From Ignavibacteria bacterium (lineage in GTDB: Bacteria; Bacteroidota; Ignavibacteria; Tepidaquicellales; OLB5), in the NCBI GenBank assembly GCA_019912545.1, contig JAIOIK010000142.1, positions 1 through 35,734 on the forward strand: 35,734 bases of DNA, given 5' to 3'. This document shows, one piece after another, positions 1 through 35,734 of the stretch (position 1 is its first letter; each line of letters opens with the position of its first letter). Below the pieces are notes generated by a model, which searched no databases, was not told the origin of the DNA, and saw only the letters and a program-made list of their open reading frames with translations. The translations under genes were made by a program, and so were the position numbers.

Positions 1-687
1 GCCGGAAATTTTAACACTATTAAGGTTTTCAAGAATTTCGGTATAGATTTCTATTGTGGCGGGGAAAAAACTCTAAACGAATCCTGTTTGGAAAAAGGCA
101 TAAATCCTGATTTTGTATTGGACGAAGTTTTAAAAATTGAAAATAGTGGTGAAGCCGCTAAACAGTTTGATAAATGGGACGTAGATTTTTTGATTGATTA
201 CATTGTTAATAGTCATCACTCTTATGTAATAAATGAATTACCAATAATATTACATATCCTGCAGAATGTGCTTGAACCTTATGGAGAAACTCATCCTGAG
301 ATTGCAAAAATAAGTAGTATTTTTAGCGAGATGAATGATGAGCTGATAAGCCACATACAAAAAGAAGAAAAGATGCTGTTCCCATACATTAAGAAGATGC
401 AGATGATGCACAAAAATCTGCTTGAAATACAGATTCCCCCATTTGGCAATATTAGCAGTCCGATAAAAGTAATGGAAACCGAACACGAAGAAGTTAATAT
501 ACTTATGTCAAAAATCAATAAACTGACAAACGGTTATATGCCGCCAAAAGTTGAAAACGGATCAATCAATGAGCTTTACAGTGAACTGAAAGAGTTCGAA
601 ACTGATTTACAGATTCATCTGCATCTGGAAAATAATATTCTTTTTCCTAAATCTATACAGATTGAAAAAGAATTATGCAAAAAATAA
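1..687 (+). CDS. ric: Iron-sulfur cluster repair di-iron protein (RIC/ScdA/YtfE), 5' truncated
   Basis: Cytoplasmic di-iron protein that repairs Fe-S clusters damaged by nitric oxide or oxidants. The frame is open from base 1, so the gene starts outside the window. An internal TTG at 88 could be mistaken for the start, but the codons before it encode the conserved ScdA_N (DUF542) domain, with the motif G-I-D-F-Y-C-G-G followed by a second cysteine. The second of the usual two cysteines before Gly-Gly is kept and the first is Tyr. The rest is a hemerythrin-like four-helix bundle with the expected ligands: a His-His pair near visible residue 72, H-x-x-x-E-E-K-M-L-F-P, a second H-E-E motif, and a final H-L-E-N-N-I-L-F-P. 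There are 228 visible residues against about 220-240 for the family, so few are missing. It fits the nitrate respiration genes further along, as an NO defence function. Family assignment is firm. Confidence 0.93.
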   Translation, partial: AGNFNTIKVFKNFGIDFYCGGEKTLNESCLEKGINPDFVLDEVLKIENSGEAAKQFDKWDVDFLIDYIVNSHHSYVINELPIILHILQNVLEPYGETHPEIAKISSIFSEMNDELISHIQKEEKMLFPYIKKMQMMHKNLLEIQIPPFGNISSPIKVMETEHEEVNILMSKINKLTNGYMPPKVENGSINELYSELKEFETDLQIHLHLENNILFPKSIQIEKELCKK

Positions 688-723
688 AACGAAGTTAATT
701 CATAATTTATAAATTCATAATCC

Positions 724-2865
724 GTGAAAAATACTATTGCATCTTTAATTATTTGTATTTTAACTTTATTTTCATACAATGCATTTTCGCAGGGATTCCA
801 TTCAGTTTTTTCCAGGGATGGAAATATTGTATGGGCAGTTGGGAATAACGGACAAGTATTTAATTCAAACTCCGGTGGTTCAACATGGAATACCAATATT
901 CTTGGCTCCACCAAGTATTATTCCGTTTTTTCGGTTAATCAGAAAGTTTGGATTACTGGAGAAAACGGTGTTCTGCAAATGAGTTCAAATGGAGGCATTA
1001 GCTGGACTGTTAATACAATTTCATCACAGCAATTGAATTCGGTATTCTTCACCGATGAGAACAACGGGTGGATAGCAGGTAATTCAGGCACAATACTAAG
1101 AACAACAAATGGAGGGTTGAACTGGGCTATTCAATCATCGCCTGTAAGTGTAGATCTGAACTGTATTAGATTTCTCAATACGTCAAATGGAGTTGCTTGC
1201 GGAACGGGTGGGAAAGTAATTTATTGGAACGGTTCAGCATGGAATGCATATACTACACCCGTTACGAACAATCTTCTTTCAATCGATAAAAAATCCAGTG
1301 TAATAATCGCCACAAGTGCAGATGGCTCTGTAATCAAATCTACCAATGATGGTTCAAGCTGGAATGTAATAGATTATAAAATCGAAACGAAATCGGAAGT
1401 TAACTCGGTTTATATGCTCGACGCAAATACTTATTATACATGCGGAGGCGGTGGTTTCATAAGAAAAACCACAGACGGAGGGGCAACATTTACATTTCAG
1501 CAAAATCCCATGATGGGAAACCTTGTTGAAATAAATTTCTTTGACGCTAACAAGGGATGGGCGGTAAGCTCCAAGAATAATGCTGTTTTATGGACTACCA
1601 ATGGCGGGAATACGTGGTCATTACCGGTTGGAACTAATGTATCATTCTCATGGAGCTTGAAACAATCCGGTTCAGGCAATATTGGTCATGGTTTCTGTTT
1701 ACATCCCTTTAACAAGAAAACAATTTTTATAGCAATGGGAAACAAGGTTTACAGAAGCCTGGATATTGGAGAGACGTGGAATCAAATATCTACAATTACA
1801 CCAGGAACCAGAGCACACACATTTTTTGTTTCATCAGTCGATTCAAACTACTGGATTGCATCGATGGATGAATCAGCAGGCAGAGTTCTAAGAACCACCG
1901 ATTACGGCACTACATGGTCGGTCGTATGGGGAATCGGCGCTTTAACAAGTTATGGTATGCCGCTCATGGCTGACCAAACTACACCTAATCAGGTTTATCT
2001 TAATCCTGATAACAGCGTACTTTTGAGATCTACTAATTGGGGTCTAAACTGGTCTCCTGCAGGCACACAGGTATTCAGAAGTCCCGATAATATCACTGTT
2101 GCATGGGAAAATCCAAATGTAATTTACAGCGGTGATGGCGTAACCGGCTCGGGCGTTGCTGAACTTTTTAAGACAACAAACGGGGGTATAAATTGGACAT
2201 TAATTCATACAGTAAGCGGTTCAGAAATTCCTTTTACAGTTGTAACAAAACTAGATCCGAATCTTTCGTATCATACGTGTTGGTCTTCCGGTGGAATTTT
2301 TAAATCTTCGTTAATGTGGAATTCTTATGCCCAGGTTGCTACAACGTCTAATGCATGGGCGGTCGATATTTCAAAAGATGATTATACTGCTGTTGCTTAC
2401 GGTGTTTATTCATCATCGGTTTACATTTCAACAAACAGCGGAACGAATTTTGTGCAGTCAAATGTAGGCTCTTCACCCGAAGCAGGAATGTTGTTTTATG
2501 ATAGAGGAACCCTTCTTAGCCAGAAAGGCGGTGGTGTTTATAAACTGGCTGTAACTTATGATGTACCAACTGCTGTCAATTTAATTTCAAGTGAGATTCC
2601 AGAAAGATTTCATTTGTCGCAGAATTATCCTAATCCGTTTAATCCAACTACAAAATTTAGAGTTCATGTTGCAAAACTATCAAACGTTAAAATTATTGTC
2701 TTTGATATTTTAGGTAAGGAGATTGCACAGATTTTAGACCGGGTTGCTGCTCCGGGAATCTATGATATCAATTTTGACGGCACAAATTACGGGGGCGGTG
2801 TATATTTCTACCGTTTAATAGCGGATAATTACGTAGAAACACGTAAAATGATTCTCTTAAAATAA
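724..2865 (+). CDS. Secreted BNR/YCF48-like propeller protein with T9SS sorting domain
   Basis: Exported protein of 713 residues. The GTG start at 724 is chosen because the reading from it gives a clean signal peptide (residues 1-23: charged start, hydrophobic core, cut after F-S-Q). There is no Shine-Dalgarno sequence, as usual in this group. The body (about 25-610) is made of repeats around T-T-N-G-G-x-x-W and S-x-D-x-G-x-T-W, the pattern of BNR/Asp-box and YCF48-like blades, so it should fold as one or two beta-propellers. Residues 631-713 are a type IX secretion sorting domain (L-S-Q-N-Y-P-N-P-F-N-P, then D-I-L-G-K-E, then G-V-Y-F-Y-R and a final K-M-I-L-L-K). It is therefore probably moved by T9SS to the cell surface or medium. 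Substrate and role are unknown. It may be co-transcribed with the next gene, which starts 13 bases after its stop. Confidence 0.88.
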   Translation: MKNTIASLIICILTLFSYNAFSQGFHSVFSRDGNIVWAVGNNGQVFNSNSGGSTWNTNILGSTKYYSVFSVNQKVWITGENGVLQMSSNGGISWTVNTISSQQLNSVFFTDENNGWIAGNSGTILRTTNGGLNWAIQSSPVSVDLNCIRFLNTSNGVACGTGGKVIYWNGSAWNAYTTPVTNNLLSIDKKSSVIIATSADGSVIKSTNDGSSWNVIDYKIETKSEVNSVYMLDANTYYTCGGGGFIRKTTDGGATFTFQQNPMMGNLVEINFFDANKGWAVSSKNNAVLWTTNGGNTWSLPVGTNVSFSWSLKQSGSGNIGHGFCLHPFNKKTIFIAMGNKVYRSLDIGETWNQISTITPGTRAHTFFVSSVDSNYWIASMDESAGRVLRTTDYGTTWSVVWGIGALTSYGMPLMADQTTPNQVYLNPDNSVLLRSTNWGLNWSPAGTQVFRSPDNITVAWENPNVIYSGDGVTGSGVAELFKTTNGGINWTLIHTVSGSEIPFTVVTKLDPNLSYHTCWSSGGIFKSSLMWNSYAQVATTSNAWAVDISKDDYTAVAYGVYSSSVYISTNSGTNFVQSNVGSSPEAGMLFYDRGTLLSQKGGGVYKLAVTYDVPTAVNLISSEIPERFHLSQNYPNPFNPTTKFRVHVAKLSNVKIIVFDILGKEIAQILDRVAAPGIYDINFDGTNYGGGVYFYRLIADNYVETRKMILLK

Positions 2866-2878
2866 TTTGTTAACTGCT

Positions 2879-5383
2879 ATGAAAAGAAAAATCATTTCAA
2901 TTGAGTTATTCATAACTGTAATATTTTTTATACTGCAGAGTCTTTTGTTAAATTCCATACAGGCACAAAGCACGCCTGCAATAGTATTTGTTTCGCGTAA
3001 CTATGTTTCAGGCGGAAGCCAGTATTACCAGCAAATGGGTTTGCTTCCGGGTATGGGACCGTACTCGAGATTTACTGTTACAGGAGGAAGATTGCTTGTC
3101 CGGGAATCAAACTCTTCTATCAGAGTACTTGTTGACAGCAATACAAGTTTTAATGGAATAAGGTTAATTGATGTTTCAGACCCATGTGTAAACTGGGATG
3201 GAATAAAAATCCTTTTTGCTGGTGTAGAACACAGAGACAGCTCGTGGAGAATTTATGAAATCAGTTCTGATGGCTCTAATTTCAGGAAAGTTACATTCAG
3301 CAACCGGAACATATCATTATCACAATTTGGCGCTGCAGCACAAAAATTCGTCAAATATGATGATATCGATCCATGTTATCTGCCGGATGGAAGGATTTGC
3401 TTTTCAAGCACACGCTATCCCTCACTATCTTTTTTCGGCTTCAGAACGACAAATCTGTATGTAATGAATTATGATGGTTCGAATCTTCACAGAATTACAA
3501 CCGAAAGAAACAGCGCAGAGGAGCCTTCTGTAGATCCTATCACCGGCAAATTAATTTTTTCAAGATGGTGGGTAAACATTGATATGCCCTCTGATGAAAC
3601 ATATAATAATATTACCCGTGATACAAATCTAGCTTTAACAAATGATATTGGTAATATGTGGTGGGCGGCAAGAATAAACCCTGATGGTTCGGGAATGGAG
3701 CTTTATGCAGGTTCATTTAAGAACAGAAACAGCCTGCATACTTATAAGCCTGTTATCACCGAAGATGCTAAATTGTTAAGCGTTTTTATCCCAAATACTT
3801 CCATGACAAATACTTCGGGTAGCTCGGGTATAAGATGGTTTGATAAGGGAATAAGCAGCCAGAATTTCATCGCTGGTGTTAATATGGATAATATGCAGTC
3901 TTATAATAACTTACCTGCCTCATGGGGAATTATGCAGCCTCCATATGCGACAGATCCGATTGAACTGCCTGATGGTAAAATATTATATTCATATGCTTCA
4001 CAGGTAGAAAACTCTGATTATGCTCTTTATACTATAAATATTAATGGTTCAGGTCACCAACTACTGTTTGATATCCCAGGAAAGCTTGAGTTGAATGCTT
4101 CTGTTTTGCAGGCTAATAACACCCCTCCTGTGATTGAAGATGTAATACTTGAAGTAAGTGATGAATTGCCCCCCACATCGGATCCTCAGACATTTTTTAA
4201 AAATGGGGCGCTTCGGTTTGATTGCGGTAATATTTTCACAAACGCCGGAGTAGATATACCCATCACAGATGCGCCTCCAATTACAAAACATGCAAGAATT
4301 AAACTGTTCTTGAATTTTCAGAGAACAGATAGTACTGGTAAGGATTCCGCTATACTTTTCCTTAATGAGCCAGTGCAGCATTCCGGCGGTTTTTGGATAC
4401 CAATGATCCCTGCAGATATACCTGTATTTGACCAGGTAGTTGATTCAGCAGGAAAAGTTTTGAAGGGTACAAAAGGACAGATTGCGCATTTATCAGGCTT
4501 GAATTTTGGTAAACCCGGAACAGGAACCCAATGTGTAGGCTGCCATGCGGGTCACTCATTTATTCCTCCTCCACAGAATAACTTTGAAGCTCAGTTTACC
4601 AACACCTCAACATCAGCAGCGGTTACGCAAAGCTCATATAAGATATTGAACCAGAACATTCAGTTTCCGGGGAACAGGGTTAAAGATAGAAAAGCAAGGA
4701 ACGATTCCCTAACGGTCAACTGGATCGCTAACGGTACTCAAAATGAATGGGTAAATCTTAAATGGGATATTCCCATTGATGTAAGAAAATTTGTTTTGTA
4801 TAACATTAGGGCAAACGCATCAAACAACACTAATATTCAGGTTAATGACTGTGAAATATTTATATATTTCCAGGGTCAGCAGGTTGGGCATGTACCATCC
4901 ACAGGAGCAATAAGCGTTGATGGTTCCGTAATTTCGATTGAAGGTTATCCAAAAATAGATGAAGCAAAGATAATAGTTAAAAGTTTCACGGGTTTAATAG
5001 ATGGACAAAGCGCTGCAGGCTTAGCTGAAGTTGAAACCAATGCAAGGATTTCCTACTATGATATTATTGGCATTGCAAATACTTCTACAACTGCGGAAAG
5101 ATTTAAATTATCACAAAATTATCCTAATCCTTTTAATCCGGTAACAAATATCATGTTTAATCTGCCTTTTACCGCATTTGTTAAGGTGACTATATATGAT
5201 ATTCTTGGAAAAGAATTAAAAATTCTTGTTGATGACCAATTGAACGCAGGCAGTTATAATATTGATTGGGATGCATCAGGCTTTCCTAGTGGTGTGTATT
5301 TTTATAAAATGGAAACAAGAACGTTTGTTGTAAATTCATGGGAGTCATTTTTTGATACTAAGAAGATGATTTTATTAAAATAG
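2879..5383 (+). CDS. Secreted PD40-propeller protein with a single c-heme motif and T9SS domain
   Basis: Exported protein of 834 residues. A TTG at 2867 is in frame, but the ATG at 2879 gives a standard signal peptide (M-K-R-K, hydrophobic core, cut after Q-A-Q) and is preferred. Residues about 60-420 carry TolB/PD40-type blades: D-P-C-Y-L-P-D-G-R-I-x-F-S-S-T-R, N-L-Y-V-M-N-Y-D-G-S, and a later L-P-D-G-K-I-L-Y-S. A C-V-G-C-H heme c motif sits at 552-556 and is followed by a region that looks like a galactose-binding/discoidin fold (about 590-730). Residues 744-834 are a T9SS sorting domain. The order PD40 propeller then CxxCH recalls the large family of hydrazine synthase alpha-like proteins, but that link is a resemblance only. 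Heme attachment would have to happen in the periplasm before T9SS export. The function is unknown; a redox or sensing role outside the cell is inference. Confidence 0.82.
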   Translation: MKRKIISIELFITVIFFILQSLLLNSIQAQSTPAIVFVSRNYVSGGSQYYQQMGLLPGMGPYSRFTVTGGRLLVRESNSSIRVLVDSNTSFNGIRLIDVSDPCVNWDGIKILFAGVEHRDSSWRIYEISSDGSNFRKVTFSNRNISLSQFGAAAQKFVKYDDIDPCYLPDGRICFSSTRYPSLSFFGFRTTNLYVMNYDGSNLHRITTERNSAEEPSVDPITGKLIFSRWWVNIDMPSDETYNNITRDTNLALTNDIGNMWWAARINPDGSGMELYAGSFKNRNSLHTYKPVITEDAKLLSVFIPNTSMTNTSGSSGIRWFDKGISSQNFIAGVNMDNMQSYNNLPASWGIMQPPYATDPIELPDGKILYSYASQVENSDYALYTININGSGHQLLFDIPGKLELNASVLQANNTPPVIEDVILEVSDELPPTSDPQTFFKNGALRFDCGNIFTNAGVDIPITDAPPITKHARIKLFLNFQRTDSTGKDSAILFLNEPVQHSGGFWIPMIPADIPVFDQVVDSAGKVLKGTKGQIAHLSGLNFGKPGTGTQCVGCHAGHSFIPPPQNNFEAQFTNTSTSAAVTQSSYKILNQNIQFPGNRVKDRKARNDSLTVNWIANGTQNEWVNLKWDIPIDVRKFVLYNIRANASNNTNIQVNDCEIFIYFQGQQVGHVPSTGAISVDGSVISIEGYPKIDEAKIIVKSFTGLIDGQSAAGLAEVETNARISYYDIIGIANTSTTAERFKLSQNYPNPFNPVTNIMFNLPFTAFVKVTIYDILGKELKILVDDQLNAGSYNIDWDASGFPSGVYFYKMETRTFVVNSWESFFDTKKMILLK

Positions 5384-5633
5384 CAATCTAATTTATTTGA
5401 TAATCCCGATTTTTCTGTGCTGAGGATAATTTGAGTTATTTATATTAATCAGTATTTGTAGAAAATTTGATTTAAAGCAATTTTCTCGGTTTTTTGAAAT
5501 AGAACAAAGTTCATAAATTCCGATATATATCATGTTTTTATATGAGATATATCATTGTTAAAAATGACGATTTAGTCTTATTTTTGAACTATAGTATTCG
5601 TTCTTTATAATATTTTTTTTTCTCCGAGTTTTG
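5384..5633. other. AT-rich spacer before the Moco operon leader
   Basis: No open frame of note. It contains an imperfect inverted repeat at 5522-5553: arms GATATATAT-CAT and ATG-AGATATATC around a short T-rich loop, with two mismatched positions. This could be an operator or a weak hairpin. The promoter for the downstream leader must lie here, but I see no convincing -7/-33 pair, so none is called. Confidence 0.4.
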
Positions 5634-5760
5634 GTTTCTAAGTCTCTTTAGATATGAAGCCTTAACCGTTTAAGGCTGATTTAGAAATAGATCAACCTGC
5701 CTGTCCGGTTAAACAAATCGGACACTTTGCAAAGGAGACATTAAGCGAGCTTTATTTCTA
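5634..5760 (+). ncRNA. Structured leader RNA, candidate riboswitch, upstream of the Moco operon
   Basis: Read directly from the sequence, this stretch can fold into a closed multi-branch RNA. The closing helix is 5642-5649 with 5732-5739 (8 pairs, one G-U). Inside it are a perfect 8-pair hairpin 5658-5665/5670-5677 with loop CCGT, and a hairpin 5702-5707/5719-5724 (6 pairs, extendable by a G-U). The octamer TTTCTAAG occurs at both 5635-5642 and 5755-5762. Both copies can pair with the single TTAGAAA at 5681-5687, which makes two mutually exclusive helices. The second copy abuts the terminator hairpin. This is the architecture of a transcription-attenuating riboswitch. The genes downstream suggest molybdenum cofactor, molybdate or tungstate as ligand, but I do not see the known Moco riboswitch consensus, so the class is left open. 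Confidence 0.55.
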
Positions 5761-5795
5761 AGCCCTGCATTTCTTTGTAAATGCAGGGCTTTTTA
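5760..5795 (+). terminator. Strong intrinsic terminator between leader RNA and first operon gene
   Basis: A perfect 12-pair stem, AGCCCTGCATTT (5761-5772) with AAATGCAGGGCT (5779-5790), loop CTTTGT, then a run of T (5790-5794). It stands 33 bases before the first gene of the Moco operon and directly after the leader RNA, so it is best read as an attenuator. It cannot serve the T9SS gene that ended about 380 bases earlier unless transcription runs through the whole spacer. Confidence 0.85.
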
Positions 5796-5827
5796 GTTAA
5801 TAAAATTTGATTGAAAGGATACACAAT

Positions 5828-6142
5828 ATGGCAATTCCAAAAAAGTATAAAAAATTTACAGAAGACCACCCTGAAATAGCAAAAGCTTATGAAGAAATGG
5901 GTACAGCAGTCCACAATGCCGGACCCCTTGATGAAAAGACAAGGGCATTAATTAAAATTGCAGTATCTACAGGTGCAAGGCTTGAAGGCGCTGTTCATTC
6001 ACACGTTCGTAAAGCTATAAATGCTGGAGTTACAAAAGAAGAGATGCAGCACACAGTATTGCTTTCTCTTCCTACAATTGGGTTACCTTCTATGATGGCA
6101 GCTCTTACTTGGATTGATGATGTTTTTGAGGTGCAAAAATGA
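5828..6142 (+). CDS. Carboxymuconolactone decarboxylase (CMD/AhpD-like) family protein
   Basis: Small all-helical cytoplasmic protein of 104 residues. ATG at 5828 is chosen over an in-frame TTG at 5807 because AAAGGA (5814-5819) lies at the right distance before the ATG and the protein then begins M-A-I-P-K-K-Y as relatives do. The core R-A-L-I-K-I-A-V-S-T-G-A-R-L-E-G-A-V-H-S-H is the CMD fold signature. The two cysteines of the AhpD peroxidase motif are absent (G-A-V-H-S-H in their place), so a thiol peroxidase role is unlikely. It is the first gene of the Moco operon, overlapping the next gene by four bases (ATGA). Its role there is not known; relatives are often found beside oxyanion or metal genes. 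Confidence 0.8.
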   Translation: MAIPKKYKKFTEDHPEIAKAYEEMGTAVHNAGPLDEKTRALIKIAVSTGARLEGAVHSHVRKAINAGVTKEEMQHTVLLSLPTIGLPSMMAALTWIDDVFEVQK

Positions 6143-6678
6143 TGGGTGAACTGCTGAATCTTTTCCTCGCATTCCTTAAAGTAGGTTCATTTTCTTTTGG
6201 CGGAGCGTATTCTCTATTGCCGGTTATAGAAAGTGAGGTAGTTACCAAACATGCATGGCTGAATCATGATGAATTTTTGAAAGTATTAACCCTAGTGGAA
6301 GTTATCCCGGGAGCAATTTCAATAAAATTTGCTACATATACGGGATATAAAGTAGCTGGAATTCCAGGCGCTATTGCCGCAAACCTTGGGAACCTTGCCA
6401 CCCCAGTAATTCTTATTTCATTTGCTTCGTATCTGTATTCATATATAGAAAATCATGAATATATAAAACAAACATTATCCGGGATAAAATATGCAGTGCT
6501 TGGAATGATAATGGCGGTTGTTTATCAATATTTTCTGAAAAATTTCAGTGATTGGTTAGGAATTGTTTTCTTTGCTTCGGGTTTTATTCTAACTATATTC
6601 TTTCGACTGAATCCGGTTTATATAGTTACAATTATCGGTCTGGCATCGTTTGTTATTTACAAGATTAAATCAGTATGA
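6139..6678 (+). CDS. Half-size chromate transporter (CHR) family membrane protein
   Basis: Inner-membrane protein of 179 residues with about five or six hydrophobic segments. The start of the CHR domain is plain: F-L-K-V-G-S-F-S-F-G-G-A-Y-S-L-L-P, followed by the family's second motif E-V-I-P-G-A-I-S-I-K-F-A-T-Y-T-G-Y. Full ChrA proteins are fused doubles of about 400 residues. Short ones usually come as adjacent pairs of opposite topology, but here only one half is present. The start overlaps the previous stop (ATGA at 6139-6142; a second ATG follows at once), and its own stop overlaps moaA (ATGA). Chromate is the known substrate of the family and resembles sulfate and molybdate. Placement in a Moco operon suggests molybdate or tungstate traffic, which is inference. 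Confidence 0.85.
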   Translation: MMGELLNLFLAFLKVGSFSFGGAYSLLPVIESEVVTKHAWLNHDEFLKVLTLVEVIPGAISIKFATYTGYKVAGIPGAIAANLGNLATPVILISFASYLYSYIENHEYIKQTLSGIKYAVLGMIMAVVYQYFLKNFSDWLGIVFFASGFILTIFFRLNPVYIVTIIGLASFVIYKIKSV

Positions 6679-7679
6679 AAAAGCTTGTTGACAAATTTGG
6701 AAGGGTTCTCGATTATCTCAGATTTTCAGTTACAGATAGATGTAATTTGAACTGTGTTTACTGCAATCCCAGGGATAATAAACTAAACCTTCTTAAAGAT
6801 CATGAAATGCTAAGTAACGCTGAATCGCTTAGACTAATCGGTATCTTTGTGAAACATTTTGAATTCAGAAAGATACGTTTTACAGGTGGGGAACCGCTTG
6901 CAGGAAAAAATATTGTGAACTTAATTGCTGAGTTGAAACCGCTGCATGAATCTTACGGACTGGATATCGGGATTACAACAAATGGCACATTGCTGAAAGC
7001 GCATCTTGACAGCCTGAAACAAAGCGGGGTAACTAAATTAAATATATCGCTTGATAGCCTTGATAAAGATAAATTCTGTAAAATAACCGGCAAAGATAAG
7101 TTTGAAAGTGTTATGGATGCAGTTTTATTGGCTGAAGAAATTGGATTTCAACCTCTAAAGATTAACTGCGTTGTGATGAAAGGTATTAATGATGATGAAA
7201 TATTGGAATTTGTGGACTTCGTAAAAAACAGAAATATAAATATAAGGTTTATTGAGTATATGCCATTTAGCGGCAATAAATGGTGCGAAGGCAAATTTAT
7301 CAGCTATATGGAAATTAAAGATATTATTGAAAAAAAATTCCGCCTGATTGCCTTTGGCGAAAACAATTCGGAGGTTGCTAATAATTATCACATTGCCGGC
7401 TATAAAGGTATTGTCAGTTTTATCAGCTCTATTTCAAACCATTTTTGTGATGGCTGTAACAGATTAAGAATAACATCTGAGGGAAGTCTGAAATTATGTT
7501 TGTTTTCTCCGAAATACCAGGATCTGGATATGAAAAATTATCTTAGAACAGACAGTTTCAGTGATACGGAAATTGCTGAAATTATCGAACACAAAGTACA
7601 GGATAAAGTCTTAATGCATCCTGATATATCCGAACTGCTGAAACTTGAAAAAAATAATATGCTTTCAATTGGAGGTTAA
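6675..7679 (+). CDS. moaA: GTP 3',8-cyclase MoaA
   Basis: Radical SAM enzyme that starts molybdopterin synthesis by turning GTP into 3',8-cyclo-GTP, the substrate of MoaC. It has 334 residues, the usual length. The SAM cluster ligands are C23-x3-C27-x2-C30 after F-S-V-T-D-R; G-G-E-P is at 71-74. The second 4Fe-4S cluster that binds GTP uses C258, C261 and C275 in the context C-D-G-C-N-R-L-R-I. The protein ends in Gly-Gly (333-334), the tail MoaA needs for activity. It overlaps the transporter gene by four bases. The codons of the final Gly-Gly, GGA GGT, also form the Shine-Dalgarno sequence for moaC. Confidence 0.97.
   Translation: MKKLVDKFGRVLDYLRFSVTDRCNLNCVYCNPRDNKLNLLKDHEMLSNAESLRLIGIFVKHFEFRKIRFTGGEPLAGKNIVNLIAELKPLHESYGLDIGITTNGTLLKAHLDSLKQSGVTKLNISLDSLDKDKFCKITGKDKFESVMDAVLLAEEIGFQPLKINCVVMKGINDDEILEFVDFVKNRNINIRFIEYMPFSGNKWCEGKFISYMEIKDIIEKKFRLIAFGENNSEVANNYHIAGYKGIVSFISSISNHFCDGCNRLRITSEGSLKLCLFSPKYQDLDMKNYLRTDSFSDTEIAEIIEHKVQDKVLMHPDISELLKLEKNNMLSIGG
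7671..7675 (+). promoter_or_regulatory. Ribosome binding site that decides the moaC start
   Basis: GGAGG, the clearest Shine-Dalgarno sequence in this operon. It is made by the last two glycine codons of moaA and sits five bases before ATT at 7681. Since most genes here have weak sites, this one argues for initiation at the AUU. Confidence 0.65.
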
Positions 7680-7680
7680 G

Positions 7681-8163
7681 ATTAAAAACTTTTCTCATAC
7701 AACCGCTGACGGGATGGTAAATATGGTAAGCATATTAAAAAAGCAACCGTCTTTAAGAACCGCTTCTGCTTACGGTGAAGTATACCTGAACAGAGAAACT
7801 TTTCTTTTGCTCAGAAAAAACGCGCTTAAAAAAGGTGATGTATTAACAATTGCTAAAATTGCGGGTATACAGGCAGCCAAAAAGACTTCCGCGCTGATAC
7901 CTCTTTGTCATAATATATTAATATCAAAAATTGATATTTCGATCAAACTAAACATAAAGAAATCCCTGGTAGAAATAACATCATATGCAGAAACAAATGC
8001 TGCAACAGGCATAGAGATGGAAGCTTTAACAGCAGTTTCAGTGGCTGCACTCACAGTTTATGATATGTGTAAAGCAATCAGCAAGAATATCACAATTTCA
8101 AATATTAGCCTGCTTTCTAAAACAGGCGGAAAAAGCGGTAATTATAATAAAATAAATAAATAA
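7681..8163 (+). CDS. moaC: Cyclic pyranopterin monophosphate synthase MoaC, probable AUU start
   Basis: Converts 3',8-cyclo-GTP to cyclic pyranopterin monophosphate. The active-site residues are all present: K51 (K-G-D-V), H77 (P-L-C-H), E112 and E114 (E-M-E-A-L), D128 and K131 (Y-D-M-C-K). The start is chosen at an ATT codon (7681). It lies five bases after a full GGAGG (7671-7675), gives 160 residues against 161 in E. coli, and puts every catalytic residue at the same number as in the E. coli enzyme. The first ATG (7714) would remove the conserved F-S-H-T-T-A-D-G segment. In-frame TTG codons at 7645 and 7669 are other options, but have no ribosome site before them. Family is certain; the exact start is not. 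Confidence 0.93.
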   Translation: MKNFSHTTADGMVNMVSILKKQPSLRTASAYGEVYLNRETFLLLRKNALKKGDVLTIAKIAGIQAAKKTSALIPLCHNILISKIDISIKLNIKKSLVEITSYAETNAATGIEMEALTAVSVAALTVYDMCKAISKNITISNISLLSKTGGKSGNYNKINK

Positions 8164-8166
8164 ATT

Positions 8167-8718
8167 ATGGAACAGAGAATATCTCATCAGAATACAAATG
8201 AACTTATTTATAACAATCAGCCTTTAAGCGAGGATAAAGATCTAAATACAAGTAAGGGACGTATATTAGCTATTTCGGTCAGTAAAAGAAAAGGAACGCC
8301 AAAATCCAATGTAGATTCAGTCAGACTGATCGAAGATTACGGCATCGAAAATGATGCGCATGCAGGTAAATGGCACAGACAAGTAAGTTTTCTGGCCATT
8401 GAAAGTATTCAAAGAATGAGGGATAAAGGATTGCCAAAGTTAAGACCGGGGGCATTTGCGGAAAACCTTACAACTGAATTTATAGACTTGCCTCAATTAA
8501 AAATTGGTTCTGTTGTCAAAATCGGCAGTGAAGCGGAACTGGAAATTACCCAAATTGGGAAAGAATGTCATGCAAAATGCGCTATCTATTATAAAGTCGG
8601 AGATTGTGTTATGCCTTCTGATGGAATATTCGGAATAGTAATAAAAGGCGGCATTATAAGCAAAGATGATGAAGTAATTGTAATAGAACCTCCTGTGGCT
8701 GAAACTTCTGATAATTAA
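8167..8718 (+). CDS. MOSC domain protein
   Basis: 183-residue cytoplasmic protein. Residues 33-172 form a MOSC domain, the beta-strand fold related to the C-terminal part of Moco sulfurase and to YiiM/YuaD proteins. Landmarks are V-S-K-R-K-G-T-P-K, the G-I-E-N-D-A-H-A-G segment, R-P-G-A-F-A-E-N-L, and a cysteine cluster G-K-E-C-H-A-K-C with a further Cys in V-G-D-C-V-M-P. The first 30 or so residues are an unconserved polar extension. MOSC proteins bind or handle Moco sulfur or carry N-hydroxylated reductase activity. Stand-alone ones in moa operons are often found beside or fused to MoaB/MogA, which is not present here. It starts three bases after the moaC stop. The precise reaction is unknown. 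Confidence 0.9.
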   Translation: MEQRISHQNTNELIYNNQPLSEDKDLNTSKGRILAISVSKRKGTPKSNVDSVRLIEDYGIENDAHAGKWHRQVSFLAIESIQRMRDKGLPKLRPGAFAENLTTEFIDLPQLKIGSVVKIGSEAELEITQIGKECHAKCAIYYKVGDCVMPSDGIFGIVIKGGIISKDDEVIVIEPPVAETSDN

Positions 8719-8734
8719 ATACTTATAAGAAGAA

Positions 8735-9946
8735 ATGAAAAGCTACATTGAGGCATGCCGTATAATTAAAGATGAGATACAATTGCTTGAAACGGGCACT
8801 GAAGAAGTAACCTTACTTAACTCTCTTAACAGGGTAATTTCTGAAGATATATTTTCAGATATTAATCTGCCTTCGTTTGATAATTCTGCAATGGATGGAA
8901 TTGTAATAAATTTCAAAGAGGGAATTTCCAAGTGGAAGATTGACAGCGAAATTTCTGCCGGAAAATTTGCTCAAACTTATATCGGCGAAGATAATGCAGC
9001 TTTAATAATGACCGGGGCTAAAATTCCTGAAGGAGGCAATACTGTTATTCCTGTGGAAGATATTTCTGTTGAAAACGATACAGCTATTTTAAAATCCGGC
9101 GCAAAATATAAATTCGGACAGAATATTCGGAAAGCAGGACAGGACCTGAAGAAAAATGAACTTATTGCCGGAAAGTTTATCACTTTGAAGCCAAGACATA
9201 TTTCCCTTCTGGCATCATGCGGAATTCCGAAAGTCCGGGTATTAAAAAAATATAATTTTGGAATAATTACTACAGGAGATGAACTAGTTGATATTGGAAG
9301 CAAATGCAGCGGCGATAAAATATATGCAAGTAATTTATATACTTTAATCGCATTGATTGAAGAGCTTAACATGGATCATACAAACTTTGGCATTTGCAAT
9401 GATAACAAAAATGACCTTAGAGATGTGATACATACTTCATTGCACAGCAACATTGATTTTCTTATTACTTCCGGAGGCGTATCGGTTGGTAAGTTCGATT
9501 TTGTGATGGAAGTTCTCAAAGAACTGGGAGCTGAAATTATTTTCTGGAAAGTAAACATCAAACCCGGGAAACCATTATTGTTTGCGAAAATTAATATTAA
9601 GGGGAAAAAGAAATTGATCTTTGGACTGCCCGGGAACCCTGTTTCTTCCTTTGTAAATTTTCATCTTTTTATTAAAAATATATTGACGGAATCATATTTC
9701 CATTCTTCCCGCAGAACCATAACCGCAGAATTAGTGAATGACCTGAAAAAAAATGATCTGAAACGCCATTTTATAAGAGGTATTGTAGATCAAAACGGTA
9801 ATTCGGGAAAATATTTTGTTAAAGAAATAGAAAACCAATCTTCTTCAAATATGATGGGATTAAGCGTATCAAACGCCCTAATCACAATTGAAGAAGATAG
9901 AATAAACCTCAAAACCGGAGATGAAGTAGAATGTATAATGATATAA
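8735..9946 (+). CDS. moeA: Molybdopterin molybdenumtransferase MoeA
   Basis: Inserts molybdate into adenylylated molybdopterin. 403 residues, close to the 411 of E. coli. The ordered landmarks are F-D-N-S-A-M-D-G (51-55, with the conserved Asp at 54), I-M-T-G-A-x-I-P-E-G, I-T-T-G-D-E-L-V, T-S-G-G-V-S-V-G-K-F-D-F and G-L-P-G-N-P-V-S-S. It starts 16 bases after the MOSC gene with only a weak purine-rich site, and its end overlaps mobA by 16 bases, so the two are probably translated together. Confidence 0.96.
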   Translation: MKSYIEACRIIKDEIQLLETGTEEVTLLNSLNRVISEDIFSDINLPSFDNSAMDGIVINFKEGISKWKIDSEISAGKFAQTYIGEDNAALIMTGAKIPEGGNTVIPVEDISVENDTAILKSGAKYKFGQNIRKAGQDLKKNELIAGKFITLKPRHISLLASCGIPKVRVLKKYNFGIITTGDELVDIGSKCSGDKIYASNLYTLIALIEELNMDHTNFGICNDNKNDLRDVIHTSLHSNIDFLITSGGVSVGKFDFVMEVLKELGAEIIFWKVNIKPGKPLLFAKINIKGKKKLIFGLPGNPVSSFVNFHLFIKNILTESYFHSSRRTITAELVNDLKKNDLKRHFIRGIVDQNGNSGKYFVKEIENQSSSNMMGLSVSNALITIEEDRINLKTGDEVECIMI

Positions 9947-10545
9947 CCGGAATAATTCTTGCGGGGGGGAAAAGTTCGAGGATGGGCGCAAATAAAGCTC
10001 TTTTACCTCTAAATGGAAAAACAATTATTGAGCATATTGCTTCTTTAGCTAAATCGATATTTGCAAATGTAATCCTGATCACCAATCATCCTGAAGAATA
10101 TTCGTTTTTGGGACTGGATATGTTTAAAGATATTTATCAGGGCAAAGGACCTCTGGCTGGTATTCATTCAGGATTAAATAATTCAAAAACCGAAAAAAAT
10201 TTTATTCTTTCCTGTGATATTCCACTTATCAATAAAGAGATAATAGAATTTTTACTGAAATATAATACTACTCATCCTGTTACAGTTATTAAAGCAGATG
10301 GTTTTGTGCAGCACTTGTGCGGCGTATACGGCAGATCATTGAAAATGTACGCAGAAGAAATTCTTCTGCAAATGGATAATGGTATACAAACAGGAAAAAA
10401 AGGAAAGTGTAAAATGACTGAACTGCTTAATAGTAAAGGTGCAGAAATTATTGATTGCAGGGATATCCCATATTATTATGAAGGGATGTTTTTGAATATC
10501 AACAGACCATTTGATTATCAGACACTTTTAGAACAAAATAAATAA
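9931..10545 (+). CDS. mobA: Molybdenum cofactor guanylyltransferase MobA
   Basis: Transfers GMP from GTP to Mo-molybdopterin to make the guanine dinucleotide form, which becomes the bis-MGD cofactor of NarG. 204 residues with the nucleotidyltransferase opening I-I-L-A-G-G-K-S-S-R-M-G-x-N-K-A-L-L, the metal-binding S-C-D-I-P-L-I motif, and G-P-L-A-G-I before it. Only one ATG fits (9931), so the gene overlaps moeA by 16 bases. It is the last gene of the operon; no clear terminator follows. Its presence explains why this operon is next to a DMSO-reductase family enzyme. Confidence 0.94.
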   Translation: MYNDITGIILAGGKSSRMGANKALLPLNGKTIIEHIASLAKSIFANVILITNHPEEYSFLGLDMFKDIYQGKGPLAGIHSGLNNSKTEKNFILSCDIPLINKEIIEFLLKYNTTHPVTVIKADGFVQHLCGVYGRSLKMYAEEILLQMDNGIQTGKKGKCKMTELLNSKGAEIIDCRDIPYYYEGMFLNINRPFDYQTLLEQNK

Positions 10546-11043
10546 CCTTTAAAGAGGTATATCTTAGTACACGACAATTTTTCTTTGACTCAGATTTACA
10601 TAGAAAAAATATGAAAAAGTAAGATATATTTATTCATTTAAGAAAATTTAGCCGTTTGTATTTCCAAATTTTGATTACTGGACTTTTTTTCAAAATTTGA
10701 GACAAAAACTCTAAGTTATTCTTCAATAATAAATTTTGTAATATCCTGTCAATTTGAAAATATTATATCAAGTAAGCTATATTAGTTTTCAGAGTTAATC
10801 ATAATAGTCTGCGTTCATCTGCGTCAAAGTATTTAGTCTTTAAATTTTATAGTGTACTAAAGAGGCATATATTTCTATTTATTTTATAATATTTTTAGAT
10901 TATTTTCAAAATCAATATGGCAGTTTTTCACGAAAATATTGTTGATTTTAGCTATGATTTGCATGGTTTTCCGGGAAGGCTAAATTTCAGGAAAAGCTTT
11001 TTCAGCAAATCAATCATTCTGCGAATAAATTAAAGTATACCAA
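10546..11043. other. Spacer of about 500 bases with a MITE-like repeat arrangement
   Basis: No gene seen. A near-exact 13-base direct repeat, TAAAGAGG(T/C)ATAT, occurs at 10550-10562 and 10858-10870 (12 of 13 match). Just inside it is a 9-base inverted repeat, TTAGTACAC at 10564-10572 and GTGTACTAA at 10852-10860. The right arm overlaps the right direct repeat. The layout resembles a small non-coding mobile element with terminal inverted repeats and a target duplication, but the interior has no features. The promoter of the next gene should lie in the last 200 bases and is not resolved. Confidence 0.35.
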
Positions 11044-12315
11044 ATGAACATTTTTGACCAATTAGTAATTCCTGCTTCTTCAAATCATATACTCTTGATT
11101 AAATATATGCTTACTATTTCGCTTATACTTTTCATACCATATATAGGTATGCTGCTGGGAGGAATGTTCATTTCTACTTATTTCAATAAAAAAGGAAAAC
11201 GCGAAGGAAATAGTCTTTATACAAGATTTGCAGAAGACGTAATAAATAAACTAACAATATCCGGAAATGCAAAATTTGGACTTGGTGTAATTCCGGCCAT
11301 TTCAATTTTCTTAGCTTATGCTCAACTGCTCTACACAGCAAAAACAATTTCCCTGAGCATGATAGCCCTGGCAATGGTGCTGTTCTTTTTGTCACTATCT
11401 TTTATTTATAAATACAAAGATATATTCAAACTTGAAAGGATGTTAAGCCAGATTAATTATACCGGTTCAATTGGAAAGTATCTGTTATTAACTGCTGTAT
11501 ATATATTTGCCGGCGCAATGGCTCTTGCTTCAAGTCCGGATAACTGGAACAGCGTTAATAATATTATGCAGTTAATATTTTCATGGCAAAGTATGTTTAA
11601 TTTCCTTACTCTATTGTGTATTTCAGGCCTTGTTTCAGGCAGCGCTATCATTTTCTTCTTCTTTAAATGGGATGGCGGTTTGAAAGATATGACGGATGAT
11701 TATTCGGAATTAGTGAGGAGATTTGCTGGTAATCTGGCGATAATTTCGGGAATTCTGTTCCCATTAATGATTCTGCTAAGTTATGTATATTTACCGTATT
11801 CTGCTTTATCTCCGCTATTATTTTACTACACTGTTGCAGTAATGCTGGTTTCGATAATACTTGGTAGTTTTATTTCTTCAATATTAAAGTCATCCGGTGT
11901 AGGATCAGCCACTATGTTTTTTGCTATGATTATTATCATGATTTCTTTAAATATTTTTAAAGACCAACAGGCATTTGCTACGGCTATTGATTTGAATACA
12001 GTAATCATAACAGAGCTGGCTGACAAGCTGGAAAAAGAATCTCAGAGCAAAGTTACACAATCATCCGGTATTGACGCAGAAGCTATTTTTACCCAGAAGT
12101 GTTCTGCATGTCACAAGTTCGACCAGAAAGTCGTCGGTCCTCCATACGACCTGACAGTGCCAAAATATAAAGGTGATGTACAGAAACTTGCTGAATATAT
12201 TCTGAATCCACAGAAAATCGATCCTGCGTACCCTCCCATGCCTGTACAGGGACTCAAGAAGAAAGAAGCAACAGCAATGGCTCAATGGCTTATTGATAAA
12301 GCGGGGAAAAAATAA
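11044..12315 (+). CDS. Polytopic membrane protein fused to a C-terminal cytochrome c domain
   Basis: 423 residues in two parts. Residues 1-310 have about eight membrane segments (near 19-44, 75-97, 100-120, 145-164, 175-205, 228-250, 253-280 and 285-306). There are very few histidines, essentially one at the start of the first helix, so a bis-His heme b in the membrane is not evident. Residues 335-423 form a class I cytochrome c domain with C353-S-A-C356-H357 and a methionine ligand in P-P-M-P. This domain follows the last helix and would sit in the periplasm. The membrane part is not assigned to a named enzyme. It lies between the Moco and nitrate reductase operons and could be an electron carrier to a periplasmic or quinone partner. 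It has no obvious ribosome site. Confidence 0.82.
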   Translation: MNIFDQLVIPASSNHILLIKYMLTISLILFIPYIGMLLGGMFISTYFNKKGKREGNSLYTRFAEDVINKLTISGNAKFGLGVIPAISIFLAYAQLLYTAKTISLSMIALAMVLFFLSLSFIYKYKDIFKLERMLSQINYTGSIGKYLLLTAVYIFAGAMALASSPDNWNSVNNIMQLIFSWQSMFNFLTLLCISGLVSGSAIIFFFFKWDGGLKDMTDDYSELVRRFAGNLAIISGILFPLMILLSYVYLPYSALSPLLFYYTVAVMLVSIILGSFISSILKSSGVGSATMFFAMIIIMISLNIFKDQQAFATAIDLNTVIITELADKLEKESQSKVTQSSGIDAEAIFTQKCSACHKFDQKVVGPPYDLTVPKYKGDVQKLAEYILNPQKIDPAYPPMPVQGLKKKEATAMAQWLIDKAGKK

Positions 12316-12337
12316 AATATAACGCCGTATCTCTAAG

Positions 12338-12390
12338 AGCCTAAGAACAAACAGCTATTACCAATATTAAGGTTATCATTTGTTCTGGCT
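12338..12390 (+). terminator. Hairpin after the cytochrome fusion gene, possible terminator
   Basis: Twenty-two bases after the stop, AGCC (12338-12341) plus AGAACAAA (12344-12351) pair with TTTGTTCT plus GGCT (12379-12390). There is a two-base bulge and an inner partial helix ATTACC/GGTTAT. The downstream T content is low (ATTTGCTTAA), so it is a weak intrinsic terminator or a 3'-end stabilising hairpin. The rest of 12316-12615 shows nothing else. Confidence 0.45.
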
Positions 12391-12615
12391 ATTTGCTTAA
12401 AATGATCCTCTTACTGCGTTCCTGTTCCTTCACTACTTATCTATAATATGTAATATCTGTTCTAAAAAGTTTTTTCCAAAAATGGAATTATCAGGAAGGA
12501 ATGGAAGCAGTATTATGAGAGTTGCAGAACTTCGGGTTAATTTATAGCCAGTCACATGAAGACACTTTATAATTGTATGATATTCTGTAATTCTCTGAAA
12601 TATCTGCCATTAAGT

Positions 12616-13278
12616 TTAGTAATTATTATACCGTGATAATTTTGTTACCATTACGTCAAATTCTTCATTACTGATATACTTATGCGCAAGCGGGAAAACT
12701 ATATTATCCTCACGAAATATGTGCAGTCTTATTAATTCTATTAACGATTTCCCCTGTTCTATAGCAGTATCCAAAGTAATTGTTCTCGATTTAGCATCAG
12801 GAAGCCTTGAAGCCAGCCCAAAAAGATTAAAAGTTACTGATGCTGACTGCATAACCTTTATGTGATCGTCTTCAAGCATATCAACAGCCGTCTTTGGCGT
12901 TTCGGCGCCGCTTACGCTGCTGTGCTCACCGTTTACCATTAAGCGTTCATGCAATAACGGGAACAGGATCTTATCTTCTTTTATGTTATGTATTGCAATA
13001 TTATTATCAAGAAATGTAAAGAACTTTTTCAATCCCTCGTTAATGCTTAATTTTCTGTCTAATCCTTCTGTTTGAAAACCGCTTAATACGTCTTCAAATG
13101 ACATCAGTTCATTTAAACACACTTTATGCTCATCTAAAAATTTCCGGATAAAAAGATGGTAATCTTCGTAAGCAATTTGCTCTAAAGCCGGTGGAGCGTA
13201 TGCATCTGGAGGATTCATCGGTGAATATTCTGTTTCAGTCTCTTTTTCTACAAATCTCTTAATTGGGTCAGTATTCAT
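12616..13278 (-). CDS. Hemerythrin-like (HHE) domain protein
   Basis: 220-residue soluble protein with a hemerythrin-type four-helix bundle that should bind a non-heme di-iron site. It has two matching HxxxEDxIxFPLxH blocks: H-N-I-K-E-D-K-I-L-F-P-L-L-H-E and H-I-F-R-E-D-N-I-V-F-P-L-A-H-K. Further histidines are in F-L-D-E-H-K and L-E-D-D-H-I-K. The first 30 residues are polar and proline-rich. Proteins of this kind sense or bind oxygen or nitric oxide, or supply iron; here the nitrate reductase setting favours NO or nitrosative stress. It is the last gene of the minus-strand run, separated from the DoxX gene by 185 bases, so it may have its own promoter. Confidence 0.88.
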   Translation of the reverse strand: MNTDPIKRFVEKETETEYSPMNPPDAYAPPALEQIAYEDYHLFIRKFLDEHKVCLNELMSFEDVLSGFQTEGLDRKLSINEGLKKFFTFLDNNIAIHNIKEDKILFPLLHERLMVNGEHSSVSGAETPKTAVDMLEDDHIKVMQSASVTFNLFGLASRLPDAKSRTITLDTAIEQGKSLIELIRLHIFREDNIVFPLAHKYISNEEFDVMVTKLSRYNNY

Positions 13279-13353
13279 TTTATTATGTTAAATTTTTGAA
13301 GGAGTTACCTTAGTTTGATAATTTCTCCTTAAATAATAATAATTTTCTTTATT

Positions 13354-13378
13354 CCAATATTTCCCCTGAAAATATTGG
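13354..13378. promoter_or_regulatory. Perfect inverted repeat before the hemerythrin gene
   Basis: CCAATATTT and AAATATTGG around a 7-base loop, 75 bases upstream of the hemerythrin start and 85 bases after the doxX stop. On the minus strand no T-run follows, so it is not a normal terminator for doxX. It could be an operator or an mRNA hairpin. A second small stem (AAGGAG with CTCCTT, about 13299-13330) lies nearer the start. Confidence 0.35.
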
Positions 13379-13410
13379 TCGTTTTTGTTAAATCTGTTAA
13401 AAATTTATTG

Positions 13411-13452
13411 GTAAAAATTTACGGGTAAATATTCACGGGTAAATATTCAAAG
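13411..13452. repeat. Three-copy 14-bp tandem repeat
   Basis: Units GTAAAAATTTACGG, GTAAATATTCACGG and GTAAATATTCAAAG follow head to tail, then decay into ATAAATAT. It lies just after the doxX stop codon. No function is apparent. Confidence 0.7.
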
Positions 13453-13463
13453 ATAAATATCCT

Positions 13464-13892
13464 CTAACTTTTTGCTCTTTTTGACTTAAAGTAATTATCA
13501 AGAGAGTAGCCCCCGCCCCCAAAAAAGAATATTATTACAAGCAGTACCAGCACCAGCATAGAAAGTTCAAATGATTGTTCTACTTTAAAAAGCCCTAGTT
13601 TTAAATGAACAAAAAATACAGCGCCAAATAATACAGGTATTTGAAGCAAAGCCGCTAACCTGGAAAGCAGACCTATTGCGAGTAAAAAGCCTCCTAAAAT
13701 GTGTAATGTGATTACATAAGATATCGACCAGTAAAAATCACTCATACCTGAAAGCTGAGTAATTGCATCAGGATTTGCTATTAAAATTATGCCTCTTGCC
13801 AATAAAGCGCATCCCAAAAAAATCCGTATGAATGAATATGCATAATCTGAATGCGATTCAAACCATTCAGAAATTGATTTCAGTAGCTTCAT
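13464..13892 (-). CDS. DoxX family membrane protein
   Basis: 142-residue inner-membrane protein with four hydrophobic helices, of the DoxX/DoxD-like family. The helices cover roughly residues 19-40, 54-77, 80-103 and 108-125, with R-I-F-L-G-C-A-L-L-A-R-G in the first and H-I-L-G-G-F-L-L-A-I-G-L-L-S-R in the second. In some members the family is part of quinone-linked thiosulfate or redox complexes, but most are uncharacterised. It follows the TDT transporter gene by 134 bases on the same strand and may be a late member of the nitrate operon or start its own transcript. Confidence 0.82.
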   Translation of the reverse strand: MKLLKSISEWFESHSDYAYSFIRIFLGCALLARGIILIANPDAITQLSGMSDFYWSISYVITLHILGGFLLAIGLLSRLAALLQIPVLFGAVFFVHLKLGLFKVEQSFELSMLVLVLLVIIFFFGGGGYSLDNYFKSKRAKS

Positions 13893-14026
13893 AATATTTT
13901 CTGAAATTTAAATTAACAATAATGTTATGAATTATTAACTATTTTTTGGTATCAGTTAATTTAAAAAAATAAATTAAATCAGGTAAAGCAATATAAACCA
14001 ATTAAAGTCTAATTTAAACCCATCTT

Positions 14027-15121
14027 TTATAAAACATTTCTATTACCTAATATGGTTTTTAAAACACTCCGAAATACTCCGGCAAATGCTGCTAACCATG
14101 CAATTATAGCAAAATAAATAAAAGTATAAGGAATAAAGTAAAGAAATGAAAGATTCATTGCCTCAGCTATCTGGAAAGTACAAACTGTGTACATTCCTAA
14201 TGGGAAAACAGCGCCCCAATATAATGGGTCGTAAATCATCGGGAAACGCTTATATATATGCCTCCATACAGCCAGAATAATAAGCATGGGTATCCACCAG
14301 GAACCAGTTGCCCAGTAAAATATTGTAAATCCTTTAATAAACGGCAGCAAAGACTGAAGAAAAGGGGCATCAGGTGTATTTTTAATTAACAATGCACCGG
14401 AAAGTGTTGAAATTGCCATAGCTCCCATGTTGATCCAATACGGAGGTGAAAGATCACCCGGCGAAAACTTAAAAAATGTATACCTGTAGAATATCAGTGA
14501 TATCATCCAGATATATAGCATACCGCCCCATAACCACATAGAAAGAGCAAGAAAGTTTACCTCAAGCTTGTAAGGCTGCTCTAAATGTGTTGCAATATAT
14601 GTGCTTAATACAGATATAGACTGGGTTGCCACAACCGATAACAGCCAGCCACCGGTTATACCCTCGGCTAAAGAAGGTTTGTTTTCTTTTATCGTAAGAA
14701 TAGTAAAAACAATATACATAAGGCAAATCCATAACACTATGCCTATTAGCCACAGGATTGTTGCAATGAAATAGTTCTCATATATCAGAATAAACTGGCT
14801 TCCAAGAACACAGGTTGCAGCAACTGATGTAAAAAATCCCGTGCTTCGTGTATGGTTTACGATATCATCTATTACTTCTTTCCTGTACCTGATGATACGA
14901 ACTATAAAAAGAAACCAAATTATAATATAGGTAAGAATATTCAGCCAAAACAAAACTAGAGCTGCAATTTTTATATCCAGTAAATGGGCTGCAATTGAAA
15001 CAATACCTGTAGCCATAACCATTGCAAAATAAGAGGGAGATAATGCTTTAATGTCTGCATTAATTCTTGCAATAAAAAAAGATTTTTCTTCAGCTTTTAT
15101 GCTATTTGCATTACTGTTCAT
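14027..15121 (-). CDS. TDT/SLAC1-type anion or dicarboxylate transporter (TehA family)
   Basis: 364-residue membrane protein with about ten helices. The opening L-S-P-S-Y-F-A-M-V-M-A-T-G-I-V-S is the hallmark of the tellurite-resistance/dicarboxylate transporter family (TehA, Mae1, SLAC1). Another typical stretch is Y-W-G-A-V-F-P-L-G-M-Y near residue 300. Known members are anion channels or malate carriers; plant SLAC1-like channels pass chloride and nitrate. The gene starts five bases after narK, so it is most likely in the same transcript. That placement suggests nitrate or nitrite movement, as an alternative or complement to NarK. Substrate is inferred from position only. Confidence 0.87.
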   Translation of the reverse strand: MNSNANSIKAEEKSFFIARINADIKALSPSYFAMVMATGIVSIAAHLLDIKIAALVLFWLNILTYIIIWFLFIVRIIRYRKEVIDDIVNHTRSTGFFTSVAATCVLGSQFILIYENYFIATILWLIGIVLWICLMYIVFTILTIKENKPSLAEGITGGWLLSVVATQSISVLSTYIATHLEQPYKLEVNFLALSMWLWGGMLYIWMISLIFYRYTFFKFSPGDLSPPYWINMGAMAISTLSGALLIKNTPDAPFLQSLLPFIKGFTIFYWATGSWWIPMLIILAVWRHIYKRFPMIYDPLYWGAVFPLGMYTVCTFQIAEAMNLSFLYFIPYTFIYFAIIAWLAAFAGVFRSVLKTILGNRNVL

Positions 15122-15126
15122 ACATA

Positions 15127-16629
15127 TTAATGATGTTCAATCTTTCTGATCAAATCAGGGACTTCCTGTTTCATCATTTTTGAAATGACATTATGCATCC
15201 AGGTAAGACAAACTGCAGAAAGAGCAACCAATAAAATCCACATGGTTGTCCATAAGCCGGTGAGCTCCAGCAGAAAACCAAATACAATAGGCAGGAAGAA
15301 TCCTCCTAATGCACCAAGTACACCAACCATACCGCCAACTACTCCAACTTCCTTAGGAAAATATGTTGGGATGTGCTTGTAAACAGCAGCGGACCCAATT
15401 CCCCAAAGAATAGCAATAACAAAAATAATTCCTGTAAACACCCACATATTTGCCTGAAAATAAACACGTGTAACCCCTTTTGCAATAATCTGTCTTTTAT
15501 CAACCTTATCACCGGCTTTTACTACCGGTTGAGTCCATGTTTGCTTTGTAGGAAAAATAAATGTTTTATTATCTAAATCCTTTGTTTCCTGCTGATCTGC
15601 TTCAACATGTGTTTGATTACCTGCAATTTTCAGGTTATATTTTTGCTCATCTATAATTATTAATGTATCAGAAACAAAAGAAACTGTGCCGGATTTAACC
15701 GCAGATATTCCGCTGCCCGGTGTGTAAACTTCCATTCTCGGAAAAATAAGCAAAAATGAACAGACACATGATAGTCCAAAAACCCAGTATAATACTTTAC
15801 GCGCCCCAAATTTATCTGATATTAATCCCCCTGCTGCTCTGATAATTGCAGCCGGAAAACTAAACAATGTTGCAAGCAAACCTGCTGTTATTAATGAGGT
15901 TGAATATACATTTAAATAATACCCGATTAACCATTGTGATAGCGCAACAAAACTTCCGAAAACCAGAAAATAATACAGCCCAAAACGCCATACCCTGATC
16001 TGTTTTAAAGGAGAAAGTAACTGAATAAGAGATCTAGGTTCCTGTGCTGCCCTTTTATTATTGGCAAATACCAGGAAAATTATACCCATAATAATAAGTC
16101 CAATGGCATAATATTCAGGTAATCTTCTCCAGTTATCAAGGTTACTGCCGCCTTCGGTAAAGTTCTTTAGTAAAGTTGGCGCTATAAATGTAGTTAAAGC
16201 TGCTCCAAGTGTACCGCCGCCAAAAATACCAAGAACTGTTCCCTGTTTATTCTGCGGAAACCAAACTGATGTATAGGCAACTCCGGCAGCAAAACTGGAA
16301 CCTGAAATACCATATCCAAGACCTAAAAGAAGAAATGATGTGTAATTATCAGCAAAGGATAAAAAGTAGATCGGAACTGCGCTCAATAAAAGAATTGCCC
16401 CTAATATATACTTCCCTCCATATCTATCTGAAAGGGTGCCCATAGGCAGCCTTAAAAGAGCCCCGGTAAGTATAGGGGCACCTAATAAAAGTCCGGTTTG
16501 TGAACTATCCCATTTGTAAACTCCGTTATCTACAAGGAAAGTAATCAAAACGCCGTTAATTGTCCAGGCTGCAAAACATACCATAAAGGCAAAAGTACTC
16601 AGTAAAAGATTCTTATATGATTTCCCCAC
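15127..16629 (-). CDS. narK: NarK nitrate/nitrite MFS transporter with periplasmic insertion
   Basis: 500-residue twelve-helix transporter that brings nitrate in or exchanges it for nitrite. The GTG at 16629 is chosen as start. The frame stays open upstream to 16755, but that stretch lies inside narI in another frame and has no family similarity. Both nitrate signatures are visible: the glycine-rich one after V-W-F-P-Q-N-K-Q-G (about 133-141, G-I-F-G-G-G-T-L-G) and the second after Y-F-P-K-E (about 432-443, G-G-M-V-G-V-L-G-A-L-G-G). Between helices 9 and 10, residues 300-393 are a polar, strand-rich insertion of about 94 residues. By topology it lies in the periplasm, and it contains V-K-A-G-D-K-V-D-K-R-Q-I-I-A-K-G (about 367-382), similar to barrel-sandwich (lipoyl/HlyD-like) folds. 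Standard NarK has only a short loop there. It is ten bases from narI, in the same operon. Confidence 0.93.
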   Translation of the reverse strand: MGKSYKNLLLSTFAFMVCFAAWTINGVLITFLVDNGVYKWDSSQTGLLLGAPILTGALLRLPMGTLSDRYGGKYILGAILLLSAVPIYFLSFADNYTSFLLLGLGYGISGSSFAAGVAYTSVWFPQNKQGTVLGIFGGGTLGAALTTFIAPTLLKNFTEGGSNLDNWRRLPEYYAIGLIIMGIIFLVFANNKRAAQEPRSLIQLLSPLKQIRVWRFGLYYFLVFGSFVALSQWLIGYYLNVYSTSLITAGLLATLFSFPAAIIRAAGGLISDKFGARKVLYWVFGLSCVCSFLLIFPRMEVYTPGSGISAVKSGTVSFVSDTLIIIDEQKYNLKIAGNQTHVEADQQETKDLDNKTFIFPTKQTWTQPVVKAGDKVDKRQIIAKGVTRVYFQANMWVFTGIIFVIAILWGIGSAAVYKHIPTYFPKEVGVVGGMVGVLGALGGFFLPIVFGFLLELTGLWTTMWILLVALSAVCLTWMHNVISKMMKQEVPDLIRKIEHH

Positions 16630-16639
16630 AATAAAAGAA

Positions 16640-17368
16640 TTAATTATTTTTCGGTCTTGTAACTCCCCAGCTTTCTTCAGGATTGCGTACTCTGTTTTTG
16701 GAACGGTACCATACAACTTTCTGGTAGGGTCTCCAGATGTAGCTGAAAGGTGCAACTATAAAATGAACAAGTCTTGAAAATGGAATTAACAGAACTATCA
16801 AAAATGCTCCTATAATATGAAGTTTTATTACCAATGGCAATTGACTTACTGCAGTTATTTCGGGACTGAACGTAAGCAGAGATACTAAATAAGGACTTAA
16901 TACAGAAGCAAACCATGATGAACCCCACCTGTAATCATATGCTATCCATACTCCAAGAACTATCTGAGCAAGCAAAACAACCTCTACAAAAATATCCATC
17001 TTACTTGTTACAATGCTTATTCTGGGATTCGTAAGCCTTCTTATAAATAAACCAATTAAACCAACTAATGCGGATAAACCTAAAATAAATGCCCCGACTT
17101 CAATTATAATCAACCTTATCGGAACGCTGTTAAACGCCAATGTTTCTTTTGGAAAAATAAAGATGAAAAGATGTCCCAGGAATATCAATACAATACCAAT
17201 ATGAAAAGGTATCGTGCCCCAAAACAGTTTTCTTTGCTCAAGAAACTCTGATGATAAAGAAGAATATTTAAAAGACAGGAATTTATATCTGTAAATTGAA
17301 CCCACGATACAGATAAATAACGCGAAGTATGGGAATGCCGTAAACAGTAAAACATCTAAATTAACCAT
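16640..17368 (-). CDS. narI: Respiratory nitrate reductase gamma subunit NarI
   Basis: Membrane cytochrome b that oxidises quinol and passes electrons to NarH. 242 residues with five helices. The four heme b ligands are H56 and H66 (F-H-I-G-I-x-L-I-F-L-G-H) and H184 and H202 (K-L-H-I-I-G-A, P-F-S-R-L-V-H). The first pair has the same numbers as in E. coli NarI, and the second pair keeps the same 18-residue spacing. The C-terminal tail W-R-P-Y-Q-K-V-V-W is typical of the family. It lies 21 bases after narJ. Confidence 0.96.
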   Translation of the reverse strand: MVNLDVLLFTAFPYFALFICIVGSIYRYKFLSFKYSSLSSEFLEQRKLFWGTIPFHIGIVLIFLGHLFIFIFPKETLAFNSVPIRLIIIEVGAFILGLSALVGLIGLFIRRLTNPRISIVTSKMDIFVEVVLLAQIVLGVWIAYDYRWGSSWFASVLSPYLVSLLTFSPEITAVSQLPLVIKLHIIGAFLIVLLIPFSRLVHFIVAPFSYIWRPYQKVVWYRSKNRVRNPEESWGVTRPKNN

Positions 17369-17389
17369 AGTTAGAATTTATAATTAAAA

Positions 17390-18073
17390 TTATTTTGATT
17401 GCTCTATTTCTATTTCGCTGGTGATAGAACTTAAAAAATCAGAAGAGGACTCAGGTAATTCAGCTTCTTTATCTTTAAAATGATAACCTAGCACAATACG
17501 CAATGCTTTAAAAGCATATACATATACTCCGGAATAATCTTCTGATGTTTCTATCAGTGTTTGATGATGTTTTTTATATAATTCGTTTTTACGTTTTATT
17601 CTTTCCGGATCAAACTCTCCGGTAATCTTTCTTAATGCCGGCTTAATAATTTGTGAAACAAGGTCTTCAGCCAGTTCTTTATCATTAAGTTTTGGAAGCA
17701 GCCTCAAAAGATTAGGAATATGGTCTGCCATTTGATTATAAAGCTCGTTGTTTGCGTTAATGTGCTCTCTGTTAAGATTCGAAAGAAGCTCGCCCCTTTT
17801 ATAATCATCACCAAAAATAAGATAACCGCAATCCATGGTTGTAATAGCCTGCACGTCAAATGTTCTTGTATAAATTTCCTGCTTTTGATCTAATGCTGTA
17901 TTATTTGCATAGTGGGTAAAAGAGACTAACTCAGCGCCAGCATCAGGATATTTTTCGTTAAGCAGTGTCTGTACATCGTTAACGCCTTCATTGAAGTCAT
18001 TCAGGGGATATTCAAATATATTTGCTATTTCCTGAAAGTGTTTGATATTTTCAAATAAATTATTATCTGACAT
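17390..18073 (-). CDS. narJ: Nitrate reductase assembly chaperone NarJ
   Basis: Cytoplasmic TorD-family chaperone that helps insert the molybdenum cofactor into NarG and holds it until it docks on NarI. 227 residues, mostly helical. Visible family features are Y-T-R-T-F-D in the first half, then L-I-F-G-D-D-Y-K-R-G, and L-P-N-L-L-x-L-L. Its ATG overlaps the narH stop by one base (TAATG). The C-terminal 40 residues are acidic. Confidence 0.9.
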   Translation of the reverse strand: MSDNNLFENIKHFQEIANIFEYPLNDFNEGVNDVQTLLNEKYPDAGAELVSFTHYANNTALDQKQEIYTRTFDVQAITTMDCGYLIFGDDYKRGELLSNLNREHINANNELYNQMADHIPNLLRLLPKLNDKELAEDLVSQIIKPALRKITGEFDPERIKRKNELYKKHHQTLIETSEDYSGVYVYAFKALRIVLGYHFKDKEAELPESSSDFLSSITSEIEIEQSK

Positions 18074-19623
18074 TATATCCCCCGGGCAGGTTTTTCTATA
18101 AATCCAAAACCAACCGAACCTTTTACATCGCCGGTAAATTCTAGCATCTCTATTGCCTGCTCTCTGTGAGATGCGGGAATAACAAATCTGTCATCAAATT
18201 TAGCAAGCGAAGTCAGATAATAAATATCATCTGCCGTTAATGCATTATAACCGCTCTGTTCAAGCATATTATCTGCTTTTTCGTCAGAAATATCCCCGAC
18301 TGTCGCTCTTCTTCTGTGCATTCTAATAGCCATAAGTTTTTTCATAACATTAACAATCTTACTTTCATCGCCAGCGCTGAACAAATTAGCCATATACTTT
18401 AGCGGCATTCTTGCCTGCTCTATTGTACTGAAAAGCTCTTCGGTACTTGTATCATAAAGCCAGTTATCGGGCCAGTATTTTGCCCTGTCATCCATTTTTT
18501 TAGACTGGTCTGTATTATCTACAGTTGTCAGCTTTGCCATAACAGGCAGTAATGGTGGAACGTAGAATAACATTGGCAGTGTTCTGAACTCTGGATGCAG
18601 GGGTAATGCAAGACCCCACTCTTTTACAAACTTGTAAACAGGTGAGTTCTGTGCAGCGGTTATTGTAGAATCTGCCACACCGTTTGCTTTGGCAGCGCTT
18701 ATTACTTTAGGATCAAATGGATCAAGTATTATATCAAGCTGCCTGTTTATAAGGTCCTCGTTTTCTGATGAAGCAGTATCGTTAATTAAATCTGCGTCAT
18801 AGAGCAGCACGCCAAGATATCTAATTCTGCCTACACATGAGTGCATACATGCGGGTGCATATCCTGCCTCTATCCTGGGGTAACATAATATACATTTTTC
18901 TGATTTACCGGTACTCCAGTTATAATATGATTTTTTGTAAGGACAGGCAGTAACGCACATTCTCCATGCACGGCAAACTTTCTGATTTATCAGAACCACG
19001 CCATCTTCGCCTCTTTTATAAATTGCTCCTGAAGGACAGGAAGCTACACATGCCGGATTTAAACAATGATTGCATATTCTGGGTAAATAAAAAAATGCAA
19101 GTTTTTCAAGCTGAAACATTGCTTCCTGCTCTGCAGCAGAAAGCCCTTCCATATTGGGGTCATTACGGGCATAATCAGGTGTTCCGCTCATATCATCATC
19201 CCAGTTAGGTCCCATTTTAATATTAATGGGTTTTCCGGTAATCAATGATATAGGTCTTGCTGTTGGCTGGTCGTCCATATCCGGCGATTCTATCAGGTCA
19301 AGATACTTATAAGTAAAAGGTTCATAGTAATCATCTATTACCGGTAAATTTGGATTATGGAAAATATTAAGCAAGCCCTTTAGTTTCCCGGCTCCCCTCA
19401 AGCCTATGTCATTCCCATTTTTTACCCAACCTCCGTTATATATACTTTGATTTTCCCATTTAGTGGGGTATCCTGTGCCGGGTTTAGTTTCTACATTGTT
19501 CCACCACATATATTCCGCACCTTTTCTGTCGGTCCATATGTTTTTACAAGCAATTGAGCAAGTGTGGCATCCTATGCACTTATCAAGATGAAAAACCATT
19601 GAAATTTGTGCTCTTACGTCCAT
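18073..19623 (-). CDS. narH: Respiratory nitrate reductase beta subunit NarH
   Basis: Iron-sulfur electron-transfer subunit, 516 residues against 512 in E. coli. The N-terminus D-K-C-I-G-C-H-T-C-S-I-A-C-K-N (C16, C19, C22, C26) matches E. coli almost exactly. Three further cysteine groups follow: C-N-H-C-L-N-P-A-C-V-A-S-C-P, C-R-A-W-R-M-C-V-T-A-C-P, and C-I-L-C-Y-P-R-I-E-A-G with a later C-x3-C-V-G-R-I-R-Y-L-G. The Trp in C-R-x-W-R-M-C is where the 3Fe-4S cluster forms. It carries no signal peptide and works in the cytoplasm with NarG. It is 33 bases after narG. Confidence 0.97.
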   Translation of the reverse strand: MDVRAQISMVFHLDKCIGCHTCSIACKNIWTDRKGAEYMWWNNVETKPGTGYPTKWENQSIYNGGWVKNGNDIGLRGAGKLKGLLNIFHNPNLPVIDDYYEPFTYKYLDLIESPDMDDQPTARPISLITGKPINIKMGPNWDDDMSGTPDYARNDPNMEGLSAAEQEAMFQLEKLAFFYLPRICNHCLNPACVASCPSGAIYKRGEDGVVLINQKVCRAWRMCVTACPYKKSYYNWSTGKSEKCILCYPRIEAGYAPACMHSCVGRIRYLGVLLYDADLINDTASSENEDLINRQLDIILDPFDPKVISAAKANGVADSTITAAQNSPVYKFVKEWGLALPLHPEFRTLPMLFYVPPLLPVMAKLTTVDNTDQSKKMDDRAKYWPDNWLYDTSTEELFSTIEQARMPLKYMANLFSAGDESKIVNVMKKLMAIRMHRRRATVGDISDEKADNMLEQSGYNALTADDIYYLTSLAKFDDRFVIPASHREQAIEMLEFTGDVKGSVGFGFIEKPARGI

Positions 19624-19656
19624 ATTATTTTAAAATTAATTTTTCTGTTTATAAAA

Positions 19657-22600
19657 TTACCAAACAAGTTTTTCCATCTTTTTAACTACCACGTGTGTAT
19701 CCCTGTTTACTGCAGTAGGACCCCAGTAGTTAAAATGAAATGTAAACTGACCGTAACCTCCGGCAAGTAAATTGGGTTTTAAATGAATACGTGTAAAACT
19801 ATTATGACCGCCCGCCCGTTTATTTCCCCTTACCTGCGATTTTGGAATACCTACAGTTCTTTCGGGTACATGATAAACGATACATACTCCTTTGGGGATT
19901 CTGGCGCTCACAACTGCGCGCGTACAGTAAACTCCATGATCGTTGTACACTTCAACCCAATCGTTATCATTAATTCCTAATTCCAATGCGTCACTTTCGT
20001 TCAACCAGCAGGGTTCACATCCCCTCGAAAGCGTTAACATTCTTAGTGTTTCCATGTAAGTTGAATGAATATGCCATTTGCCATGAGGTGTTAAAACGTT
20101 TAGTACTCTGGCTTTACCTTCTTTAAGTGTTTCTCTTAGATCACCGTAAACTTCAGGTCTGGGTGAAGGTTTGTATGTCGCTATATGTTCGCCAAAAGCA
20201 ATATACATTTCATGGTCTAGATATAAATGCTGCCTTCCGGTAAGTGTTCTCCAAGGAACAAGTTTTTCAACATTATAAGTAAATGGAGCGTAGGCTCTGC
20301 CGTTTGTCATGATACCGCTCCATAAAGGAGAGGTATTATATCTTCTGGGCTGTGCCTGAAGTTCGGCATAGGTCATTCTTACATCTTTGCTGCCTTCTCC
20401 AAGATCTGCAAGCGCAAGTCCTGTTTTCTTTTCCATGTTTTGGTATGCTCTTACATTAAGCACACCGTTTGTAAGAGTTGATAAATGCAATACCGCATTT
20501 GCAGCTTCGTAATCTTCTTTTAAAGATGGAAGTACAGAACCGTTATTTCTTTGAACCGGAAAATGAGATGAGGTTATCATTTCATCATATTGTTCTGCGC
20601 ACAAATAATGGTTACCGTGAGCGCCCATACCCTTGGTTCTAACCTGCTCTCCCAATGAAATAAACTTATCGTATAGTTTAGTATAATCCCGTTCTACGAT
20701 ATTAATTTTGTGCATTGTTTTGCCCGGTATAGCTTCGCACTCGCCTTTGTACCAGTCTTTTATATGAGGCTGTGTAATTTCATCAGCAGAATCGTGTGCC
20801 AGAGGCGATGCGACAATATCTTTTACCTTTTCAGGTAAATGTTCTTCTGCAAGCCTGCTGGTTTCTTTGGAAATAAGCTTAAATATTTCCCAGTCTGTTT
20901 TAGCTTCCCAAACCGGGGCTATAGCTTTTGAAAGCGGATGTATGAATGAATGAAGGTCGGTGCTGTTTAAATCAGCTTTTTCATACCATGATGCAGCCGG
21001 TAAAACTATATCAGAATACAATGCAGATGAATCCATTCTGAAATTCAGATCAACAACAAGATCCATCTTTCCTTCAGGAGCAATATCATGCCATTTAACC
21101 TCGTCTGTTTTTTCTTCATGCATATCTTTGGCAATCAGGTTAGAGTGAGTGCCTAAATAATGTTTAAAGGCATACTCATGTCCTTTCATGCTTCCGGTAA
21201 TAGCGTTTCCGCGCCATATATACCACAATCTTGGGAAATTGATTTCTGCCTCAGGATCTCCTGCTGCATAACCAATTTCTTTTGATTTCAATTTTTCCAG
21301 AAGATAATTTATTATTTCCTGGTCATTAGCTGCGCCTTTCTCAATAGCTTCCCTGCATATTTCAAGCGTATTTTTATCAAACTGAGGATAAAATGGCATC
21401 CAACCCATTCGTACAGATTTAAAGATCAGGTCTGCCAAATGCCCCTGAGTCATTTCATTTTCCGGAACTGTATTATATTTTGAAAAATGACCATCATACC
21501 TGTATTGGCATGTATTGATATAATGCCATAACGGAGCCTGCTGAAGTCTTGGTACCATTCCCCAATCTTTTGCAAATGTAATTGTGCTCCAGGAATCCAT
21601 AGGCGCAAGCTTTTCTTGACCTACATAATGGTTTAAACCGCCGCCGTTTTTACCAACACATCCGCAGAACATCAATGCCATTATTCCTGCGCGATAAATC
21701 AGGTTATTATGATACCAGTGATTAATACCGGCGCCGATGATTATCATACATTTACCTTCGGTAATATTTGCGGTATTAGCCCATTCGCGTGCAAACTGCA
21801 ATACTGTTTTAGAATCAACGCCTGTAAATATCTCCTGCCATGCGGGAGTGTATGCATGATCTTTATCTGTATAATCTGCCGGGTAGTCACCATCAAGTCC
21901 TCTGCCTACTCCGTACTGCCCCATTGTAATATCATAAACGGTAGCTGCGTATATTTTCTTACCGTCAACTGTTTCAATTTGCTTTACAGGTACACCTCTG
22001 TACCTTTTTGTGTTTAATCCCCAGTCAACAAATTCAACCTGAACTACGCCATCGTTATTATTCAGCAATGTTAATGCGGGATTGTATGGCTTATCGTCTT
22101 CGGCATCTTCTAACTTCATATTCCATTTACCGCCTTCGCTTGACCACCTGTGACCCATTGCGCCTTTAGGCATTACCAAATTACCCGTTTCTTCATCAAT
22201 ATTCAGAAACTTCCACTCTCCGTTTTCGGTATCCTTGTATTTTTTTATTCTGTTAGCTCTTACTAATCTTCCTGCTTTAAAATGGTTTCCCTCCTGTTCC
22301 AATTCTACAAGATAAGGACTATCAGTATATTTCTTGCAGTAATCTATGAAATAGGGAGTTTGTTTTTCGTGATGGAATTCTTTTAGAATCACATGACCAA
22401 CAGACATCCAGTAAGCGCCATCACTGCCTGCATGCAGAGGAACCCATTGGTCTGCGTATTTGCAAACCTGGCTGAAATCTGGTGAAAACACAACCGTTTT
22501 TGTACCGTTATGTCTGGATTCTGCGAAAAAGTGACAGTCTGGTGTTCTTGTCATATTAAGGCAGGCACCCATATCTGCGATCATCTTTGAATTGTACCAG

Positions 22601-23277
22601 TCTGCGCTTTCGCAAGAATCTGTTTGCTCACCCCATATTTCGGGTGAAGCATTTGGCAGATCGCAATACCAGTCATAGAAACTTAAATTAACTCCCCCAA
22701 GAAGCTGAAGGAATCTTGCGCCGGCAGCATAACTTAACATTGACATAGCCGGGATTGGTGAAAATCCAACAATTCTGTCAGGTCCGTATTTTTTTGTTGT
22801 GTAAATATTTGCTGCAGCAATCAACTCAAGTATCTCATCCCATGAAGCTCTGCGGAAACCGCCTTTACCCCTGGATTTCTGATATTTTGTTTTTGCCTCA
22901 GGATTATTTTGTATATTTTCCCACGCTTTTACAGGGTCGCCTGTTTTTTCCTTTTCTTTTCGGAATATATCCAGTAACGCGCCTCGTATCAAAGGATATT
23001 TTATTCTTATCGGGCTATAAAGATACCATGAAAAAGAAATACCTCTTTGACAGCCTCTGGGTTCATAAGGCGGTAATGAACTTTCTAATAACGGATAATC
23101 TAACTGCTGAGTTTCCCATACAACAATTCCGTCTTTAACATGAATCTGCCAGGAACATCCGCCGGTACAGTTTACACCGTGTGTGCTGCGAACAATCCTG
23201 TCATGCTGAAACCGATTTCTGTAAAACTCTTCCCATTTTCTTGTTTCCGGTGAAATAATATCTTTGATCCAGCTCAT
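19657..23277 (-). CDS. narG: Respiratory nitrate reductase alpha subunit NarG
   Basis: Catalytic subunit that reduces nitrate to nitrite at a bis-MGD molybdenum site. 1206 residues. The FS0 cluster ligands H33, C37, C41 and C76 sit exactly 16 positions before E. coli His49, Cys53, Cys57 and Cys92. The molybdenum Asp lies in Y-D-W-Y-C-D (201-206), followed by G-E-Q-T-D-x-x-E-S-A-D-W-Y. The N-terminus (M-S-W-I-K-D, then [14 protein letters not shown]) has no twin-arginine signal, so this is the cytoplasm-facing NarG type that needs nitrate import. It starts 16 bases after the cytochrome gene. Confidence 0.98.
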
Positions 23278-23293
23278 TTTTTTTAAATAAAAT

Positions 23294-24151
23294 TTATGAA
23301 TTTTTTCTTATATAATCTTCCTGACGTTTGTAAATTTCAAAGTTTACACTTCGTTTTCTCCGGTTGTGCCATAACCCGCCAAAAACAAAAAGCAGCAAAA
23401 ATAAACCGCCTATACCTGAATAAAGAAAGTTTATCGGTTGATTTGTTTGCTGTACATTCTGATTTGCCGCATCTACACCCTTTAAATATGCAGCAATATC
23501 AAATACTTCTTCGTCCGTTATCGGATTATTAACAAAAGCCATGTTCATTACAGGAAAAGGTTGTGTTTGAATTATATTTGTTAATCCGCCCTCGCTCAGT
23601 TTAGAAAATGAATGTGTAAGGTCAAGTGCAAGATTACCGCCTCCTAATGCAGTTACTTCAGGAATGTTATGACATGAAACACACGGCGCACCGTCATTAA
23701 CAAGTCTAAGTTCTCCTGAAAACAACTTTTTTCCTTTTTCATAATTATCAGGAGTTGCTTCAGATAGCGGCCGTATTTTGGATACTATTGTTTCGGATAC
23801 TACAGAACCTCCTTGAGATTCAATGTAAGTTAATACTTTTTTTATCTCAGGATCACTTAGACCCGGATCAGGCATTACTACTTTATTAAATTCTTCAAAT
23901 ATTTTTTTGGCATTTTCGTCACCGCTGTTGACAACTGTTTGAGAGGATTTAATAAATTTCATAAGCCAGGCTTCTTCCCGTCTTTTTGTGACACCCGATA
24001 GATCAGGTCCGACAAGTTTACCTTTCCCTATAGTATGGCAAGGCGAGCATTTTAACTTGAATATTTCTTCTCCTGATTGAGCTTGCAAACTTGATGATAC
24101 TAATAACACGAATTGGAGCAGAATTGTGAATGAAACAGTAATAAATTTCAT
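23294..24151 (-). CDS. Membrane-anchored diheme cytochrome c, NarC-like
   Basis: 285-residue exported cytochrome. A signal peptide (1-25, ending Q-A-Q) is followed by two cytochrome c domains with C35-S-P-C38-H39 and C157-V-S-C160-H161. Methionine ligands are offered by V-V-M-P and by P-F-P-V-M-N-M. A C-terminal anchor lies at 242-262, then a basic cytoplasmic tail. It is the first gene of the operon, directly before narG. The same order, a diheme cytochrome then narG-H-J-I and transporters, is known from Thermus thermophilus, where NarC is needed for nitrate reductase electron supply and assembly. The same job here is a good inference from position and architecture; I do not claim orthology. 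Confidence 0.87.
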
Positions 24152-24185
24152 CTATTTCGTTTTATGGTTAATAATTCAATATTTA

Positions 24186-24193
24186 CAAAATTA
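24186..24193 (-). promoter_or_regulatory. Bacteroidota-type -7 element of the nar operon
   Basis: On the minus strand this reads TAATTTTG, a full match to the TAnnTTTG consensus of Bacteroidota primary-sigma promoters. It is 35 bases before the narC-like start. Its centre is about 34 bases from the centre of the upstream palindrome, which would put that palindrome near -41 to -43, the class II activator position of CRP/FNR proteins. Confidence 0.6.
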
Positions 24194-24216
24194 ATCACTA
24201 ATTGTCATCATTTAAT

Positions 24217-24230
24217 ATGATTTAAGTCAT
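24217..24230 (-). promoter_or_regulatory. FNR/HcpR-type binding site, proximal
   Basis: ATGAT-TTAA-GTCAT, one mismatch from a perfect palindrome, with flanking AT/AT extending the symmetry. It fits the TTGAy-N4-rTCAA pattern of CRP/FNR family regulators (FNR, DNR, HcpR) with A in place of the outer T. It is centred 72 bases before the narC start codon. Confidence 0.6.
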
Positions 24231-24376
24231 ATTCTATCGCATCCGGGGAATATGGATAAGGAGGGGTAAAAATATAATAAATATTGCAGATTTTCGTCTT
24301 TTTCATCTTTTCTCTATTTCTGGATCAAAAGCTGAATTTCTCAATGATAATATAGTGTTATATTTGTTTACTTGAT

Positions 24377-24390
24377 TTGACTTAAGTCAA
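24377..24390 (-). promoter_or_regulatory. FNR/HcpR-type binding site, distal, perfect palindrome
   Basis: TTGAC-TTAA-GTCAA, a perfect 14-base palindrome that equals the consensus reported for DNR/HcpR-type regulators of nitrosative stress and denitrification. It shares the TTAA-GTCA core with the proximal site 160 bases away. It is centred about 232 bases before narC; no other gene is close enough to claim it. Confidence 0.6.
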
Positions 24391-24625
24391 TTCTTTAGAA
24401 AAATATAATTTTCTAAAAAGAATCATGAATTGTTTAGAAAATTGGGTTCCTGCTTTTCTGGGGTGAATATTGCAAACTTGGCTTTATGAAGCTGAGAAGC
24501 TTTGTAAAAATCTTTGTGAATTCAAACGTTCCCAAATGTTTCAAATACCTTTGCTCACAATTTTCACAGAGAGTGGCCCAGTTCAAAGCGGGGCAAGCAG
24601 CACTGTTATCACGAGTTACTCGGGA
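24391..24625. other. Non-coding stretch before repeat copy A
   Basis: No supported gene. A 64-residue frame on the plus strand and a similar one on the minus strand are open by chance and have no start signals. The segment 24570-24632 has short tRNA-like words (GTGGCCCAGTTC, CTGGTTC) but no foldable cloverleaf. Confidence 0.4.
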
Positions 24626-24737
24626 CTGGTTCTGAATGAGGCGAATAAGTCATTTTTTCGTTAAATTCAACAAAATCCTTTAAAATTCTTTTCTCAAATT
24701 GTTCGTTTTTTGCTCGTTTTTTAAGGGGTGTTACTGA
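24626..24737. repeat. Imperfect direct repeat, copy A (112 bp)
   Basis: It begins CTGGTTC and ends AGGGGTGTTACTGA, and aligns over its whole length with copy B at 24836-24946. The most similar blocks are TCAACAAAA near the middle, AAATTGT, and the last 14 bases. Read on the minus strand, the end opens with codons for S-V-T-P-L-K in both copies, which may be the remnant of a coding sequence. Confidence 0.65.
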
Positions 24738-24807
24738 AGAAAAATCTGTTACAAACTACTGAATTTAAACTTTGCTGTATTTTTCTTATGTTTGTATTCA
24801 TTATTTT

Positions 24808-24846
24808 CGGGGTGTGGCTCAGCCCGGTAGAGCGCCTGGTTCGGGA
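24808..24846 (+). pseudogene. 5' half of a tRNA-Pro (anticodon CGG), truncated
   Basis: Acceptor strand CGGGGTG, then TG, the D-arm (GCTC, loop AGCCCGGTA, GAGC), G26, anticodon 5' strand CCTGG and loop TTCGGGA with anticodon CGG. After the anticodon loop the match stops: the expected CCAGG is replaced by TGATG, and no T-arm or acceptor 3' strand is found downstream. The break falls at the edge of the anticodon loop, a common crossover point of tRNA-targeting integrases. The final 11 bases are also the first bases of repeat copy B. Confidence 0.75.
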
Positions 24847-24946
24847 TGATGTGGAAATGCCATTTTTAGCTAAAAATCAACAAAAACCCTATGAATTCTT
24901 CTCCTAAATTGTCCATTTTTAACCTGTTTTTGAGGGGTGTTACTGA
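24836..24946. repeat. Imperfect direct repeat, copy B (111 bp), fused to the tRNA-Pro fragment
   Basis: The second copy of the repeat at 24626-24737, offset by about 210 bases. Its first bases, CTGGTTC, coincide with the anticodon arm of the tRNA-Pro fragment. It ends with GAGGGGTGTTACTGA. Confidence 0.65.
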
Positions 24947-25388
24947 CACTTTTACAGACAGAATTTGACACAACTCCTAAGCCTTACATTCATTTTTATT
25001 CCATTTTTATCTGTGTTACTCCATATTCTACCGACTTCTTGAATGCAAAGTACTCTTTTAACCTGGCTGCGGCCCCAATCGATTACAAATTACGAGTTAA
25101 TTGTTAGTTGCAAGCAACTAGTTCTCATTTCATTCTTATTAATTTATCGTTCCGAGCTGCCTTTGTAATAAGAGATATTCGGTCACGATACGAATTCGCA
25201 TCGTATATAAATCAGTCCAAGATCTAAGAGAGCGCTTTGTGATCTCCTTACATATCAGAAAATATCGCAAAAGAACAGCATTTTTGTCTATACAATCAAT
25301 ATTTCATTTGTTTATAATTATTTTTTTAGTAGTTTAGCAATACAAACAACATGCAACCCGTACACCGGGTATTTTTTAGGAGGAAATT
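24947..25388. other. Non-coding stretch after the repeats
   Basis: No gene is supported. Near its end is a short hairpin ACCCG-TACAC-CGGGT (about 25356-25370) followed by six T. It could end a plus-strand transcript, but none is known to come in, and the five-pair stem is weak. Confidence 0.4.
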
Positions 25389-25586
25389 TTGAGGCAGATC
25401 ATCTTCCAGTTATCTACGTGTTCAGTTTCTGCGTTACCCTATAATTCATTATCTAATGAAGTAAATTTTATTGATCCATGTGGGCCTAGTCTCTCATGCC
25501 GGGAAAACTATAACATAAAAGAACCAAAGGCTGATTATTCGATTTTTCTTAAATTGAGCGAGTTCTTATTGGGACCGAATTTGTAG
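25389..25586 (+). CDS. Possible small protein (65 aa) behind a full ribosome binding site
   Basis: A TTG start at 25389 stands five bases after AGGAGG (25378-25383), the strongest such site in the window, and an in-frame stop (25377-25379) bounds the frame upstream. The peptide has a central D-P-C-G-P-S-L-S-C segment that faintly recalls the C-G-P of C39-type cysteine peptidases, but it is too short and lacks the rest. It may be a small gene, a decayed one, or chance. No neighbour suggests a role. Confidence 0.3.
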   Translation: MRQIIFQLSTCSVSALPYNSLSNEVNFIDPCGPSLSCRENYNIKEPKADYSIFLKLSEFLLGPNL

Positions 25587-25694
25587 ATCCTTCAAAGAAA
25601 TTACAGAAACCCGTTCAGAAATTCTTAACAACACAATAAATATTTGATTCAAAACAGATGTTATCAATTAACCAATATAAATACATAAACGATC

Positions 25695-27311
25695 ATGAAA
25701 AAGATTATTCCGTTTTTATTATTTTTCGTTTGCTTTAGCGGATTTGCAATTTCACAGGATGTCAAAACTCTATCCGGGCATACCGGAAATATCAATTCCA
25801 TAGATTTCGCTGCTGATGCTTCTAAAATGATAAGTGCATGTTCTGACGGCAAGATCATCATTTGGAAAAACCAGGAGCAGGCAGCATCGTTCTCTCCCGG
25901 AGGCAACATTACATGCGTTCGTTATACACCGGACGGGAAAGAAGTAGGCGTTACAATACTGAACGGCGAATGTTACCTAATGGATGCGGAAACAGGCAAT
26001 GTTACAAGAAGGTTTGAATCCCGGAAAAACTGTTACAATATCTGCTTTTCGAAAGATGGTAAATACATTGCTGTTAACTCGTTCTACAAAACTGATCACT
26101 ATTATATTGATAAAGAAGGTAAGAAAGTAACGTTTCAAAAATATCACTTTCTGGTTGATCTCTATAGTACAGAAGGAGGTAAAGCAATCAAAACTTTAAT
26201 GATTTTGGAAGACGACAGGCAGCCATTGTTTAAGTTATTCGGTGATGATGTAACGGAATCTTACAGAACGAATAATTTTACTTCGTGCTTTACAATAGAT
26301 TCTAAATACCTCGCTATAGCAAATCCTAACAGCCGTATAAACATCTACAGTTTTGATAAGGAAAACTTCATAAGGGATTTTACCGGACACGATAAAAATG
26401 TTTACAGTGTAGCATTTTCAGCGGATGGAAATTACCTTGCCAGCGGAAGCAAAGATGAAGATGTAAAAGTATGGAATATCTCGACAGGGAAAACCATAAA
26501 GACACTATCGGGTCATGAAAGTGATATCAACTCTGTTTATTTCTCTCCCGATAGCAAATATGTTGTAAGCGCAAGCGATGATGAAACCGTTAGAGTATGG
26601 GATATCAGCAGCGGCAAGCAGGTAAAGTCACTAAAAGGACACCAGGGTGACGTTGTTACAGTGAGCTTTTCTCCTGACGGCAGGTATATAGCCAGTGGCG
26701 GCAAAGACGGCAAAGTGAAGTTATGGAATACAGAGGTTATGCTGCCGGAAATGAAACTTTTTACGGCACAGTTTGACGCGAATGTGGGAATATATGCCGT
26801 TACATCACAGGAAAAAGAAGCTGAGCTAAAAGCTGTAATTGAAGAATACTTTAAGCCAAAAGGCGAGTTTGAAACCACCGATGAGTATAACAGCAGAATT
26901 GAGACCGGCAGAATAAAGAAGCAGGAGATAGAAGATAAATATAAGCAAAAGCTTGAAGATCAGCAGGTATCAAAACAAATTGAAGTAACTGAGCTTAAAA
27001 CGCAGCAGGATGAAGAAAGAGAAAAAAAGATCAGGGAATCTGTTCGCGACACCGTCTTAAAGATAGATAATCTGGGTAATTATGATGCTGATACTGAGAC
27101 ATACACTTTAACCATAAAGAATAAGACGGGGAAAATAGTTGTTCCCAGAATAGAAGCGCCGGGCTTTAAGGAAAACTGGAAAAAGGCAGAGGTTAAGTGT
27201 AAAAAGATACTGAACGATAATTTGAAATACTATAATTACTATGATATTATAGTTGTCCATCCGGTCACTAAAACAGAATACATCATGGATGACGGCTCCC
27301 AGGCAAAGTAA
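25695..27311 (+). CDS. Exported WD40-repeat protein with coiled-coil C-terminal part
   Basis: 538 residues. The signal peptide is about 1-20 (ends A-I-S-Q). Residues 22-350 form a WD40 propeller: repeats L-S-G-H-T-G-N-I-N-S-I-D-F near 26, then three near-perfect consecutive ones around 230-350 (G-H-D-K-N-V, G-H-E-S-D-I, G-H-Q-G-D-V, each ending V-W-N/V-W-D/L-W-N). The second to fourth blades are degenerate. Residues 370-450 are charged and helical (K-P-K-G-E-F-E-T-T-D-E-Y, then E-R-E-K-K-I), likely a coiled coil. The last 90 residues are a small beta-rich domain with no recognised name. A binding scaffold in the periplasm or outer membrane is likely; partners are unknown. Its own terminator follows 68 bases later. 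Confidence 0.85.
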   Translation: MKKIIPFLLFFVCFSGFAISQDVKTLSGHTGNINSIDFAADASKMISACSDGKIIIWKNQEQAASFSPGGNITCVRYTPDGKEVGVTILNGECYLMDAETGNVTRRFESRKNCYNICFSKDGKYIAVNSFYKTDHYYIDKEGKKVTFQKYHFLVDLYSTEGGKAIKTLMILEDDRQPLFKLFGDDVTESYRTNNFTSCFTIDSKYLAIANPNSRINIYSFDKENFIRDFTGHDKNVYSVAFSADGNYLASGSKDEDVKVWNISTGKTIKTLSGHESDINSVYFSPDSKYVVSASDDETVRVWDISSGKQVKSLKGHQGDVVTVSFSPDGRYIASGGKDGKVKLWNTEVMLPEMKLFTAQFDANVGIYAVTSQEKEAELKAVIEEYFKPKGEFETTDEYNSRIETGRIKKQEIEDKYKQKLEDQQVSKQIEVTELKTQQDEEREKKIRESVRDTVLKIDNLGNYDADTETYTLTIKNKTGKIVVPRIEAPGFKENWKKAEVKCKKILNDNLKYYNYYDIIVVHPVTKTEYIMDDGSQAK

Positions 27312-27379
27312 TTATTTCTTCGTAATCTATATTTTAAAATGATATGTTTTTTGCTATATTTGAATTCACGCGAATGTAG

Positions 27380-27421
27380 AGGGATAATCCCGGGGAAACC
27401 TATGGGGTTATCCCTATTTTT
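27380..27421 (+). terminator. Intrinsic terminator after the WD40 gene
   Basis: A 12-pair stem, AGGGATAATCCC (27380-27391) with GGGGTTATCCCT (27404-27415), one T-G pair, a 12-base loop and then ATTTTT. It ends the WD40 transcript. Confidence 0.85.
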
Positions 27422-27533
27422 GTTTAGAATTTCGTTAGTAATCAAAATTGATTTTTTTCATTTGAGAGATTTGATTATTACGATTGTGGATATATATGTC
27501 TTTTGTAAATTCAATAAACTAAATAATGAAATA

Positions 27534-27884
27534 ATGAAAGCAATTGTCGTACTTTCTATATTTGTTTGTTCACTCTTGTTACCCGGAGAAATCCTTTCGC
27601 AAGATAGTACTTTAGCCGGACTCAAATTCTTCAAGATCTATGTTACAACCTCAGATGATAATATGTTTACAGTCTTGCAGGATGAAATGCAAATTGATCC
27701 TAAACTAAGCAGCTATTCAATATATGTTGATCTTAGAAGTGAAGATCCCCAAAAGCACTGTTTATACCTTGGCGATATGAATGACCCCTCCGCCATGAAG
27801 TTCAACTGGAGTCAGTTTAGTGATAATGTCAGGATGTTTTTAATAAACTGGATAAAGCCAAACAAAATGGAGCCGGATAAATGA
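27534..27884 (+). CDS. Small secreted protein of unknown function
   Basis: 116 residues. The frame opens at 27339, but that ATG lies inside and just before the WD40 terminator. The ATG at 27534 begins a proper signal peptide (M-K-A-I-V-V-L-S-I-F, cut after I-L-S-Q) and is chosen. The mature part is about 93 residues and acidic (pattern T-S-D-D-N-M, D-L-R-S-E-D-P-Q-K), with one cysteine. No family recognised. Followed by 190 bases of spacer. Confidence 0.65.
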   Translation: MKAIVVLSIFVCSLLLPGEILSQDSTLAGLKFFKIYVTTSDDNMFTVLQDEMQIDPKLSSYSIYVDLRSEDPQKHCLYLGDMNDPSAMKFNWSQFSDNVRMFLINWIKPNKMEPDK

Positions 27885-28004
27885 TGCTTTTTGTTATGTA
27901 AACAACTGTTTCGTTTTTTTGCTTTTTATATTTATCAAGATTTTAAGTTTCATTGTAACAAAGAAAATGCTGCTGATAAAATAGCGAAAGCTAATTTATG
28001 CTAG

Positions 28005-28020
28005 TCCCGATTTATCGGGA
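28005..28020. repeat. Short palindromic hairpin
   Basis: TCCCGAT-TT-ATCGGGA, seven perfect pairs with a two-base loop, 57 bases before the next gene. Words of this type recur between genes in Bacteroidota. No T-run follows on the plus strand. Confidence 0.5.
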
Positions 28021-28077
28021 AAATTAATAAAATCTAACGTACAAATGTTTCTATAATATCATAAAAAAAGAAATCTT

Positions 28078-29940
28078 ATGAGAAATATTTTTCTTAAATT
28101 TATCGGAATCTTCTTAGTCTTATCTGTGATAATAATTACAGGTTGCAAGAAAGAAGACAGCATAGTACAATCTGGAGACAACATTACAGACGAAGAGTGG
28201 ATACAGATACAACAATCAGTTGAGTATATTTCTGTTACGGCAGACTCAATCTTATTAACCTCAGACCCAGTTACTGGTTGGCAGCAAAAAATATCTAATT
28301 ATGCAAATCTAGATATGATTGAAAGTGCTTTTATTGCGGATGGTGCGCTTGTGCTTAAAATAAAAAAAGGAGGACAAATTATTTGGAGCAAAACCCATGA
28401 GGCCTATACGCCACCGGATAATTTAGAAAAACCAATTATTAAAAACTCTGAAAATAACAGCAAGGTTCTTCTGATAAACCAGCAATATGAGGACGAGGCT
28501 ATGGCACATACCAAGCCTATTATTGATGAATTACATACCTATTTTAGTAATCTTGGTTTTATTGTTGATGTAAAAAATGCGGATCAGGCGAATATAGATT
28601 TGTTTCAAAATGAGTTAAATAAATACTTTATTATTTATGATATTAGTCACGGCGGGTATATAAACAATCATACTTGGTTATCAACCGGACAAAAACATTC
28701 TAATTGGAATTTTATTAGGAATTTAGAAACATGGTGGAGAGATAACGAAATATGCGTACTTAGTAATAATGTTACAATCAACGGTATCGTTAATCCGGTT
28801 AGTTACTATTGTATTTCAGAAAATTTTATCCAAAATAGATATTCTTCAAATTCATTCCCTAATTCCTTCATTTATTTAAGCGGGTGTCAAACTTTTAAAT
28901 CACAAAATGATGAGCTCGCAAATGCTTTTATTAATAAAGGAGCCGGGGCAGTGGTTGGATGGGATGAGTCAAACTGTGTTGGTCAGTCCTCCGGAAGATT
29001 TTTATTGATATTGATGTCAGGTGGTTTAACCCTTCAGGAGGGAATAACCCTCCTGCCAGCTGCAAATAAATTGGATCATGTTGGTGAACATTCCTGTCCT
29101 GGTCCAACTGAATCTAATTTAGTTTTCCTTCCTCAAAGTGCCTTAAATTATAAAATTGTAAATACTTCAAATGGCAGTGTTCAAATAACTACACCCGTTA
29201 ACGGGAACACATATTATAATAGAGTTGTTGACTTGCAGGGATATTTAGAGAATGCAGTAAGTTTGAGTTTTGGAAGAGCAGAAATATCAAAACCGCCATA
29301 TCAGGGAATTTCTATAAATCTAATACCAAATGGAGGAGCTTTCTCTCAACAAATATTATTACGAAATGGAACAAATAATATTAAGGTCGTATGTAATGGA
29401 CTCGGATCAAATGGCATTCCAATTGCAGGTACTTTAAGTATAAATGTTACGGGTGTTTTGCCAGCATTAAATGTTGGAACAGAATTAAGATGGAATACTG
29501 ATTATTCAGACGTTGACTTTCACTTGTTGCCACCTAACTCTAGCTTGAGTGATTTGTGGACAACAAGAGACTGCTACTACAATAATGCAAATACAAGCTG
29601 GGGAGGTGTTTTGGACGTAGATGATGTGAATGGCTACGGCCCGGAGCATATTACAATTCAGAATTATCAACTAACTGGGGATTATAGACTCTTCATTCAT
29701 TACTACAGTGACCATGGTATTTCCACTCCAACGGATGGTTTTGCAAGTATCTTTACTTTTGAAGGAGATTGGAATAATTTTGGGCCATATCGCATAGAAA
29801 ACGACGGTGGTAATAACCTGGGCGATTTATGGGAGGTTTGCAGAATTAGCATGCCATCCGGGACAATTACTCCTGTAAATCAAAGATATAATCTTGGTGA
29901 TTATATAAAACAGATTACAATTCCATCCAAAAAGCGATAG
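28078..29940 (+). CDS. Lipoprotein with caspase-like (clan CD) domain and DUF2135 domain
   Basis: 620 residues. The N-terminus ends in I-I-T-G-C23, a lipobox, so the protein should be lipid-anchored. Residues about 128-330 look like a caspase-fold (clan CD) peptidase: strand K-V-L-L-I-N-Q-Q-Y, then I-I-Y-D-I-S-H191-G-G-Y with the His-Gly signature, and F-I-Y-L-S-G-C270-Q-T with the catalytic-type Cys, followed by A-F-I-N-K-G-A-G-A-V-V-G-W as in gingipain/CHAT relatives. Residues 370-455 look Ig-like. Residues 462-600 match DUF2135/YfaP: L-R-W-N-T-D-Y-S-D-V-D-F-H, D-D-V-N-G-Y-G-P-E-H-I, Y-R-L-F-I-H-Y-Y-S. A surface protease is a fair inference; the substrate is unknown. Confidence 0.78.
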   Translation: MRNIFLKFIGIFLVLSVIIITGCKKEDSIVQSGDNITDEEWIQIQQSVEYISVTADSILLTSDPVTGWQQKISNYANLDMIESAFIADGALVLKIKKGGQIIWSKTHEAYTPPDNLEKPIIKNSENNSKVLLINQQYEDEAMAHTKPIIDELHTYFSNLGFIVDVKNADQANIDLFQNELNKYFIIYDISHGGYINNHTWLSTGQKHSNWNFIRNLETWWRDNEICVLSNNVTINGIVNPVSYYCISENFIQNRYSSNSFPNSFIYLSGCQTFKSQNDELANAFINKGAGAVVGWDESNCVGQSSGRFLLILMSGGLTLQEGITLLPAANKLDHVGEHSCPGPTESNLVFLPQSALNYKIVNTSNGSVQITTPVNGNTYYNRVVDLQGYLENAVSLSFGRAEISKPPYQGISINLIPNGGAFSQQILLRNGTNNIKVVCNGLGSNGIPIAGTLSINVTGVLPALNVGTELRWNTDYSDVDFHLLPPNSSLSDLWTTRDCYYNNANTSWGGVLDVDDVNGYGPEHITIQNYQLTGDYRLFIHYYSDHGISTPTDGFASIFTFEGDWNNFGPYRIENDGGNNLGDLWEVCRISMPSGTITPVNQRYNLGDYIKQITIPSKKR

Positions 29941-30062
29941 AATCATTTTGCAGCCGAAAAGTTAGGATTGGGTTGTAAGAAGTTTATTTTAATAAATTCA
30001 AATTGGTCTACCAATTCCGGAAACAAAACTGAACTTAAACAATCTGACCAAGAGAGTCAATT
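29941..30062. other. Spacer leading into a decayed gene
   Basis: No intact gene. The 327-base gap 29941-30267 contains the T9SS-domain remnant listed separately; the first 120 bases show short, disrupted frames only. Confidence 0.4.
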
Positions 30063-30216
30063 ATAGGTTTGTTTATTCAAGATGCCTTTGGTAAAGAAGT
30101 TTCAGTTCATTCAATTCAATGGTTGGATTGCAAGTGCCTACCCAAATGGCGTATATTTTTATAGGCCTGAAGCCGGAAGTTTTGTTGAAACAAAAAAGAT
30201 GATATTATTGAAATAA
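30063..30216 (+). pseudogene. Decayed C-terminal T9SS sorting domain
   Basis: One frame (from 30063) reads L-F-I-Q-D-A-F-G-K-E-V-S, the middle of a T9SS sorting domain. A second frame then reads Y-P-N-G-V-Y-F-Y-R, V-E-T-K-K-M-I-L-L-K and stop at 30214-30216, the end of the same domain. A shift and a deletion of about 15 residues separate them, and the N-Y-P-N-P-F-N-P start is lost. It is the tail of a former secreted protein whose body is gone. Confidence 0.8.
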
Positions 30217-30267
30217 ACACAAAGAAAACCAAAGTTAGATTTATTGTAAAGTTTAAATAATACAGCT

Positions 30268-31776
30268 ATGAAAAAAATAGTCTACGTAATATGCCTAATG
30301 CTAATAAGTCCAACACTTGTTATTTATTCTCAGCAACTTGAAAATCTTGGCAGTAATGTAAATTCAGAAGTATCTGAACTTCACCCCATCATTTCCCCAG
30401 ATGGTAATACTCTTTTTTACAATAGAGCATTCAATGATAGGCAGGAAATGTGGTTTAGTGAAATAGACATTTGGGGAAATTGGCAGCCTTCAAATAAAGT
30501 TATGGATTTTGATGAACCAAGTATCAAGAATGTTAATATATGCTCAATAATGCCTGACGGTAATACTATTCTAGTTAGTTTGAACTTTAATGATAAAATT
30601 AAGTCAGGTTACTATGTTTCGAACAAAACGCTAACTGGATGGGGCAAACCAGTCAAACTAAATATTTCTAATTTTGAAAAATACATCGGCAGAGCATGGG
30701 GAGGTGGTTGCTTGTCAAACTCTGGAAAAGCCTTAATATTATATATTTCAGTAAGTTCAGATCCAAAAGATTATTTCTGCAATATTTATGTTTCTTTAAA
30801 AAGTGATAATGGATCATGGAGCGAACCTAAAATGTTAGACTATCCCGTAAACGTTAAAGTCGGTACTCAGGGAAGTTTTTCTTCATTTCTTGCATCGGAC
30901 GAAAAGACATTATATTTCGCAAGTGATAGAAATGGAGGGTATGGCAGTTGCGACATATACTATAGTAAAAGACTCGACGATACATGGTTAAACTGGTCTG
31001 ATCTGGTTAATCTTGGCCCGAAAATAAACTCGTCTGATTGGGAAGCATATTATTCTATTTCAGCGAAAGGTGATTATGCATTTGTTAGCTCACATAAGAA
31101 CTCAAATACTGATTTATTTAGAATTAAGCTTCCTGAACAGATAAAACCCAATCCTGTCGTACTGGTTTCAGGAAAAGTTGTTAACCCTGCAAATAACCAG
31201 CCATTAGAAGCTGAGATTTATTATTATACTCTACCAGATAACATAGAAGCCGGCACAGCCAGAACAAATCCGGCAACTGGTGTGTACAAAATAGTTCTCC
31301 CATATGGAAAGCAGTACAGTTTCCTTGCAAAAGTAAACGGTTATTACTCAATTTCAAATTACCTCGACCTAACATCTACAAGTGAATACAAAGAAATGAA
31401 TGTTAACATCGACATGAAACCTATAGAAGTTGGTGAGACATTCAGATTGAACAACATTTTCTTTGATTTTGCACAGGCAACATTAAGATCTGAATCATTC
31501 CAGGAGCTTGACAGGGTTTATAAGCTTCTGAGTGATAACGGAACAATTGAAATTGAATTATCCGGTCATACAGATAATGTGGGTTCAGATGAGATAAATA
31601 ATACCCTTTCTCAATCCCGCGCCGATGCTGTTAAGGAGTATCTGGTAAAAAAAGGAATTGATGTTGGAAGAATAATATCAAAAGGATACGGCAAATCAAA
31701 TCCTGTAGAGACAAATGATACGGAAGAAGGCAAGCAGTTAAATAGGAGAGTAGAATTTAAGATATTGAAGAAATGA
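30268..31776 (+). CDS. OmpA-family outer-membrane protein with PD40-like propeller
   Basis: 502 residues. The signal peptide ends near I-Y-S-Q. Residues 30-300 carry propeller blades of the PD40 type (P-I-I-S-P-D-G-N-T-L-F-Y, L-Y-F-A-S-D-R-N-G-G-Y-G-S-C-D-I-Y). Residues 305-385 look like a carboxypeptidase-regulatory-like beta-sandwich. Residues 392-502 are an OmpA/MotB peptidoglycan-binding domain: N-I-F-F-D-F, S-G-H-T-D-N-V-G-S, Q-S-R-A-D-A-V, G-Y-G-K-S-N-P and N-R-R-V-E-F. The architecture is common in this group, where relatives link the envelope to surface structures, including the T9SS component PorE; this gene is not assigned to it. It overlaps the next gene by four bases (ATGA). Confidence 0.87.
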   Translation: MKKIVYVICLMLISPTLVIYSQQLENLGSNVNSEVSELHPIISPDGNTLFYNRAFNDRQEMWFSEIDIWGNWQPSNKVMDFDEPSIKNVNICSIMPDGNTILVSLNFNDKIKSGYYVSNKTLTGWGKPVKLNISNFEKYIGRAWGGGCLSNSGKALILYISVSSDPKDYFCNIYVSLKSDNGSWSEPKMLDYPVNVKVGTQGSFSSFLASDEKTLYFASDRNGGYGSCDIYYSKRLDDTWLNWSDLVNLGPKINSSDWEAYYSISAKGDYAFVSSHKNSNTDLFRIKLPEQIKPNPVVLVSGKVVNPANNQPLEAEIYYYTLPDNIEAGTARTNPATGVYKIVLPYGKQYSFLAKVNGYYSISNYLDLTSTSEYKEMNVNIDMKPIEVGETFRLNNIFFDFAQATLRSESFQELDRVYKLLSDNGTIEIELSGHTDNVGSDEINNTLSQSRADAVKEYLVKKGIDVGRIISKGYGKSNPVETNDTEEGKQLNRRVEFKILKK

Positions 31777-32927
31777 AAAAATCAAACAAGGTTCTGATTG
31801 CATTTTTAATAAGTGCAATTTTTATTTCTTTTAGTATCAACAAGTCTATATCACAGGTAACCGACTTTGACGGCAATGTATATAAAACCTTAATAATAGG
31901 GAATCAGGAGTGGATGGCAGAAAACCTTAATATTGAGCATTACCGCAACGGTGATGTTATACCCCAGGTACAGGATGAAAATCAATGGAATAATTTAACA
32001 ACAGGGGCATGGTGCTATTATGAAAATAATTCAGATAATGGAAAAACGTTTGGCAAATTATATAACTGGTATGCAGTAAATGACTCACGTGGTTTAGCGC
32101 CTGAAGGATGGCATATACCAAGCGATTCGGATTGGTTACAGCTTTCTGACTATTTAGGTGGTAAAGATGTTGCCGGAGGCAAAATGAAAGCTACTGCTTT
32201 ATGGGATACTCCAAACACAGGTGCAACAAACGAAAGCGGTTTTACAGCATATCCAGGTAGCTGTCACCAGTACCTATATTTCAAAACTGGTCAATACTGT
32301 TACTTCTGGTCTTCTACGGAAGTTAATTCCTATCATGCATGGAATCGTTACCTGTATTACGGGGATTCAGCTCTCCTTAGAAGCGTCGAAATAAAACTAA
32401 GAGGTCTGTCGGTTCGTTGTGTATCATACAAAGAAATAGGACTAAATGAATCTTTAAGCGAAGAAGAATTTATTGAGAATACTAAAACCAGTTATCCTTA
32501 TCGCGAACAGGATCAGGAATTGAATTCAGATTCTTTGCATAAAAGAAAAAGAATCAAAATAGGATTTTTACAAATACTGAATGATTGCCATTATTTGAAA
32601 TGGGAGCTTGTAATTCTCAGCATGGCAATAAATAGCGGCGATACTGAGAGATTGAAACAATTTTCTGGATTGTCGCCACTGGAGATCCTGACCGGGTTTA
32701 CAAATGAATATGATCCGGATGCTAAACCGGAATGCAGTATATCAGGAAATGTTATGAATCAACTAAACTATAAGGCTTCGGATACTGAGTATTACATGTA
32801 TGCAATTGAATATGGAGATGGTTCAGGATATTTAATGCTGGTTTATGAAAATGATAGATGGATAGCCAAGAAATTTGTTTTTAATGATGAAGTGGAAAAA
32901 TTGAGAAATGAAAGTAAAGGAAAGTAA
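31773..32927 (+). CDS. Secreted protein with Fibrobacter-type major paralogous domain
   Basis: 384 residues, with a signal peptide (cut near S-I-S-Q). Residues 28-215 match the Fibrobacter succinogenes major paralogous domain (TIGR02145): V-T-D-F-D-G-N-V-Y-K-T-L-x-I-G-N-Q-E-W-M-A-E-N-L-N, G-K-L-Y-N-W-Y-A-V, G-W-H-I-P-S-D-S-D-W, and a closing R-G-L-S-V-R-C-V. The remaining 165 residues are a separate, unnamed soluble part ending in Y-G-D-G-S-G-Y-L-M-L-V-Y. The domain has no known enzyme activity and is found in many secreted proteins. It is translationally coupled to the OmpA-family gene. Confidence 0.83.
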   Translation: MKKSNKVLIAFLISAIFISFSINKSISQVTDFDGNVYKTLIIGNQEWMAENLNIEHYRNGDVIPQVQDENQWNNLTTGAWCYYENNSDNGKTFGKLYNWYAVNDSRGLAPEGWHIPSDSDWLQLSDYLGGKDVAGGKMKATALWDTPNTGATNESGFTAYPGSCHQYLYFKTGQYCYFWSSTEVNSYHAWNRYLYYGDSALLRSVEIKLRGLSVRCVSYKEIGLNESLSEEEFIENTKTSYPYREQDQELNSDSLHKRKRIKIGFLQILNDCHYLKWELVILSMAINSGDTERLKQFSGLSPLEILTGFTNEYDPDAKPECSISGNVMNQLNYKASDTEYYMYAIEYGDGSGYLMLVYENDRWIAKKFVFNDEVEKLRNESKGK

Positions 32928-33057
32928 AATAGATACTATTAGTTGACACTGCAAATACAAGTTATAACGCTGTTCATTTTATCAAAAGTAGTTTAAAGCA
33001 AATAATCAAAATGTGAGAAAACACGGTTTTTAAAAAAGGAAATAAACTATAAACAAA

Positions 33058-33516
33058 ATGAGTAAAATCTTATGCTTTTTATTGTTAGCATCATTTAATG
33101 TCTATTCAGGAGATAGCTTTAAACTTTGGGATAGAGAGATTGTCTTCGAGTCGACTATTGAGAGTTTTTCTGAAACATTTCCCGAATTTTTTTCTAATTC
33201 TGAGCTTAGTACAACTGAAGAAAAAGTTATGACATATAAGATAACGAACAATCAATCCGGGGAGATAAGGGAAATGAACTTAAATGTCCATTTTCAGAAT
33301 AATACGTTGATCAAGTTTTTCCTTCATTCAAACATTTCTGATGGTTCAGATCAGCCTTTGATTGATTTGATCATTAAGCAATTCAAATACGTGCCGCCAA
33401 AAGAAAAAATTGATGAGGAAGAAATGGGAGATGTTGTAGAGGAATACAAAAAGGGAAATTTAAAGGCATTTGCTTTCATTGGGGGCTTTTATCAATTGAC
33501 AATCGAACAAAAGTAA
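33058..33516 (+). CDS. Small secreted protein of unknown function
   Basis: 152 residues. A short signal peptide (M-S-K-I-L-C-F-L-L-L-A-S, cut near V-Y-S-G) is followed by a soluble acidic domain with S-F-S-E-T-F-P-E-F-F and a late acidic helix (D-E-E-E-M-G-D-V-V-E-E-Y). No family recognised. It begins a run of similar small exported proteins with AT-rich spacers of 40-130 bases, each without ribosome sites. Confidence 0.65.
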   Translation: MSKILCFLLLASFNVYSGDSFKLWDREIVFESTIESFSETFPEFFSNSELSTTEEKVMTYKITNNQSGEIREMNLNVHFQNNTLIKFFLHSNISDGSDQPLIDLIIKQFKYVPPKEKIDEEEMGDVVEEYKKGNLKAFAFIGGFYQLTIEQK

Positions 33517-33599
33517 AAAAATCAACTTTCTGCGAAAAATACAGATACACAAAACAAACTTGGATAAATATTTCAATTTATGCAGTAAATTATAGTGAT

Positions 33600-34226
33600 A
33601 TGAATAAACTATCTATTATAATTTGTCTATTAATGTTTATTGAAACAGGATTTTGCGAAAAAAGGTGTACTTATGGAACAAATCACTTAAGCTATCAAGG
33701 GGAACCCTTTAACGATTTCCTTGAGCGATTTATTTCAACATTTAATGAAAAGAATAGCGCTGAAATAGATAAATGCATTAGTACTGAGTTTGGATTTTTT
33801 GTGCTGGATAATCCCGGAGCATTTGTGATTGCTGAACACTTCGAATCCTTTGATGACATTATGAAGCTGGAGGGTGAATATAATATTGGTTATTTGAAAA
33901 AATGTAAAGTGAGTTGTGTATTTGCTAAAGGAAAAATTCCTGTGTACAATTGTGACAACAATGAAACAGAAGGCTGGAATAAGAATGGATGTTTTTATAA
34001 TGATAATCAAACACTTTCCGTCACTGAAGTGTTCAAAAAGATGCTTGAGTTCAATCTAGGTGATAACCAGTTAGTTAAAAAAAATATTGAGCAAGCTGCG
34101 AAGTCGGAAAAGTACATTACTCACCTTGCTTATAGCACTGAAGGTTCTATCGGGTTCTATTTTGGACTGGTTGAAGAACAATGGCGATTGATTTGTATAG
34201 ATAAAATTACTCCGTGTTCTGCATAA
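33600..34226 (+). CDS. Cysteine-rich secreted protein of unknown function
   Basis: 208 residues. The signal peptide covers about 1-19 (ends T-G-F-C). The mature part has eight or so cysteines spaced in pairs (K-R-C, D-K-C, K-K-C-K-V-S-C, Y-N-C, N-G-C, L-I-C, T-P-C), which suggests disulfides after export. One segment, F-I-S-T-F-N-E-K-N-S-A-E-I-D-K-C, and a later G-F-Y-F-G-L-V-E-E-Q-W-R-L-I-C-I give it the look of an NTF2-like fold, which is a guess. No family recognised. Confidence 0.62.
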   Translation: MNKLSIIICLLMFIETGFCEKRCTYGTNHLSYQGEPFNDFLERFISTFNEKNSAEIDKCISTEFGFFVLDNPGAFVIAEHFESFDDIMKLEGEYNIGYLKKCKVSCVFAKGKIPVYNCDNNETEGWNKNGCFYNDNQTLSVTEVFKKMLEFNLGDNQLVKKNIEQAAKSEKYITHLAYSTEGSIGFYFGLVEEQWRLICIDKITPCSA

Positions 34227-34263
34227 GCAAGAATTTACGGAAAACTAATAAATAATTAAACAA

Positions 34264-35052
34264 TTGAACAAAACTCTATTGGGTATCTTTATAATTACAG
34301 TGATATTGTTCGCTGGCTTTAATAATTCCATTTCAGACATAACAATTAAAGACAGTAAGAAATATAAAGCCATTGCAAGAGATTATGGACTTAACTCTTA
34401 TATTGAAAGAAACGAGCAATATATTAGAACAAATAAGATTAAGAGTATTAAGGTCACAAATTCAAACGGAGTAAGAAATGAATTTTACAATTATGATGGA
34501 ATACTGAAGAAAATAGAATATCCCAATACAGGATTTGTTGATCTTTTCAAGATAGATGAAAGATATTACTATAAGGTTATAGCCTTTGAATTCGAAGAAA
34601 TCGAAAATATTTATGAAATGAATACGGAATTTTTTATTGACAGATTGTGGCCTCATAGACAAGCAAACTACTCATATAGAATTGTTCTTAGCAGCGATAG
34701 AATTGAATTAATTTATACAGATGCTTACGACACAAAAATCGCGGATTATTATATATACAACGAAGATGTAAAGGTTGCAAAGATTCTTGAATACTCATAT
34801 TCCTATGAATATGATTCACCATCCTATGAAGTACCAAAGGACTTCAAGTTAAGATTTAAAAATGAGAACATAATCCCTGAGTTAACAGAAATAACAAAAT
34901 TTATTTACGATGTTAGCGGGAAATTAATAAGTGTCGAAATTGAAGATATTAAAGAAAATAAAACTACAATTAATTACCTTCAGTATAATGAAAGAGGATT
35001 GGTTGCAACAGATGAAGAAGGACAAATTATTGAGTATGAGTATTATGAATAA
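34264..35052 (+). CDS. Secreted protein with YD-like repeats, unknown function
   Basis: 262 residues from a TTG start at 34264, chosen because a signal-like hydrophobic stretch (residues 4-22) follows at once and no later start keeps it. The body has several Tyr-Asp repeats like those of RHS/YD proteins (F-Y-N-Y-D-G-I-L-K-K-I-E-Y, F-I-Y-D-V-S-G-K-L-I-S, Y-L-Q-Y-N-E-R-G-L-V). It is too short for an RHS shell. Probably a small beta-sheet exported protein. Confidence 0.62.
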   Translation: MNKTLLGIFIITVILFAGFNNSISDITIKDSKKYKAIARDYGLNSYIERNEQYIRTNKIKSIKVTNSNGVRNEFYNYDGILKKIEYPNTGFVDLFKIDERYYYKVIAFEFEEIENIYEMNTEFFIDRLWPHRQANYSYRIVLSSDRIELIYTDAYDTKIADYYIYNEDVKVAKILEYSYSYEYDSPSYEVPKDFKLRFKNENIIPELTEITKFIYDVSGKLISVEIEDIKENKTTINYLQYNERGLVATDEEGQIIEYEYYE

Positions 35053-35109
35053 GCCATTTGAAGATGTTCAAAAAACACGCGGAAATTTAAACTATTTCAA
35101 TAAATAGCT

Positions 35110-35721
35110 ATGACAAAAATATTAATAATTTTCCTTTTTATTATTTCATTCAGCGTAATTTATGCTCAAACCGAACAAGACAATTTTGAAAAATTACGAA
35201 TTGAAAGAATTGAAAAAAAAGTGAAAGTCATGAAATCTGATAATAATATTAAAGATTATTTTGATAAGCAGGGTTTTCATATAAAAAGAGAATATTATGA
35301 TAATAACAATAATATCTCTTCACACAGTTTTATCAAACATCTCGATAATGGCGATTTAAGTGTAGAAATGGATTTAGGACCAGAAGGCAAATTTACAACT
35401 ACAGGCAGTCAAGCTCTATATTACGTGACATATTTTGATCCTTATAATCTTATTGATAATGTTGTAATGACTTTTGATGCAAAATCCAGATTAATTGAGG
35501 AAAGAATTTCAGGTAATGACGGCGAAATTAATGAAATAGAAAAATATTTTTACGATAATGATGAAGATAAATTTAACAGGTCAGAAACATATTCTGATAA
35601 TAAATTAGTTGGTAAGACAATTTACTATTATAATGAATTACGCCTTTTGATTAAGATAGAATATTTATGGCTTTATAACAATGAAATGACCATTACTAAC
35701 TATTCATATGAATTTTATTAA
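35110..35721 (+). CDS. Secreted protein with YD-like repeats, related in style to its neighbour
   Basis: 203 residues. The signal peptide is M-T-K-I-L-I-I-F-L-F-I-I-S-F to about residue 20 (ends I-Y-A-Q). The body carries Tyr-rich repeats (E-Y-Y-D-N-N-N-N, K-Y-F-Y-D-N-D-E-D, T-I-Y-Y-Y-N-E-L-R-L-L-I-K-I-E-Y), the same pattern as the gene before it, so the two may be distant paralogues. No family recognised. It ends 13 bases before the window does. Confidence 0.62.
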   Translation: MTKILIIFLFIISFSVIYAQTEQDNFEKLRIERIEKKVKVMKSDNNIKDYFDKQGFHIKREYYDNNNNISSHSFIKHLDNGDLSVEMDLGPEGKFTTTGSQALYYVTYFDPYNLIDNVVMTFDAKSRLIEERISGNDGEINEIEKYFYDNDEDKFNRSETYSDNKLVGKTIYYYNELRLLIKIEYLWLYNNEMTITNYSYEFY

Positions 35722-35734
35722 TAATCTACTAAAA

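Follow-up and report, generated by a model that had tools for sequence, protein, structure and literature searches.

The question raised by this locus is which RNA stands in front of the molybdenum cofactor (Moco) operon of an Ignavibacteria bacterium, how it might switch and to which cofactor it might respond. The window analyzed is a stretch of 35,734 nt (contig JAIOIK010000142.1); all positions refer to it and features lie on the forward strand unless stated otherwise. A covariance-model search against Rfam identified positions 5610-5753 as a match to RF01055, the Moco/Tuco riboswitch class, covering model positions 1-135 of 135 with 63.9 bits, which is 28 above the curated gathering cut-off of 36 bits. 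No other Rfam family exceeds its cut-off in the window, and RF01055 is matched nowhere else in the genome. The leader is a real, structured member of this known class and not a new one. The first-pass annotation had found the known Moco pattern not evident and had suggested a divergent or new class, a suggestion that the full-length match contradicts; it had also proposed an Rfam search as a check, naming a match to an already described class with another ligand as an outcome that would speak against it; the search returned a described class, though the ligand family is the expected one. Its interval, starting at 5634, begins too late, omitting the 5' strand of P1, part of P2 and the CUCCGAG strand at 5622-5628; the full element comprises the 5610-5753 aptamer and a terminator through 5791. 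The proposal of a terminating riboswitch preceding a Moco operon was nevertheless borne out by the RF01055 match, the terminator and the downstream genes. Concerning the surroundings of the aptamer, a weak candidate promoter (TTGAAC-16-TATAAT, 5584-5611, 10 of 12 matches, against a chance expectation of 2.3 sites for the region) would place the transcription start just 5' of it, while a "mir-355" hit at 5740-5815 (30.5 bits against a cut-off of 70.3) was rejected, the terminator hairpin having matched that model by chance.

The minimum-energy fold of 5610-5745, computed without constraints and with no family information supplied, is the Moco aptamer structure with its P1, P2, P4 and P5 arrangement. 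The 5' strand of P1 (UCUCC, 5621-5625) pairs with 5734-5738, three of the pairs being invariant in 24 of 24 sequences and the outer one changing between UA and AU in a compensatory manner; it overlaps the hallmark CUCCGAG strand (5622-5628), the most recognizable part of the class. P2a (5628-5638, partner 5656-5666) forms standard pairs at nine of 11 positions and leads into a GAAA-tetraloop receptor, an element of the Moco RNA described by Regulski et al. (2008; PMC2408646). The 5' part of the receptor is UCUAA at 5637-5641 and the 3' part UAUG at 5653-5656; read as CUAAG/UAUG (5638-5642 and 5653-5656), its next pair outward is U-A instead of the C-G found in the classic receptor and in many relatives. 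The P2b stem-loop (5642-5653, strands 5642-5645 and 5650-5653) shows compensatory changes in three of four pairs. P4 (5673-5698, strands 5673-5683 and 5688-5698) carries the GNRA tetraloop, GAAA at 5684-5687, and compensatory changes in seven pairs. In P5 (5699-5730, strands 5699-5700 and 5729-5730) the first pair is GC in 19 sequences and CG in five, and the stem is extended by a lineage-specific helix of 9 bp (5702-5710/5716-5724). Between P2 and P4 only a junction of six bases is found (5667-5672), reading GUUUAAGG in place of the common GAUAGGG, and the P3 positions are deleted in the Rfam alignment. P2 contains two U-U mismatches and P4 one C-A mismatch, which, like the divergent junction, speak against the assignment.

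Covariation was assessed on 24 P3-lacking sequences, namely that of the window and others of its GTDB class. RNAalifold recovered the same P1, P2b, P4 and P5 as the free fold, and of the 21 pairs that it predicts, 12 show compensatory changes, so that the covariation check recommended for homologous leaders came out in favor of a conserved structure. CUCCGAG, the CU of the receptor and the AAA of the tetraloop are invariant across the alignment.

Compared with the RF01055 RNAs of Regulski et al. (2008; PMC2408646), the window RNA shares P1, P2 with its GAAA-tetraloop receptor, the GAAA loop of P4, P5, the CUCCGAG and AAAGGAG strands, the site before Moco synthesis genes and the downstream terminator. 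It differs in lacking P3, in the extra 9-bp helix of P5 and in the junction sequence; moreover, its phylum is absent from the 2008 set, and its operon has a CHR ("chromate transporter") gene, whereas chromate is unmentioned in that study. The Moco riboswitch of Escherichia coli moaA belongs to the same aptamer class and its action by transcription termination has been inferred from RNA-seq (PMC12121620). In that RNA deletion of P3 abolished control (PMC2408646), so a stem required in E. coli is missing here.

Downstream of the aptamer, an intrinsic terminator was identified at 5760-5791 (stem 5760-5772/5779-5791, 6-nt loop) followed by TTTAGTTA, a U-tract that is short and interrupted. A terminator directly after the leader had been annotated before with 12 pairs; the hairpin stands, but with 13. 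The search returned one terminator against 0.1 expected in shuffled sequences, and most relatives carry terminators downstream of the leader. Terminator and aptamer are connected by the strand UUUGCAAAGGAG (5726-5737), which either forms the 3' side of P5 and P1 or serves as an antiterminator strand against the terminator loop and its flanks (UUUCUUUGUAAA, 5770-5781), with 12 pairs including wobbles. Across 64 leaders, the duplex formed by the P5/P1 3' strand and its downstream partner is far stronger than in shuffles (Stouffer z = -9.6; two control segments, +2.0 and -0.2); averaged by taxon, its z is below zero in 15 of the 16 GTDB families and in 40 of the 48 genera. The window's own duplex is unexceptional (z between -0.9 and -1.5), the support coming from the comparison across leaders. 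Furthermore, the variable base of the G[C/G]AAAGG motif covaries with the downstream CUUU[G/C]: leaders with GCAAAGG are followed by CUUUG in 12 cases and by CUUUC in none, while those with GGAAAGG are followed by CUUUG in two and CUUUC in 11 (Fisher p = 2e-5, to be read with related genomes not being independent and a few of the motifs lying outside a terminator). Exchanging this base weakens 51 of 61 antiterminator duplexes. Folding of growing prefixes, as an in silico transcription, gave P1 through 5777, then the antiterminator (5778-5785), and the terminator once 5786 was reached.

In a ligand-OFF terminating riboswitch, the usual logic is that the ligand holds P1 so that the terminator wins. 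The window RNA should follow the same course. At low cofactor levels, the terminator loop (5770-5781) would, as it emerges, capture the P1/P5 3' strand (5726-5737), P1 would open, the terminator hairpin would be blocked and the operon transcribed. With the pterin-metal cofactor bound, P1 and P5 would be held closed, the terminator (5760-5791) would form and transcription would stop. The Moco pathway would in this way be repressed by its own product.

The switch had earlier been sought in a repeated octamer, TTTCTAAG, and in two perfect hairpins. The octamer does occur at 5635-5642 and 5755-5762, with no other copy on either strand of the window, and both copies can pair with one shared partner at 5680-5687 (TTTAGAAA), as had been described; the hairpins at 5658-5677 (8 bp) and 5678-5693 (16 nt) are both present. 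Segment 5634-5795 also folds far more stably than shuffled versions of it (-58.4 kcal/mol; shuffles, -38.1 kcal/mol; z = -5.1; none of 200 shuffles as stable), and its full-length minimum is the closing helix around two hairpins that had been reported, at -58.4 kcal/mol. That fold lies only 0.7 kcal/mol below aptamer plus terminator (-57.7), and prefixes ending at 5700, 5730 and 5745 have P2 and P4 of the aptamer in their minimum-energy fold, with the whole aptamer present at 5745. The first octamer copy belongs to the aptamer rather than forming half of a switch, because it holds the 5' strand of the tetraloop receptor. When 5634-5795 was shuffled 2000 times with dinucleotides kept, 521 of the shuffles contained a repeated octamer, so such repeats are common by chance; the relatives inspected do not preserve this one, and the closest relative (G008) lacks both the repeat and the 5658-5677 hairpin. 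Being unconserved and frequent by chance, the octamer repeat was ruled out as the switch. A divergent or new class working through the octamer and the two hairpins, for which the slightly lower alternative fold and the pairings described next can be cited, is consequently very improbable given a full-length RF01055 match well over cut-off, which refutes it as a new class, and given the relative without repeat or hairpin.

What may survive of the octamer proposal is a possible second antiterminator contact. The segment UAUUUCUAAG (5753-5762), with the second octamer copy inside, could pair with the P4 strand 5680-5689, a duplex of -13.3 kcal/mol in the window (z = -2.1, p = 0.034 against shuffles). 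There is some support across the class for base pairing between the terminator arm and the P2/P4 junction plus the 5' strand of P4 (Stouffer -4.6 with dinucleotide shuffles; controls -1.75 and -1.4). Swapping terminator arms between leaders gave p = 0.02, a weak test of the P4-terminator pairing because arms and junctions are alike among leaders. The P5/P1 3' strand pairing with the terminator loop is the better-supported antiterminator. That the element might be a protein-dependent attenuator which retains the Moco aptamer fold is hardly plausible: ligand binding by the window RNA is something we only infer, yet both the core sequence and the covarying structure of the aptamer are conserved class-wide before Moco genes. 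The explanation that we hold with high confidence is a Moco/Tuco-class riboswitch (RF01055) equipped with a transcription-termination platform, which has an intrinsic terminator and an antiterminator sharing aptamer strand 5726-5737, before a CMD-CHR-moaA-moaC-MOSC-moeA-mobA operon.

The identity of the metal is a separate matter. Absence of P3 has been proposed to mark sensing of the tungsten cofactor (Tuco), since Tuco genes were found in 17 of the 19 organisms whose RNAs lack P3 (PMC2408646), and this absence is common to that subgroup and the window RNA. On this ground the RNA could be a Tuco sensor and its operon could serve a tungsten enzyme, a reading that differs from the preferred one in ligand only, the confidences placed in the two overlapping. 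The gene content of the genome (99.7% complete) departs from that of the Tuco subgroup. None of the tungsten markers searched was found: aldehyde ferredoxin oxidoreductase (AOR, PF01314) is absent from this genome, with one hit above cut-off among the 71 genomes searched; no ModA and no other molybdenum or tungsten binding protein was detected in it; and the two periplasmic binding proteins found, of PBP type, are PstS-like and not TupA or WtpA. The genome encodes instead NarGHJI, located in the same window, and one protein of the xanthine dehydrogenase family. Nitrate reductases and the xanthine dehydrogenase family are known molybdenum enzymes. With molybdenum-family enzymes present and no tungsten markers, either the P3 rule fails in this lineage or tungsten is used in an unrecognized way.

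The nar genes (narG, narH, narJ-like, narI and narK-like) lie on the opposite strand about 10-15 kb further along (15127-23277). Within the genus, this genome and G008 carry the riboswitch with NarG nearby, while the five others searched have neither; this distribution, which resembles that of a nitrate respiration island inherited as a unit, also argues against Tuco. A Tuco sensor is in our estimation rather unlikely, and the physiological ligand is more likely the molybdenum cofactor despite the P3-lacking architecture. In three related leaders (L043, L061 and L072; G138_C15_9997, G241 and G282), a small hairpin was observed at the P3 site and the P5 pair is still the G-C typical of P3-lacking RNAs, which may represent a gain of P3 within the lineage.

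Downstream of the leader, a ribosome site (AAAGGA, 5814-5819) precedes the first gene, which encodes a CMD/AhpD-like protein (PF02627, 65 bits, 5828-6142); a protein of this kind is first in 24 Moco operons of the class. It is followed by a short single-domain CHR protein (PF02417, 149 bits, 6139-6678), annotated as a chromate transporter and here a predicted molybdate importer, by MoaA (TIGR02666, 333 bits, 6675-7679) and, each assigned by profile match, by MoaC (7645-8163), a MOSC-domain protein (8167-8718), MoeA (8735-9946) and MobA (9931-10545). This gene set recurs in class relatives, and the location of the RNA 5' of moaA, moaC, MOSC, moeA and mobA accords with RF01055 membership. Upstream of the leader, the protein encoded at 2867-5383 has an end resembling, as judged by eye, a type IX secretion sorting domain (NYPNPFNPVTNI...).

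Other RF01055 leaders of the class show further arrangements. Many of them (L022 at 1501-3144, L028, L010, L007 and about a dozen more) precede a pair of membrane proteins of ~200 and ~180 aa, with PF09819 (ABC_cobalt) as the best Pfam hint, below cut-off, and in some a MobA-like gene next; the pair may constitute an ECF-type transporter with molybdate, tungstate or a pterin as its substrate. Finally, two RF01055 matches in tandem (10204-10368 and 10612-10743), separated by about 240 nt, precede a single moaA operon in L095 (G171, C93); the outer one scores only 29 bits, and the locus may represent a tandem or decaying riboswitch.

The CHR protein is the only transporter of the operon and the only CHR protein in the genome, in which no MOT1 was detected above cut-off. 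Its nearest named relatives are from Ignavibacteria, which agrees with the host guessed in the first-pass annotation, and CHR homologues adjoining moaA, moaC or MOSC genes also occur in Omnitrophota and Planctomycetota. Across 24 operons of the class ordered RNA-CMD-(slot)-moaA, the slot holds CHR in 19, a TauE/SafE permease in three and MOT1 in one (G282), and is empty in one; the TauE and MOT1 examples were confirmed, and P3 classes in this survey rest on visual inspection of the sequences. The alternation between CMD and moaA can be followed from the window (6139-6678) to its relatives L072, L091, L053 and L064. A comparable locus exists in Caldithrix abyssi, where a Moco riboswitch precedes a moa locus with its own molybdate transporter, MOT1 (PF16983) (PMC5317091); both are transporter-bearing Moco loci, with MOT1 there and a CHR-family protein here. 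The slot proteins CHR, TauE and MOT1 are predicted to be molybdate importers of three unrelated families. Because the slot of sister operons holds CHR, TauE or the molybdate transporter MOT1, the genomic context indicates that the CHR branch of the operon probably imports molybdate (or tungstate); a search of the open-access literature found no published statement of molybdate uptake by the CHR family. We give about even chances to the combined proposal that the P3-lacking Moco RNAs of the class sense the molybdenum cofactor, the P3 rule being invalid here, and that the short CHR protein is a molybdate importer interchangeable with MOT1 and TauE-family proteins.

With the switch described here, a class whose best-studied example comes from E. 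coli gains a further well-anatomized member that has a conserved antiterminator. Its surroundings could be of greater consequence. Where nitrate reductase genes lie close to P3-lacking RNAs, the rule for discriminating Moco from Tuco becomes directly testable, and the occurrence of CHR, TauE and MOT1 as alternatives in a single operon slot points to a testable uptake function for a family annotated as responsible for chromate efflux.

Follow-up and report, generated by a model that had tools for sequence, protein, structure and literature searches.

NarK1 and NarK2 constitute the textbook routes by which nitrate enters respiring bacteria. E. coli NarK and NarU, the NarK2-type antiporters with solved structures, share the common 12-helix fold with the protein described here but lack a domain between TM9 and TM10 and occupy a separate branch of the tree. 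Its sister group is the NarK1/NasA type, represented by the NarK1 half of Paracoccus denitrificans NarK and by Pseudomonas aeruginosa NarK1, with approximately 40–46% identity in the body and the same substrate arginines. The TM9–TM10 region of these proteins has 14–29 residues, whereas that of the NarK encoded in the window (the whole 35,734-nucleotide stretch of Ignavibacteria DNA analyzed here) has 106. Passages of a published paper (PMC5217062) present nitrate/proton symport by Paracoccus NarK1 and by NasA as a proposal, and in passages of another one (PMC2700814) one narK gene of Geobacter metallireducens is assigned by homology to a symporter and the other to an antiporter. An extra loop in a NarK-family protein has been noted in Aspergillus nidulans CRNA, which clusters with the NarK1/symporter group; in the passages concerned (PMC5217062) this loop (residues 221–310) is predicted to be cytoplasmic, unlike the periplasmic insert of the window NarK.

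The nearest parallel in function is offered by the peptide transporters PepT1 and PepT2 (SLC15). According to passages of PMC4597091, they carry an extra soluble extracellular domain inserted in the TM9–TM10 connection, i.e., at the junction of both triple-helix repeats of the C-terminal bundle; the mammalian domain consists of two immunoglobulin-like folds, binds trypsin, and is dispensable, its removal causing no appreciable loss of transport. The NarK insert occupies the same TM9–TM10 site, but the PepT fold, as described in these passages, is probably a different one. Three elements are already known: this family of transporters, the insert's fold, and the notion that an MFS protein may carry an additional domain. 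In the titles, beginnings of abstracts and passages of the literature searched, no description of an extra domain in NarK was found, and the combination of a NarK1/NasA carrier with a periplasmic barrel-sandwich domain is new as far as these sources go.

The narK gene lies in an operon headed by a cytochrome c gene and followed by narG, narH, narJ (assigned by position), and narI (Table 1). The longest narK frame extends over 15127–16755 on the minus strand and encodes 542 aa counted from the first TTG. Since the homologues begin near residue 43 of this long frame, GTG at 16629 was taken as the likely start, and all NarK residues are numbered from it (500 aa). No ATG is present near the homologue-predicted start (16629–16755). 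A run of plus-strand ORFs near the nar operon (6675–10545) resembles, by the translations, genes of molybdenum-cofactor biosynthesis.

Table 1. Coordinates of the narK gene, parts of the insert in its product, and operon genes in the window.
Feature	Position	Strand	Remarks	Evidence
narK, NarK1/NasA-type MFS transporter	15127..16629	(-)	500 aa from inferred GTG	PF07690; superposition on NarK/NarU; tree
Inserted barrel-sandwich domain, predicted periplasmic, residues 299–392	15454..15735	(-)	between TM9 and TM10	fold model; RpoB-like profile and fold; 111/111 clade members
First stalk strand, residues 297–307	15709..15741	(-)	runs on from TM9	conservation 0.69; model strand 300–309
Variable loop, residues 335–357	15559..15627	(-)		conservation 0.21; pLDDT < 50 for most
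Second stalk strand, residues 383–396	15442..15483	(-)	runs into TM10	conservation 0.69; model strand 381–390
narI	16640..17368	(-)	upstream of narK, overlaps longest narK frame	PF02665 2.4e-59; TIGR00351 above cut-off
NarC-like cytochrome c gene	23294..24151	(-)	operon head	PF00034 2.7e-15

A gene for an SLAC1/TDT-family anion channel (14027–15121) begins 5 bases past narK, at the position taken in most relatives by a second narK gene (NarK2). The narK–SLAC1 pair is also present in locus L084; three Ignavibacteria loci (L039, L066, and L073) encode SLAC1 close by on the opposite strand and lack a NarK2 by best hit. Besides narK, the window's own genome gave a single weak TIGR00886 match (46.7 bits). 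SLAC1 might act in NarK2's stead as the nitrite exporter.

The body of the protein is that of a NarK/NNP-family carrier. It matched PF07690 at 5.2e-33, and the full-length model (mean pLDDT 85.4, pTM 0.80) superposed on the NarK/NarU crystal structures with Z of 40–43 over 356–385 residues, in agreement with the 12-helix MFS fold of the family. TIGR00886 also matched with E 1.2e-54, yet its 185.8 bits fall below the curated cut-off of 311.7, and the match ends ahead of the insert, at long-frame residue 338. R60 and R264, present in 64/64 clade rows, align with E. coli R89 and R305, which we take to be the two substrate arginines. T140 (16210–16212) stands in place of E. coli N175, presumably the Asn of the TM5 nitrate signature; among the 64 clade rows this position holds Asn in 58, Thr in 4, and Ser in 2, one of the latter being L084. 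The window NarK belongs to the nitrate importers of the NarK1/NasA type and, by homology, is probably a nitrate/proton symporter.

The initial annotation had reported a 94-residue insertion (residues 300–393) between helices TM9 and TM10. The approximately 94 extra residues were confirmed and placed at residues 299–392 (15735–15454), and standard NarK indeed has no domain at this site, the TM9–TM10 region of E. coli NarK being 18 residues long versus 106 in the window NarK. The NarK-family PDB structures found by sequence are E. coli proteins devoid of the insert. The location outside the inner membrane was likewise borne out by homology: TM9 is preceded by the motif-A-like loop SDKFGARK and, since this loop is cytoplasmic, the helix runs outwards and should deliver the insert into the periplasm.

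The structure prediction for the full protein and a fold search with the insert, both proposed in that annotation, showed a small beta domain with one loose loop and matches to RNA polymerase, and they support the suggested barrel-sandwich-like fold. When the insert was folded alone with 79 relatives, the mean pLDDT was 81.0, with the core strands above 90 and the loose loop at domain residues 45–59; the stalk reached only ~67–77 in the model of the full NarK. The place of the insert is taken in the sister NarK1 proteins by a few residues, e.g., TDYVIQGKDGPISFST; the domain therefore seems to have entered at the tip of a pre-existing TM9–TM10 loop, which we read as a hairpin.

The scan of genome contigs revealed 525 relatives, and the best 80 of 525 all carry the insert. 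Together with 30 proteins from whole genomes and the window NarK they formed a clade set of 111 sequences (Neff 55). The segment corresponding to residues 297 to 396 spans 87–114 residues (100 in the window) in all 111 members. Because each of them has the insert between the same two columns, it is a real feature of these proteins and not a chance one. Instead of being peculiar to the window NarK, the insert marks a whole subfamily with members in about a dozen phyla. The labels comprise Bacteroidota, Ignavibacteriota, Thermodesulfobacteriota, Pseudomonadota, Omnitrophota, Zixiibacteriota, Acidobacteriota, Chloroflexota, Planctomycetota, Calditrichota, Hydrogenedentota, Fidelibacterota, and Myxococcota; they come from record titles and tree labels, many of metagenome bins, so that single labels may be wrong.

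Closer to the window, a full-length insert-bearing NarK was found in 2 of 15 genomes of its family, the other copy being 73% identical. The 395 genomes of the phylum gave full-length matches of ~46–55% identity, plus a few fragments, and the remaining matches were much weaker and insert-less where placed. Among 256 plasmid records with a NarK match, none reaches 60% identity; the best plasmid matches listed, including Paracoccus denitrificans NarK and the plasmid-borne Pseudomonas aeruginosa NarK1, align in two pieces that span no more than 87% of the query, with ~39–47% identity. The TM9–TM10 region of 14 retrieved plasmid relatives had 14–29 residues in 12 cases and 11–12 in those from Thermus and Nonomuraea. 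No relative was found in the viral scan. Match lengths of ~2 kb in the first loci, considered as possible larger inserts or cytochrome domains, proved to reflect two narK genes in succession; the NarK frames contain no CxxCH.

In a tree from which the insert columns had been omitted, a branch with 100/100 support, present in 200/200 bootstrap trees, set the 29 insert-bearing rows apart from all others. They joined 12 rows of the NarK1/NasA type with support 100/99, whereas E. coli NarK was placed elsewhere. An earlier tree lacking these 12 rows also united the insert-bearing proteins in one group. Hence, the insert was gained once, on the NarK1/NasA branch, and the trees require one origin only.

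The source of the domain was looked for by sequence and structure. The single-sequence PDB search with the insert gave no match. The insert profile retrieved 35 PDB sequences up to E 10, all of them RNA polymerase beta, with the best E of 0.013. Foldseek with the insert model listed 50 matches, all to RNA polymerase and none at E < 0.001, and a second structure aligner superposed 61–66 residues in its 50 listed matches (Z 8.8–9.9, rmsd 1.2–2.4 A). Thus the insert, one domain of ~90 residues, found RNA polymerase beta in all the listed fold matches, a list that, being filled by this protein, is silent on other barrel-sandwich families.

In 148 whole genomes the insert profile matched 15 NarK frames and, outside NarK, only four places at E up to 0.001, in frames of 1284–1348 aa; these four are alike in sequence, and one of them, examined further, is RpoB (PF00562). 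The genome of the window itself contains, up to E 10, no second match other than this RpoB. The profile–profile comparison of the insert with RpoB gave 97.4% over 68 columns, the RpoB rows having been chosen via insert-profile matches and thus not being independent, and reversed controls reached at most 0.7%. The matched module corresponds to E. coli residues ~712–787, at the start of PF00562, and not to the flap, which has an insert of its own, attached at 938–942 and near 1038 according to passages of PMC2939025. On visual comparison, RpoB has the G-x-V, V-x-V-G-x-x-V, and L-A-x-G positions in common with the insert; P297, M299, P360, W365, F391, A393, and N394 are specific to NarK. The RpoB module is cytoplasmic, forms a part of the polymerase, and is devoid of P360, W365, and the stalk, whereas the insert lies in a membrane transporter and not in an RNA polymerase subunit. 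Profiles and models point to the barrel-sandwich module of RNA polymerase beta as the probable nearest relative of the insert, by descent or by a shared fold alike.

Other families were weighed against this assignment. None of the Pfam models matched the window insert at its cut-off. The top sub-threshold match was RnfC_N (PF13375; 18.4 bits versus the cut-off of 25.6), which also matches 37 of 80 clade members at E up to 0.1; it was considered as a candidate nearest family, and only one of 21 related genomes has a match above the cut-off.

The initial annotation compared the stretch VKAGDKVDKRQIIAKG to the turn of lipoyl/HlyD-type folds, from which a carrier arm or an adaptor-like piece could be envisaged. 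The stretch is present and corresponds to the motif V-x-V-G-[DQ]-x-V-x-K-K-x-L-L-A-K-G, conserved in the family, but the likeness is not specific to lipoyl/HlyD domains, and RpoB matches better. Biotin_lipoyl and Biotin_lipoyl_2 appear as sub-threshold Pfam matches in seven and two of 80 members, respectively. Against this, the profile–profile scores with domains drawn from related genomes (65.7% over only 17 columns for the AccB type and 1.4% for the E2-type lipoyl domain) remain far under that of RpoB. Biotin/lipoyl attachment domains bear their modified lysine on a hairpin such as AMKM or TDKA, and this hairpin is absent from the family consensus. We therefore regard a lipoyl/HlyD-type domain as highly improbable.

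The distribution of constraint over the 111 members is centered on the stalk: mean conservation of both stalk strands exceeds that of the body before and after the insert (0.63 and 0.62), and the barrel halves score 0.49 and 0.59. In the second stalk strand, 57% of positions are at least 90% conserved. P360 and W365 in the barrel are invariant and could form a binding site.

For the role of the domain, a built-in brace or gate acting on its own carrier is the reading we prefer, giving it an even chance. The rigid head would clamp the outer ends of TM9 and TM10, at the point where both three-helix repeats of the C-terminal bundle meet, and might thereby brace this bundle or tune its periplasmic gate during alternating access; it would act within the transporter rather than mainly dock one fixed partner. 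This reading is favored because the retention throughout the clade, the independence of genomic context, and the stalk-centered constraint fit an action on the own carrier. The removal of the PepT domain with transport nearly intact, and its binding of a partner (passages of PMC4597091), count against it and keep docking alive. The stalk pLDDT of only ~67–77 in the full model, the invariant P360 and W365, and the lower stalk identity of the NasC-type group in one bin (see below) also speak against this reading. The strong conservation of the stalk glycines, prolines, and aromatics next to a free distal loop, and the retention of the domain whatever the operon context, would also suit a head that stabilizes the carrier and helps its insertion or dimerization, with no direct part in transport or docking. 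We consider such an aid to folding or assembly unlikely, as the insert-less NarK1/NasA relatives, at ~40–46% identity, manage without the domain.

Docking, in which the head would recruit a partner in the periplasm or the membrane, such as NarI, the neighboring NarK2, an NarC-like cytochrome, or an enzyme consuming nitrite, is possible but doubtful. It draws on the invariant P360 and W365, which are not common to RpoB, on PepT1/PepT2, where a partner-binding domain sits at the same site and trypsin is bound (passages of PMC4597091), and on the gene neighborhood. By best hit, the 80 loci, many of them short, contain NarK2 in 68, NarI in 58, and NarC in 35 (NarH in 65, NarG in 54, and NarJ in 52); the best-hit assignment was used for NarK2 because the NarK2-seed HMM also matched the insert-bearing NarK (79/80 loci), and the NarK2 counts of that HMM were discarded. 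However, when the 43 loci with full 8 kb flanks are considered, NarI is present in 30 and NarC in 29. Two of the 13 full-flank loci lacking NarI (L019 and L036) run off inside the nar operon, and in the other 11 truncation does not account for the lack; in L011, L003, L005, and L075 there is no NarK2 in the flanks by best hit. The docking explanation allows a partner encoded elsewhere in the genome.

Eight Bacteroidota loci (L003, L004, L005, L007, L010, L011, L012, and L035) adjoin a NasC-like cluster, recognized by NCBIfam in L004 and L011 and by the gene pattern in L003, and deduced in the other five from weak NarG/NarH-like matches without NarI. In L075, NarK is encoded between NirB and a Nas-like protein. 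These eight loci together with L046, L067, and L075 keep 19–20 of 20 signature residues. Nor is the barrel constraint relaxed in the NasC-type group: at equal body identity, barrel identity was 0.48 versus 0.45 and 0.72 versus 0.68 for NasC-type versus nar-operon members, based on no more than 11 and 13 pairs. In one bin, the stalk identity of the NasC-type group was the lower one (0.65 versus 0.72). Since signature and barrel constraint persist without NarI, a dock for NarC/NarI is not what maintains the domain everywhere. Docking to these proteins, of which the NarC-like cytochrome was put forward initially, is hence unsupported as the shared function, with 11/43 loci lacking NarI other than by truncation and the NasC-type members retaining the signature.

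Several of the neighborhoods deserve mention in their own right. In L004 (11477–15957), and similarly in L003 and L011, a NasC-like molybdoenzyme, an Fe-S protein, and a Rieske protein are encoded beside the insert-bearing NarK, together with a 350 aa protein with no NCBIfam match; the cluster looks like a distinct nitrate reductase complex. The Zooshikella NarK (L080, 3046–4926) combines the insert with a C-terminal extension of ~110 residues, and no nar genes were found nearby. L027 encodes, from near 11799, an insert-less NarK-like protein of 578 aa, the long C-terminal part of which resembles a universal-stress-protein domain.

Returning to the brace or gate, a bolder version of it may be put forward tentatively, with less confidence than the general reading: an RpoB-related barrel-sandwich module would have been grafted once onto the TM9–TM10 connection of a nitrate/proton symporter, where it would serve as an obligatory periplasmic clamp controlling gating or proton coupling and define a separate class of nitrate importers in the dozen or so phyla.

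Annotation and homology models that treat the clade members as plain NarK overlook the domain. The conserved extra head marks a large branch of NarK, found in Bacteroidota, Ignavibacteria, Geobacter relatives, and many uncultured lineages. As a bacterial parallel to PepT1/PepT2, it offers a way to probe whether the TM9–TM10 junction merely tolerates cargo or serves control.
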